Shown here: positions 1 to 48,286 of the stretch, piece by piece
Layout of the letters: every line of letters begins with the position of its first letter
Numbering within the stretch: the first letter of the stretch is position 1
Source: Calothrix anomala FACHB-343
GTDB taxonomy: Bacteria > Cyanobacteriota > Cyanobacteriia > Cyanobacteriales > Nostocaceae
Direction: 5' to 3'
Assembly (NCBI RefSeq): GCF_014696435.1
Contig: NZ_JACJQG010000074.1
Coordinates: 1-48,286, forward strand
Length of the DNA: 48,286 nucleotides
Notes under the pieces: model-generated
What the model saw: the letters and a program-made list of their open reading frames with translations, nothing else
Told to the model about the DNA's origin: nothing
Databases searched by the model: none
Position numbers and translations under genes: made by a program

Positions 1-299
1 AGGCTCATTGACTACGCCATTACGAGTTCATTTGTGGACTCTTAAGAATCCCCCGACTTTTTGTTTAAATGAGCGAAGCGAAATTTAAACAGTCGGGGGA
101 GTGTCAAGCACTTTCAAGCGATCGCATTATCGCCTATGCCGACCACCTCGATCCAGGGGTTTACAGCTTGCATTATTTAGTCCGTTCCGTTACCCCCAGT
201 AAATTCCTCTGGCCTGGTGCCCAAGCGCATCTACAATATACACTAGAAGAATTTGGGCGTGCGGCTGATTCTACGCTGATAGTGGAGGAGCAATCCTGA
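1..299 (+). pseudogene. C-terminal remnant of an alpha-2-macroglobulin-like protein
   Basis: From about base 108 to the TGA at 297-299 the reading frame gives a sequence resembling the extreme C-terminus of bacterial alpha-2-macroglobulin family proteins: DRIIAYADHLDPGVYSLHY, then a VRSVTPSKF segment, and an EEFGR ending. Upstream of that the frame is not open. Weak matches to the expected preceding residues appear in two other frames (LRHYEF around 12-29 and SFVDS around 28-42), each quickly ended by a stop. A palindromic repeat (50-99) sits exactly between the two parts. The family consists of large periplasmic or lipoprotein protease traps, often next to penicillin-binding protein 1C. I read this as a gene broken by a repeat insertion plus a frameshift. 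The rest of the gene lies outside the window, so a sequencing error cannot be excluded. An ATG at 69 lies inside the repeat and is not a credible start. Confidence 0.6.
50..99. repeat. 50-bp palindromic repeat inserted in the A2M remnant
   Basis: The two arms are CCCCCGACT + GTTTAAAT (50-58 and 63-70, with TTTT between) and ATTTAAAC + AGTCGGGGG (83-99). They are separated by a short loop containing GAGCGAAGCG. The arms are exact complements apart from the four extra T. This is a dispersed cyanobacterial palindrome-type repeat by appearance, and it interrupts coding sequence. Confidence 0.75.
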
Positions 300-375
300 A
301 GATTCATCACCTGCTTGTTTACTCATCTGTAGAATGAGAATAAAGCAAGCTATAGCTTTGAGGAGAGGCTTTGCT

Positions 376-612
376 ATGACTGTAAATATTAATATTCAAG
401 AAGCAGAAGCCACATTTTCTGAAATTCTCAATCGGGTAATTCAGGGTGAAGAAGTTACAATTATTCAAGATGGAGTTGCGATCGCTCGTTTAGTACCTGT
501 GAATCAAAATTTCCCAAAGCGAATACCAGGAAGCGCTAAAGGTTTAATCACCATTGCTCCAGATTTTGACGAACCTTTACCTGATGATATTCTTGCGAGC
601 TTTGAAGGATGA
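376..612 (+). CDS. Phd/YefM-family antitoxin
   Basis: This 78-residue protein begins MTVNINIQEAEATFSEILNR, the N-terminal DNA-binding pattern of Phd/YefM antitoxins (here positions about 1-50: a strand, a helix with ILNRV, then GEEVTIIQDGVAIARLVP). The acidic C-terminal tail (about 55-78) is the part that in this family wraps the toxin. The start is the ATG at 376, because AGGAGAGG at 361-368 is well placed ahead of it; an upstream ATG at 334 would place this Shine-Dalgarno inside the gene. The stop overlaps the start of the downstream PIN toxin by four bases (ATGA), which indicates translational coupling. Antitoxins of this type usually repress their own promoter. The assignment is by motif and partner and is quite secure. 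Confidence 0.9.
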   Translation: MTVNINIQEAEATFSEILNRVIQGEEVTIIQDGVAIARLVPVNQNFPKRIPGSAKGLITIAPDFDEPLPDDILASFEG

Positions 613-995
613 ATGTACTTTTTGATACCCATACTTTTCTTTGGTGGATTACTGATAGCTCACAGTTATCATCTAGAGTCAGAGCAATTATTAGTGATGG
701 GAATAATAAGTTATTTTTCAGTGCAGCTAGCGCTTGGGAAATAGCTATTAAAGCGCAATTAGGTAAGTTGGTGCTACCAAAAATTCCAGAGCAGTTTATT
801 TTCGAGCAATTGTTAACTAACTCGATTGAGAGTTTACCAATTCAACTTAATCATGCTGTTGGAGTTTATCATCTTCCCAATCATCATAAAGATCCATTTG
901 ATAGAATCTTAATTTCTCAAAGCAGATTTGAAAATCTACCGATTCTGACGCTAGATCCGTTAATTTCTCAGTATGATGTCAACGTTATTTGGTAA
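609..995 (+). CDS. PIN-domain toxin, VapC type
   Basis: This 128-residue single-domain PIN protein starts MNVLFDTHTFLWW. The acidic residues expected for the Mg2+-dependent RNase site are visible: Asp6, Glu44 (SAWEIAIK), the HHKDPFDR motif with Asp95/Asp98, and Asp116 (LTLDP). Its length is normal for VapC-like toxins. The family cleaves RNA, often tRNA or rRNA, and is neutralised by the cognate antitoxin. It overlaps the Phd-type antitoxin by four bases. The WW near the start and the KDPFDR motif are typical of the PIN subgroup paired with Phd antitoxins. The target RNA cannot be read from the sequence. Confidence 0.92.
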   Translation: MNVLFDTHTFLWWITDSSQLSSRVRAIISDGNNKLFFSAASAWEIAIKAQLGKLVLPKIPEQFIFEQLLTNSIESLPIQLNHAVGVYHLPNHHKDPFDRILISQSRFENLPILTLDPLISQYDVNVIW

Positions 996-1223
996 GCGAT
1001 AATTTATTTGAGAAAATGAGTCTGCTTTAGAGGCTGTCTGAAACCAGTCATCAAGTGCTTCGCAGGAATCAGCATGTATTTGGCTATCTTATAAATTTTA
1101 GTGTTTTTTGGATATGCCAGTTTCAACGGGATATTTAGCCAATTCTATTACCTCTAATTATTTCTCAAAATGATGCTTATAATTGAGTGGCAGTGAAACA
1201 GTCACAGCTACTCAGCCTTTGCG

Positions 1224-1877
1224 ATGGAAATTTTTACTATTGGACATTCCAATCACAGCATTGAAACATTTATTACATTGCTGCAACAGCATGGGGTAAC
1301 AGCTTTAGCAGATGTGCGATCGCATCCTTACAGCCGCTATTTACCACACTTTAGTCAATCACCACTCAAATCAGCCTTAGTGAATGCAGGAATTTCTTAT
1401 GTATTTTTAGGACGAGAATTGGGAGCAAGACCTAGCGATCTGACTTGCTATGTTGATGGTAAGGCTGTGTATGCAAAAATTGCATCTACGCCACAGTTTG
1501 CAGATGGAATTCAACGAATATTAAAAGGTGCAGAAAATTATAAAATTGCACTGATGTGTGCAGAAAAAGACCCCATTACCTGTCATCGAGCAATTCTGAT
1601 CTGTCATGAATTACGCAACTTTAATCTAAGAATTAATCATATTTTAACCAATGGACAACTAGAACCTCATGAAGTTTTAGAAGAAAGACTATTAGGATTA
1701 CATCAGCTGCAACCACCAGAATTACCTAAACAAATTCAATTATCTTTATTCGATAATATTGCACTTCCTGAACCATCAACAATGCCGTATTCGCGGGAAG
1801 AATCACTGCAAAAAGCCTATCATCAACAAGGCGAACAAATTGCCTATGTAGAAAAAACGGAAAATAAACATGAGTAA
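1224..1877 (+). CDS. DUF488 family protein
   Basis: This 217-residue protein opens with MEIFTIGHSNHSIETFITLL and then ADVRSHPYSRYLPHF, and has the characteristic CAEKDPITCHRAILICHEL segment near residue 110. These are signatures of DUF488. About 60 residues follow the core and look linker-like. The biochemical function of DUF488 is not established as far as I know. The conserved Cys/His/Arg positions (CAEK..., CHR) suggest a catalytic or metal/nucleotide site (inference). The gene overlaps a second DUF488 gene by eight bases. No good Shine-Dalgarno precedes the ATG. The start is chosen because the family begins right at the first strand. Confidence 0.88.
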   Translation: MEIFTIGHSNHSIETFITLLQQHGVTALADVRSHPYSRYLPHFSQSPLKSALVNAGISYVFLGRELGARPSDLTCYVDGKAVYAKIASTPQFADGIQRILKGAENYKIALMCAEKDPITCHRAILICHELRNFNLRINHILTNGQLEPHEVLEERLLGLHQLQPPELPKQIQLSLFDNIALPEPSTMPYSREESLQKAYHQQGEQIAYVEKTENKHE

Positions 1878-2316
1878 GTCAATTAATTTATTTACAATTG
1901 GTTTTACCCAAAAGACTGCTCAACAGTTTTTTGATACTTTAGTTAAATCTGGAGTTAAAAAAGTAGTTGATACCAGATTGAATAATATCTCCCAACTGGC
2001 AGGGTTTACCAAAAGAGGAGATTTAGAATATTTCTTACGAAAAATTGGTGATATAGAGTATGTACATATTTTAGATCTGGCACCAACAAAAGATATTTTA
2101 GATGATTACAAAAAAAATAAAGGTGATTGGGATACCTATGAAAGCAAGTTTTTAGCATTAATGCGCGATCGCCAAATTGAAAACAAAGTGTCACCACAAC
2201 TTCTAGATGGTAGCTGTTTACTTTGTAGCGAACCCAAGCCTCATCATTGCCATCGTCGCTTAGTAGCTGAATATTTGCGTGACAAATGGGGAAATATAAC
2301 CATAAGTCACCTATGA
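1870..2316 (+). CDS. second, shorter DUF488 family protein
   Basis: This is a 148-residue protein. SINLFTIGFTQKTAQQFFD at the N-terminus, VVDTRLNNISQLAGFTKRGD, and the C-terminal LLCSEPKPHHCHRRLVAEYL match DUF488, including the Cys...CHRR motif. It belongs to a different subgroup from its neighbour: the core is shorter and there is no C-terminal extension. Its start overlaps the end of the preceding DUF488 gene by eight bases, and it ends nine bases before the putative dual-OB gene, so the three are very probably co-transcribed and translationally coupled. Its role is unknown. Two divergent DUF488 copies side by side suggest a heteromeric complex or sequential steps (inference). Confidence 0.87.
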   Translation: MSKSINLFTIGFTQKTAQQFFDTLVKSGVKKVVDTRLNNISQLAGFTKRGDLEYFLRKIGDIEYVHILDLAPTKDILDDYKKNKGDWDTYESKFLALMRDRQIENKVSPQLLDGSCLLCSEPKPHHCHRRLVAEYLRDKWGNITISHL

Positions 2317-2325
2317 ACAACCTCT

Positions 2326-3003
2326 ATGGCTCAAATTATCTGCCTTGCTAATTCTTGGAAACTTGGGGAGCGTTGTATTGCAGGAATTAATCTTGCTACA
2401 GGCCAGTGGGTGCGTCCAGTCTCTAGTTTGTATCCAGAAGATGGTCGAGTTCCTAGAAACATGAGAATTATACAAGGCAAAGAGCCTGCACTGTTGGACA
2501 TTTTGGAAATCCCACTAGAAAATAATGGCCCCGATTTTGGTTTTGAGTCTGAGAACTTGACTATTGCTACTGGAACCTGGAAACGAGTCGGACAAGCTCA
2601 ATGCAAAGATATCTTGCAATACTGCGGTAAGTACCCTTATGTTCTTCATAACTCTAACAAGTATGTGACTGTAACTTATCTACAGTCTCTCCCATTTTAT
2701 CAAAGACGCACCCTGCAATTAGTGTACGCTCAAGAGTTGGTTGTATCAAATGCACAAGGTAGTCAAAAATGGCAAGCTACTTTGCTGACAAATAAAGGTC
2801 AGCCCCTAACTAATGCTAGGATTACAGATCCTATTTTTGTCAAAAGATTAGAATCTGGTTACCTTCCTAAAAATCCTTGTATGGTAACAGTTAGCTTGAG
2901 CCTACCCTATTTACCATCGAATAATTGGGAAGGAGACCCGCCCTGCTGGAAATTAATTGCTGGCATTATTGAATTGTCAGATTATGATTTGATTTTCGTT
3001 TAA
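2326..3003 (+). CDS. putative dual-OB-fold protein in the DUF488 cluster
   Basis: This 225-residue protein begins MAQIICLANSWKLGERCIAG and continues GINLATGQWVRPVSS. It is rich in predicted beta strands, with repeated short hydrophobic strands and few charged helices. It has no signal peptide or membrane segment. From memory it resembles the small proteins annotated as dual OB-containing domain proteins that occur next to DUF488 genes. OB folds commonly bind nucleic acids or oligonucleotides, so a nucleic-acid-linked role for the cluster is plausible but inferred. It follows the second DUF488 gene by nine bases and is the last gene of the cluster; after it comes a MITE-like element. Confidence 0.65.
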   Translation: MAQIICLANSWKLGERCIAGINLATGQWVRPVSSLYPEDGRVPRNMRIIQGKEPALLDILEIPLENNGPDFGFESENLTIATGTWKRVGQAQCKDILQYCGKYPYVLHNSNKYVTVTYLQSLPFYQRRTLQLVYAQELVVSNAQGSQKWQATLLTNKGQPLTNARITDPIFVKRLESGYLPKNPCMVTVSLSLPYLPSNNWEGDPPCWKLIAGIIELSDYDLIFV

Positions 3004-3091
3004 TAAACGACTTAGACTAGAATATATATCAAATATTTTATCAGATACAGCAAATCTACAATAAGCGATAGCGTCAGCAATTGACTAATAC

Positions 3092-3207
3092 AGGACTTAC
3101 GCAAAATACCTTTGAGACTCCTATTTCTTCGTGTCCTACCCTTCGGGAACGGCTTCGCCGAACGTGTCTTCGCGGTTCGATTCTTCCGTAGTTTGTGCGT
3201 AAGTCCT
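3092..3207. mobile_element. MITE-like element, TIR AGGACTTACGCA (copy 1)
   Basis: This 116-bp sequence is bounded by AGGACTTACGCAAA (3092-3105) and its inverted counterpart TGCGTAAGTCCT (3196-3207). It has no coding potential of its own. The interior contains a GC-rich palindromic stretch (CCCTTCGGGAACGGCTTCGC and on, 3129-3175) of the kind scattered in cyanobacterial genomes. A second element with the same termini lies at 21613-21703, with a related interior in the opposite orientation. It is presumably mobilised by a transposase encoded elsewhere. The rest of 3004-3406 holds no recognisable gene. Confidence 0.7.
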
Positions 3208-3406
3208 ATAATAATGAAATTACTCAATTTTTGCATTATCTCAAAAATCTTTAGGCGGAAGAGATTAAATGCGATCGCTTCTCGAATATTTTGGTGAAAG
3301 TATTTGGCACTTTCTATCTTCTCATATCGTCAATATATCTAAATCGGCTGCAAAGCTTAAGATTAATTAATTCTAACTGCTCAGTTTGTTTAACTCAGCA
3401 ATATAG

Positions 3407-4000
3407 ATGTATAGACAAATTATGAAATTCCAGCATATCTTCCTTACAACTGTCTTAACAGGCGTAACCTTTACTAGTCACCCGCATTTAGTACAGGCTC
3501 AAGTTTGTCCGCAAAATAATGTAGTGTCCCCTGCAAATCAAAGCAGAGTAATTCGTCAAGCAAGATTTGGCTATCAATTTAATATTCCCAAAAATTACAG
3601 AACTTTAGCAGTGCGCGAGAATGGAATTCTGGTATTTGACCCTAATAGTTTTCAACTTGCACAATGTTTGCTGAAAAACAAAGCACCTACAGAATATCCC
3701 AAAAACATTTCTATTTATCAAACACCCATCAATTCACCAAATCGTAGTTTAACAGAGATTATCAAGCAAAATGACCCCACAGCCGATAAATTGACTAATA
3801 TTAAAGTAGCCAATCAAGCTGCTATTAGTTACATTTCCAACACCTTAGGGGTAGAGAAAAAGGTGGCGTTATTAAGTCGCGATCGCAAATATTTAATTAC
3901 TATCTCCACTCCCTATAATTTTAACCAAGGACGACCGACAACTGTCTTTAATCAAGGCGTATTCAATCGGGTGGTTTCTAGCTTTGCTTTTAAGCAATAA
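3407..4000 (+). CDS. exported protein of unknown function
   Basis: This 197-residue protein has a signal peptide: a short basic start, a hydrophobic stretch (IFLTTVLTGVTF), and a likely cleavage after VQAQ/A at about residue 30. An internal ATG at 3422 (MKFQHIF) would serve equally well as start; neither has a clear Shine-Dalgarno. The mature part contains QARFGYQFNIPKNYRTLAV and, at the end, VFNRVVSSFAFKQ, which resembles small periplasmic proteins of the PsbP-like/DUF1795-like kind (an alpha/beta sandwich that ends in an IxxSF motif). That resemblance is weak. Expected location is periplasm or thylakoid lumen. A hairpin follows five bases after the stop. Confidence 0.75.
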   Translation: MYRQIMKFQHIFLTTVLTGVTFTSHPHLVQAQVCPQNNVVSPANQSRVIRQARFGYQFNIPKNYRTLAVRENGILVFDPNSFQLAQCLLKNKAPTEYPKNISIYQTPINSPNRSLTEIIKQNDPTADKLTNIKVANQAAISYISNTLGVEKKVALLSRDRKYLITISTPYNFNQGRPTTVFNQGVFNRVVSSFAFKQ

Positions 4001-4004
4001 TAAA

Positions 4005-4036
4005 AGCGCCAGTGAATACGGTGTAAAGCTGGCGCT
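4005..4036 (+). terminator. hairpin just after the exported protein gene
   Basis: AGCGCCAG (4005-4012) pairs exactly with CTGGCGCT (4029-4036) across a 16-base loop. It starts five bases after the stop codon of the upstream gene. There is no T-run, so it is a terminator or 3'-stabilising hairpin candidate only. Confidence 0.45.
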
Positions 4037-4125
4037 GGTGTTATCGGTATTTGTGGAAGCATAATCTTACGAAAAGTGTGGATGATGCGCTAGTATGTCT
4101 ATCCCCCAAGGGGTATCACCCCTAA

Positions 4126-4611
4126 CTAAGGCTGCATTTGTGAATACAAATTCAACTGAGTTAATTCAATAAAAGATTCGCTGGTACTGGAGTTAGGAAA
4201 GATTTTAGCTTCAAATTGGACTACGCCAATGGCTTCAACAATTTTATCGTTATATTTTTCAACTTCTTCAGGCGATCGCAATGATTGTTTATTCCAAGAA
4301 GGAAAAATACTAACTTTTGTACCATCCTCAAGCACAATTTGCGCCTTGATATAAAGTCCAGCAAAACCGGGGATTCCCGTTAATTGGGGGTTAGGTTTCC
4401 TGCTGGTGGATGTGTAATTTCCAATGATTTTCACTCTTTGATTATGGAGACGAATTAAATCAGCACGGTTTTTTACTATTTCCAATGTATGATTCTCAGC
4501 TTGTTGGTTACTTTTCTGGGATACATTGCTAGTGCTGGGTTGAATATCTATAAATATAGCTAACGCTGCTATAGTGAAACTCAAAGCAACAGCCACAGAA
4601 CGCAATTTCAT
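4126..4611 (-). CDS. membrane-anchored or exported protein, possible OB-like fold
   Basis: The start is set at the ATG at 4611 (MKLRSVAVALSFTIAALAIF), because GGAGGAGA lies directly ahead of it. A further ATG at 4623 overlaps that Shine-Dalgarno. The 161-residue protein has an N-terminal hydrophobic signal or anchor (about residues 5-23), then a beta-rich domain: LHNQRVKIIGNYTS, AQIVLEDGTKVSIFPSWN, KIVEAIGVVQFEAKI. The pattern of a repeatedly used VxxxGxY strand and a final VxxxGVV strand is reminiscent of small bacterial OB-fold domains (inference only). Function unknown. The adjacent minus-strand gene is also a small exported protein, but the 270-bp gap between them makes a shared operon unlikely. 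Confidence 0.75.
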   Translation of the reverse strand: MKLRSVAVALSFTIAALAIFIDIQPSTSNVSQKSNQQAENHTLEIVKNRADLIRLHNQRVKIIGNYTSTSRKPNPQLTGIPGFAGLYIKAQIVLEDGTKVSIFPSWNKQSLRSPEEVEKYNDKIVEAIGVVQFEAKIFPNSSTSESFIELTQLNLYSQMQP

Positions 4612-4706
4612 TTTCTCCTCCATGTTGGAGATGGATACTGCATAGTTGAAATTGCTTATTTTAACATTTATATAAGTAGGTAGTTGGAATTAAATATAAG
4701 ATGGAC

Positions 4707-4771
4707 GTAGGTTGGGTTGAGGAACGAAACCCAACACTCTCATGGGTTACGCTATCGCTAACCCATCCTAC
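4707..4771. repeat. dispersed inverted repeat GTAGGTTGGGTTGAGG...CCTAC
   Basis: The first 30 bases (4707-4736) are exactly the reverse complement of 11784-11813, so this is a dispersed repeat. The unit here runs on through GGGTTACGCTATCGCTAACCC to CCTAC, giving GTAGG/CCTAC ends and two internal stem-forming segments. The rest of 4612-4884 shows no gene. Confidence 0.7.
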
Positions 4772-4789
4772 AAATAATTATATCTCCCT

Positions 4790-4826
4790 ACTTAAAAGGC
4801 GTCGAGCATTCACGGTACATCGACGC
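4790..4826 (-). terminator. Rho-independent terminator, minus strand
   Basis: Read on the minus strand, GCGTCGA (4826-4820) pairs with TCGACGC (4805-4799) around a 14-base loop, and CTTTT follows immediately. It lies about 60 bases after the stop of the minus-strand gene at 4885-5490, which it should terminate. Confidence 0.65.
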
Positions 4827-4884
4827 ATTAAGTATTAATATAAAATTCTATTTCTTGAATTGTAATATGAGCGTCAAAATATTT

Positions 4885-5490
4885 CTATTTATAAAATAGT
4901 ACTGGCACTTTTCTACCCTTTTCATCAACTACTATTAAGGGTAGAGATGAGGAATTATCTCGACGATAAAATTGTACCTGTTGCCAACATCGTTTTATAG
5001 ATTTTACCTGCACAATATAACGATTATTAATCCATTTAATACCGACTATTTTATAATTTAAAATTAATGCTGCTCCGCTTTTAGCTGCGTCTAATTGAGA
5101 TACATAATCATCACAGTTTGCAGGCTTTTTAGTATCTTGGGATTTCCAGAGTCCAGAAAGGTGACCGATATCAAAAGTACCGCTACCACCAGGAAAGCTA
5201 CTAAAGGCAAAAATCTTGTATTTCCAGTAATCTCCTCCTAATGCGGCAATTTCTTCGGGAGAATATCTACCATTGAAACTAGCAAGATGGTTTTTTTGTT
5301 CTGCTGCTGTGGGACGTACCCAAGTTTCTGATTCACTGCAAATTTTAAATTTAATATTATTTTGAGATAAAGATTGAGATACAATGGGTAAATTATTATT
5401 ACCTTTATTGACTTGTGCAAATACAGATAACTGAATATTAGGTAATAAGATGAAACTGCAAGTTAAAATAAACAATAATTTTTGATTCAT
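4885..5490 (-). CDS. exported protein of unknown function
   Basis: The start at 5490 (MNQKLLFILTCSFILLPN) follows a GGAG eight bases upstream and begins a clean signal peptide cleaved near VFAQ. The longer ORF upstream has no signal-peptide logic. The 201-residue protein contains RPTAAEQKNHLASFNGRYSP, FAFSSFPGGSGTFDIGHLSG and KRCWQQVQFYRRDNSSSLPL. It has four Cys in the mature part, which could form disulfides in the periplasm. I do not recognise the family. It stands alone on the minus strand and has its own likely terminator downstream. Confidence 0.75.
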   Translation of the reverse strand: MNQKLLFILTCSFILLPNIQLSVFAQVNKGNNNLPIVSQSLSQNNIKFKICSESETWVRPTAAEQKNHLASFNGRYSPEEIAALGGDYWKYKIFAFSSFPGGSGTFDIGHLSGLWKSQDTKKPANCDDYVSQLDAAKSGAALILNYKIVGIKWINNRYIVQVKSIKRCWQQVQFYRRDNSSSLPLIVVDEKGRKVPVLFYK

Positions 5491-5624
5491 AGATGCACTC
5501 CGATAAATTTGAGAATGGCTGATTGATTTACGCGCTTGCCGTATAGACGTATAGAGTATATACAACCATCCTCAACATCGGCATTTTATCCATCTTTTTT
5601 AAGAATTATCCATCCCCAATAAGA

Positions 5625-6398
5625 CTATGCTGTTTTAAAGAAGCGGATAATTTCGCGGACATGATCGAGAAATTGTCCATCGGTAGAAAGTTGCGCGATC
5701 GCATTTCTGGCTTCTCTAGATAACCGTTCATGTTCGGTTTGATTGGTAGCGCGTAATTCTTCTAAATTGGCGCTAATTCTGGCTATTTCCCGGCGGGTTT
5801 CATCGCTAAAGCGTTTTTGCTTCGCCACAATCGAGTCAGCTTCTTCTGCATCCAGTTGTTCTTCTAGGCGCTGTACTTTATATTCCAATGCAGAAAAGCG
5901 ATCGCGCAATTCCATAATGTCTTCACGGGGATATTGCCATTCTTGGCGAATCATCGCTAATCTGGCATATAAATATTCATAGGCGCGGATAGAGGGACGC
6001 AGAATAGTTAATAGCAAAGCTGCACCGGAGCTAATATAACCTACAGTACTAATTCCCGTCGCCGCTAGGGTATAAAGACCAATAGCCGAAAATAAATGTA
6101 AAGCTAAAGCCACCCAAAGCGATCGCTTCGCTAACAATTTGACATACTGTACTTGTTTATTATCTACAGGAATGCCTTTTTCTATCGAACGTGCTGCTTC
6201 TGCTAACACTTCCTTCGCCTGAAAATGCACATTCCAGGGGACGGTAACAATTACCAACAACCACCAAAAACTTGCACCGCCAATTATCCAGTCAAGAAAG
6301 CTACCTGCTGGTATATGCAACCATTGCAACAAGCCAAAAGCCACCAGCACTAATACAACAATTCCCGCAATGGAACTGACGAAAAAATTAATATACAT
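5625..6398 (-). CDS. membrane protein with C-terminal coiled coil
   Basis: This 257-residue protein has hydrophobic segments at about 5-25, 36-55 and a pair at about 95-138 (LWVALALHLFSAIGLYTLAA, YISSGAALLLTIL). A long charged helical region follows (about 150-235: ALEYKVQRLEEQLDAEEADS..., then repeated Arg/Glu heptads) that should form a coiled coil in the cytoplasm. The membrane part contains an unusual WIIGGASFWWLLV stretch. It looks like a conserved cyanobacterial membrane protein, but I cannot name it. No operon partner is evident; the genes on both sides are more than 130 bp away. Confidence 0.8.
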   Translation of the reverse strand: MYINFFVSSIAGIVVLVLVAFGLLQWLHIPAGSFLDWIIGGASFWWLLVIVTVPWNVHFQAKEVLAEAARSIEKGIPVDNKQVQYVKLLAKRSLWVALALHLFSAIGLYTLAATGISTVGYISSGAALLLTILRPSIRAYEYLYARLAMIRQEWQYPREDIMELRDRFSALEYKVQRLEEQLDAEEADSIVAKQKRFSDETRREIARISANLEELRATNQTEHERLSREARNAIAQLSTDGQFLDHVREIIRFFKTA

Positions 6399-6441
6399 CT
6401 TCCCTTACCCTCCATCAAACTATTAAGCTAATGCCTATCTA

Positions 6442-6507
6442 AATTGCATAACTACTAATAAGGACAGTCAACAGTCAACAGTCAACCGTCAACAGCCTTC
6501 ACAATCG
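6442..6507. repeat. AATTGCATAACTACTAAT repeat unit with internal heptamers (copy 1)
   Basis: The unit starts AATTGCATAACTACTAATAA, contains a (CAACAGT)n heptamer array at 6465-6496, and ends with CTTCACAAT. The same flanks and array recur at 11511-11577, so the array travels inside a larger unit rather than being simple slippage. CAACAGT matches the STRR3-type heptamer described for heterocystous cyanobacteria. Confidence 0.65.
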
Positions 6508-6604
6508 ATTGTGCAACTTAAAAGCAGATTAGCTTACCTTGATGATGGCGATACCTGGGCAATTATACGGGTATAATGTGATAGTTTTTTTAGCTGCACA
6601 GCAA

Positions 6605-7126
6605 CTATAGAATTAAATAGCTATGCCAAATAGGTTCAGTATTTTTCCCCACCCTCTCTGGTAGCAGCAATCGCCAAGTTTTACCCTCTTGCTGAATTTG
6701 CAGATAAATATCAAAGGGTTGTTGCAGTTGCGTCAAGCGTCTTTTAGGTAACTTAATTGTTAAATCATACTTTCCCCGCACCCGGAAAGCTGGTAAATTG
6801 TCGATGGTGAGGGGTTTTTGCTCGGTAATCGCTAGCTTTTGAATTTCAAAGCCTTGCAAATCTAAATCTAGCTTTTGGCTGAGTTGTTTTTGTGTTTGTT
6901 CTAGTTGGAGAGCGATCGCTTTTTGCACTAACTGATTAGTTGGTAGTAACCCAATCGTACCGCAAGCACTCAAAAGTATTAATAAACCAGCTATCAACAA
7001 TAATTTAGCTTGACGAAGATAGCTATGATGGCGTTTCTCATTCAGATGCGGTACAACATTATATCGCGAGGTGTGGGGGCAAGGCATTGCCTTGCCCCTA
7101 CGGGTATGTTCTCTACCTTCTAGCAT
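6605..7126 (-). CDS. small lipoprotein of unknown function
   Basis: The 173-residue ORF carries a lipobox: a hydrophobic stretch LLLIAGLLILLSAC ends in Cys, the expected lipidation site, so the mature protein should be a periplasmic lipoprotein. The mature part has a helix (VQKAIALQLEQTQKQLSQKL) and a beta-rich half with IYLQIQQEGKTWRLLLPERV. The N-terminal extension ahead of the hydrophobic core is about 40 residues, unusually long, and residues about 10-17 are encoded by a palindromic repeat at 7076-7098. No other start codon lies between ATG 7087 and the hydrophobic core, so the start may be 7126 or 7087. The repeat may have inserted into the original 5' end. Function unknown. Confidence 0.7.
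   Translation of the reverse strand: MLEGREHTRRGKAMPCPHTSRYNVVPHLNEKRHHSYLRQAKLLLIAGLLILLSACGTIGLLPTNQLVQKAIALQLEQTQKQLSQKLDLDLQGFEIQKLAITEQKPLTIDNLPAFRVRGKYDLTIKLPKRRLTQLQQPFDIYLQIQQEGKTWRLLLPERVGKNTEPIWHSYLIL
7076..7098. repeat. palindromic GGGGCAAGGCA...TGCCTTGCCCC core
   Basis: This is an 11-bp perfect inverted repeat around one base. It is related to cores at 23099-23122, 28331-28357 and 47935-47961 (GGGGCATGGCA...TGCCATGCCCC type). Here it lies within the first codons of the lipoprotein gene. Confidence 0.7.
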
Positions 7127-7224
7127 CTTACTTTCTTACACAATACTCTCCAGCGATAGTATAGCCGTTGTTGCCTCAACTTCTCCCATTCCCCAATCAA
7201 ATTGTAGGGACGGGGTTACCCCAC

Positions 7225-7463
7225 ATTGGTGTCAACTTAAGTATCTCTGGCTTACCCAACAGATCGCCCACAGGCTGTAAGCCTGGGGCTAACGTTACAA
7301 AGCCCACCTGCGTGGGCTAAATTTTCTTAGCCCACGCAGGTAAGCTCATGTTCAATTAGCCGCACCCTTCGAGGGTGACGGCGGTTTATTGGGTAAGCGA
7401 GAGGTTGGGGATGAGGACAAAACCTTGTCAACCAAAAGAATTTCGCGTTAAGTTGACACCAAT
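7225..7463. mobile_element. 239-bp inverted-repeat element with 16-bp perfect TIRs
   Basis: The ends are ATTGGTGTCAACTTAA (7225-7240) and its exact reverse complement at 7448-7463. Inside is a second nested inverted pair (GGCTTACCCAA near 7250 and TTGGGTAAGC near 7389) and a central strong hairpin made of ACCTGCGTGGGCTAA and TTAGCCCACGCAGGT (about 7307-7343). No ORF is credible. It fits a non-autonomous MITE or a compound of nested repeats. It occupies most of the 390-bp gap between the lipoprotein and SLH genes. Confidence 0.65.
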
Positions 7464-7517
7464 GGTAACCCCATCGCTACGAGTTGCTTACCAATGACTA
7501 TTGACCAATGACAAACA

Positions 7518-9221
7518 CTAGAAGTTATAACCAACACCTAGTATTAACCCAACACTAGTTTCATCAAAAAAGGCTGCATTCACAGAACCAGTGAGGGTAA
7601 AGCGATTGGCGATAGGAATATCCACACCACCAGTTGCCATAAACGCTATATCTGTATCGCCTGACGTATCAATAGCCACACCAGCACCCACAAAAGGCGC
7701 GATCGGGAAGCGGCGTTGTCCGGTGACTGTATCTGGTTGTTGTGCAAAATCTAAAGTTACGGGAACCAGAACTAAGGTGTTATCGCCAAACACAGCCGAT
7801 GGACGCACGGATATATTACGTGTCAAGCCGATTTTACTGATAACTGAGAAGTTACCCACACTCAGAGCATTAGCGCCAGTTAAACCAATGTTACCACCCA
7901 CACCGATATAGCTAGGGCCGCCAAGGGTAGTTCTACCAGGAGAGACTTCACCAGTAGTAGGAGTTCCGCCTGGATCGGTAGTACCTGTACCCGGTTGCTG
8001 TCCAGGTTGCTGTCCAGTCAAATTTGGGGGAATTAAGACTTGGTTAATCGCGTGGATGACACCATTACTAGCTTGGACATTCGCCTGAATTACTTGGGCA
8101 TCATTAACTGCAATTTGATTATTAGCTGTATCAACTTTAACATTGACAGATTGGTTTTCAATGGTATTGAGTTCCCCGGTGGAGAGTTGATTAGAAGTTA
8201 ATTGTCCAGAAACTACGTGATATCTCAACAGCTTAATTAATGTTTCGCGATTTTCTGGTAGTTGTAATTGCTGTAGAGTCCCGGCTGGTAACGCTGCAAA
8301 TGCTTGATCGGTAGGAGCAAAGACAGTATAAGGGCCTGGTTGTTGGAGGATATCTGTTAACCCTGCGGTTTTTAATAAAGAAGTTAAAGTGGTAAAGGAA
8401 CCGCTAGATGCAGCCAATCCCACAATATCTGTACTACCAGGTTGAGTAGGGGTAGAAGAAGCAGCAACAATATAACCCGCAGCTGGAAGATTGCTGGCAA
8501 TGGGTTGTAACTGTCCCTGTCTTACCAAAGCTTGATACAATATAGCTGCGGCTTCCGCTCTGGTTAAAGTCCGTTGGGGATTGAGTTGTCTAACTTCGGG
8601 ATAGTTAACTACTATATTGCTTTGTGTCGCAGCTGCAACAGCATTCACCGCATAATTGGGAGTGGCTGACGCATCTGTGTAGTAAGTGTTCAACACAGTA
8701 GCTGCATCGGTGCTACTAGTTAAAGCTAAACCACTACTTATAGCAACGATCGCCTGTACTTTAGGAATTTGTTCGTTAGGTAAAAATCTGTTTCCTGGAT
8801 AACCTGACATAAAGCCAGTTTCGTAGGCTTCCCGAATCGCATCCGCAGCCCAATAATTAGCGGGAACATCTGTAAATCCGCCTGCGGCTAATTGTCGTAC
8901 TGGGTTCTGGTTGAAAGCTTTTTGGATCATGGCGGCGAATTGGGCGCGAGTCACAGCCTGATCGGGTTTAAAGGTACCATCAGGAAACCCAGCTATGATG
9001 TTTCTTTGCGCTAAGGCGACAATAAAAGGACTCGCCCAGTAATTAGAACCAACGTCAGATAAGTTAGTTGTGGTTGCGCCTGGCGTAGTTGTATCTTGCG
9101 AGATTACAGTATTTTGCGCCAATCCCGGACGCGCGATCGCAATCGGACTTAAGCTAGCAAATAATACACTCAAAGCTAACAAACTGCTTTTGACAACTGA
9201 ACCCCGAAACCAAGTAAACAT
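7518..9221 (-). CDS. SLH-domain and fasciclin (FAS1) domain surface protein
   Basis: The start is the ATG at 9221, which has GGAGGAG ahead of it (a TTG at 9236 would swallow that site). Residues 1-36 form a signal peptide. Three S-layer homology units follow at about 50-230 (VGSNYWASPFIVALAQRNII, FTDVPANYWAADAIREA, and the LTRAEAAAILYQAL end of a degenerate third). A fasciclin/FAS1 domain is at about 260-395 (TLTSLLKTAGLTDIL, YTVFAPTDQAFAALP, LLRYHVVSGQL, GVIHAINQVLIPP). A Gly/Pro/Gln/Thr linker (about 400-430) is followed by about 135 residues rich in amphipathic beta strands ending in GVGYNF, whose terminal aromatic residue resembles outer-membrane beta-barrels. SLH domains bind peptidoglycan and FAS1 is adhesive. 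The product is most likely an outer-envelope anchoring or adhesion protein. Confidence 0.88.
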   Translation of the reverse strand: MFTWFRGSVVKSSLLALSVLFASLSPIAIARPGLAQNTVISQDTTTPGATTTNLSDVGSNYWASPFIVALAQRNIIAGFPDGTFKPDQAVTRAQFAAMIQKAFNQNPVRQLAAGGFTDVPANYWAADAIREAYETGFMSGYPGNRFLPNEQIPKVQAIVAISSGLALTSSTDAATVLNTYYTDASATPNYAVNAVAAATQSNIVVNYPEVRQLNPQRTLTRAEAAAILYQALVRQGQLQPIASNLPAAGYIVAASSTPTQPGSTDIVGLAASSGSFTTLTSLLKTAGLTDILQQPGPYTVFAPTDQAFAALPAGTLQQLQLPENRETLIKLLRYHVVSGQLTSNQLSTGELNTIENQSVNVKVDTANNQIAVNDAQVIQANVQASNGVIHAINQVLIPPNLTGQQPGQQPGTGTTDPGGTPTTGEVSPGRTTLGGPSYIGVGGNIGLTGANALSVGNFSVISKIGLTRNISVRPSAVFGDNTLVLVPVTLDFAQQPDTVTGQRRFPIAPFVGAGVAIDTSGDTDIAFMATGGVDIPIANRFTLTGSVNAAFFDETSVGLILGVGYNF

Positions 9222-10427
9222 GAAAGTCTCCTCCAAAAATTAATCGAGTTGGTTCTCAATGTTGAATGCAATTTAGGAAAGTGCTAACGATTTGGTTGAC
9301 ATCGAGAAGTCTAAAAATTTACCAATCTAGCCACCTTCCTGAAAATTCCTCACTCCTGTGTAAATTGTGAAATTTCGCCTTGGCGATCGCTACAGATAAA
9401 ATTTAGCTAAAAAAGCTACTCAAGATATCTGAGACTGGGCAACGGCCAAGAGAATTTTAGTATAAATTCATCACTTTATCAGTTTTATTAATGTGGTCTA
9501 GGAGAAAGTAGCGATTTATGGGCTGTCTTCCGCCTTTAGCCAGCCTAATTACATCTATTTTGAGTTGCATGAGCCTGTTATTAACATACAAGAAAGTAGC
9601 GGATTGCCATAGTTAATATTTTTAATCTGTTACATAAATCCAACAACTAGCTAAAGACTAAATATTTAGAATTTCTTTTATTTCTTTAGGTAGTTGACAA
9701 CAGCAGTCATTCTTTGAGCAAGCAAGCGAATGGACAAGCTTAGACTAGCAACGCGCGATCGCATTTCCTTAGTTCCAGGATAATTAATCTCTCAGACTGG
9801 GAGACAAAATTCCCAGCATTTACCTCCCCAACTTCTTGCAGCAGTTGGGGGAGTGAATGCTCGCAAATGATTTAGGACTGATGTAGATACTCAAATCTCA
9901 TATTTCTAGTTAATTCTTGTCCTGATTATTCTCTGTAGAAAAAATTTACGTAAAAAACCTATTCTTAGGTAATCACTATGAGATTAATTTGCCATCCTAC
10001 TAGAGATTGGTAAAATTTATTGCCAATATCCGAGCTAGGGTAGAATCTTCAGTCAGCTATATTACTTGAGAATATTGACAAGCAATAAATAAAGATGATC
10101 ATCACAGTAATTTAATGCTAGTTATTGTAACAATTTAATGTGATATTTGTATTGATAAACAGTAAACTTGTTCAATAATTTTACTAGCGATCAAGTAGCA
10201 TATTTAGCAATTAATTATTGTCGATCTACCCAATATCAGAACTTGCAAAACCAACAACAAAGTAACTTTTATTAACATGAAGACAACTTTTGAGTAATCA
10301 AAAGTTTATGAAGCTAGAATAAATTTTTGCCAATTCATCAAGAAGTGCTTGGACAAATCAAGATAAATAGATTAAAACTACATATCTCATCCTTATATAG
10401 CTGATATATCGGCTGACCAAAAACAAT
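9222..10427. other. 1.2-kb gene-free, AT-rich stretch
   Basis: I find no convincing reading frame, tRNA or known RNA motif here. Its left part is the 5' leader and promoter region of the minus-strand SLH gene. It holds one long imperfect hairpin (9815-9861) and a 9-bp perfect inverted repeat AACTTTTGA/TCAAAAGTT (10285-10306) about 120 bp before the oxygenase gene, which could be an operator. Confidence 0.5.
9815..9861. repeat. imperfect long hairpin AGCATTTACCTCCCCAACT
   Basis: The left arm (9815-9833) and the right arm (9843-9861) pair at about 17 of 19 positions around a 9-base loop. It has no T-run on either strand, so it is a dispersed repeat or RNA structure rather than an obvious terminator. 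Confidence 0.55.
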
Positions 10428-11318
10428 ATGAGTATCCTTTTGCAAAAGATACAAAATCGCTTAATTAGAAATTTTTATAATTTGCCATTCTTACAATATC
10501 AAGCTGAACTTGAATATCAGGAAGCCTTAGCTAAACATATTGTAAATTTACCTATCATTTCTCCTGATGAGATGAATCTCATCGAAACTATCAACAATGA
10601 AGGAGTAGCAATTACCTCCCTTGAAGCTTTGGGATTTGCATCAACTACAAGCATGTTTGAGTCAGCAAAAAGCTTGATGCATCAAATACCCAGCCCTAGC
10701 GAAGATAATAGCAATGAATTCGTAGTTCATGCTAACCCGCAGCAAATTATGGCATACCCAGAGATTTTTTTATGGGGATTAGAACAACGATTAATTAATT
10801 TAGTAGAAACCTATCTCGGCTTACCAGTAGCCTATCACGGGGCATACCTGCGGCGAGATATTGCTAATCAGGTAGAACAAAAATCTCGGCTATGGCATAT
10901 AGATAAAGAAGATAGAAAAGTCCTGAAAATTATTGTTTATTTGCAAGATATGTCTGAAGATAGGGGGCCATTTCAATATATTCCCCTCTCGTTGACATCA
11001 TCATTAAGCCAATCATTGAAATATCATCATGGTTACATCCAAGATGCAACCATGCAAAAAATTATCTCGCCAACTGAATATAAATCCTGTCTAGGTGCTG
11101 CGGGTACAGTGATTATTGCGGCTACTGGGAGTATTTTTCATCGGGGAAAAGTCCCTGTAGCTGGTGATAGATTTGCCCTCTTTTATGATTACACTTCGAG
11201 AATACAAACACAGTCATTCTATGGTAATTTATCCTTATCACATCAGGATTTATTGCTGTTATCCCAACATCTTTCACAACCACAAAGAGATTGCATATTT
11301 TGGCAGCACAAACTCTAA
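10428..11318 (+). CDS. PhyH-like Fe(II)/2-oxoglutarate oxygenase
   Basis: In this 296-residue protein the second half shows the facial-triad layout of phytanoyl-CoA dioxygenase-like enzymes. SRLWHIDKEDRKVLKIIVYL (about residues 160-180) gives the HxD pair and is followed by QDMSEDRGPFQYIP, typical of the family's core strand. SIFHRGKVPVAGDRFALFYDY supplies the distal His and the Arg that binds 2-oxoglutarate. The N-terminal half (about 1-110) is less familiar and may be a substrate-specific lid. There is no signal peptide, so it is cytosolic. Substrate cannot be predicted. It stands alone, with large non-coding gaps on both sides, so there is no pathway context. Confidence 0.8.
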   Translation: MSILLQKIQNRLIRNFYNLPFLQYQAELEYQEALAKHIVNLPIISPDEMNLIETINNEGVAITSLEALGFASTTSMFESAKSLMHQIPSPSEDNSNEFVVHANPQQIMAYPEIFLWGLEQRLINLVETYLGLPVAYHGAYLRRDIANQVEQKSRLWHIDKEDRKVLKIIVYLQDMSEDRGPFQYIPLSLTSSLSQSLKYHHGYIQDATMQKIISPTEYKSCLGAAGTVIIAATGSIFHRGKVPVAGDRFALFYDYTSRIQTQSFYGNLSLSHQDLLLLSQHLSQPQRDCIFWQHKL

Positions 11319-11366
11319 AATGGCTGATAAGTAGGGCGGTGCAATTAAACATAACTGGCGAGGGCT

Positions 11367-11390
11367 GTCATTTGTCATTTGTCATTTGTG
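11367..11390. repeat. (GTCATTT)3 heptamer array
   Basis: Three tandem copies of a 7-bp unit of the TCATTTG class, found again at 23033-23072 and in mixed form elsewhere. Confidence 0.7.
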
Positions 11391-11510
11391 AGCCACTGCG
11401 TTGGACGGGTTCCCCGGCTTGAAGCAAGTGGCGTCATTGGTAAGGGTTTCTAGCCTATTTACGTTTCGTAATATAGTTTGGTTTTTTTCCACCGACTTAC
11501 TTAACATCTC

Positions 11511-11577
11511 AATTGCATAACTACTAATCAGGGCTGTCAACAGTCAACAGTCAACAGTCAACAGTCCTCACAATGAT
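11511..11577. repeat. AATTGCATAACTACTAAT repeat unit with internal heptamers (copy 2)
   Basis: It matches copy 1 (6442-6507) closely: the same 18-base start, a (CAACAGT)n array in the middle, and the same CTCACAAT-type end. Unit length is nearly identical although individual array units differ, which favours dispersal of the whole block. Confidence 0.65.
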
Positions 11578-11783
11578 TTTAGATAATTGATATTACCTCT
11601 TCCAGGGTAGCTTTGTTCCCATCTCTGTCCAAGCGGAGAAAACCAGATAAACCACCAGCAACCCAGCACTCACAAGAAAAATTACAACGTCGTTATTCAT
11701 CACCAAACCTGTCTCTCTTTTCTAGCCCCTATCCTATACCAACAGATGGGTTAAGCGACGCGCAACCCAACGAAGTGACTAAA

Positions 11784-11890
11784 TGTTGGGTTTCGTTCCT
11801 CAACCCAACCTACATCGACTACATCGACTAAATGTTGGGTTACCCTACGGGAAGCCGCTCCGCGTCTACGTTCCTCAACCCAACCTACAT
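11784..11890. repeat. two copies of a 30-bp dispersed repeat, one interrupted
   Basis: Copy one (11784-11813) is intact and is the exact reverse complement of 4707-4736. Copy two starts at 11833 (TGTTGGGTT) and resumes at 11869 (CGTTCCTCAACCCAACCTAC). A 27-base GC-rich palindromic insert (11842-11868, containing CTACGGGAAGCCGCTCCGCG) splits it. A short ORF reading through here is made almost wholly of repeat sequence and is not a gene. The rest of 11319-12019 holds no gene. Confidence 0.75.
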
Positions 11891-12019
11891 CTAGCTAGTC
11901 CCTATCCTATACCAACAGTCCGCACATGTTATCGGTACATGTTAAGAAAAATACTTGGCTAAACATTTATCAAGTGCTACCGTCTACAGGTGATATTGGA
12001 TTTGAAGGGATTCTCCAAA

Positions 12020-14056
12020 ATGAAGTGTAGACGAAAACTAGCTTATGGAAGGAAATCATTAATTAGTTTCAGCTTGATATCGGCTGTGATGGTACCGAAT
12101 GCGGCGATATTCGCCACACCACCGCGAACGCCAGATAAAACTGTAAATTGCGAAATTTTGGTTGTCGGTGGGGGATTATCTGGTGCAGCTACAGCTTACG
12201 AGGGTTTGCTAGCTGGGAGGACTGTTTGTTTAACAGAAATTACCGATTGGCTGGGGGGACAAATTTCTTCACAGGGAACCTCTGCATTAGACGAACGCCC
12301 TACCCAACGGGCGCTTCAATTCTATTCTCGCGGTTATTTGGAATTACGCAACCGCATTGAGCGCAAGTATGGCGAACTGAATCCTGGGGATTGCTGGGTA
12401 AGCGATTCCTGTTTTCTGCCCCGCGATGCACATAATATTCTGTCGGAAATTCTCAAAGATGCGGAGAAAAGGGGTAAGGGTAAATTAAATTGGTTCCCCA
12501 ATACCGTAATTAAAGATTTAGAAATTAGCGCTGATGGCAAAATCATTAATAGTGCGATCGCTATTCAACATCAACCAGCTAAAGGTGCAGCACCCCTCAA
12601 TAGTTATACTTTATCCCAAACCATTGAAGATGCTTATACCTATGCAGATTCATCGCGCCTAACGAAAAGTATTATCCGGCTTGTACCGCAACAAAACCCT
12701 AAAACCGCTACAAAAAATTGGTATGTTGTCGATGCTAGCGAAACCGGGGAAATTATAGGTTTGGCTGATGTTCCCTATCGTTTAGGGATTGATGCACTTT
12801 CTTACCTAGAACCTTCAGCATCTAGTACAGAAAACGATCCCTATTGTCCCCAAGGTTTTACCTATACCTTTGCAATGGAGGCAACTAAAGATCCGCAACC
12901 CCAAACCATGCCTCCCTATTATCCGCAATATGCGCCATATTTCAGCTATGAATTGCAAAGATTGGCGAATTTTGACTTGGTTTTTACCTACCGTCGCATT
13001 TGGAGTCCCAAAAAAGGACAACCCACAAAGTTTGGTGGTGTGAATTTTACAGCTTCTCAGCCTGGGGATATCTCCATGCAAAACTGGACTTGGGGTAATG
13101 ATTACCGTCCGGGAACTGCGGCTGATAATTTAATTTATTCTCGCCAACAGTTGCAAAGTACAGGACAATTACAGCCTGGTGGCTGGATGGGGGGACTGAG
13201 AACCGAAGCATTACGCAAAGGTGAAGAAAAATCTCTTTCCTATTACTATTGGTTAGTGGCGGGAACCACAGATTCCCAATTAGGGGATGGGGTGAAGCAG
13301 CCACAACCCAATCACCGCTTATTATCAGGGTTAAATTCCCCAATGGGAACTGCATCTGGCTTGTCGAAATACCCTTATATGCGGGAAGGACGGCGGATTA
13401 TTGGACGCCCCAGTTGGGGACAGGCTTCGGGCTTTGGAATTTGGGAAATTGATATTTCTCGCCGTAACTACAACGATGAATATTACCGCAATACATTGCC
13501 CGCAGATATGTATCGGCAGTTAAGAGCAGCACTAGCAGGTTTAGAAGCTACTTCGGTAATTACGGGGCAAATTGACCCAGATAAAGCTTTAAGGCGGACT
13601 CGTTCAACTATTTTCCCTGATTCTGTAGGTATCGGTCACTACGCCATTGACTTCCACCCCTGTATGACAGAAACTCCACCGGAGAAACCTGGTAATACAG
13701 AACGTGCGGGGGAAAGAAGGGGCGCAGGTCAAGCTTATCCCTTCCAAATTGCCCTGAGAGCCATGATTCCCCAAAAAATTGACAATTTAATCGTCGGCGG
13801 TAAAAGTATAGCCACTAGCCACATTGCAGCAGCAGCTTATCGCGTCCATTCCTTTGAATGGTCTGCTGGTGCGGCTGCGGGAACTGTGGCGGCGTTTGCG
13901 TTAAAAAATGCGATCGCACCCTATGAATTAGTGGATGATTTACCCAAATATGAACCGCAATTAGAAGCACTCAAACGGCTATTAAAGGAAAATGGCAATC
14001 CTACTGCTTTTCCTGATACTTCCATTTTTAACCAAAAGTGGGAAGATTGGAAGTAA
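12020..14056 (+). CDS. exported FAD-dependent oxidoreductase
   Basis: The start at ATG 12020 (MKCRRKLAYGRKSLISFSLI) follows GAAGGG by about ten bases and opens a signal peptide ending near IFATPP; a GTG at 11990 is possible but not needed. The 678-residue protein has the Rossmann dinucleotide motif CEILVVGGGLSGAATAYEGL right after the signal, then TEITDWLGGQISSQG, typical of FAD-dependent oxidoreductases of the FAD_oxidored type. Near the C-terminus the family's second FAD-contact region appears (IDNLIVGGKSIATSHIAAAA, then HSFEWSAGAAAGTVAAFAL). Location is probably periplasmic, unusual for a flavoprotein because it must be exported folded or be loaded outside; the basic start without a clear RR-F motif does not settle Tat export. 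Substrate unknown. No operon partner. Confidence 0.85.
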   Translation: MKCRRKLAYGRKSLISFSLISAVMVPNAAIFATPPRTPDKTVNCEILVVGGGLSGAATAYEGLLAGRTVCLTEITDWLGGQISSQGTSALDERPTQRALQFYSRGYLELRNRIERKYGELNPGDCWVSDSCFLPRDAHNILSEILKDAEKRGKGKLNWFPNTVIKDLEISADGKIINSAIAIQHQPAKGAAPLNSYTLSQTIEDAYTYADSSRLTKSIIRLVPQQNPKTATKNWYVVDASETGEIIGLADVPYRLGIDALSYLEPSASSTENDPYCPQGFTYTFAMEATKDPQPQTMPPYYPQYAPYFSYELQRLANFDLVFTYRRIWSPKKGQPTKFGGVNFTASQPGDISMQNWTWGNDYRPGTAADNLIYSRQQLQSTGQLQPGGWMGGLRTEALRKGEEKSLSYYYWLVAGTTDSQLGDGVKQPQPNHRLLSGLNSPMGTASGLSKYPYMREGRRIIGRPSWGQASGFGIWEIDISRRNYNDEYYRNTLPADMYRQLRAALAGLEATSVITGQIDPDKALRRTRSTIFPDSVGIGHYAIDFHPCMTETPPEKPGNTERAGERRGAGQAYPFQIALRAMIPQKIDNLIVGGKSIATSHIAAAAYRVHSFEWSAGAAAGTVAAFALKNAIAPYELVDDLPKYEPQLEALKRLLKENGNPTAFPDTSIFNQKWEDWK

Positions 14057-14061
14057 GTTAT

Positions 14062-14145
14062 TGTTGACTGTTGACTGTTGACTGTTGACTGTTGACTGTT
14101 GACTGTTGACTGTTGACTGTTGATTGTTGACTGTTGACTGTTGAC
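14062..14145. repeat. (TGTTGAC)12 tandem heptamer array
   Basis: Twelve uninterrupted 7-bp units occur here, one of which (14118-14124) is TGTTGAT. It begins five bases after the stop codon of the FAD oxidoreductase and ends just before a bidirectional terminator hairpin. It is the longest heptamer array in the window. Confidence 0.95.
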
Positions 14146-14152
14146 TGGTAAG

Positions 14153-14208
14153 GGCGTCGGTTGTTATTGCATTTGATTGAAAAAAATGGGTTTTACCGAC
14201 GCCTTTTT
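14153..14208 (+). terminator. terminator between convergent genes
   Basis: GGCGTCGGT (14153-14161) pairs exactly with ACCGACGCC (14195-14203), with TTTTT after it, across a long loop that contains an A-run. It serves the plus-strand oxidoreductase. The 3' end of the converging minus-strand gene overlaps its last bases. Confidence 0.7.
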
Positions 14209-15403
14209 AATAACTGCCAGATGCTAACTTTTGCAACCATGTTTGCGCTTCTGCATATAATTTGAATCGGCTTTCATCAGCACGAAATTCTGGAGTATGC
14301 ACCATTCTTTTGCCATTTACCCATTTTGTCCCGTGGTATTTGTGGAGTAATTCATGAAATAAGACAAACTCGGTAACAAATTCAGGTATATTACTATTAT
14401 CTAAAGTTAAACTCATGACTACTCTATCTCTAGCTGGTTCATAATGTCCAAACTTACGGTAAGTATTAATTTGGCTCCATGCTAGACGAGGTTTAATGAG
14501 ATTAGCAGCAAAATATTCTTGATTTATTTTGTGGAATAAATTATCTAAATTATAAACATTTCCTTGGGGATTTTCGGAAATAACTTCCGCAATTAAATCT
14601 ATCATCAAGAGTACGCTGCTATATTCTTCGCTTCCAGCAAAGGCACGAATTAGTTGTGTATGTTCTGGAGTTTTTGCAAAAAGTGCAGATTTAACGACTG
14701 CTTGTAAAACTTCATCTGGCGCATTAATAAACCCTTCACTAATTATGAGATGGGCAAAAGTACGAGATTTTTTACCTTTATATAATCCGGCTAAATTGGT
14801 AAATTCAATTTTTAATTCTATTGAATCTTGTTGATGCTTTTTCAGCAGTTGTTCGGTGATTTGTCGCACTTTATAGGTACTGGCGATATGAAGTTGTAAA
14901 TTTTGCGGCTCGCTTAAAAACTTCATCCAAGAGTAAATTTGCCGAGATGTCCGATTTAAGTTAGCTGGTGTGGCTTGATGATGAGAACAGAATTGTTCAA
15001 TTGTGGTGACTGTTTTGATTAGATTTTGAGTTATTTTTTCTACTGCAATTGCAGCAGGGTTGGGGTTAGCAGCTAAATTGAAAATATTATTTAAAATAAT
15101 ATCTTGTTGAATTTTGATATTTTTAATACTGATATTTGCTACTTCTTTTGCAGGTAGATGATTAGTATTAATAGGTAAATTATCTAAATCAATACTTTTC
15201 AGAAAGTAATAAGCATCGCGAGAACGTTTTGGGAGATGATGAGGTGTTGTCTTCGCTTCAGCACATAACTTTTCAATAGTTGCGACTGAGGTGATAATTA
15301 ATTTTTTGAATTCAGTCACTTTTTGAGTAGATAAGCCATTTTGTAATTCATTTTTTACTGTTTGAGCAGTTTTAAGAATCCCGCGAATTTTGATATTTAT
15401 CAT
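14207..15403 (-). CDS. zinc metallopeptidase-like protein (SprT/M48-like HExxH)
   Basis: This 398-residue protein carries a gluzincin signature near residue 355: EFVLFHELLHKYHG, i.e. HELLH, followed by VHTPEFRADESRF, in which the third His and nearby acidic residues could complete the metal site. PRLAWSQINTYRKFGHYEPA just before it is the segment that in SprT/DUF45-type metal hydrolases precedes the motif. The first 200 residues are helical and show two similar segments: TSVATIEKLCAEAKTTP with RSRDAYYFLK, and TVTTIEQFCSHHQATP with TSRQIYSWMK. This suggests an internal duplication of about 120 residues. No signal peptide is seen, so it is presumably cytosolic. Substrate unknown. Confidence 0.8.
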   Translation of the reverse strand: MINIKIRGILKTAQTVKNELQNGLSTQKVTEFKKLIITSVATIEKLCAEAKTTPHHLPKRSRDAYYFLKSIDLDNLPINTNHLPAKEVANISIKNIKIQQDIILNNIFNLAANPNPAAIAVEKITQNLIKTVTTIEQFCSHHQATPANLNRTSRQIYSWMKFLSEPQNLQLHIASTYKVRQITEQLLKKHQQDSIELKIEFTNLAGLYKGKKSRTFAHLIISEGFINAPDEVLQAVVKSALFAKTPEHTQLIRAFAGSEEYSSVLLMIDLIAEVISENPQGNVYNLDNLFHKINQEYFAANLIKPRLAWSQINTYRKFGHYEPARDRVVMSLTLDNSNIPEFVTEFVLFHELLHKYHGTKWVNGKRMVHTPEFRADESRFKLYAEAQTWLQKLASGSY

Positions 15404-15533
15404 TTATAATTTGATATATATATTGCACTGTAATCTAAAACGTAACATTGAAACCCGCATAAGGGCGGGGTTTCTCCGCCCCTACCAAAATCTTAATTAC
15501 GTATTAGAAGGCGGATTGGTATTACTCTGTCTT

Positions 15534-15565
15534 AATTTTGAATTTTGAATTTTGAATTTTGAATT
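15534..15565. repeat. (AATTTTG)4 heptamer array
   Basis: Four tandem AATTTTG units plus a partial one. The same unit is present three times at 18581-18601. Just upstream (15467-15486) is a GGGCGGGGTTTCTCCGCCCC palindrome, similar to one at 24736-24758. Confidence 0.8.
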
Positions 15566-15588
15566 CCGCCCTGCGGTACTAGCCCCTG

Positions 15589-17202
15589 TCAACGTTTAAC
15601 AATTGCGGCGATCGCGGCTACTAATTTTGCGGGATCGGCTGGTTTGGCGATGTGCAGTTGAAATCCCGCCGCAAATACCTGTTGTTGGGTGGTTTCGGCG
15701 GCGTAGGCTGTCAGGGCGATCGCGGGAATTTCGCCGCCGCGATCGCTTGGTAAACTGCGGATTTTACGGATTAGGGCGTAGCCATCGACATCTGGCATAC
15801 CTAAATCGCTTAATAATAAATCTGGTATGGATTGAGCGATCGCTTTTAGTGCTTCTTCGGCTGAGGCGGCGCTGGTAATCTTCGCACCATGCTGTTCTAA
15901 TAAAAAGGCGAGAAATTCCCTGGTATCAACATCATCATCAACAATTAACACCTTAATTCCTTCTAAAGGTGCGTAAGGTACAGATAAGGTATAGGAATTT
16001 TCTGATAAATCGCTATCTCTATCGGCTAATTTCCGCGTTTTCGGTATTCCTGGAAGCGAAACTGTAAATGTCGCACCTTGATTTTCTCCGGGACTTTCTG
16101 CCCAAACTCTACCGCCATGTAATTCTACAAGTTGGCGGACAATTGCTAAACCTAATCCTAAACCCCCCGATCTGCGGGTAATTGTACTATCGGCTTGGCG
16201 AAAATATTCAAAGACGAATGGTAAAAAATCTGGACTAATACCTTTACCTGTATCTTTGACTTGAATTTCTACCTGAGAATTCACCTGTTGTAAATTGACT
16301 GCGACTTCTCCACCATTGGGGGTGAATTTAATGGCGTTAGACAGCAAATTCCAGATAACTTGTTGCAAACGGCTACTATCACCTTTAACTGGGGCAACTT
16401 GGCGATCTAAATTTAGCTGAATTTGAATTGATTTGGCTTCGGCGGCTAAACGTACTGTTTCTAAAGCGGATTCAATAGTTGTCGCTAAATTGACTGTTTC
16501 TAAATTTAGCCCTAATTTACCTCGGAGGATGCGCGAGATATCTAATAAATCATCAATTAATTGCGCTTGTAATTCGGCGTTGCGTTCAATAGTTTCCACA
16601 GCGCGTAAGGTAGCGGCTTCATTTAAGGTGCGTTTTTTGAGTAATTTTGCCCAACCTAAAATGGGGTTTAAAGGCGATCGCAATTCGTGAGAAACTATCG
16701 CCAAAAATTCATCTTTGATGCGGTTAGCGGCTTCGGCGGCTTCTTGCGATCGCTGGCGCGCTTCGGCTTCGGCTAAAGCTTGATCGCGCAGGTGTTTATA
16801 TTCGTGAACGCGGAAGGTTAAATCAGTTACATCGTGAATGGAAAATAAAGCATAAAATTCATCCTCCTCAGCTCGTACGGCTGTAACTGTTGTGTGTTGA
16901 ATGCGGTATTTTTCTTGGGGTAAAGGTACGGGAATAATAAATTTATGTAGTTGGGAAGAAAAAATTGTTGGGGGGCCACCTTGAAAAATTGGCTCAATGC
17001 GGCTGAGGTAACGCGGCTGATTTAGATGAGAATAATACTCGAGAATTGAATCGCCTAAAATGCGACTGCGGGGAATTTGTGTCCATTCTTCTAAACTACA
17101 ATTCCAAAATAAAACACTGTAGTCTGACTGTAGAACAAAAGCTCCTAAAGTAATTTTATCGAGTAGGGCAAATTTTTCTTGAGCTTGTTCGATTTTGTTC
17201 AT
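15589..17202 (-). CDS. hybrid histidine kinase (PAS, HisKA, HATPase, receiver)
   Basis: Domain order in the 537 residues: a PAS-like sensor at about 8-130 (GAFVLQSDYSVLFWNCSLEE and FSIHDVTDLT), a short coiled linker, HisKA with the phospho-acceptor His172 (AIVSHELRSPLNPILGWAKL), HATPase (N-box WNLLSNAIKF, G1 VKDTGKGIS, G2 GGLGLGLAI) to about 385, then a C-terminal receiver (KVLIVDDDVDTREF, phospho-acceptor Asp466 in LLLSDLGMPDVDGY). There is no transmembrane segment, so it senses something in the cytoplasm. It is 61 bases downstream of the CheC-like gene on the same strand and may be the last gene of a CheY-CheC-kinase transcript. Cluster context suggests cross-talk with the divergent CheA set. 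Confidence 0.92.
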   Translation of the reverse strand: MNKIEQAQEKFALLDKITLGAFVLQSDYSVLFWNCSLEEWTQIPRSRILGDSILEYYSHLNQPRYLSRIEPIFQGGPPTIFSSQLHKFIIPVPLPQEKYRIQHTTVTAVRAEEDEFYALFSIHDVTDLTFRVHEYKHLRDQALAEAEARQRSQEAAEAANRIKDEFLAIVSHELRSPLNPILGWAKLLKKRTLNEAATLRAVETIERNAELQAQLIDDLLDISRILRGKLGLNLETVNLATTIESALETVRLAAEAKSIQIQLNLDRQVAPVKGDSSRLQQVIWNLLSNAIKFTPNGGEVAVNLQQVNSQVEIQVKDTGKGISPDFLPFVFEYFRQADSTITRRSGGLGLGLAIVRQLVELHGGRVWAESPGENQGATFTVSLPGIPKTRKLADRDSDLSENSYTLSVPYAPLEGIKVLIVDDDVDTREFLAFLLEQHGAKITSAASAEEALKAIAQSIPDLLLSDLGMPDVDGYALIRKIRSLPSDRGGEIPAIALTAYAAETTQQQVFAAGFQLHIAKPADPAKLVAAIAAIVKR

Positions 17203-17263
17203 ATTTCCATCAGACCACTGTGAATATTTTCCTAATTGGTATTTGGTTATCTTTTTTAATTTT

Positions 17264-17872
17264 TTAAATTTCCATTTCTTGATTAATAATATTAATCAAG
17301 GCATCAAAGGTATCTAACTCAAAGATTAAAATAATATCGCCAATTAATTCTAATTGTTCCACCGTAAATCTCGCTTGAGCTAGCAATATTTTTGATTCAC
17401 TGACATTGGCAGATGCTAGTAAATTTTCGATTCTGTCTTCTAGATACACAGGTAACGTATAATTCATGTGCTGCTTCAGTACGTTACCAATCGAACCCAT
17501 TACCCCATTAATCACAATATTGCCAATTTCACTTAATGTACCAATTTTGACCGCGTCTAAATCTGTTGAATCTGCTTCTTCTCCTGTTAACACTGCAACT
17601 AATGTAGAAGCGCTTTCTGTGGGAAAAATTAAGCCGGCTGTGCCATAAAAGGGGCCAGTGAAACCGAGTCTGACAGCTGCTAAACTATCCTCATGAAATC
17701 TCGCGGCTAATTCTTCATAAGCATCTGCAGCTGTCAATACTTTCACAAACGGAATTTCTAACCGAATGTGCGAATTTACCATTTCATTTAATAAACTTGC
17801 GGCTCGTCCAACTCCTATATTAATTAATTCTTGCAAAGCGTCCAGTTGTTCTGCTGTTACATTCACATTCAT
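17264..17872 (-). CDS. CheC-like phosphatase
   Basis: This 202-residue protein has the two CheC phosphatase-type helices: LDALQELINIGVGRAASLLN (ExxxN pattern) and IGTLSEIGNIVINGVMGSIG (again ExxN). CheC/CheX-type enzymes dephosphorylate CheY-P. The two helices are intact, so catalysis is plausible. The start overlaps the CheY-like gene by four bases (ATGA), indicating coupling: the phosphatase and its probable target are produced together. It has no signal peptide. CheC is not universal in cyanobacteria, which makes its presence beside a stand-alone CheY informative. Confidence 0.88.
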   Translation of the reverse strand: MNVNVTAEQLDALQELINIGVGRAASLLNEMVNSHIRLEIPFVKVLTAADAYEELAARFHEDSLAAVRLGFTGPFYGTAGLIFPTESASTLVAVLTGEEADSTDLDAVKIGTLSEIGNIVINGVMGSIGNVLKQHMNYTLPVYLEDRIENLLASANVSESKILLAQARFTVEQLELIGDIILIFELDTFDALINIINQEMEI

Positions 17873-18243
17873 CTGTTGCTTGATTCCTTATTCACAACTT
17901 CCTGGACGGCTGCGCGTAATTCATTTTCTTTCGGCGGTTTATTAATAAAGTTAACTGCTCCTAACTCATAACTTTGATTGCGTGCGCCTTCTTGAATATC
18001 AGCTGATATAATAATGGTAGGAATTTTTAATTGTTCATTTTGCATAGCTTGTAAAAATTCAAACCCATTCATATCCGGCATTAAAATATCAGCTAAGACG
18101 CAATTTGGCTGATGTTTGTGTACCATGTCTAATCCTTCACGCCCATTACTAGCTTCGAGGATTTCATAGCCATCTACTTGCAGAAATTTGCGAATCATTC
18201 TGCGAGAAAAGGCTGCATCATCGATAATTAACACCAATGTCAT
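17869..18243 (-). CDS. CheY-like single-domain response regulator
   Basis: This is a 124-residue receiver domain only. It shows the acidic pair Asp8/Asp9 (LVLIIDDAAFSRRM), the phospho-acceptor Asp52 (VLADILMPDMNG), the conserved Ser/Thr (IISAD) and the Lys (FINKPP). AAFSRRMIRKFL after the acidic pair is CheY-like. There is no output domain, so it acts by protein binding, presumably as target of the divergent CheA or the hybrid kinase and as substrate of the CheC-like phosphatase encoded four bases downstream. It is the first gene of the minus-strand half of the locus; the 764-bp gap to the divergent CheA must hold both promoters. Confidence 0.93.
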   Translation of the reverse strand: MTLVLIIDDAAFSRRMIRKFLQVDGYEILEASNGREGLDMVHKHQPNCVLADILMPDMNGFEFLQAMQNEQLKIPTIIISADIQEGARNQSYELGAVNFINKPPKENELRAAVQEVVNKESSNR

Positions 18244-18483
18244 CAGCTTTTACCCTTTTGATCTATCACTTGTCAACATCGCCCAATTAGGCTCTGCCTA
18301 AATTATTACGGAAAATTAGGCATTTCTCTAAAAATTTATTTTCTGATAATCTGCAGGTTATACTTAGCCTCAAGAATAATTAAGTTTACAAATAAACATA
18401 ATTATTTTTTCATAAATTTATAGTTTTTTAACCTATTTATCGTAAATAAAAGGGTTTAAGACCCCTACGTCTATACGTAGTAT

Positions 18484-18573
18484 CATTTTCAGTCGGGGTT
18501 TAAATCCCCGTCTGAAAATGTCTTTAATTTTGCGGAAAGTCTGAGCGGAGGTTTCCTCCGATCAGAACTTTCC
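18484..18573. repeat. two adjacent strong hairpins in the divergent gap
   Basis: Hairpin one (18484-18520) is CATTTTCAG/CTGAAAATG closing CGGGG/CCCCG with near-perfect pairing. Hairpin two (18534-18573) has GGAAAGT/ACTTTCC, CTGA/TCAG and CGGAGG/CCTCCG. An (AATTTTG)3 heptamer array follows at 18581-18601. The remainder of 18244-19007 shows no gene. Confidence 0.65.
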
Positions 18574-19007
18574 AAGAGAGAATTTTGAATTTTGAATTTT
18601 GAATTGTTAATGGCTGTTTAATCTCCTTTTTTTAGCTTTTAGTAGCCTATATCAAATAGTTGTGGCAGTGAATGTTTAATTAGTTGCTGGTTCTTTGACA
18701 AACTCAGTTGCTCAAGATACATTTGCACACACTTGTTGGATATAATTTATGTAAATCTCAAGGCGATAGGATTTGAGCAAGCGATCGCTTCATCGTTTAA
18801 ATTTGTAACATTGTCTATTTTGACACTAACCATTCTTCATGTCTTGATTTGAAAGCGAAAAGAACATTGTATATCTTTACTTTCGTTTTTAAGTGTAGCA
18901 TTATATTTTCAGCATTTAGTCAGATAAACATCTCTCATTAGAGAGATATATATTGATTTTTGCGACTTATTAATATTAGAATAAAGAGTTTACAATTTAG
19001 CAATCCG

Positions 19008-21143
19008 ATGGAGTTAGCCGAAATTGATGATGATATAGAAGCATTTCTCGTTGACAGCTACGAGAATTTAGATCGCATTGAACGAGACATTATTCAATTA
19101 GAGAAAGACGGGGGAAATGGCGAGGAATTAGTCAGAATTTATCGTTCGCTCCATACCATTAAAGGTAACTGTGGATTTTTACCGTTTCCGAAGTTAGAAG
19201 CATTGGCTCATAGCGCGGAAAGTTTGCTTTCGAGTCTGCGCGATCGCAATTTAGCAATTACTCCCCAAATCATCAGCACTTTACTGCAAACCATCGACAG
19301 TATCCGGGAAATGTTGTCTGTCATTGCAGCTACCAGACAAGAAAGCGATCGCGATTATACAGCACTGACGCAAACCTTAACAGCATTGCAACAGCCGCAA
19401 CCAGATACAGTTACATCGCCATCAGCGCCAATTGGAGAGTCTGTAGAGTCATTAGATAGCGATATCGCCTCCGAATCTCATATCCGCGTTCATGTGGGAT
19501 TGTTAGAGCGGGTAATGAACTTGGTAGGGGAACTGGTGTTAGCTCGCAACCAAGTGATGGGATTATCTGCCAAACTCAAAGACAATAGCTTAAATACAGC
19601 TTGTCAGCGCTTAAATTTAATTACAGGCGAGTTACAAGAACAAGTCATGAAAACTCGTCTCCAACCAATTAATAGTATTTGGCAAAAATTTCCGCGCTTA
19701 ATTCGCGATTTAGCGATCGCATCTGGTAAACAAGTGGAAGTAGAAATGTTAGGGGTAGATACAGAAATCGATAAAAGTATGATAGCAGCCATTAAAGATC
19801 CCTTAACTCACTTAATCCGCAACTGTATCGATCATGGCATTGAATCACCAGCAGAACGTACTGCTCAAGGTAAACCCAGCCTCGCCAAAATATCTCTGCG
19901 CGCCTTTCATGAAAGCGGTAAAGTCAATATTGAAATTAGCGATGATGGGAGAGGAATTAATCTAGAAAGACTGAAACAACGCGCCCAACAGCTAGGGTTA
20001 ATTACCGCTAATCAAGCTCAAACTATGAGCGATTCCCAAGCCATAGATTTAATTTTCTTACCCGGTTTCTCCACTAGCGAACAAGTTACCAGCTTGTCGG
20101 GAAGAGGGGTAGGAATGGATGTTGTCAAGACAAATATTGAAAAAATTAACGGGATTATTGAAATTGAGAGTCAGTCGGGAAAAGGCACCAAATTTAAAAT
20201 TAAAATGCCTTTGACATTAACAATTATTCCTGCATTAATTGTTACTAGTAGTGGCGAGCGCTATGCAATTCCTCAAGTAAATTTACAAGAATTAATTCGT
20301 TTAGAAGTAGAATCAGCAACTCAGCAAATTGAGAGAATTTACGATGTACCTGTATATCGCTTGCGGGGAGATTTAATTCCTTTAGTTTATTTGCATCAAG
20401 TATTACAAACTCAAGAAAACAGCAGCAATTTAGAAACATTGAGTATTGTAATTTTGCAAGTAGATAACTATCGCTTTGGGTTAGTAGTAGACACCATCGA
20501 AGATATCCTCGATATAGTTGTCAAACCGCTAGGACAGCAACTAAATATGATATGTTTATTTGCTGGCGCTACAATTTTAGGTGATGGTAAAGTGGGATTA
20601 ATTATTGATGTCGTCGGGTTAGCAAAACAAGCAGGTGTCAGCCAAAAACAGCAGCAATTAGTCAGTAAATCGGGTGGAGAGATTCCCGATGCAGAAAGCG
20701 ATCGCCAAATGATCTTACTATTTACCGGGCCGGAAGCTGCACCGATGGGCATTCCCTTAACCAAAGCCTTGCGGTTAGAAAAAATTCCCGCCACGGCTGT
20801 AGAGAAAGTAGCAAATCAATATGTTTTTCGCCATCACAGCCAAATTTTACCCTTAATAGATTTACACAATATATTTAGCGATCGCCATCATCGAGAGTTA
20901 GAATTAACAACCGAAACATTAGAAATTGCCATTGTTGCGCCTCACCCAAATGTAACTGTCGGTTTAGTAGTTGATAGAATTGTTGACATTGTTGCCGAAC
21001 CATTAACAATTACAGGTATTCCTAGCAGACCAGGCATACTTTTTTGTACAGTAATTCAAGGTAAAATTACAGAAATTATTGACATTGATGCAGTAATTCA
21101 AATTGCCAACCCCTATTTATTGTCAGCGAGTTATGGTAGCTGA
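19008..21143 (+). CDS. cheA: CheA-type histidine kinase with two CheW-like domains
   Basis: Start at ATG 19008 (MELAEIDDDIEAFLVDSYEN), where the HPt domain begins; a TTG at 18960 would add unrelated residues. Domains in the 711 residues: HPt with His49 (YRSLHTIKGNCGF), a linker of about 60 residues without a recognisable P2, dimerisation helices (LERVMNLVGELVLARNQVMG), HATPase (LIRNCIDHGIESPAE, ISDDGRGINLERLKQ, GRGVGMDVVK), then CheW-like P5 (ALIVTSSGERYAIPQVN), and a second CheW-like domain (about 555-700, LLFTGPEAAPMGIPLTKALR). There is no receiver domain, unlike many cyanobacterial CheA hybrids. It works with CheW and MCP to phosphorylate CheY. Its stop overlaps the start of cheW by eleven bases. 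Confidence 0.93.
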   Translation: MELAEIDDDIEAFLVDSYENLDRIERDIIQLEKDGGNGEELVRIYRSLHTIKGNCGFLPFPKLEALAHSAESLLSSLRDRNLAITPQIISTLLQTIDSIREMLSVIAATRQESDRDYTALTQTLTALQQPQPDTVTSPSAPIGESVESLDSDIASESHIRVHVGLLERVMNLVGELVLARNQVMGLSAKLKDNSLNTACQRLNLITGELQEQVMKTRLQPINSIWQKFPRLIRDLAIASGKQVEVEMLGVDTEIDKSMIAAIKDPLTHLIRNCIDHGIESPAERTAQGKPSLAKISLRAFHESGKVNIEISDDGRGINLERLKQRAQQLGLITANQAQTMSDSQAIDLIFLPGFSTSEQVTSLSGRGVGMDVVKTNIEKINGIIEIESQSGKGTKFKIKMPLTLTIIPALIVTSSGERYAIPQVNLQELIRLEVESATQQIERIYDVPVYRLRGDLIPLVYLHQVLQTQENSSNLETLSIVILQVDNYRFGLVVDTIEDILDIVVKPLGQQLNMICLFAGATILGDGKVGLIIDVVGLAKQAGVSQKQQQLVSKSGGEIPDAESDRQMILLFTGPEAAPMGIPLTKALRLEKIPATAVEKVANQYVFRHHSQILPLIDLHNIFSDRHHRELELTTETLEIAIVAPHPNVTVGLVVDRIVDIVAEPLTITGIPSRPGILFCTVIQGKITEIIDIDAVIQIANPYLLSASYGS

Positions 21144-21606
21144 ACAACAACTTTGCACCTTTTTTATTCAGGAAATTTTATTTGGAATTAACGTACATGA
21201 TGTCCAAGAAGTGATTCGTCCCCACACATTAACACCCGTACCTTTAGCACCGCCAGATATTTGTGGCTTAATTAACCTCAGAGGACAAATTTTAACTGTT
21301 ATCGATTTACAGCAAAGATTAGATATGGGTAAATCGGCGATGGGTTTACCCGCTAAACTCATAGAAGATCCCCCAGGATTTTATATAGTTGTTTGTGTAG
21401 ATGAGCAAATAGTTAGTTTATTAGTTGATGATGTTGGTGATGTTCTAACATTACCAGCAGAGACATTTCAACCTCCACCCGCCACGCTCACAGGAAGAAT
21501 GCGTCAGTTGCTAGCAGGTGCTTACCCAATAGCCACAGGATTTTTGTTAGTTTTAGATACAGCCAAAGTGCTGAATTTTAATTTGAAAAACTCTTTTATT
21601 CACTAA
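21133..21606 (+). CDS. cheW: CheW-like coupling protein
   Basis: Start at ATG 21133, which overlaps the end of cheA by eleven bases; the longer TTG frame (21103) lies inside cheA. The 157 residues form one CheW/SH3-like beta domain: LCTFFIQEILFGINVHDVQE, TPVPLAPPDICGLINLRGQI, LTVIDLQQRLDM, and IVSLLVDDVGDVLTL. CheW bridges the receptor hairpin and CheA P5. A MITE-like element lies directly after the stop codon and separates it from the MCP gene. Confidence 0.9.
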   Translation: MVAEQQLCTFFIQEILFGINVHDVQEVIRPHTLTPVPLAPPDICGLINLRGQILTVIDLQQRLDMGKSAMGLPAKLIEDPPGFYIVVCVDEQIVSLLVDDVGDVLTLPAETFQPPPATLTGRMRQLLAGAYPIATGFLLVLDTAKVLNFNLKNSFIH

Positions 21607-21612
21607 TTTTAC

Positions 21613-21703
21613 AGGACTTACGCAAAATCATGAAAAAACGAACCACGAAGTACGCAAAGAACACGAAGTAAAGAGAGTTTGGGAGAGTTATTGCGTAAGT
21701 CCT
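21613..21703. mobile_element. MITE-like element, TIR AGGACTTACGCA (copy 2)
   Basis: This 91-bp element has AGGACTTACGCAA (21613-21625) and TTGCGTAAGTCCT (21691-21703) as ends. Its interior (CGAACCACGAAGTACGCAAA) resembles the reverse complement of part of copy 1 (3092-3207), so the two lie in opposite orientation. It sits between cheW and the MCP gene, seven bases after the cheW stop and 31 bases before the MCP start. Confidence 0.75.
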
Positions 21704-21734
21704 ATTTTATCCATAATTTTAGGAGTGCTAGATA

Positions 21735-23030
21735 ATGGCGACAAATCGAACCAGAAAAAAACCCAATAATATAGATAACAATCCAGAGACAGGAGAAATT
21801 AATTATGGAACAACAGAACCCCAATTGCAACCATTACTAGCAGCCATGATAGCCGCCAAAAACGGTGATTTTACTGTGCGTCTCCCAGTAGAAAATAATG
21901 GCTTAGGTGAAATCGCCACAGTTTTTAATGAATGGGTAAATTTAAATCAAAACTTCGCCAATGAAGTTAACAGTTTCGCTAATGAAGTCGGTAAAGAAGG
22001 AAAATTAGGTGTAAAAATCAAGGTGAAAGCCGCAGCAGGTGCTTGGCAAGAATTATTAGATAATTTAAACCAAATGTCTGCTAACTTAGCCCAGCAAATT
22101 AAAAGTATTAACGAAGTTACCCTAGCAGTCGCCCAAGGAAATTTAGCCAAACAAATTAAAGCCCGCAACGCCGGCGAATTTCAACAACTCAGCGATAATG
22201 CTAATCAGATGATTAGTAGCTTGAAATCTTCCATCAAACAAATGGCTGATGTTGCGATCGCAGTTGCATCTTCTGCTGAAGAGCTTACCGCAGTTAGCCA
22301 AGAAATGAGCGCCAACGCCGAACAAACTGCAGAACAAGCCACCTCTGCATCCGCCTCAGCAGAACAAGTCAATCAAAATAGCAGTACAGTAGTAACTGCG
22401 GTGGAAGAAATGAACGCCAGCATCCGCGAAATTGCTAAAACCGTCGCCAATAGCGCCACCGTAGCCGCCAAAGCCGTAAAAACAGCCGAAAGCACCAACC
22501 AAAATATTGCAAAACTCGGTCAAAGCAGCGTAGAAATTGGTAAAGTCATTAAAGTAATTACTGCGATCGCGCAACAAACCAACCTCCTAGCTTTAAATGC
22601 TACCATCGAAGCCGCCAGAGCCGGAGACGCAGGCAGAGGATTTGCAGTCGTCGCCAATGAAGTCAAAGAACTCGCCAAACAAACCGCCAACGCTACCGAA
22701 GATATTAGCCAGCGCATTGAAGCCATTCAAACTGATACCAAAGGTGCTGTAACCGCCATCACTCAAATTACAGACATTATCAACCAAATCAACGATTTAC
22801 AAAGCACCATCGCCAGCGCCGTAGAAGAACAATCAGTCACCACCAGCGAAATTGCCCGAAATATCGCCGAAGCCGCCCAAGGAACCTCAGGTATCGCCAA
22901 AAACATCGGCATAGTCGCCATCAATGCCCAAACCACAACCATTGGAGCCAATAACACCTCCCAAGCCGCCACAGAACTAGCTCGTATGGCTGTAGACTTG
23001 CAAAAAGTCGTCAATCAGTTTAAATATTAA
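21735..23030 (+). CDS. soluble methyl-accepting chemotaxis protein
   Basis: This 431-residue protein has no transmembrane segment. Start at ATG 21735 after AGGAG. The N-terminal part has two HAMP-like segments at about 30-160 ([40 protein letters not shown]). The C-terminal signalling coiled coil contains the signature hairpin tip [20 protein letters not shown], then [15 protein letters not shown], at about 277-320. No PAS, GAF or other ligand domain is visible, so HAMP-like repeats may themselves be the input. It is a cytoplasmic receptor that pairs with the CheA/CheW genes upstream. No CheR or CheB gene is present here, so adaptation must come from elsewhere or be absent. Confidence 0.92.
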
Positions 23031-23032
23031 TG

Positions 23033-23072
23033 GTCATTTGTCATTTGTCATTTGTCATTTGTCATTTGTCAT
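23033..23072. repeat. (TCATTTG)n heptamer array
   Basis: Five tandem TCATTTG-type units immediately after the MCP stop codon. The array runs directly into the ACCAATT repeat at 23073. Confidence 0.9.
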
Positions 23073-23162
23073 ACCAATTAAAAAAAGAATGGATTGTAGG
23101 GGCATGGCAATGCCATGACCTCTAGAATATATTGATATGCCGCAAACATTATTTAAATTGGT
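23073..23162. repeat. 90-bp inverted-end repeat ACCAATT...AATTGGT (copy 1)
   Basis: This shares near-complete sequence with 47906-48000: ACCAATTAAAAAAAGAAT at the left, a central GGGGCATGGCAATGCCATG palindrome, TCTAGAATATATTGAT, CGCAAACATTATT and AATTGGT at the right. Both copies sit next to heptamer arrays. It has no ORF. It fits a small non-autonomous mobile or hairpin repeat. Confidence 0.8.
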
Positions 23163-23194
23163 GTCAGTTGTCAGTAGAGCATTGACTATTGTAC

Positions 23195-23214
23195 AGACGC
23201 GATTCATCGCGTCT
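23195..23214. repeat. AGACGCGAT/ATCGCGTCT palindrome
   Basis: A 9-bp perfect inverted repeat around TC, of a form common between cyanobacterial genes. It could act as the terminator for the minus-strand gene at 23261, though no T-run follows. Confidence 0.5.
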
Positions 23215-23220
23215 CTAACA

Positions 23221-23270
23221 ATTGACTATTGACTATTGACTATTGACTATTGACTATTGACTATTTGACT
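23221..23270. repeat. (ATTGACT)n heptamer array touching a stop codon
   Basis: Six ATTGACT units (23221-23262), then an ATTTGACT variant. The stop codon of the minus-strand gene (23261-23263) lies inside the array edge. Confidence 0.9.
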
Positions 23271-23749
23271 AATGATTTAGCAATTGCGATCGCATCCACC
23301 GCACTCTCAACTATATACACATTATCCGGCGACAGCTTTTTAAAGAAGGCTTGGCTTTCTCTATCGTCAGTTAATAAAATTACAGGCTTATTTCCCTTGA
23401 TAGCCAAAGCAATCTCCGAAGCCGTTCCCGCACCCATACCGCAAGCAATAACCACATTACTGGAGAGAACATTAATATTATTGCGTGCGCTTCCCATATC
23501 GGTGAAGATGGCAATATCTACATAGTTGGAAATGTTATTGCGATCGCATCCCGGAAGAATACCCAGCGTTAACCCATCTGCTGATTTTGCACCTTGATTG
23601 GCTGCATCCATCACTCCCGCATTTCGCCCGCCAGTCAATAAAATCCAGCCTTCTTGAGCAATTAAACAGCCTAATTCATAAGCATTCTGCAAATCTCGCG
23701 CTTTTGCTTGCTCTCCCGGCCCCATGACGCAAATAATTGTTTTGGTCAT
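23261..23749 (-). CDS. TIGR00725/LOG-like Rossmann protein
   Basis: This 162-residue protein has TKTIICVMGPGEQAKARDLQ at the start (nucleotide-binding loop GPG), then WILLTGGRNAGVMDAANQGA, and IACGMGAGTASEIALAIKG with the GxGT-x-xE core of the SLOG/lysine-decarboxylase-like superfamily. These point to the TIGR00725 group, related to MoCo-carrier and LOG-type nucleotide-binding proteins. Biochemistry of this group is uncertain; it may bind a nucleotide or nucleoside monophosphate. It is cytosolic. The stop codon comes from the (ATTGACT)n array next to it, so the last few residues (SLVK) may be repeat-derived. Confidence 0.85.
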   Translation of the reverse strand: MTKTIICVMGPGEQAKARDLQNAYELGCLIAQEGWILLTGGRNAGVMDAANQGAKSADGLTLGILPGCDRNNISNYVDIAIFTDMGSARNNINVLSSNVVIACGMGAGTASEIALAIKGNKPVILLTDDRESQAFFKKLSPDNVYIVESAVDAIAIAKSLVK

Positions 23750-23826
23750 TAGTCATTTGTTATTGGTCATTAGTCATCGGTGAATATTTCCTATGCCCCA
23801 TGCCCTATGCCCTATGCCCATATTTT

Positions 23827-24420
23827 TTACCACTGCTCACTCCAATAAACAATATCTGAGGTGGAACTATCAATAGCTACTCCATAGCTATAACCATGAT
23901 TCCATTTAAAGCCAGGTTTACCCTTATCTTGGGCATCCAATACTAAGATTTCGTAGCTGGGGGGAAAAGAATCTGTTGATGTTTCGCTTGTATAAAAAAA
24001 CGTCGTAGGTACTCCGTTTGGTTGGTTGGTATGGTCATTTGTATCACCGCCAATATATCGGTATTTAGCCACACCTTTATATTGCGACAGTAATTGTTTT
24101 ACCTTGTCTGGCGACTCTTTCAACCTGACTTGAAAAAAACTCCCACCCTGTAAAAACCCTGGAGAATAAGCAATTTTTACATCTTTTGAATTATTAGGAA
24201 TGGTAGCCGGAAAATGTTTGATTGGGTAGCTATAACCTATGAGTTCATTACGTATTGCTGCATAACGTGATGTATCGGTGACTATCTCCGGAAAATTAGA
24301 ACTGCTAAAAGCTTTTCTGAGTAGAAAACTCCCTCCAACTACACCAAGGCTACCAAGGGAGAATAAAACTATCATGGCGATTTTTACAAAATGCGATCGC
24401 TTCGTCAGTGTCGGGTACAT
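23827..24420 (-). CDS. membrane-anchored protein of unknown function
   Basis: This 197-residue protein has one N-terminal transmembrane segment (about 12-36: VKIAMIVLFSLGSLGVVGGS) preceded by basic residues, so most of it lies outside the cytoplasm. The rest looks globular with IGYSYPIKHFPATIPN, GFLQGGSFFQVRLKESPDKV and, near the C-terminus, NHGYSYGVAIDSSTSDIVYW. I do not recognise the family. It lies 77 bp upstream of the TIGR00725 gene on the same strand, across heptamer-like repeats, so co-transcription is possible but unsupported. Confidence 0.75.
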   Translation of the reverse strand: MYPTLTKRSHFVKIAMIVLFSLGSLGVVGGSFLLRKAFSSSNFPEIVTDTSRYAAIRNELIGYSYPIKHFPATIPNNSKDVKIAYSPGFLQGGSFFQVRLKESPDKVKQLLSQYKGVAKYRYIGGDTNDHTNQPNGVPTTFFYTSETSTDSFPPSYEILVLDAQDKGKPGFKWNHGYSYGVAIDSSTSDIVYWSEQW

Positions 24421-24839
24421 AAGACATTCATCGTTATATATCCAACTACTAAACTAAAGCCGTAGAATTTCGGATATCACTACCCAAACTTGATGAAATC
24501 TTTATCTATTTTCTGTAAAAACTTTGTGTATATGAAATTTCCATGAAGTTATTCACCGTAAATAGTAAAAATATCACCAGTAAAGCAATTAATAATTCGT
24601 AATTTCTAGTTATTAATTCGTAATTATTAAAGGCGCACAGGATATAAATTTAAATCTGCATTATTAAAAAATAATTTATGATTCATAAAATTTTGTCATG
24701 ACATTTAATCATGAAAAATACCAATTTAAAATCGTAGGGGCGGGGTTTCCCCGCCCTTGCGAAGGTTTCCCCGCCTTGTGAGGATTTCAATATTACGTTT
24801 GAGACTGCAATAGAGTGAATGCACAAACCAAATATCAGC
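24421..24839. other. 420-bp gene-free gap
   Basis: It is AT-rich. It contains a GTAGGGGCGGGGTTTCCCCG palindrome (24735 on) that is repeated in part downstream (GTTTCCCCGCC), i.e. a dispersed repeat. The left side should hold the promoter of the minus-strand gene ending at 24420. I see no reading frame or RNA gene. Confidence 0.5.
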
Positions 24840-24868
24840 AAAAAAAAGGGTTGAGCAATGCTCAACCC
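24840..24868 (-). terminator. Rho-independent terminator of ubiA
   Basis: On the minus strand GGGTTGAGC and GCTCAACCC (24848-24856 with 24860-24868) form a 9-bp perfect stem with a three-base loop. Eight T follow (24847-24840). It lies about 40 bases after the ubiA stop. Confidence 0.9.
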
Positions 24869-24909
24869 GCAAATTTATTAGCTAATAATTACCAGTAGCA
24901 CCTGGAAAA

Positions 24910-25791
24910 TTAGAAACAGCCGGCAATCATCCCCGCAAGTAAAATAAAACCAATCCAAACATTTTGTCTGAACATTTCACCATAAACAGGGTTAGGTAAA
25001 TCTGGCTGACTTAAACGTACTGATTGCCAAATCCAACCAATTGTGGCGATCGCGAGGGTAATCCAAAAGGTAATGTGTAAATGGATGACAATACCTAAAT
25101 AACCTAGTAAAGCAATTGTGCCAGCAAAGAAGATACCAATGGCTAAAGGAGCGTAATTACCAAAAAACAAGGCGCTAGAATTAACCCCAATGCGTCGATC
25201 GTCTTCCTTGTCGCTCATGGCATAAACAGTATCAAATCCCAAAGTCCATAATACAGTTGCACCCCAAAGCAACCATGTAGGTTGAGAAATATTTTGGGTA
25301 ACTGCACTCCAACTAATTAAGACCGCAAAACCCCAAGCAATAGATAATACTAATTGGGGTACGGGAAACACTCGTTTCGCCCCTGGATATAATAAAATTA
25401 CTGGTACAGCCGCAGCAGATAACCAAAAAGTTAAGGGATTGAGGTAAAACGCCAGAACAGCCGCACAAGCTAGCGCTACTATCCCCACCGCAATCCCGAC
25501 TTTAATTGACAGTGTACGGGCTGCTAGGGGGCGATCGCGCGTTCTTTCCACCTCTGGATCGATATCCCTATCCCACAAATCATTGACAACACATCCAGCT
25601 GCACTGGTGGCGAGAGTTCCTAAGATAATTACCCCCACCAAAGGTAGAGGTGGTTTACCTGCGGCTGCTAAAAACACAGCCCAAAGGGCAGGAATCATCA
25701 AAATTAACCGTCCTTCTGGTTTATGCCACCGCAAAAGCCGAATAATCACCAGCCATATCGGTTCTTGGTTGCTTAGGGGCGTTTTTAGCAT
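24910..25791 (-). CDS. ubiA: UbiA-type 4-hydroxybenzoate prenyltransferase
   Basis: Start at ATG 25791 (MLKTPLSNQEPIWLVIIRLL); the longer frame adds residues foreign to the family. The 293-residue polytopic membrane protein has the first Asp-rich motif VVNDLWDRDIDPEVERTRDR (Asn70, Asp71, Asp74, Asp78) and the second DTVYAMSDKEDDRRIG (Asp187, Asp194, Asp198), which bind the Mg2+-diphosphate of the prenyl donor. RWHKPEGRLILM near residue 21 fits the 4-hydroxybenzoate subgroup. In cyanobacteria this enzyme prenylates 4-hydroxybenzoate for plastoquinone-9. It is divergent from the exopolyphosphatase gene, with which it shares a 250-bp promoter region. Confidence 0.93.
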   Translation of the reverse strand: MLKTPLSNQEPIWLVIIRLLRWHKPEGRLILMIPALWAVFLAAAGKPPLPLVGVIILGTLATSAAGCVVNDLWDRDIDPEVERTRDRPLAARTLSIKVGIAVGIVALACAAVLAFYLNPLTFWLSAAAVPVILLYPGAKRVFPVPQLVLSIAWGFAVLISWSAVTQNISQPTWLLWGATVLWTLGFDTVYAMSDKEDDRRIGVNSSALFFGNYAPLAIGIFFAGTIALLGYLGIVIHLHITFWITLAIATIGWIWQSVRLSQPDLPNPVYGEMFRQNVWIGFILLAGMIAGCF

Positions 25792-26042
25792 AGAAGTGAA
25801 GAAGAAATAAAGAAATTGCCTACAGTCGATGAATTTACACATCTTTACATCTATAGAATATCTTTATTTGCTATTTGTAAAAACACAACCTAAACTTGCA
25901 TCTTTAGATACTTCTAAAAGGTCAATTGAGTTGTGAGTAACAGAGTAAATCTTCTGAACTTAGGTAAAGTTGCTAACCAAGTAACTTTTATTTTCCTCAA
26001 GCACCAGTTTTTAAAATTTTTCTTTAAAAGAGAGAAAATAAG

Positions 26043-27695
26043 ATGCTCAGTTTAGTTTCCGCTAACTGTGTGAGCCTTCCGACTCAGACTGTGAAGCAAA
26101 ACCGGATTATTGCGGCTATTGACTTAGGGACAAATTCTCTGCACATGGTAGTAGTCAAAATTGACGCTACACTACCGGCTTTTAGTATTATTGCCAGAGA
26201 AAAAGAAACGGTGAGATTAGGCGATCGCAATTTAGTCACCGGCGATCTCAAACCAGAGATCATAGAAAAAGCGATCGCGGCTTTAGGACGGTTTCAGAAA
26301 GTTGCTAAAACCTTTAACGCCGAAACTATAGTAGCTGTAGCTACTAGCGCCGTCCGCGAAGCGCCCAATGGTAAAGACTTTCTCCAGAAAATCGCAGTTG
26401 ATTTAGGTTTAAGCGTTGACTTAATTTCTGGACAAGAAGAAGCGCGACGCATCTACCTGGGTGTACTGTCGGGGATGGAATTTCACAACCAACCGCACAT
26501 GATTGTTGATATTGGCGGTGGTTCCACAGAATTAATTTTAGGGGATAGCAACGAACCCCGCACCCTCACCAGCACAAAAATCGGTGCAGTGCGCTTAACT
26601 ACCGAGTTAATTAAAACCGATCCTATCAGTAACACAGAGTTTCAGTACCTCCAAGCTTATGCTAGGGGAATGCTAGAACGTTCCGTAGAAGAAGTATTAG
26701 CAAACCTCAAATTTGGCGAAACACCGCGTTTAGTTGGTACATCCGGAACCATTGAAACCTTAGCCCTAATTAATGCTAGAGAAAAATTAGGTTTTGTTCC
26801 TTCCACACTCAACGGTTACCAATTAACCCTCAAAGATTTACGAGATTGGGTAAACCGCTTGCGGAGACTAAGTAACATCGAACGCAGTGTGATACCAGGT
26901 ATGCCAGAGAAACGGTCAGAAGTTATACTAGCTGGCGCAGTAATATTACAGGAAGCTATGACGCTTTTGGGTGTAGAATCAGTGACAATTTGCGAACGGG
27001 CGCTGCGTGAAGGTGTAATTGTAGACTGGATGCTAGCCCACGGTTTAATTGAAGATAAACTGCGGTTTCAAAGTTCAGTTCGCCAGAGAAGTGTACTCAA
27101 ACAAGCAAATAAATACCAAATTAATTTAGAACATTGCGATCGCATCGCCAAATTCGCCCTCAGTATATTTGACCAAACGCAAAATAAATTACATTTCTGG
27201 GGTACAGAAGAACGACAATTACTATGGGCAGCAGCAATTTTACATAATTGCGGTCACTATGTTAGCCATTCATCTCACCATAAACACTCTTACTATCTAA
27301 TTCGTAATAGTGAATTACTCGGTTATACTGAAACCGAAATTGAAATCATCGCTAATTTAGCTAGATATCATCGCAAATCTCCACCCAAGAAAAAGCACGA
27401 AAATTTCCGCAACCTCCTGACTAAACAACAACGTCAAATCGTTAGCCAATTGAGTGCAATATTACGATTAGCAGTAGCTCTCGACCGAAGACAAATTGGC
27501 GCAATTCAACGTATACAGTGCGAATATTATCCCCATATTCAGGAAGTACAATTGCGTATTTTCCCCGCTCATCCTGACGATGATTGTGCCTTAGAACTCT
27601 GGAGCTTAGATTACAAAAAGCCTGTATTTGATGCAGAATTTAATGTCAAATTAATTACCATTTTAGAGCCTTTTGCAGTTGCCGTTAGCTCATAG
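26043..27695 (+). CDS. ppx: exopolyphosphatase / Ppx-GppA phosphatase
   Basis: This 550-residue protein belongs to the ASKHA-fold Ppx/GppA family: AAIDLGTNSLHMVVVKI (phosphate loop 1, near residue 24), VATSAVREAPNG, ISGQEEARRIYLGVLSG, and IVDIGGGSTELILGDS (loop 2, near residue 157). GTSGTIETLALI further on matches the family. The C-terminal third (about 335-545) is HD-like: AAAILHNCGHYVSHSSHHKH holds the HN/HH residues. It releases phosphate from polyphosphate or from pppGpp; which one cannot be told here. Good Shine-Dalgarno (AGAGAGAAAATAAG) before the ATG. Confidence 0.92.
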   Translation: MLSLVSANCVSLPTQTVKQNRIIAAIDLGTNSLHMVVVKIDATLPAFSIIAREKETVRLGDRNLVTGDLKPEIIEKAIAALGRFQKVAKTFNAETIVAVATSAVREAPNGKDFLQKIAVDLGLSVDLISGQEEARRIYLGVLSGMEFHNQPHMIVDIGGGSTELILGDSNEPRTLTSTKIGAVRLTTELIKTDPISNTEFQYLQAYARGMLERSVEEVLANLKFGETPRLVGTSGTIETLALINAREKLGFVPSTLNGYQLTLKDLRDWVNRLRRLSNIERSVIPGMPEKRSEVILAGAVILQEAMTLLGVESVTICERALREGVIVDWMLAHGLIEDKLRFQSSVRQRSVLKQANKYQINLEHCDRIAKFALSIFDQTQNKLHFWGTEERQLLWAAAILHNCGHYVSHSSHHKHSYYLIRNSELLGYTETEIEIIANLARYHRKSPPKKKHENFRNLLTKQQRQIVSQLSAILRLAVALDRRQIGAIQRIQCEYYPHIQEVQLRIFPAHPDDDCALELWSLDYKKPVFDAEFNVKLITILEPFAVAVSS

Positions 27696-27820
27696 ATTAG
27701 TCAGTTGATATTAACAGCAAAATGTGAATTTTATCAAAGAGTGCGTTAACCAGATTAATGCACTCTCTTTAGCGTATATTACAATAATCCTCCATAGACC
27801 AAGTAAAGACCATAAAATCG

Positions 27821-28285
27821 ATGAATTATTGGCTAATGAAGTCCGAACCAGAAGTTTATAGCATCAGCGATCTAGAAAAACAAACAGAGACTATCTGGGA
27901 TGGCGTTCGTAATTATCAAGCGCGTAACTTTCTCCGTCAAATGAAAATAGGAGATTTAGCATTTTTCTATCATTCAAATAGTAATCCGCCAGGTATTTTT
28001 GGGTTAATGCGTATTAGTAAAACAGATATTGCCGATCCGACACAGTTTGAACCAACCAGCAAATACTATGACTCAAAGTCAACCCCTGAATCTCCTCGAT
28101 GGCAAACAGTTAATGTAGAATTTGTAGAAAGTTTCATCCAGCCGATATCTCTAGCAATCCTGAAAGAAAAGTTTACGCCTGAAGAATTACTTTTAGTCAG
28201 AAACGGAAATCGCTTATCAGTAATGCCGGTTCCAGAAGAAGTAGCTCAAAAAATTTTAGCAATCAAATACCCGACTTCTGCATAA
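27821..28285 (+). CDS. EVE-domain protein
   Basis: This 154-residue protein consists of one EVE domain (PUA-like). MNYWLMKSEPEVYSISDLEK, then TIWDGVRNYQARNFLRQMKI and GDLAFFYHSNSNPPGIFGLM are signature pieces, with the substrate-pocket W and R residues in place. EVE domains bind modified bases in DNA or RNA and often occur in restriction-type contexts, but this one resembles the stand-alone thymocyte-nuclear-protein-1-type housekeeping form. No restriction gene is adjacent. The stop codon lies inside a terminator hairpin. Confidence 0.92.
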   Translation: MNYWLMKSEPEVYSISDLEKQTETIWDGVRNYQARNFLRQMKIGDLAFFYHSNSNPPGIFGLMRISKTDIADPTQFEPTSKYYDSKSTPESPRWQTVNVEFVESFIQPISLAILKEKFTPEELLLVRNGNRLSVMPVPEEVAQKILAIKYPTSA

Positions 28286-28295
28286 AATCGGGTAT
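28267..28295 (+). terminator. hairpin overlapping the EVE gene stop
   Basis: ATACCCGA (28267-28274) pairs with TCGGGTAT (28288-28295) across a 13-base loop. The stop codon (28283-28285) is in the loop. No T-run follows; probable terminator. Confidence 0.5.
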
Positions 28296-28934
28296 CTGGT
28301 AGCGCAGCAAAATTCAGATTATCGTTGATTGTAGGGGCACTGGCACTGCCATGCCCCAAAGCGCGTACTATTTAAACGCAAAGGAACGCGGAGGTTAGCG
28401 CAAAGTTTCGCAGAGTATTTCCCAAGCCAATTTGCTATGAATTCATGAAATTGTGTACTAAGTTGAGAATCATCTTGAGTATTTTTCAGGAAATGTGTTA
28501 TTGTCAGATGTAGATAAAGTTAAATCTAAAAACGCCTCAATTAATCTAGCTGACATGAAGTAGTAACAAAAAGTGTTGCCGAAACGCAACCTTGCCAAAA
28601 CATTCATCAAGAAATTAGCAAGTTAGCCCAATATCAGAGTGTTGGCTGTTATGCTTTCTTGCTCTCTACAAATTTTTTTGCACCAAATTAGGCATGTCAA
28701 TCCAGTAGGGTGTGTTATCACGTAGACATGTAGTGGCTTCCCAAAGGGTAGTGTAACGCACCTTATTCTCAGCTTTAAGTATAATAAAAACCAATGATTT
28801 AACAAAACTCAGCAAAACTTTGTTTATTTTATCTGGGGATAGCTGATAATTTTCCCGTGTGTTATCAGCAGTTTTATATCCCTAGTATTTCATTGTGCAT
28901 TGGATTAAATATCAAATTACTAAAATTTCAATTT
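28296..28934. other. 640-bp gap with dispersed repeats
   Basis: It contains a GGGGCA...TGCCCC-type core (28331-28357), an ACGCAAAGGAACGCGGAGG repeat (28378 on) typical of cyanobacteria, and a third unit (28703-28762) with GTAGGGTGTGTTA/GTAACGCACC ends enclosing a GGCTTCCCAAAGGGTAG palindrome. I see no gene. Confidence 0.55.
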
Positions 28935-30545
28935 ATGATGCATAAAAATTCAATTTTATTCGCTGAGAATGTTGGTTATAAACTCGGCTTAGATAGAACT
29001 CTATTTCAGGGAGTTCATCTCAATATCTGCATGGGAGAACAGATTGCTTTAGTCGGTTGTAATGGTGTAGGTAAATCCACTTTGTTGAAGATACTTGCAG
29101 GACAAATCATTCCTCATCAAGGTTCAGTTTCGCGTCATGGTGTTGTTTATTATTTACCTCAAATTAGTACAATCAAACAATCTATTAATGCAGAGACAGT
29201 ACTCGATTTTTTGAGTTCTACTTCAGATGAATGGTGGAATATTGAGGAAATTTTACAGACGCAATTTCAGACTAACCTCGATTTATCTTTACCCATAAAT
29301 CAATTAAGTGGAGGCGAACTGACAAAACTATTTGTCGCGATTGGTTTAGCGCAAGAACCAAATTTACTCTTACTTGATGAACCAACAAACCACATGGATT
29401 TGTTAGCGCTAGAAAGTTTAAGTCTGTTTCTGCAAAATTTCGTTGGTGCTTATGTCATCGTCTCCCACAAGCCATTTTTCTTGGATCGGGTGACAAATAT
29501 TACCTGGGAACTTACGCCTGAGGGTGTAAAGGTATATGGGGGTAATTATTCTGCATATCGCCAGCAAAAACAGATAGAGTTAGAAGCAGCAGTGCGATCG
29601 CATGAAGTAGCCAGAAAAGAACTCAAGCGCACTCAAACCACAGCGATGCAAGAACAGCAACGCGCCGCTCAATCCCAGCGCAGTGGGCGTGATAAATTCC
29701 TTAATGGTAGTATTGACCGCATGTCAGCAGGCTTGATTAAAACTAAAGCCGAAGCTTCAGCAGGGAATGCGAAAAAGAAACATGAAATAGCTGTAGCAAA
29801 AGCAACTGACAAAGTATTAGAAACTAAAGTAAAAACCACGAAAGCAACCAGCATCCAATTAGCCGAAAAAGGTCAAAAGCGGCGTAATTTAATTGATATT
29901 CAAAATGCAAATCTTTGGGTATCAGAAAGGCTACTACTACAAAATATACAACTGCATGTGACATCAGGCGATCGCATTGCCATTGTGGGCGCGAATGGTT
30001 CAGGTAAATCGACTCTCGCCAAAGCCATCTTAGGAATGAAACCGCAAACAGCAATTTTAGATTCTGGTGAGATTTTACTCGCACCAGCCATGAAAGCTGT
30101 CTACCTCGACCAAACCTATGAAATCGTCAACCGCCAGCAGACGATTCTGGAAAATATGCAAGCTGCAAATCCTAGCCTCACCTATCAATTGCTGCGTCAA
30201 CAGCTAGGACACTTTCTATTTAAATATGATGAAGTTCACAAAAGCGCATCTGTATTGAGTGGCGGTGAATTAGCCAGATTAGCGATCGCCATTATTAGTA
30301 TCTGTGAAATCGACCTGTTAATTCTCGATGAACCCACCAATAACTTGGATATTCAAACCGTTGACCAAATGGTCACAGGTATCAATAATTACCAAGGTGC
30401 CCTTTGGGTAATTTCCCACGATCTAGATTTCCTCAGCCGCATCAACATTACTCAAAGTTTCAAGTTGAGCAACCAAGCATTGCAAATGACAAATTATTTA
30501 CCCAGGAACCCAGAACCTTATTATCAAGAATTACTGACGCTGTAG
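28935..30545 (+). CDS. ABC-F family ATPase
   Basis: Start set at ATG 28935 ([20 protein letters not shown]); the upstream GTG frame adds unrelated residues. The 536-residue protein has two ABC domains: first Walker [20 protein letters not shown], signature [12 protein letters not shown], Walker [15 protein letters not shown]; second Walker [20 protein letters not shown], signature [12 protein letters not shown], Walker [16 protein letters not shown] charged linker of about 90 residues joins them ([16 protein letters not shown], a long helix pair). There is no membrane domain. ABC-F proteins act on the ribosome E site (translation factor or antibiotic protection). The form is closer to the resistance-type (Vga/Msr-like) than to EttA, but that cannot be decided by eye. 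Its stop codon sits at the edge of an inverted repeat. Confidence 0.88.
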
Positions 30546-30588
30546 TGAGGACTTCAGTCCTGATTTTGAGGACTAAAGTCCTCACTAC
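30542..30588. repeat. near-perfect 47-bp inverted repeat at the ABC-F stop
   Basis: Arms of 20 bases (GTAGTGAGGACTTCAGTCCT and its complement) differ at one position and enclose a 7-base loop. The stop codon TAG (30543-30545) is in the left arm. It can serve as a terminator-like structure, but by sequence it is a dispersed repeat. Confidence 0.8.
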
Positions 30589-30650
30589 GAATCAACAAAT
30601 TTAATTGTTGCTAAAAATAGCACTTTAGAAATTACAAACACCTATCTTCC

Positions 30651-30703
30651 TTGTCCTTCTTGTCCTCCTTGTCCTCCTTGTCCCCCTTGTCCCCTTCCCT
30701 CAT
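30651..30703. repeat. (CTTGTCCTC)n imperfect 9-bp tandem repeat
   Basis: Five to six degenerate copies of a 9-base pyrimidine-rich unit with consensus CTTGTCCTC. The strand is almost purely C/T, so the opposite strand is purine-rich. Confidence 0.75.
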
Positions 30704-30826
30704 CCCCATATCAAATAGGATTGCTATCAACCTAAAACCACCCAGCCAATTTATATCTCCACAGTAGAAGCCGCAAAGCATTGGAGCAAGTTATAATTCT
30801 CTTGCGGACAGACGTAACAAAAATTT

Positions 30827-31153
30827 ATGAGTAACCCAATTTTGCAAGCCTTTTTTGTTGGTAGAGCTGTAGCTGAAGTAGTCAACGAACGCTTAGAAGT
30901 CGCTTTGACAGATGCTTTAAGCGAACTGGGCAAATTTGACGCCGAAGCTAGAGAACAGTTACGCCAGTTTACAGATGAAGTTATCGAAAGAGCAAATCGA
31001 GCTGCCGAGGCTGCTGGTACTGGTCAAACTACCACAGTACGGGGCCCCAGTGGATCTGAGTCTGTAGACTTGCAAGCAATGATTGATGAACTACGGGCAG
31101 AAATCGCCTTATTACGTACCGAATTGCAAAAGTATCGTAGTACTTCAGTCTAA
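30827..31153 (+). CDS. small conserved cyanobacterial protein, DUF6825-like
   Basis: This 108-residue, mainly helical protein starts MSNPILQAFFVGRAVAEVVN and has ALTDALSELGKFDAEAREQL. A linker of Thr/Gly follows, then a short leucine-rich coiled coil (MIDELRAEIALLRTELQKY). There is no signal peptide. It resembles the cyanobacterial/plastid group labelled DUF6825, whose role I do not know. The family assignment is from memory and moderate. Gap to the next gene: 127 bp with a heptamer array. Confidence 0.75.
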   Translation: MSNPILQAFFVGRAVAEVVNERLEVALTDALSELGKFDAEAREQLRQFTDEVIERANRAAEAAGTGQTTTVRGPSGSESVDLQAMIDELRAEIALLRTELQKYRSTSV

Positions 31154-31185
31154 GAGTTGAGTAAAATCCGCTAGGAAGCATATTT

Positions 31186-31216
31186 AGTCATTGGTCATTG
31201 GTCATTGGTCATTCGT
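31186..31216. repeat. (TCATTGG)n heptamer array
   Basis: About four TCATTGG units between the DUF6825-like and AarF-type genes. Same 7-bp class as the other arrays in this window. Confidence 0.8.
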
Positions 31217-31280
31217 CAAGATTTATGTACAAATGACACAAGACGAATGACATTCGATCGCAAACAGTTTAGGAATCAGA

Positions 31281-33017
31281 GTGTCTTTTCTTCCAAGTGA
31301 TTCGGCTAAAAACCAACGGTACGCAAACAATATGGAAAAAGGTTATTCGGACAAGGCATACCGTTGGAATCGGGAAAATTATTCTAGTAGACGGCGCTTT
31401 GTAGATATTTGGTCTTTCGTTTTGACCTTAATGTTCAAGCTTTGGCGTTATAACAAAGCTTGGAGTTATCCTGGCGGTATAACTGAGGCTAAACAAGCTG
31501 CAAGGCGGAAAGCACAAGCTATCTGGATTCGCAATACCTTACTCGACTTAGGGCCTACCTTTATTAAAGTCGGGCAGTTATTTTCTACTCGTGCTGATAT
31601 ATTTCCGGTTGAGTATGTAGAAGAACTGGCAAAGTTACAAGATAGAGTCCCGGCTTTTAGCTATGAACAAGTAGAAAAAACTATTGAGCAAGAATTAGGT
31701 AAGAAAATTCCGGAACTTTTCCAGAATTTTGACCCAATTCCTCTAGCGGCTGCGAGTTTGGGACAAGTCCACAAAGCTGTGCTGTATAGTGGCGAAGCTG
31801 TAGTTGTCAAAGTACAGCGTCCGGGACTAAAAAAATTATTTGAAATAGATTTACAAATTCTTAAGGGAATCGCCCGTTATTTCCAAAACCATCCCAAATG
31901 GGGGAAGGGAAGAGATTGGATTGGCATTTACGAAGAATGTTGTCGGATTCTTTGGGAAGAAATTGATTACTTAAATGAAGGACGTAACGCCGATACATTT
32001 CGGCGGAACTTTCGCGGCCATGATTGGGTGAAAGTACCGAGAGTATATTGGCGTTACGCTTCATCGCGAGTACTGACATTAGAATACGTCCCTGGTATTA
32101 AAATTAGCCAATACGAAGCATTAGAAGCTGCGGGTTTAGATCGCAAGCTCATCGCTCGTTATGGTGCCCAAGCTTACTTAATTCAACTCCTAAATAATGG
32201 CTTTTTCCACGCCGATCCCCACCCCGGAAATATTGCTGTCGGCCCTAATGGCGATTTGATATTTTACGATTTCGGGATGATGGGGCGGATTAAATCGAAC
32301 GTCCGGGAAGGCTTGATGCAAACGCTGTTTGGGATCGCCCAAAAAGATGGCGATCGCGTAGTCCAATCCCTGATCGATTTAGGCGCGATCGCTCCCGTCG
32401 ATGACATGGGGCCCGTGCGGCGTTCTGTTCAGTACATGCTGGACAATTTCATGGATAAGCCCTTTGAAAATCAATCAGTGGCCGCCATCAGTGACGACCT
32501 GTACGAAATAGCGTATAATCAACCATTTAGATTTCCCGCAACCTTCACTTTTGTGATGCGAGCTTTTTCCACTCTTGAGGGAGTCGGCAAAGGCTTAGAT
32601 CCAGAATTTAATTTTATGGAAGTTGCCAAACCCTATGCAATGCAGCTAATGACCAATATGAATGGTGCTGAAAGCAATAGCTTCCTCAATGAATTAAGTC
32701 GCCAAGCAGTACAAGTAAGTACTACTGCTTTTGGGCTACCACGGAGATTAGAAGACACGCTAGAAAAATTAGAGCGGGGCGATATGCGGATGCGCGTCCG
32801 TTCTCTAGAAACAGAACGTTTACTGAGACGGCAAAGCAATATACAAATTGGTATCAGCTATGCTTTACTAATCAGTGGATTTACGCTTTCAGCCACAATT
32901 TTATTGGTGAATAAATTTGTCTGGTTAGCTGTTTTCGCTGGTTTAATCGCCGCCGCGATCGCCTTTTTACTCATCCGCTTACTTTTACGTCTTGAACGTT
33001 CTGACCGTATGTATTAA
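31281..33017 (+). CDS. AarF/ABC1/UbiB-type kinase
   Basis: The start is GTG 31281 with AGGA upstream; an ATG at 31332 is a possible alternative. The 578-residue protein shows the atypical kinase signature: the KxGQ motif IKVGQLFSTRADIFP, the Ala-rich loop AAASLGQVHKAVLYSG, VVVKVQRPG, EEIDYLNEGRNAD, FHADPHPGNIAVG (catalytic) and IFYDFGMMG. Two transmembrane helices are at the C-terminus (about 525-570). Family members support quinone (plastoquinone or tocopherol) biosynthesis or lipid homeostasis and are ATPases. It is 30 bases upstream of the PP2C gene, forming a likely operon of a kinase-fold protein and a phosphatase. Confidence 0.92.
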   Translation: MSFLPSDSAKNQRYANNMEKGYSDKAYRWNRENYSSRRRFVDIWSFVLTLMFKLWRYNKAWSYPGGITEAKQAARRKAQAIWIRNTLLDLGPTFIKVGQLFSTRADIFPVEYVEELAKLQDRVPAFSYEQVEKTIEQELGKKIPELFQNFDPIPLAAASLGQVHKAVLYSGEAVVVKVQRPGLKKLFEIDLQILKGIARYFQNHPKWGKGRDWIGIYEECCRILWEEIDYLNEGRNADTFRRNFRGHDWVKVPRVYWRYASSRVLTLEYVPGIKISQYEALEAAGLDRKLIARYGAQAYLIQLLNNGFFHADPHPGNIAVGPNGDLIFYDFGMMGRIKSNVREGLMQTLFGIAQKDGDRVVQSLIDLGAIAPVDDMGPVRRSVQYMLDNFMDKPFENQSVAAISDDLYEIAYNQPFRFPATFTFVMRAFSTLEGVGKGLDPEFNFMEVAKPYAMQLMTNMNGAESNSFLNELSRQAVQVSTTAFGLPRRLEDTLEKLERGDMRMRVRSLETERLLRRQSNIQIGISYALLISGFTLSATILLVNKFVWLAVFAGLIAAAIAFLLIRLLLRLERSDRMY

Positions 33018-33047
33018 TCTTGCCAGTATAAATCGCAGTATAAATTT

Positions 33048-33776
33048 ATGGAACTTAACTTCGCGGGTCTTAGCGATCCCGGACTTATTCGATCTAATAA
33101 CCAGGATGCTTACTATATTGACCCAGAGAAGCGATTTTGCATCGTTGCTGATGGTATGGGTGGACATGCTGGCGGAGAGGAAGCTAGCCGGATTGCAACT
33201 GAGGAAATTCAAGCCTATTTAACAGCTAATTGGGAATCTTCCCAATCTTCTCAGGAATTACTAGTCCAAGCTTTATGGCAAGCTAATGAAGCGATTTTGC
33301 AAGATCAGCAAAATCACCCCGAACGTGCTGACATGGGTACAACGGTAGTCGTGCTGATTTTTCGCGAACCTGAGAGTCCCTGGTGCGCCCATGTGGGTGA
33401 CTCCCGCCTTTATCGCCTACGGGGAGAAGAATTAGAACAAATCACCGAAGACCATACCTGGGTCGCCAGAGCCATTAAACTGGGTGATATTACCTTTGAA
33501 GAAGCCAGAAATCATCCCTTCCGTCATGTTTTATCGCGCTGTTTGGGACGAGAAGACTTACATCAAGTCGATGTTCAGTCTTTAGATGTGAAAATAGGCG
33601 ATCGCTTACTTTTATGTAGTGACGGTTTAACAGAAGAACTCATCGAGCCAAAAATCGCTGACTGTCTTCAAGACTCCATGTTAGAAAAAGCCGCCGAATC
33701 TCTAGTTGAGGCTGCTAAAGCCCACGGTGGGCATGATAACATCACAGTCGCCCTCGTCGCTGTTGCTGAGAATTAA
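33048..33776 (+). CDS. PP2C-type Ser/Thr phosphatase
   Basis: This 242-residue protein has all metal-binding PP2C motifs: GLSDPGLIRSNNQDAYYID, IVADGMGGHAGGEEAS, AHVGDSRLYRLRGEEL, LLLCSDGLTEELIEP and GGHDNITVALV. It is a soluble single-domain enzyme, like bacterial PrpC/PstP. Partner kinases include Ser/Thr kinases such as the one at 35286-36857 (inference). It follows the AarF-type gene by 30 bases. Confidence 0.94.
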   Translation: MELNFAGLSDPGLIRSNNQDAYYIDPEKRFCIVADGMGGHAGGEEASRIATEEIQAYLTANWESSQSSQELLVQALWQANEAILQDQQNHPERADMGTTVVVLIFREPESPWCAHVGDSRLYRLRGEELEQITEDHTWVARAIKLGDITFEEARNHPFRHVLSRCLGREDLHQVDVQSLDVKIGDRLLLCSDGLTEELIEPKIADCLQDSMLEKAAESLVEAAKAHGGHDNITVALVAVAEN

Positions 33777-33812
33777 CAGGGGCTAGGGGCTAGGGGCTAA
33801 CTTGGAAATAGT

Positions 33813-33855
33813 GTTGACTATTGACTGTTGACTATTGACTATTGACTATTGACTT
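33813..33855. repeat. (TATTGAC)n / (TGTTGAC)n heptamer array
   Basis: Six 7-bp units mixing TATTGAC and TGTTGAC just after the PP2C gene, preceded by a GGGGCTAG direct repeat (33780-33798). Confidence 0.85.
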
Positions 33856-33987
33856 GATGTCTCCCCTCGTTAAAAAATACCTTGAGCGATCGCAAAATAT
33901 CTATACTCAGACTACTTTTTAGTAAATATACTCAGCAATTTGTTCAATCTGAGCATTTTTTCAATTGACAACTTGATAGAAATATTG

Positions 33988-34021
33988 CTAGCCTCCTATT
34001 TACCCGCAGGAGGCTAGTTTT
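33988..34021 (+). terminator. Rho-independent terminator ahead of nblA
   Basis: CTAGCCTCC (33988-33996) and GGAGGCTAG (34009-34017) make a 9-bp perfect stem with a 12-base loop, followed by TTTT. It isolates the nblA promoter from the PP2C transcript. Confidence 0.85.
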
Positions 34022-34036
34022 ATCTATTTTGTTAGA

Positions 34037-34065
34037 TTGACTTATTGCGGTTAATGAGGTATAGA
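34037..34065 (+). promoter_or_regulatory. sigma-70-type promoter candidate of nblA or a leader RNA
   Basis: TTGACT (34037-34042), a 17-base spacer, then TATAGA (34060-34065). If used, transcription would begin near 34072, leaving a leader of about 365 nt before the nblA ATG. A second candidate with TTGACA (34376-34381) and a weaker -10 is near the gene. No perfect NtcA site (GTA-N8-TAC) was found between 34020 and 34436. Confidence 0.45.
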
Positions 34066-34134
34066 GAATATAATAATTTACCCACTTATTTGAGCATCTC
34101 TTCTTAAGAAAATCTTAAAGGAGATGGCAAACGG

Positions 34135-34249
34135 AAACCAGGCCTCAACCCTCCTGGTTTAGCCAAACAAGCAAATTAACGAAATCTGTCTTGGCGGACA
34201 GACTTCAGTTGTATGTCAGTAGAGTTAGCGGTCAACTAACCCAACTGAA
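34135..34249 (+). other. three consecutive hairpins in the nblA leader
   Basis: Stem one: AAACCAGG/CCTGGTTT (34135-34160). Stem two: TCTGTC/GACAGA (34185-34202). Stem three: TTCAGTTG/CAACTGAA (34204-34249), enclosing GTTAG/CTAAC. All are perfect. They may form a structured 5' UTR or a separate small RNA. No riboswitch class was recognised. Confidence 0.5.
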
Positions 34250-34313
34250 AAATAACCCATAAGTAAGTAGGGAAAATTAATCCATAAGGATGTAGTCAAA
34301 TTCGTCAAACTAT

Positions 34314-34333
34314 TGTTATCTTTCTTAATAACA
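34314..34333. promoter_or_regulatory. TGTTAT-N8-ATAACA palindrome upstream of nblA
   Basis: A perfect 6+8+6 dyad 104 bp before the nblA start and 43 bp before the TTGACA. Its geometry suits a dimeric regulator. It is not the NtcA consensus. Which protein binds is unknown. Confidence 0.45.
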
Positions 34334-34436
34334 GAGGAACAAAGGTTGAACGAATAGCAATCCCAATACTATCCTTTGACACCTCATTCACCCGCACCAA
34401 GATAACCTTTACACGTTGTTTTTTCTGGAGTTAACT

Positions 34437-34634
34437 ATGAACGGACCAATTGAACTGTCCTTGGAGCAACAATTTAGCATTCGCTCCTTCGCTACTCAAG
34501 TACAGCACATGAGCCATGACCAAGCCAAAGACTTTTTAGTCAAGCTATATGAGCAAATGGTCGTGCGCGAAGCAACTTATCAAGAACTACTTAAGCACCA
34601 ATGGGGCTTAGATTCCGGCTCCACTTGGGCATAG
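34437..34634 (+). CDS. nblA: NblA, phycobilisome degradation adaptor
   Basis: Start at ATG 34437 (MNGPIELSLEQQFSIRSFAT), with GGAG six bases before it. The 65-residue protein matches NblA throughout: SLEQQFSIRSF, HDQAKDFLVKLYEQMVVREA, and TYQELLKHQWGLDSGS. It is a small helical-hairpin protein. NblA binds phycobiliproteins and recruits the Clp protease (ClpC) to dismantle phycobilisomes, mainly in nitrogen or sulphur starvation; expression is usually under NtcA and NblR control. It stands alone with large regulatory space on both sides. A hairpin follows 27 bases after the stop. Confidence 0.97.
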   Translation: MNGPIELSLEQQFSIRSFATQVQHMSHDQAKDFLVKLYEQMVVREATYQELLKHQWGLDSGSTWA

Positions 34635-35210
34635 ATTTCTTCTATTGTCGCAGTGGGCGACCTCCTTCTCTTGCTCGGTTCCAAGGAGGAAAGGAGCTGG
34701 GGATGCTGGGGCGTCAACTTCGATAGGCACTTCCCTAAAACTGACAACAAATCAAACAACCAAATAATCTATTGCTTCATAGCCATGAGGCTAAATTCGC
34801 AGTGCGCATTTAAAACTGACCATTTACCCTAGCAAACAAATGACTGTTAACTATCTGAATAGTCATGTATATGCACAATCAATGAGGCTACTGTACTCTG
34901 TACAGAGTAATTCTTGTAGAAGTTTCAACTGTCGCAGCTTCTATAAGTCTTACCGTTGCTAATTATATTTTTTATAAATACAACTTACAACTAGATATAG
35001 ATCTTTATTAATAAAACTTAACTTTATTGCCGTAACTACTCTTAAGAATCCATAAGTAATGTAAACTTCGACTTAATCTAGACAGATCAGCGTAACGGTA
35101 AACCATTCACTGAGAATTAATTGTATTAATATTTACTCAATCTGTCATGTAAGTAAGTAGGCGATCGCACATCATTATATTACGAAAATAAACAAGCCTT
35201 GAAACCCTTA
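34635..35210. other. gene-free region downstream of nblA
   Basis: It contains a CCTCCTT/AAGGAGG hairpin (34661-34689, likely the nblA 3' end, without T-run) and a 16-bp perfect palindrome TACTCTGTACAGAGTA (34894-34909). I see no ORF. The left part may carry more nblA 3' sequence. Confidence 0.5.
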
Positions 35211-35255
35211 CCAATGACAAATGACCAATGACAAATGACAAATGACCAATGACAA
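35211..35255. repeat. (CCAATGA/CAAATGA)n heptamer array
   Basis: About six 7-bp units, alternating AATGACC and AATGACA forms, between the nblA region and the Ser/Thr kinase gene. Confidence 0.85.
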
Positions 35256-35285
35256 CCCTAACTAGTTATCTTTAATTGCGCCAAC

Positions 35286-36857
35286 TTACCCAGAAAGGTC
35301 AAACTGAGAATTAGTATTCACACTTTCCAATTTGGCTAAAATCTTGGGTTTAATTTTTTCATACTCGCGCTTAAGCAAACCTTTACTCATTTGGGGTTCA
35401 GCCGCAGAAACGAGAATTTGGCTATTTTTTGCCCATTCTTGTAATTTTTCGCATTGAGCAGGGGCAATAGTAGAAGTTAAAACATGAGAACAGCTAGTAG
35501 GTGTTTCTCGAGAAAATAGTAACAGACGATATTGACCGGTTTTTCCTAAGAGATTGGTGATTTCTTGACCGAAACTGGTTTTAAGATCTAAGTAGTAAGG
35601 TAACCATTTAGGGCCATATTTACGGTTATAGATGACAGTAATCCACAACAGCATAGGGTGAGGAATAGGAATAAACATAAATTGGTTATAGCGTTTACAG
35701 ACTAAGCGCTTTTCAATTTCCTCTTGGGGTAGCATAATCCACAGAGATGGTAAAGTTCCCGCATTGGTAGTGATGATTTGGGGAAAAACAATATCCGCAA
35801 TGGGTTTACTAGCAGGCCAAGTATAGCTAGTAGTGATTTTTGCCTGGGAATCAGATGGTTTTGAATCTAACTGTGGCTTTAGTGCTAACTCAGCTTTAAC
35901 AGCGCGATCGCTATTTTGCTCGGGATTGACTACATTCTTTTCTGATACAACTAAACGTGTGTGTAAATGTTGTTCTATATCAGCTAAAGTAGTGAGGATT
36001 TCACCGATATTTTGGGGGCGATCGCCTGAGTCTTTCGCAAGACAATTCAGCACTAAATTTTCTAATTGCTTAGGTATTACCAAATTAGGCGCAGCTTCAG
36101 CAAGAGGAGTTGGCGCTTGATAGCGATGTAATTTATACCAGGCTCCAAAAGAAGAAGTCGCCGGAATTAATGGCATTGTCCCTGTCAGCATCTCATACAT
36201 CATCACGCCCAGACTATAAATATCAGAGCGGTTGTCTAGTTCTTTACCCTCCATTTGTTCTGGCGAAGAATAAGCAAGAGTACCGAGATAATAGTTAGTT
36301 ACATTACCATCTGATTGAAGTAACTTCGCAATCCCAAAATCGAGAACCTTGACTAATTCGCCAAAGCTGGGATCTTGAATTACCAGCATATTGCTCGGCT
36401 TGATATCGCGATGAATAATTGGGTAAACTGAGCCATCAACATCAACAGGGATACCATTATGGGCACACTGTAACCCTAAGCAAATTTGCCGTACCATACT
36501 CAAAAATCTAGGTACAGTCAAATTTTGCAAGCGAATAATTTGACTCAAACTTTGCCCTTGCAAATATTCCATGACGTAGAAGGGCGTATTCTTTTCATCA
36601 ACACCATAGTCCATCACTCTGACAATGTGAATGCTTTTTTGTCCAAGTAAGGCGCAGGTTTTAGCTTCACGCTCAAAACGTTCTTGCAAGCGCATTTTTT
36701 CATTCTGGATGGACAACGCCAGAAATTTCACTGCTACCGGTACTCCTCCCAACAACACATCCTTAGCACGGTAAACTCGGCCCATTGCGCCGGTACCGAT
36801 TAATTCTTGAAGCTGGTAGCGTTTGCTAAGTAAGCGACCAATGTTGGGATCTGACAT
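35286..36857 (-). CDS. Ser/Thr protein kinase with unknown C-terminal region
   Basis: Start at ATG 36857 (MSDPNIGRLLSKRYQLQELI); the TTG start upstream adds residues absent from the family. The 523-residue protein has a Hanks-type kinase at about 14-290: IGTGAMGRVYRA, Lys44 (VAVKFLAL), catalytic HRDIKPSN with Asp151, DFG with Asp173, activation segment LGTLAYSSPEQ. The remaining 230 residues have no transmembrane segment. The last part (about 345-510: SYTWPASKPIADIVFPQII, ILVSAAEPQMSKGLLKREYE) looks like a separate globular module that I do not recognise. There is a 238-bp gap to the PIN gene upstream on the same strand, so it probably has its own promoter while being adjacent to the CHAT cluster. 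Confidence 0.92.
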   Translation of the reverse strand: MSDPNIGRLLSKRYQLQELIGTGAMGRVYRAKDVLLGGVPVAVKFLALSIQNEKMRLQERFEREAKTCALLGQKSIHIVRVMDYGVDEKNTPFYVMEYLQGQSLSQIIRLQNLTVPRFLSMVRQICLGLQCAHNGIPVDVDGSVYPIIHRDIKPSNMLVIQDPSFGELVKVLDFGIAKLLQSDGNVTNYYLGTLAYSSPEQMEGKELDNRSDIYSLGVMMYEMLTGTMPLIPATSSFGAWYKLHRYQAPTPLAEAAPNLVIPKQLENLVLNCLAKDSGDRPQNIGEILTTLADIEQHLHTRLVVSEKNVVNPEQNSDRAVKAELALKPQLDSKPSDSQAKITTSYTWPASKPIADIVFPQIITTNAGTLPSLWIMLPQEEIEKRLVCKRYNQFMFIPIPHPMLLWITVIYNRKYGPKWLPYYLDLKTSFGQEITNLLGKTGQYRLLLFSRETPTSCSHVLTSTIAPAQCEKLQEWAKNSQILVSAAEPQMSKGLLKREYEKIKPKILAKLESVNTNSQFDLSG

Positions 36858-37050
36858 AGAAATTTTGGTATAAGTTGAAACAGTATAACTTCCAATTCCC
36901 AATTGGTGTAGTTATGTTAATGATGCCCAGTTTTATGAAGAATATATCTAAATTACCAGTAAAAAATTCTTCTTAATCTGTGGTTCAATATGCTACCTAA
37001 AGTACTGTCTGATGGTACTTTAGGCGCTGAGATCATGTTTTTCCTATCTA

Positions 37051-37064
37051 CACCTATATAGGTG
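37051..37064. promoter_or_regulatory. CACCTATATAGGTG palindrome between kinase and PIN gene
   Basis: A perfect 14-bp dyad about 30 bp after the stop of the PIN gene and 194 bp before the kinase start. It could be an operator or the edge of a terminator; nothing else supports either. Confidence 0.35.
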
Positions 37065-37095
37065 TACTCTGTTTGTTAGACAAACTATAGGTATA

Positions 37096-38217
37096 TTATC
37101 TTTTTAACTTGTTCAGGGATTTTGTCATACTTTTATAATCGCTATAACTTGAGGGAATTTCTCCCAGCATTTTTACTGCTTCTGCTTTTTGTCCTGATGA
37201 AGCTAGGACTTCAATAGCATACTTATGCTTAAGTCTACTTAGGCGCTGTTCTCCTTCTTTATCTAAGCGCAATCCTTGTTGATTTTTGAGACTTTGCAGT
37301 TCATTTAAAGCCTGTCTCAAAATCGATGGTTCTTTAGTACTTTGAAATTGAATAATCGATGATTCAGCTTGAGAAATCAGGTTAGCCGGGGTTGGTTCCA
37401 CAGGTTTACTGTCAGTAACAGCTTGCGCAACGATGGTTCCTGAATTATTGCCTATAAAGTTGTTAATTGCTGGCAGTGCAATTATCGCAGCACAAGCAGC
37501 AGCGACAGCAATAATCAGAGGATTTAAACCCGGTTTTTTTGTTGGTTTGGATGTATGTTGAGGACTTTGATTTTTATGCCATGATTGGCTATTACCTTTG
37601 AGCTTTGGTTTATTTTTTTTGTTATGGGGTTGAAGATTGGGTTTAGGAAAATCATTTGCTGATTTATGATTATTACTATTAGCAGGCTGTAACCGTTTCA
37701 TTCTTTGGTAAGCATCGTCAACAGCTTGTGGTACTTTACCTCGGTAATAATCGAGAAAAAACCAATCTGATAAGTCTTTGGCTGCTAGAGTGCAGAAATT
37801 TGGTAAGCCAGATTGTCCAGTTAAACCTTTCATCGTCCGATCGTAGGTAACTAGGATAACTACACTATTGGGATTTTCTCTAGCTAAACGATGAGCGCAA
37901 GCGAGAATTTGTCTATCTTTCTCGTTATCTAGGGGAATTTGACGATTATCTTCCTTTGGTTGAATTTTGTAGCGACTACCTTTACCAACAAACTCCAAAA
38001 ATTCTTTGGCTGATTCAAAATCTGAATTTTTTCTATCTTGAGATATGCGACTAATTTCGGCGTAGGTAGCTCCAGGTATATAACATTCTCCCAGTTGTTC
38101 GTTATTTCTCCAGACTTGGAGTCTCTTGGATTTATCTGCACTCAATAAAGCTAGAGTATCAAATACTAATAAATGGGGATAGGCAAATTCTGGTTTTTTA
38201 ATTGGATAGTCGCTCAT
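37096..38217 (-). CDS. PIN-domain protein with transmembrane segment
   Basis: This 373-residue protein has a PIN-like domain at about 15-165: LLVFDTLALLS (Asp20), a conserved Glu in YAEISRI (Glu54), DRQILACAHRLA (Asp101) and VVILVTYDRTMKG (Asp126), so the nuclease site looks intact. It is the PhoH/large-PIN-like form rather than a small VapC. A Lys/Asn/Pro/Gln-rich linker (about 180-230) leads to one transmembrane segment (about 232-252: NPLIIAVAAACAAIIALPAI). About 120 helical residues follow. The domain would sit on the cytoplasmic face. It is the fourth gene of the likely operon 43185-37096, 50 bases after the CHAT gene. Role as membrane-tethered RNase effector is inference. Confidence 0.82.
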   Translation of the reverse strand: MSDYPIKKPEFAYPHLLVFDTLALLSADKSKRLQVWRNNEQLGECYIPGATYAEISRISQDRKNSDFESAKEFLEFVGKGSRYKIQPKEDNRQIPLDNEKDRQILACAHRLARENPNSVVILVTYDRTMKGLTGQSGLPNFCTLAAKDLSDWFFLDYYRGKVPQAVDDAYQRMKRLQPANSNNHKSANDFPKPNLQPHNKKNKPKLKGNSQSWHKNQSPQHTSKPTKKPGLNPLIIAVAAACAAIIALPAINNFIGNNSGTIVAQAVTDSKPVEPTPANLISQAESSIIQFQSTKEPSILRQALNELQSLKNQQGLRLDKEGEQRLSRLKHKYAIEVLASSGQKAEAVKMLGEIPSSYSDYKSMTKSLNKLKR

Positions 38218-38267
38218 AGATATTCTCCTATTTAGCTGTTATTTAAAGATTACAAAAACTAAAAAAA

Positions 38268-41153
38268 TTATTTTTTGAAATGATTATTAATGCGAGTTTC
38301 AATGTTTTGGATACGTGGGGTTAATTGTCGCCACTGATATTTTTCCCGACGAATTAAACGTTCTAGGTTACATCCTTGTTGCAGTAATTCTCTAGCACGA
38401 GAAAAGTTATTACTTCCTGCTTCTAAATCTGCTAGTTCCACGTATGCACCGAGATTTGGCTTTTGCTTGAGAGATTCGTCAAAACAGTTACGAGCTTGGG
38501 CGCTATTCTTAAAGATGTAGCGATAAAAACAACCGAACTCATACCAAAAATACCCATTTTTCTCTCTATCTAATTCAATAGCTTTTTGATAGTACTCTCG
38601 CACTTTGGCAGCAAAATTTGCACCTTTAAGTTGATAACACTGAGCTATATATAAGTGCGCCAAACCATGTTTAGGATTATCTGCAATTACATCTTTTAAA
38701 TATTGCAATGCTTCATCAGGTTTGGGTGCAGGTTGGATAATTAACAGACGAGCATAATTTAATTGTGTATAGCGGATGATTCGTTTAATTTCTTGACTGA
38801 CACCTGGTTTACTTGTTTGAGATTTTGCTGCATTTAAAACTTGTAAATATGTCTTTTGCGCTTGTTTAAAGTCATTATGAAAATCTCGCAGGATATTGGC
38901 GGCGTTAATAAATTGTACCCAATCAGTGATGGGAATATTTAAGGGGTGATGAACAATAAAGGTAGCTAATAAGTCACAATGCTTTTCATTTAAGTAATCT
39001 CTAAACCAGCCAAAAGTTTTAAATAATATTTGGTAAATGTCGCGATTTTGGGGATAATTATCGAGGGCTAGATTAATGAATTTTTGTAATAAGGGAATTA
39101 ACTCGTCTCTGATGGTTTTATCTTGAGGTAGGGCATTCTGCAGACTGGAGTAATTATTTTGCAACCAAGTGGTAGTTTGTGCGATCGCTTGTTGTTGTTG
39201 TTGTTGACTGCCACTTTGAGCTACCAAGGCTAAGTATAGGCGCTGCAGAACTCTCTCCTGTGGATGCTTCAAGAGCCAAGATTTAGTTTCTTCAATGACG
39301 CTACGTTTCTGTTCCTCTGTACCGTAGCGTGAAATTAACCCTAGATGCTTGCTGCGGATTTTGCTATCTTCTGGGTGTTTTTGTCGCAATGCAGCATACA
39401 TTTTAATCCAAACTGGCCATTCTGAAGAATTTTCCTGGGGTTGAAGTGCGGAGATTTTATCTGGATAATCTTGGAGAATTTTTAAAACTAAATTATCTTC
39501 ACCATTAGTAGCTAAACCTCTCAAGCAATGGGAGATCCAGCGTTGATGGATTTCTTGAGTTGGTGCTAGAGCGGGAATTGCTGTGGTTAAATATTTTTCT
39601 GCAGATTTGGGGGGATAAATTGCAATAGCTTTTTGCAGTGTTACATTATCAATTACTTGTAAGCGTTGAAATCTTCCTTGTACGCTAGCCAGCACGAGAT
39701 TTTTTAATTCGTGATTAATAGCAATATCAACTACTTTTTGAACTGCTGCTGAAGAATATTCCGGTAAACATAGGGGGAGAATTTCTGGAGGTGTGGCGAT
39801 TTCATATTGATAAAAGCTGCAAATGACTCCAAAAACTTGATAAACTGGATATTCTTTAGTTTTCGGTAAACTTTTAATATAATCAGTTAGATTTTTAGTA
39901 TTTAATGGTTGTGATGCTGTGGTTTTGGGTGTAGCGGTATTTATTGGCGGTTGTACAGGAGATTTTTTATTAATGTTATCCTGCTGGCTGGTTGTCGCTG
40001 GTTTAGGAGATGGTTTTGTTGGGGGAGATTGGGTGGTTTCTTGATGTGGTGAATTGCTGATTTTGGGACATAAATCACCCCAAGTGGGAGGTAATTTATT
40101 TGGTAATTGATAGATAACTGGTAACCAACTAGCATTAGGCGTGTCAGATTCTAAAGCAGTTAGTCTTTCTCTGGCTTCTCTGACTGCTAAATATAGCGGT
40201 TTACTACGAGAAAAATCTTGGAGAAAATACTTTAAAAATGCTTGTGCAACTTTATCGGGGACAGGTTCCCGCATGACGATAATTTGAGGAATATGCAGTT
40301 CGGCTAGTTCTTGCGCTAATCCTAAACCGTCGCAGGAGTTAAAAATTGCTAGTTGCAAACCTCTTTCTAAGGCTCTAACTAAGCCATATTTTAATTCACT
40401 AATTTGTAATTTTGTTGTTTGATTGAGATTAATATAACCTGTTTTTACTTCTTTATCGCTGGAACTATGTCCGGCAAAAAATAGAATATCCCAGCCTGTT
40501 TCATCCCGCAGATAATCATCTAATTGGGGACGTTGTGGTTCTGCTAAAAAGACTATTTCGGGATTATCTGGTAAATTCCTCAATTCTTTGATATCGGCTT
40601 CTAAATCAATGCCTGTTCTATCTCCCAAAATTGCTAAAATTCTAATTCTGCTTCTTTTATTGGCTGATGAAATATTTGGTTTATAATACTCAGATGAGGA
40701 TAGAGCAATTTCGGCTTGGCGATATAAATCGAGAAAACTATCAAAAAATAAATGCCAAGGTAATTGACGTAATTTACTATCTTCGGTTTGAATCAGCAGG
40801 CGAATTTCATCGCTGCGGTTGAGTTCTCTATATATTGTTTCGCGAACTCTGCTAAACTGCGGATGGTCAAACCATTGCTTCATGCTATTTTTTAACTCTG
40901 TAGCTGAGATGCTACATTGTTGGGGATCTTTGCTAGTTCTCCCAGCTTGGGGGGTACCAAATCGACGTTGTATATCTAAATCTCGGTAGGCATTTTGCCA
41001 GTTATCATGGTGGGTGTCAACTTCTAGGGATTTAGGCAAAGTACCCAAAACTTGAGCAAAGGGATACTCACCATTATTGGCTATTTCTAAGTTAACCGCA
41101 AAATCCTGTTGAGTTCCTTCGGTTCTAAGTTTGAGAACTACTACCTTTACCAC
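38268..41153 (-). CDS. CHAT-domain (caspase-like) protein with helical repeats
   Basis: This 961-residue protein has a CHAT protease domain at about 90-360: WDILFFAGHSSSDKE gives catalytic His229, and LAIFNSCDGLGLAQELAELH gives catalytic Cys274, both in the expected spacing. A Pro/Thr/Gln-rich linker follows (about 365-420). Then about 540 residues of alpha-helical repeats, including two units with 37-residue period at about 589-662 (KHPQERVLQRLYLALVAQSG, then QQQQQQ and a conserved W), and ordinary TPRs at about 805-940. CHAT proteases in bacteria act as activated proteases in defence or cell-death pathways, often gated by TPR regions. No signal peptide. It is the third gene of a four-gene minus-strand set. 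Confidence 0.9.
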   Translation of the reverse strand: MVKVVVLKLRTEGTQQDFAVNLEIANNGEYPFAQVLGTLPKSLEVDTHHDNWQNAYRDLDIQRRFGTPQAGRTSKDPQQCSISATELKNSMKQWFDHPQFSRVRETIYRELNRSDEIRLLIQTEDSKLRQLPWHLFFDSFLDLYRQAEIALSSSEYYKPNISSANKRSRIRILAILGDRTGIDLEADIKELRNLPDNPEIVFLAEPQRPQLDDYLRDETGWDILFFAGHSSSDKEVKTGYINLNQTTKLQISELKYGLVRALERGLQLAIFNSCDGLGLAQELAELHIPQIIVMREPVPDKVAQAFLKYFLQDFSRSKPLYLAVREARERLTALESDTPNASWLPVIYQLPNKLPPTWGDLCPKISNSPHQETTQSPPTKPSPKPATTSQQDNINKKSPVQPPINTATPKTTASQPLNTKNLTDYIKSLPKTKEYPVYQVFGVICSFYQYEIATPPEILPLCLPEYSSAAVQKVVDIAINHELKNLVLASVQGRFQRLQVIDNVTLQKAIAIYPPKSAEKYLTTAIPALAPTQEIHQRWISHCLRGLATNGEDNLVLKILQDYPDKISALQPQENSSEWPVWIKMYAALRQKHPEDSKIRSKHLGLISRYGTEEQKRSVIEETKSWLLKHPQERVLQRLYLALVAQSGSQQQQQQAIAQTTTWLQNNYSSLQNALPQDKTIRDELIPLLQKFINLALDNYPQNRDIYQILFKTFGWFRDYLNEKHCDLLATFIVHHPLNIPITDWVQFINAANILRDFHNDFKQAQKTYLQVLNAAKSQTSKPGVSQEIKRIIRYTQLNYARLLIIQPAPKPDEALQYLKDVIADNPKHGLAHLYIAQCYQLKGANFAAKVREYYQKAIELDREKNGYFWYEFGCFYRYIFKNSAQARNCFDESLKQKPNLGAYVELADLEAGSNNFSRARELLQQGCNLERLIRREKYQWRQLTPRIQNIETRINNHFKK

Positions 41154-41189
41154 TCTTTCTCTCCTAGCAACTTTACTTTTTTACTTTAG

Positions 41190-42416
41190 TTAAACTCCAA
41201 TATCTTTGATCATGCTGGTATCGCCTAATATAATTTGAGCGATGAAACTATCTCCAGGTTCACCATCGGGAATTATAACTTCTATTAGTTCTCGATTACT
41301 TCCAGCTTGGTCTTGGTAAATAATATCTCCTGATGGAGACAGTAAAATTAGCTGTAAAGTTTCTGGTAAATAATAATAATTATTATTATCGATTGGTTGT
41401 AACTGCAATCTGACGCTAATTTTTGTGTCTGTTTCTAATCTGATGGCAATATTTAATTGGATTATTTGTTTATCTAAGGTAAATTGTTCGAGATAGCGTT
41501 CTTGCCAGATACCAGTGCTGGAACGAAAAGCTAATCTTGGTTCTGTTGTATTAGCTAATAAGTTATCAAAACTATCGCCGAGTAAGTTTAAAATTTGATG
41601 TAATCGCCGGAGATTGATCCGGTTTGTGGGTTCGCTATTGATTAATTCTAAATACTGTTCGCGGACATATTGATCTTGGGGATGCGATCGCAACCAAGTT
41701 GTGGTGTCACCTACAGCTTGCTGTTGCTGTTGTTGGCTTCCTACTGTAGCTACTAAATATAGGTATTGCTGGCGCACATATCTATCTTCTGTGTGAGTTT
41801 TTAACCAAGCAGAAGTTTGAGTTATGGCTGCTTGCTGCTGTTGAGTGGTTCCCGCAATTTCCATCAGTACTAAGTATTGTTCCCGTACATATATATCTTC
41901 AGGATGGGATGCTAACCACTGTAGGGTTTCTACTAGTGCTGCTTGCTGTTGTTGAGTTGTTCCTACTCTACTGACTAAGATGAGGTATTTTTCCCAAACT
42001 GCTGCTGCTTCAATATGGGATTGTAGCCATGTAGCTGTTTGCTGAATTGCTGTTTGTTGCTGTTCTAAAGTACCTCGATCTGCTACTAAGGTGAGGTACT
42101 GTACGCGAATTCCGGCGCTGTCTGGCTGGGTTTGCAGTAAATTCGCAATTCTGGCGATCGCTGTTTGTTGCTGTTGTGGTGTGAGAATAATACCTTCGCT
42201 GGTTATTGGTGAGGATTGATTGTCTGATTCTGCTGGTACATCTGCTTCACTCAGTCCATTTTGGAACCATTCATCATCTGCATTTTGAGAATCAAGATTC
42301 ACATAATCTGCACCCAGAGATAATTTATTTCTCTGCAATCTCTGAGCCACTAACAATGCATTCATTGCTTTGGCAACAATACTATTTTGATGTGAATTTT
42401 CTTCAACTGGACTCAT
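41190..42416 (-). CDS. 37-residue repeat protein with DUF1822-like C-terminus
   Basis: This 408-residue protein has an N-terminal 75 residues without clear domain. Then come about five repeats of exactly 37 residues (93-262), each with the pattern W-L-x-x-H-P-x-D-x-Y-V-R-E-Q-Y-L-x-L, a G-T and a QQQQ run; the conserved Trp is at 130, 167, 204 and 241. The last 120 residues are beta-rich (YYYLPETLQLILLSPSGDII) and end EPGDSFIAQIILGDTSMIKD, which resembles the C-terminus of DUF1822 proteins often found beside cyanobacterial CHAT genes (recalled, moderate). The same 37-residue unit occurs in the CHAT protein 36 bases downstream. The protein is probably the partner or regulator of that protease. 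No signal peptide. Confidence 0.8.
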   Translation of the reverse strand: MSPVEENSHQNSIVAKAMNALLVAQRLQRNKLSLGADYVNLDSQNADDEWFQNGLSEADVPAESDNQSSPITSEGIILTPQQQQTAIARIANLLQTQPDSAGIRVQYLTLVADRGTLEQQQTAIQQTATWLQSHIEAAAVWEKYLILVSRVGTTQQQQAALVETLQWLASHPEDIYVREQYLVLMEIAGTTQQQQAAITQTSAWLKTHTEDRYVRQQYLYLVATVGSQQQQQQAVGDTTTWLRSHPQDQYVREQYLELINSEPTNRINLRRLHQILNLLGDSFDNLLANTTEPRLAFRSSTGIWQERYLEQFTLDKQIIQLNIAIRLETDTKISVRLQLQPIDNNNYYYLPETLQLILLSPSGDIIYQDQAGSNRELIEVIIPDGEPGDSFIAQIILGDTSMIKDIGV

Positions 42417-42450
42417 ATATAATTAATTATATCAAAATATTTATGCTTTT

Positions 42451-43185
42451 TTATTTAAGAAATACGTCTTTATAGTCTTCTTTGGGAATGTCATCAGCAC
42501 CTGATACTATATGTTTTGTCAGCCAGGTGATATATTGTGGATGTTGCGGATTATAGCCAGCAAATAACCCTCGTTTTATTGCATAATAATTGTAAGTCTC
42601 TTTCCATTCTCTGATTTTATTATCTGTATGTTCCTTGGCGCTTTGGGTTAATTGTACGCACAAGGGATTATCTTGGTTAGCAGTCGCGATTAAATCTGTA
42701 TCTATAGCTTTATCGGCAATCAATTTACTAATAAATTTAGCAGTTTGATAATCTTTTTTTTGCCTTTGTTGACTTCTAATACTTCTACTAATTTCGTTAA
42801 TTATCTTGGCATCATCAGGTGGTGGTTCATTCTTGATTAAACTTTCCTTCCACCTGGGAAAATCTTTATCGTGTTTGTTGAACCAAGTGGGGAATATCTC
42901 TAAATGCCAATATCTATGAATTTGTAATATAGCGTCTTTTATCTGCTGTTTTTCCTCTGGATTAGCTAGACGATAACATAGCCAAAATTCTGCATCTGCA
43001 AGAATCTCTTTTAAACCAAGTAGAAGATGCTTGCGACTCATCATTGTCCCACTTGGCATCTTTTCTAAAGGACTGGCAATAGCTTTTAATCTATCTGCTA
43101 GTTTGATTTCTACCTGAGAGGCTATGGCGATTAATTCCTGAAGTTTTTGTTTTAATTTATCAGCTTCTGAATGAGTTTGTGTCAT
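42451..43185 (-). CDS. unknown helical protein, first gene of the CHAT cluster
   Basis: This 244-residue protein is almost entirely helical and charged, without signal peptide or membrane segment. Segments include an N-terminal coiled-coil-like helix (KLKQKLQELIAIASQVEIK), DAEFWLCYRLANPEEKQQIK, and IHRYWHLEIFPTWFNKHD. I do not recognise the family. It ends 34 bases before the 37-residue repeat gene, so it is the probable first gene of the transcript. It may be a sensor or adaptor for the protease, but that rests on position only. Confidence 0.75.
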   Translation of the reverse strand: MTQTHSEADKLKQKLQELIAIASQVEIKLADRLKAIASPLEKMPSGTMMSRKHLLLGLKEILADAEFWLCYRLANPEEKQQIKDAILQIHRYWHLEIFPTWFNKHDKDFPRWKESLIKNEPPPDDAKIINEISRSIRSQQRQKKDYQTAKFISKLIADKAIDTDLIATANQDNPLCVQLTQSAKEHTDNKIREWKETYNYYAIKRGLFAGYNPQHPQYITWLTKHIVSGADDIPKEDYKDVFLK

Positions 43186-43534
43186 AATTATCTATGATTA
43201 TTGGCAAGGGCTATAATTTATAACTCCAACCTACTGAGTCACAGGAATTTAGCATATAAATGCATAGATAAAATTAAGTTAGCGGTTAGGGTATAATCGC
43301 TAATTACAGCCTAATTTGGCAGTAGATTTACTGATTTTTACTATTCTCTCATAAATGATTACGGATTTCTATATATACGAAAGGTTAAAATTTATTTACG
43401 GAATGGTGGGTATATTTATTTACAAGTATTCAGTTTGATTGAAAATCACAGGCGCAGACTTATAAGATGATGGTGGTGGAGGCGATCGCAAAACGAATCA
43501 AAAGTGCGATCGCAGATTCTGCAATGAAGAAATT
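43186..43534. other. 350-bp gap between the CHAT cluster and moaE
   Basis: AT-rich; two HIP1-type GCGATCGC-like sites near 43481 and 43507. It must contain the minus-strand promoter of the CHAT cluster; a TATAAAT-like -10 is visible near 43220 on the minus strand, with only a weak -35. No gene seen. Confidence 0.4.
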
Positions 43535-44020
43535 TTAACAGTTGTCTGGTGACTGTTCGCAAGCACCAATACTCACCCAACTACTAGAACCATCTTGCCA
43601 GTGTTCTTTCTTCCAAATTGGGGCATTATGTTTTAAGGTATCAATAGCATAGCGACAAGCTTCAAAAGCTTCGCTGCGATGGGGGCAACCTACAGCAACT
43701 AACACGCTAATTTCCCCTACTTGTAAACGTCCAATGCGATGGTGGATGACTACTCGATTCACATCATTCCACAAAGAACGAATCTCAGCAGCGATTTGTG
43801 CAAATACCCGTAACGCCATCGGTTCATAGGCTTGATATTCTAAAGCAACTACAGGTTTACCATCAGTTTGATTGCGAACCATCCCACTCATCACGACAAT
43901 CGCACCATTAGCTGGATCGTCTGCCTTACTATAGATTTCTTCTATAGACAATGGTGCAAAAGTAATAGCAAAGCTATCTTCAGTTCTTTGGGGAATACGC
44001 AAGTTTATTGTATTTGTCAT
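43535..44020 (-). CDS. moaE: MoaE, molybdopterin synthase large subunit
   Basis: Start at ATG 44020 (MTNTINLRIPQRTEDSFAIT), which fits the family; ATGs at 44032 and 44038 would add only four or six residues. The 161-residue protein has GAIVVMSGMVRNQTDGKPVV, ALEYQAYEPMALRVFAQIAA, VVIHHRIGRLQVGEISVLVA, VGCPHRSEAFEACRYAIDTL and the catalytic NAPIWKKEHWQDG. It transfers sulfur from MoaD to precursor Z to make molybdopterin, needed for nitrate reductase. moaD is not in this window. Confidence 0.96.
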   Translation of the reverse strand: MTNTINLRIPQRTEDSFAITFAPLSIEEIYSKADDPANGAIVVMSGMVRNQTDGKPVVALEYQAYEPMALRVFAQIAAEIRSLWNDVNRVVIHHRIGRLQVGEISVLVAVGCPHRSEAFEACRYAIDTLKHNAPIWKKEHWQDGSSSWVSIGACEQSPDNC

Positions 44021-44038
44021 AAAAAAGTTCATATACAT

Positions 44039-44624
44039 CTATATACTTTGTTCATCCTATCGCTTGAACCATCACCAATGACTCATGACTTCTACAAATT
44101 AGCCATTCACGAGAAAATTGCACACCCAAACATAAAAATCTCTCTGAAGAGTCAACAGTCAACAGTCAACAGTCAACAGTCATTCCCAGGACATAGCCTG
44201 CTGGATGTTTTTGGCGCTAATCCATACTTTTGCCACCATTGTTTAAATTTGTCTTAATCTAGGGGATTACTAATAGAAAAGCAATAGGATGATTAAAGTA
44301 AATTTATGTCAAATTTACAGTTCTCAGTCATCTTTCTTTAGATACATTACTATAATTAAGGGTAATTATAGTTTGTGACAAAATTGATTAGACAATCTCA
44401 GATTCAACGGCTGTATTGCGAGTCAATGTCAGCTTGATTAATGTTTTGCACAAAAAATTTACTAATTAATCCTAAAAATTAACAAATGTATAGATTTTAC
44501 TAACAAGCAGAATCATAGTAAGCATTAGTCAAATACCGTCAGATTGACGTTTTCTCTGCTGGATGAATTGAGCAAATCGTGAATCGCACGAAGTTATGTA
44601 ATTCAATAGTAGTAGGAAAGTTGA
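44039..44624. other. gap with a heptamer array and no gene
   Basis: A (CAACAGT)4 heptamer array is at 44151-44180. The region is otherwise AT-rich. The right side should carry the promoter of the hybrid kinase. No ORF or RNA gene seen. Confidence 0.55.
44151..44180. repeat. (GTCAACA)n heptamer array
   Basis: Four units of the CAACAGT type, here without the AATTGCATAACTACTAAT flank that surrounds two other arrays. Confidence 0.85.
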
Positions 44625-47444
44625 ATGAACTTTGCATTGTGTAACCCTGAAAGACAAAGACTTGAGGCTCTGTTTAAATATCAAATTCTCGACACTGTTC
44701 CAGAAAAAGCATTTGACGATCTAGCGTTTTTAGCAGCAGAGATTTGTCAGACACCCATCGCCGTAATTAATTTGATTGATAGTCATCGACAGCGGTTTAA
44801 GGCGAAAGTAGGGTTAAATATCGAACAAATGCCCAGAGAATTAGGTTTTTGTCCGATATGTATCCAGCAATCTCAACCTCTGATTATTCCTGATACTTTG
44901 GTAGATGAACAGTATGCTAATTCTTTAGTTGTTATCGCTGAACCTTATGTCAGATTTTACGCTGGTGTACCTTTAATTGCACCGGGAGGAGAAGCAATTG
45001 GGACTATCTGTGTAGTCGATCGCGTACCCCGTCAAATTAGCGATCGCCAAATTGCATCATTACAAGCTTTGAGCCAATTGGCAATTAGAGAACTAGAACT
45101 ACGACGGAACTTGTTGGAATTAGCCAGTATTAAAGCAGAATTTAAACAAGCACAGCAAGCACAATATCAAAGTGAAAGCACTCTGCGCAGTTTTTTTGAT
45201 AGCGCACCGATGATGATGGGAATTGTGGAATTGTTAGATAATGATATCCGCCATATTTCTGACAACCTAGCCGCAGCGAAATTTTTAGGACTCACCCCCA
45301 ATGCTATGCAAAATCGCCGCGAGCGAGAAATGGGTGTAGCAGATGAGCAGATAGTCAAGTGGCTGGATTATTATCAGCAAGCAGCAGTTAGTCAATCACC
45401 TGTGAAGTTTGAATATGCTGTAGATACTCCCCAAGGTAAAACATGGTTATCTGCAACAGTGAGCGCGATCGCTCACAGTCACACCAAGCCGCTACAATTT
45501 GCCTATGTAATTGAAGATATCAGCAATCGCAAACAAGCCGAAGACGAATTACGCTGGACAGAAGCACTGTTACGTTCTATGACTAGTGTTTCCCCTTTAG
45601 CATTTTATGTGGTAGATAACCGCACTGATGAGATACTGTATTTTAACGATCGCTTTTGTGAAATTTGGGGGATTGAACATCTTCAATCGCAGATGACAGA
45701 GCGAAAATTGAAGAATCAGGATATTATCCCCGATTGTCTGCAATTAATTCAAGATATACCCGCTTTTGCTGCTTCCTGCACTCCCTTACAAAGCGAAGAA
45801 TACCGTTGCGTCATCGAAGATGAGATTGCATTTAACGATGGCAGGACGATTCGGCGATTCTCTAGTCAAGTTCGCGATCGCTTAGATCAATATTTTGGGC
45901 GGTTATATATTTTTGAAGATATTACCACGCGCAAACAAGTAGAACAACAAATACGCGAACAAGCTGCATTGTTAGATATCTCTACAGATGCAATTGTTCT
46001 GCGAGATTTATCTAATAATATTCTGCTCTGGAATAAAAGCGCCGAAAAGCTTTATGGTTGGACAGCAGCAGAAGCGATCGATAAAACTGCCCATGAAATT
46101 TTTAGCAATGAACCTTTAGCACAATATTTAGAAATTTGTCAGACTGTAATTCAACAAGGTTCTTGGGAAGGAGAATTAGAAAAAATTAGTAAATTCGGCA
46201 GAGAAATCATCGTTGCTAGTCGCTGGATGTTAGTCCGAGACGAGCATTTAGAACCGAAATCAATTTTGATTGTAGATACTGATATTACCAAAAAAAAACA
46301 ACTAGAAAAGAAATTTTTACGTGCCCAAAGAATGGAAAGTATCGGCACTCTCGCCAGTGGAATCGCCCATGATTTAAATAATGTATTATCGCCGATATTA
46401 ATGTCAGTACAGCTGCTGAAAATGAAAGCCTCTGGACAGCAAATTGAGCAAATGTTATCGATAGTAGAAACCAACGTCAAACGAGGCGCAAATTTAGTTA
46501 AACAAGTCCTATCTTTTGTCCGGGGAATTGAAGGCGATCGCCGCGTACTGCAAATTAAGCAGATTATCGATGAACTGCAACAAATTATTCAAGAAACATT
46601 CCCCAAAACCATTACCTTAACTACAGAATTAGCCGCAGATTTATTCCCAGTTTATGGTGATAGCACCCAATTACATCAAGTCTTGATTAATTTATGTTTA
46701 AATGCCCGCGATGCCATGCCAGATGGCGGGACAATTACAATAGCCGCGAATAATATTTACATTGATGAAATCTATAGTCAGGTACATTTTGAAGCCCAAG
46801 TAGGTCATTACCTAGTTTTAACAATTACGGATACTGGATTTGGTATACCTAGCGAACTATTAGATAAAATCTTTGAACCATTTTTTACCACGAAAGAATT
46901 TGGTTACGGTACAGGATTAGGTTTATCTACAGCGATCGGTATTATTAAAGGACATGGTGGATTTATTAACGTATCCAGTTCGCTAGGAAAAGGGACAACA
47001 TTTAAAGTGTACTTACCTGCGGTAAATACAGTAGAAATTCCCATACCAGAAGATAGCGAAATGCCTAACGGCAATGGAGAATGGCTGTTAGTAGTGGATG
47101 ATGAAGCAGCAATTCGCGAAGTAACAAAAGCATCTTTAGAAAGCTATAATTACAAAATTATCTCTGCTAGCGATGGCATTGATGCGATCGCACTTTATGC
47201 GCGCAATCAAGATAAAATTAAAGTGGCAATTATCGATATGATGATGCCAAAAATGGATGGTGCAACCACCATTGCAACTTTGCATGGCATAAATCCAGAA
47301 TTACCTATGATAGCTGTCAGTGGATTAGCAACAAGCGAACAAGTACCGATCAATAAAACACTCCAGCATACAGCATTTTTGTCTAAACCATATACAGTGC
47401 AGGAACTATTAAAAACTCTGCACCTACTGTTGACACAAAAATAA
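44625..47444 (+). CDS. hybrid histidine kinase (GAF, PAS, HisKA, HATPase, receiver)
   Basis: Start at ATG 44625 with AGGAAA seven bases ahead. Domains in the 939 residues: GAF at about 10-160 (ILDTVPEKAFDDLAFLAAEI, FYAGVPLIAPGGEAIGTICV), three PAS units at about 185-300, 310-440 and 445-560 (each ends in a DIT/DIS-RKQ motif), HisKA with His582 (ASGIAHDLNNVLSPILMSVQ), HATPase (INLCLNARDAMPDGG, ITDTGFGIPSELLD, GYGTGLGLSTA) and a C-terminal receiver (LLVVDDEAAIREVTK, IIDMMMPKMDG). No transmembrane segment, so a cytosolic sensor. The GAF lacks an obvious bilin Cys of the phytochrome type. A small SnoaL-like gene follows 12 bases later. Confidence 0.93.
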   Translation: MNFALCNPERQRLEALFKYQILDTVPEKAFDDLAFLAAEICQTPIAVINLIDSHRQRFKAKVGLNIEQMPRELGFCPICIQQSQPLIIPDTLVDEQYANSLVVIAEPYVRFYAGVPLIAPGGEAIGTICVVDRVPRQISDRQIASLQALSQLAIRELELRRNLLELASIKAEFKQAQQAQYQSESTLRSFFDSAPMMMGIVELLDNDIRHISDNLAAAKFLGLTPNAMQNRREREMGVADEQIVKWLDYYQQAAVSQSPVKFEYAVDTPQGKTWLSATVSAIAHSHTKPLQFAYVIEDISNRKQAEDELRWTEALLRSMTSVSPLAFYVVDNRTDEILYFNDRFCEIWGIEHLQSQMTERKLKNQDIIPDCLQLIQDIPAFAASCTPLQSEEYRCVIEDEIAFNDGRTIRRFSSQVRDRLDQYFGRLYIFEDITTRKQVEQQIREQAALLDISTDAIVLRDLSNNILLWNKSAEKLYGWTAAEAIDKTAHEIFSNEPLAQYLEICQTVIQQGSWEGELEKISKFGREIIVASRWMLVRDEHLEPKSILIVDTDITKKKQLEKKFLRAQRMESIGTLASGIAHDLNNVLSPILMSVQLLKMKASGQQIEQMLSIVETNVKRGANLVKQVLSFVRGIEGDRRVLQIKQIIDELQQIIQETFPKTITLTTELAADLFPVYGDSTQLHQVLINLCLNARDAMPDGGTITIAANNIYIDEIYSQVHFEAQVGHYLVLTITDTGFGIPSELLDKIFEPFFTTKEFGYGTGLGLSTAIGIIKGHGGFINVSSSLGKGTTFKVYLPAVNTVEIPIPEDSEMPNGNGEWLLVVDDEAAIREVTKASLESYNYKIISASDGIDAIALYARNQDKIKVAIIDMMMPKMDGATTIATLHGINPELPMIAVSGLATSEQVPINKTLQHTAFLSKPYTVQELLKTLHLLLTQK

Positions 47445-47456
47445 TTTACCCTCCCC

Positions 47457-47837
47457 ATGACATCTGAAATTTTAGCCGTTAATACAGCATTTTACCGAGC
47501 TTTTGAAAAAAAAGACATTGACGCCATGAGCGCAGTTTGGTCACAAGGAATTGGTAGTACTTGCGTTCATCCCGGACGCAGTATACTAAGGGGTTGGAAA
47601 CAAGTTCGCATCTCTTGGGAACAGATATTTAGAAGTACTGCCTACATCGAAATTAACCTAGATATTATGGCTACAGAAGTAGCTGATAATATCGCTTATG
47701 TGGTGCTGGTAGAAAATATTTTGCAAGTGGTGAATGGTAGAAGGTTAGAAGCGCAATCAATAGCAACAAATGTATTTCAACTGTTTGGGGGAAAATGGTA
47801 TTTAGTGCATCATCATGGTAGTCCGATTATGCGTTAA
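47457..47837 (+). CDS. SnoaL/NTF2-like protein
   Basis: This 126-residue single-domain protein has the cone-shaped NTF2-like pattern: an N-terminal helix (VNTAFYRAFEKKDIDAMSAV), then W...VHPGRSILRGWKQVRISWEQ, a beta sheet (YVVLVENILQVVNG) and a C-terminal FQLFGGKWYLVHHHGSP. Members are small enzymes or ligand binders such as the SnoaL and DUF4440 groups. It starts 12 bases after the kinase stop, so it is probably co-transcribed and might serve in the same signalling pathway (inference). Confidence 0.85.
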   Translation: MTSEILAVNTAFYRAFEKKDIDAMSAVWSQGIGSTCVHPGRSILRGWKQVRISWEQIFRSTAYIEINLDIMATEVADNIAYVVLVENILQVVNGRRLEAQSIATNVFQLFGGKWYLVHHHGSPIMR

Positions 47838-47854
47838 CTGTTGTTTTGGAAGTG

Positions 47855-47903
47855 AATGGTCAATAGTCAATGGTCAATAGTCAATGGTCAATGGTCATTT
47901 GTC
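47855..47903. repeat. (TCAATGG/TCAATAG)n heptamer array
   Basis: About six 7-bp units followed directly by the ACCAATT repeat. The same order (heptamers, then this repeat) is found at 23033-23162. Confidence 0.85.
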
Positions 47904-47905
47904 TT

Positions 47906-48000
47906 ACCAATTAAAAAAAGAATACGACAAATGGTAGGGGCATGGCAATGCCATGCCCTCTAGAATATATTGATGTGTCGCAAACATTATTGAAATTGGT
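47906..48000. repeat. inverted-end repeat ACCAATT...AATTGGT (copy 2)
   Basis: This 95-bp copy of the unit at 23073-23162 has the same termini, the same central GGGGCATGGCAATGCCATG core and TCTAGAATATATTGAT. The two differ mainly by a short indel left of the core. Confidence 0.85.
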
Positions 48001-48071
48001 ATCATTTGTCAAAAGACATATTTTATTGAATTTTGTAATTTAAAATAAAAGGGAGCATCCCAATTTTGACG

Positions 48072-48152
48072 CAATACCCTAGAAGGGTATTGCTATACCA
48101 ACAAAGCCTGCCTTCGCAGGCTATCAAACTTTTAGCCTGCGAAGGCAGGCTT
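48072..48152. repeat. stacked inverted repeats (cruciform-like)
   Basis: First a 9-bp perfect stem CAATACCCT/AGGGTATTG (48072-48092). Then a 19-bp arm pair AAGCCTGCCTTCGCAGGCT (48104-48122) and its complement (48134-48152); each arm is itself partly palindromic. Dispersed-repeat type. Confidence 0.8.
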
Positions 48153-48199
48153 CGTATTTCTAGCCCCACCCTTATAGGGCTTGTCATTACCAACATCTT

Positions 48200-48286
48200 T
48201 TAAAGTGATTGGGTAATCAAATCAGCAGCCCAACACATATCCTGTAATCGCAACCAGCCTCGCCATAAGGTCTGCCAACCGGGCAG
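48200..48286 (-). CDS. C-terminal fragment of a cut-off gene
   Basis: Reading the minus strand from the window edge gives 28 codons to a TAA at 48200-48202, including GWQTLWRGWLRLQDMCW and ending in DLITQSL. The unusual Trp/Arg/Leu-rich pattern resembles transposase C-termini that I have seen, but I cannot name a family. The upstream part lies outside the window. Confidence 0.45.
   Translation of the reverse strand: MPGWQTLWRGWLRLQDMCWAADLITQSL

Follow-up and report, generated by a model that had tools for sequence, protein, structure and literature searches.

A CHAT–DUF1822 module of Calothrix anomala FACHB-343 and the cyanobacterial hel–partner gene pair that it contains

In Calothrix anomala FACHB-343, a CHAT protease and the product of the preceding gene contain related 37-residue repeats. 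Which of the surrounding genes belong with these two, and what might the shared repeat be for? The locus lies in a stretch of 48,286 nucleotides (contig NZ_JACJQG010000074.1; hereafter the window), and the original prediction treated it as a five-gene system comprising a gene called hel here, a repeat-bearing partner, the protease, a PIN protein and a Ser/Thr kinase.

Extent of the module

The succession of four minus-strand genes, with gaps of 34, 36 and 50 bp in the order hel, partner, CHAT and PIN, agrees with the coordinates (Table 1). Their grouping into a five-gene system does not hold. The kinase, 193 bp from the module and with a TTG start in the listed ORF, lies in an ABC1-PP2C-nblA-kinase block, which the module does not accompany in 6 of 7 genomes of the same genus; the kinase gene is a member of this older conserved block and separate from the module. 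The PIN protein does have its predicted membrane anchor (PIN_4, 3.3e-9; a single hydrophobic segment, covered by 19-residue windows with starts at 229–238), and the window and Calothrix brevissima NIES-22 are the only places where it was seen to adjoin the module. PIN matches occur in 8 of 242 genomes at E 1e-10, the window's own counted, and in the six stretches of 10–20 kb fetched around six of the seven other matches no hel, partner-domain, DUF1822 or CHAT gene was found near PIN. Hence, a conserved role for PIN as the effector, as had been suggested, is not supported. The module core is three genes: hel, partner and CHAT.

Table 1. Features of the module, in window coordinates
Feature	Coordinates	Strand	Description
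hel, 244 aa	42451..43185	-	first module gene; takes the position of the sigma-like gene of related loci
Partner protein, 408 aa	41190..42416	-	N-terminal hel-partner domain, five 37-residue TPR-like units (predicted) and C-terminal DUF1822 half
hel-partner domain, aa 11–57 of partner	42246..42386	-	profile match; diverged
Five contiguous 37-residue units, aa 75–259 of partner	41640..42194	-	profile, AF2 and Foldseek
DUF1822 C-terminal half, profile 220–368 of 370	41202..41729	-	Pfam PF08852
CHAT protease, 961 aa	38268..41153	-	constant region 1–361 with H229/C274, linker, repeat remnant 588–665, C-terminus with TPR matches
Repeat remnant of CHAT protein, aa 588–665	39159..39392	-	half, full (608–644) and half unit
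PIN_4 protein, one membrane segment	37096..38217	-	accessory to module

The 37-residue repeat in protease and partner

The partner is built, as predicted, on units of exactly 37 residues with Trp at 130, 167, 204 and 241, of which we count five in a contiguous run. The profile used for mapping units held one CHAT unit and is circular for the CHAT protein; a partner-only query and a partner-only profile were used instead. As sole query, the partner retrieves the CHAT protein with E 8.8e-17; with the profile made from the five partner units alone, the CHAT protein scores 43.8 bits, and 1000 composition shuffles reach at most 10.8 bits. The repeat is common to both proteins, then, but the two exact units claimed for the protease are really one full unit (608–644 or 609–644), 24–38% identical to the partner units, with half a unit before it (588–607) and half after it (646–665) with the Q-run and Trp, all of them diverged. 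From an alignment of two sequences, AF2 predicts the partner units as five helix pairs (pLDDT 73–93 in 10-residue blocks over residues 91–250), and the best Foldseek matches of the model are mostly TPR or TPR-like proteins (E 1e-4 to 4e-3). The repeat is thus predicted to fold like a TPR solenoid; the partner matched no Pfam TPR model at E up to 1, the nearest model being ARM_TT21_5th (0.13).

A profile search finds the repeat in 4 of 388 sampled genomes, so it is no ubiquitous variant of the TPR. The three other repeat-bearing genomes each have it in one protein, a caspase–STAND protein in the two scanned, and no second repeat-bearing protein was found among the repeat-profile matches of G248, G435 and G427. 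The proteins of these genomes (L116–L118) combine the repeat with a C-terminus homologous to that of the window protease (549–957 aligns in parts, at 27–35%); L116 and L117 begin with Peptidase_C14 where the window protein has CHAT, in a caspase(C14)-STAND-repeat-TPR architecture.

The closest parallel in gene order is on plasmid pANA01 of Anabaena sp. 90, where ANA_RS23020, ANA_RS23015 and ANA_RS23825 encode hel, a partner-domain–DUF1822 protein and a CHAT protein with 37-residue repeats, separated by gaps of 50 and 28 bp. Unlike the window protease, which has no NTPase, the pANA01 protease carries a STAND-like NTPase, a long array of 16–19 units and TPR (1889 versus 961 residues). Further, its DUF1822 partner lacks the repeat, in contrast to the window partner, and the 14 kb examined there have no annotated PIN. 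With the repeat found in the CHAT protein alone on pANA01, sharing it is not a conserved trait of the protease–partner pair: a repeat split between protease and partner is seen in two closely related genomes only, and the split could be a neutral accident. As to its origin, the DNA identity of the partner units with the two main CHAT stretches is 39–53%, and for each of the five partner units the CHAT unit is outscored by at least one pANA01 unit, which argues, weakly as the units are short, against recent copying of units between the two genes.

The hel–partner pair, DUF1822 and CHAT

The ‘repeat protein’ belongs to the DUF1822 family, matching PF08852 over the cut-off (8.4e-11) with its C-terminal half only, for which AF2 models strands at low confidence. 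The N-terminal half of DUF1822, present in 17 of the 18 other copies in the genome, is absent, and a hel-partner domain, of a family marked by a GDWLE motif, stands in its place. At the position of the GDWL of most other members, the window domain reads DEWF; a profile made without the window and NIES-22 still matches it with E 1.4e-4 in a set of 761 ORFs, the best unrelated one of which has 1.1, and profile A2, which includes the window row, reaches 1.7e-16 genome-wide. A member of a sigma-like cluster is found upstream of 16 of the 18 other DUF1822 genes, in L013 as the second gene beyond an overlapping 97-aa ORF; L019 and L028 are without such a neighbor. For two of the three sigma-like clusters, the representative scanned has no Pfam sigma match. 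CHAT is the next downstream same-strand gene in 9 of the 18, a count that leaves out L020 (a 327-aa downstream ORF with a weak CHAT-profile match over 19–109) and L022 (CHAT on the opposite strand).

The original prediction overlooked a more conserved feature than the repeat, namely that the first gene and the N-terminus of the second constitute a widespread cyanobacterial gene pair, an as yet unnamed family pair. Matches to hel occur in 29 of 291 genomes of the class, the window's own counted, and 14 of 25 tabulated positions are identical in all 44 aligned members. Pfam searches gave no family over the cut-off (best E 0.048), searches of NCBIfam, PADLOC, PHROGs and PDB sequences gave no convincing match, and none was found in viral contigs and phage records; on these comparisons, hel is an unnamed cyanobacterial family. 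It is suspected to be a nuclease. Two assignments and a model were set aside: hel as a sigma factor (hhalign probability 0.2–1.6% against three sigma-like alignments; no sigma gene upstream of the partner), hel as a PD-(D/E)XK nuclease, where the resemblance is at motif level only and not significant, and the AF2 model of hel (pLDDT 53.6). Against Mrr, hhalign gives 0.9% (2.0% for the C-terminal part) and a score of 20.7, which 0 of 120 column shuffles reach and which lies within the 17.0–22.1 of unrelated sigma-like alignments.

A same-strand partner-domain gene lies downstream of 44 of 46 hel genes, the other two being fragments, and 41 of these 44 are within 90 bp; the remaining three have gaps of 283, 353 and 515 bp, and two of the pairs (L108, L111) have a small listed ORF in between. 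Conversely, hel is missing from eight loci that were retrieved with the partner domain (one of them, L137, ends at the contig end), and L155 has no partner-domain ORF. Among the matches listed, all 17 partner-domain–DUF1822 fusions (at least 14 together with Anabaena sp. 90, NIES-22 and the window) have hel directly upstream; the DUF1822 genes L210 and L211 lack the partner domain and are outside this count. Elsewhere, the domain is fused to an M78 peptidase or RNase III, or makes up nearly all of a partner of 63–73 aa (L100, L103, L104).

Two CHAT profiles match within about 4 kb of hel–partner pairs, one at L096, L098, L099, L139 and L153, the other in the window, NIES-22 and L125, the last (genome G032) with the hel-DUF1822-CHAT order of the window. 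In 13 of the 17 listed fusion loci, no CHAT gene figures among the three listed ORFs of each flank; of the 12 loci L198–L209, 5 have a CHAT match of the other type farther off, on the strand opposite to hel, and L209 has two small CHAT matches about 12 kb away. At L209, both pairs also stand side by side, as sigma-like, DUF1822, hel and partner-DUF1822. CHAT is absent from the fetched stretch for 36 of the 46 hel rows, and is therefore not needed for the pair.

The CHAT domain of the 961-residue protein is real (PF12770, 7.9e-17), with H229 and C274 kept. Residues 1–361 align nearly fully with 13 of 15 CHAT-profile proteins of DUF1822 loci and partly with L027 and L029; in L028 the counterpart is at the C-terminal end, and this protein (cut at residue 420) and three unrelated L161 ORFs did not align in the His/Cys columns. 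Beyond this region, 10 CHAT-family proteins scanned show CHASE2 (six), Peripla_BP_6, nSTAND1 with WD40, an N-terminal pentapeptide stretch, or nothing further (one each), and the L125 protein carries nSTAND1. Judged by alignment, the protein joins the N-terminal part that is constant in the family, with its His/Cys motifs, to a C-terminus that differs between members. The CHAT module stands as predicted, and a conflict or cell-death setting fits it.

Related protease systems and a possible release mechanism

The pairing of the protease with its neighbor, thought to be new, has a precedent: EACC2-caspase genes with a DUF1822 gene alongside, and in the majority an ECF sigma factor, were described in 2021 (PMC8195603). 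As outlined there, those systems resemble the window in having a constant N-terminal part with a caspase-fold domain (CHAT here), a variable C-terminus and an adjoining DUF1822; the N-terminal part of the window protease may correspond to EACC2. In the window, by contrast, hel replaces the sigma gene, and the partner domain with the 37-residue repeats replaces the N-terminal half of DUF1822. A second precedent is the type III-E CASP/Craspase, in which Csx29 (TPR-CHAT) frees CASP-sigma from Csx30, giving an arrangement of protease, clamp and cargo (PMC10028731). On that description, the window shares a CHAT protease, an adaptor that would hold a cargo by its N-terminal domain, and a nearby gene for that putative cargo; it differs in that the putative cargo is hel rather than a sigma factor and that partner cleavage is a proposal. 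No Cas7-11/gRAMP was found in nine window proteins scanned, nor CRISPR-like direct repeats in 30000–48286. At the Canu loci, a caspase activates a linked MBL-fold pro-nuclease (PMC12799240), and this switching on of a linked effector by a caspase-family protease parallels the putative relation of CHAT and hel. Unlike the Canu nuclease, hel, PIN and the partner have no lactamase_B (MBL) match at E up to 1.

In ICAD/CAD, an inhibitor-bound effector is freed by caspase cleavage. The same logic underlies our proposal, to which we give somewhat less than an even chance, that the module descends from the cyanobacterial EACC2-caspase (CHAT)/DUF1822 systems as a three-gene variant with PIN attached, in which the partner clamps hel and CHAT cuts the partner to free it. 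The operon was probably gained recently. Its repeats would stem from the array of a larger protease–NTPase, divided over protease and partner once the NTPase had been lost, and the solenoids of the two proteins would pack together. The N-terminal domain of the partner would bind hel and hold it idle until CHAT is activated by a signal that probably comes from an invader or from stress; the cut would then free hel as an effector or regulator, after the manner of Csx29, Csx30 and CASP-sigma. Assembly through like repeats and the neighbor as substrate, originally offered as two options, are compatible. A further effector may be PIN, as an RNase held at the membrane.

Other readings share some of this evidence. 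The partner might be a scaffold or co-receptor, with TPR-like stacks that sense a ligand and a CHAT protease that cleaves a host protein, PIN or itself; the repeats common to both proteins and the autopeptidase activation proposed for the EACC2-caspase family (PMC8195603) favor this, but it leaves the joint change of the DUF1822 N-terminal half and the upstream gene unexplained and appears rather unlikely to us. That hel and the partner domain form a toxin–antitoxin-like or enzyme–inhibitor pair of their own, with CHAT acting independently, is in keeping with the very short partners, the M78 peptidase and RNase III fusions and the many DUF1822-fused loci with no CHAT within three ORFs. However, the two short gaps within the core and the shared repeat speak for a common module, as do the second CHAT type beside such pairs and the recurrence of the gene order hel-DUF1822-CHAT in both Anabaena sp. 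90 and G032, and we regard independence as unlikely.

The module might also be a functionless, decaying remnant of a CHAT–STAND–repeat system, its partner repeat a leftover of recombination. The protease is about half the size of its pANA01 sister and has lost the NTPase region, the arrangement is confined to two genomes, and hel and the partner have dN/dS values of 0.50 and 0.37 against NIES-22; yet all four reading frames are intact in both strains, the His/Cys motifs are retained and dN/dS is 0.13 for CHAT and 0.14 for PIN, so that we consider wholesale decay very improbable. The clamp may be decaying, since the window partner domain has diverged and hel and the partner evolve faster.

The release proposal can be carried further, at a level of speculation that makes the whole of it rather doubtful: hel and the GDWLE domain would be an undescribed, exchangeable cargo-and-clamp pair serving CHAT proteases of two types, M78 peptidase and RNase III, with the CHAT form a bacterial counterpart of ICAD/CAD that frees hel, possibly a nuclease, and with the window array split such that protease and clamp recognize each other through like repeats.

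DUF1822 is widespread in cyanobacteria and has almost no literature. The matched change of its N-terminus and of the upstream gene makes it a testable adaptor, one half of which would hold a cargo, be it a sigma-like protein or hel, while the other would serve the CHAT protease. If true, a Csx30-like release logic extends beyond CRISPR type III-E to cyanobacterial CHAT systems with exchangeable cargoes.

The module and its CHAT-DUF1822 setting

The original prediction of a compact four-gene run on the minus strand is borne out, with the genes extending from 43185 to 37096 and separated by gaps of 34, 36, and 50 bp. For the first of these, here termed hel, the best Pfam candidate, DUF5069 at E 0.048, stays short of the cut-off, and the NCBIfam and PADLOC scans gave no match. 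The second encodes its partner, in which an N-terminal domain (the hel-partner domain, with DEWF in place of the GDWL of most other members) precedes the repeats and the DUF1822 half.

Features of the module and its surroundings
Feature	Position	Strand	Description
hel	gene 1	-	244 aa
Partner	gene 2	-	408 aa; five 37-residue units at 75-259 and DUF1822 C-terminal half
CHAT protein	gene 3	-	961 aa; H229 within GHS and C274 within NSCDG, presumably catalytic as in the family
PIN protein	gene 4	-	PIN_4, one membrane segment
Kinase	35286-36902		193 bp beyond PIN gene
NblA-like ORF	34416-34634		72 aa, between PP2C and kinase; matches NblA (PF04485, 1.9e-24)
Short dispersed repeats	35176-35289; 33792-33854; 44095-44182		many copies in same-genus genomes

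The pairing of CHAT and DUF1822 is already known, PMC8195603 having described EACC2-caspase proteins with highly variable C-termini beside DUF1822 genes and, in the majority, an ECF sigma gene; the CHAT protein, judged by its sequence, fits this EACC2-caspase/DUF1822 kind. For the hel-partner pair and the 37-residue repeat, searches of the literature (supplements apart) on DUF1822, CHAT/caspase, EACC, and 37-residue-repeat themes found no account. The Calothrix anomala genome (9.24 Mb) has 93 CHAT-profile matches. It also holds 20 DUF1822 matches; of the 18 DUF1822 genes besides the module's, 17 cover the N-terminal half of the profile, a sigma-like gene lies upstream of 16, and for nine the following gene on the same strand encodes CHAT. 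The sigma-like proteins form three clusters, and Sigma70 was matched in the scanned representative of the first (L014); the Pfam scan gave no Sigma70 match for the representatives of the other two, which hhalign ties to the first (98.4% over 265 columns and 67.8% over 46 columns). Of 15 CHAT-profile proteins compared, 13 share residues 1-361 of the CHAT protein. Among 10 proteins scanned for further domains, this part is accompanied by CHASE2 (six), a periplasmic binding domain (one), nSTAND1 with WD40 (one), pentapeptide repeats (one, N-terminal there), or nothing further (one). Relatives at E 1e-20 occur in 37 plasmid records.

hel and the partner domain

Where the genome's other DUF1822 genes mostly have a sigma-like gene upstream, the module has hel in that place. 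A hel-partner-domain profile excluding the window and Calothrix brevissima NIES-22 retrieves the partner N-terminus at E 1.4e-4 among 761 ORFs (best unrelated ORF, 1.1). The domain is encoded downstream on the same strand for 44 of 46 hel genes, in 41 cases within 90 bp, the remaining two matches being fragments; as loci were picked by hel, the domain, or DUF1822, this count describes the pair and not a random sample. The domain is present in 37 of 338 class genomes, and hel is absent from eight loci that bear it. What follows the domain varies: almost nothing in some proteins, a short stretch in others (140-180 aa for the whole protein), and elsewhere an M78 peptidase, RNase III, or DUF1822. 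Fusions to a region matching M78/IrrE-type peptidases are seen at L101:1723-2952, L102:10343-11518, and L137:2-1057, and L109 encodes a protein resembling them. RNase III domains are fused at L138:9635-11401 and L111:11309-12337, the former also with NCH2, the NACHT C-terminal helical domain.

All 17 fusions to DUF1822 found (at least 17 exist) have hel upstream. CHAT adjoins four of them, namely those of the window, NIES-22, the Anabaena sp. 90 plasmid pANA01, and L125, whose CHAT protein carries nSTAND1; most hel-partner pairs (36 of 46 rows) have no CHAT gene nearby. At L209:13916-18563 both pair types are adjacent: a sigma-like gene and a full DUF1822 gene are followed by hel and a partner-domain-DUF1822 gene. 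The sigma-like protein, for which Pfam gave no match at E 1e-5, was assigned through the profile of its cluster.

In hel itself, 14 of 25 tabulated positions are identical in 44/44 members, including D158, T163, D164, Q178, K190, and R205. The order D..Q-x-T..K recalls the motif of PD-(D/E)XK enzymes, and hhalign against Mrr agrees with this register at a score of 20.7, against 17.0-22.1 for unrelated sigma-like alignments. Because the Mrr score does not rise above these, we offer hel as a PD-(D/E)XK-type enzyme only as a guess; its AF2 model was unusable. On plasmids hel was found in three records, all cyanobacterial; no phage record or viral contig contained it, and none of these three sets showed it outside cyanobacteria.

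The 37-residue repeat and its sister system

With the partner as query, the CHAT protein is retrieved at E 8.8e-17, and it scores 43.8 bits against a profile of the partner units only, where 1000 shuffled CHAT sequences reach 10.8 at best. The repeat is thus common to both proteins, as had been proposed, and the two units claimed for CHAT give way to one full and two partial ones (588-665). DNA identity between partner units and the CHAT stretches at 608 and 645 is 39-53%, which argues against recent copying between them. The AF2 model of the partner, built from two sequences only, folds the five units as helix pairs (pLDDT 73-93 over most of their length), and its Foldseek matches are mostly TPR or TPR-like proteins. 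At E 1e-5, the repeat is present in four of 388 class genomes, the window's own and three others, in each of which the units are confined to one protein; the two Pfam-scanned examples (L116 and L117) combine Peptidase_C14, a STAND-type NTPase, the repeats, and TPR. A further genome (G081), found in a separate search, has units at the end of a 668-aa protein (L039/L119:9991-11997) that looks like a glycosyltransferase.

The gene order recurs on pANA01, with hel (232 aa), a partner-domain-DUF1822 protein (218 aa), and a CHAT protein (1889 aa). This partner lacks repeats, in contrast to the five units in the window, and the CHAT protein joins a STAND-type NTPase match to a 37-residue array (19 unit matches in a permissive list, 16 in a stricter one) and TPR. 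The CHAT proteins share 57% over 1-361 of each and 33% between window 419-665 and pANA01 617-932; nothing in the window protein corresponds to the pANA01 NTPase part (413-542). Further, all five partner units score higher against some pANA01 array unit than against the window CHAT unit. The simplest history would be that the CHAT protein lost its NTPase and most of the array, and that the partner gained units.

Genomic site and a proposed mechanism

The module is present in the window's genome and in NIES-22, and between these dN/dS is 0.50 for hel, 0.37 for the partner, 0.13 for CHAT, 0.14 for PIN, 0.15 for the kinase, and 0.02 for PP2C. It is missing from six of seven same-genus genomes, in which ABC1, PP2C, and the kinase stay grouped while moaE is found at another place. 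In NIES-22 moaE adjoins a gene for a large serine recombinase (L189:1796-3205). A stretch of about 90 bp from the 3' end of moaE recurs next to the module, some 22 kb off (L044 near 8779-8880), and Prim-Pol/DUF3987, second recombinase, and HsdM-like genes lie between the copies. This is probably an integrative element at moaE; the arrangement fits repeated integration at one site, and we infer that the module itself arrived by this route.

As for function, PMC10028731 reports for the CASP system that CASP-sigma is bound by the Csx30 N-terminal domain, and its authors conclude that the inhibition is relieved when Csx29 processes Csx30. Bacterial caspase-family proteases also act with linked nucleases in Canu (PMC12799240). 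We favor a clamp-and-cargo model because the upstream gene and the N-terminal domain of DUF1822 are exchanged in step, as this model predicts. By analogy, the partner would clamp hel, protease and clamp would meet through the repeats that each carries, and CHAT would cut the partner, whereupon hel would be freed.
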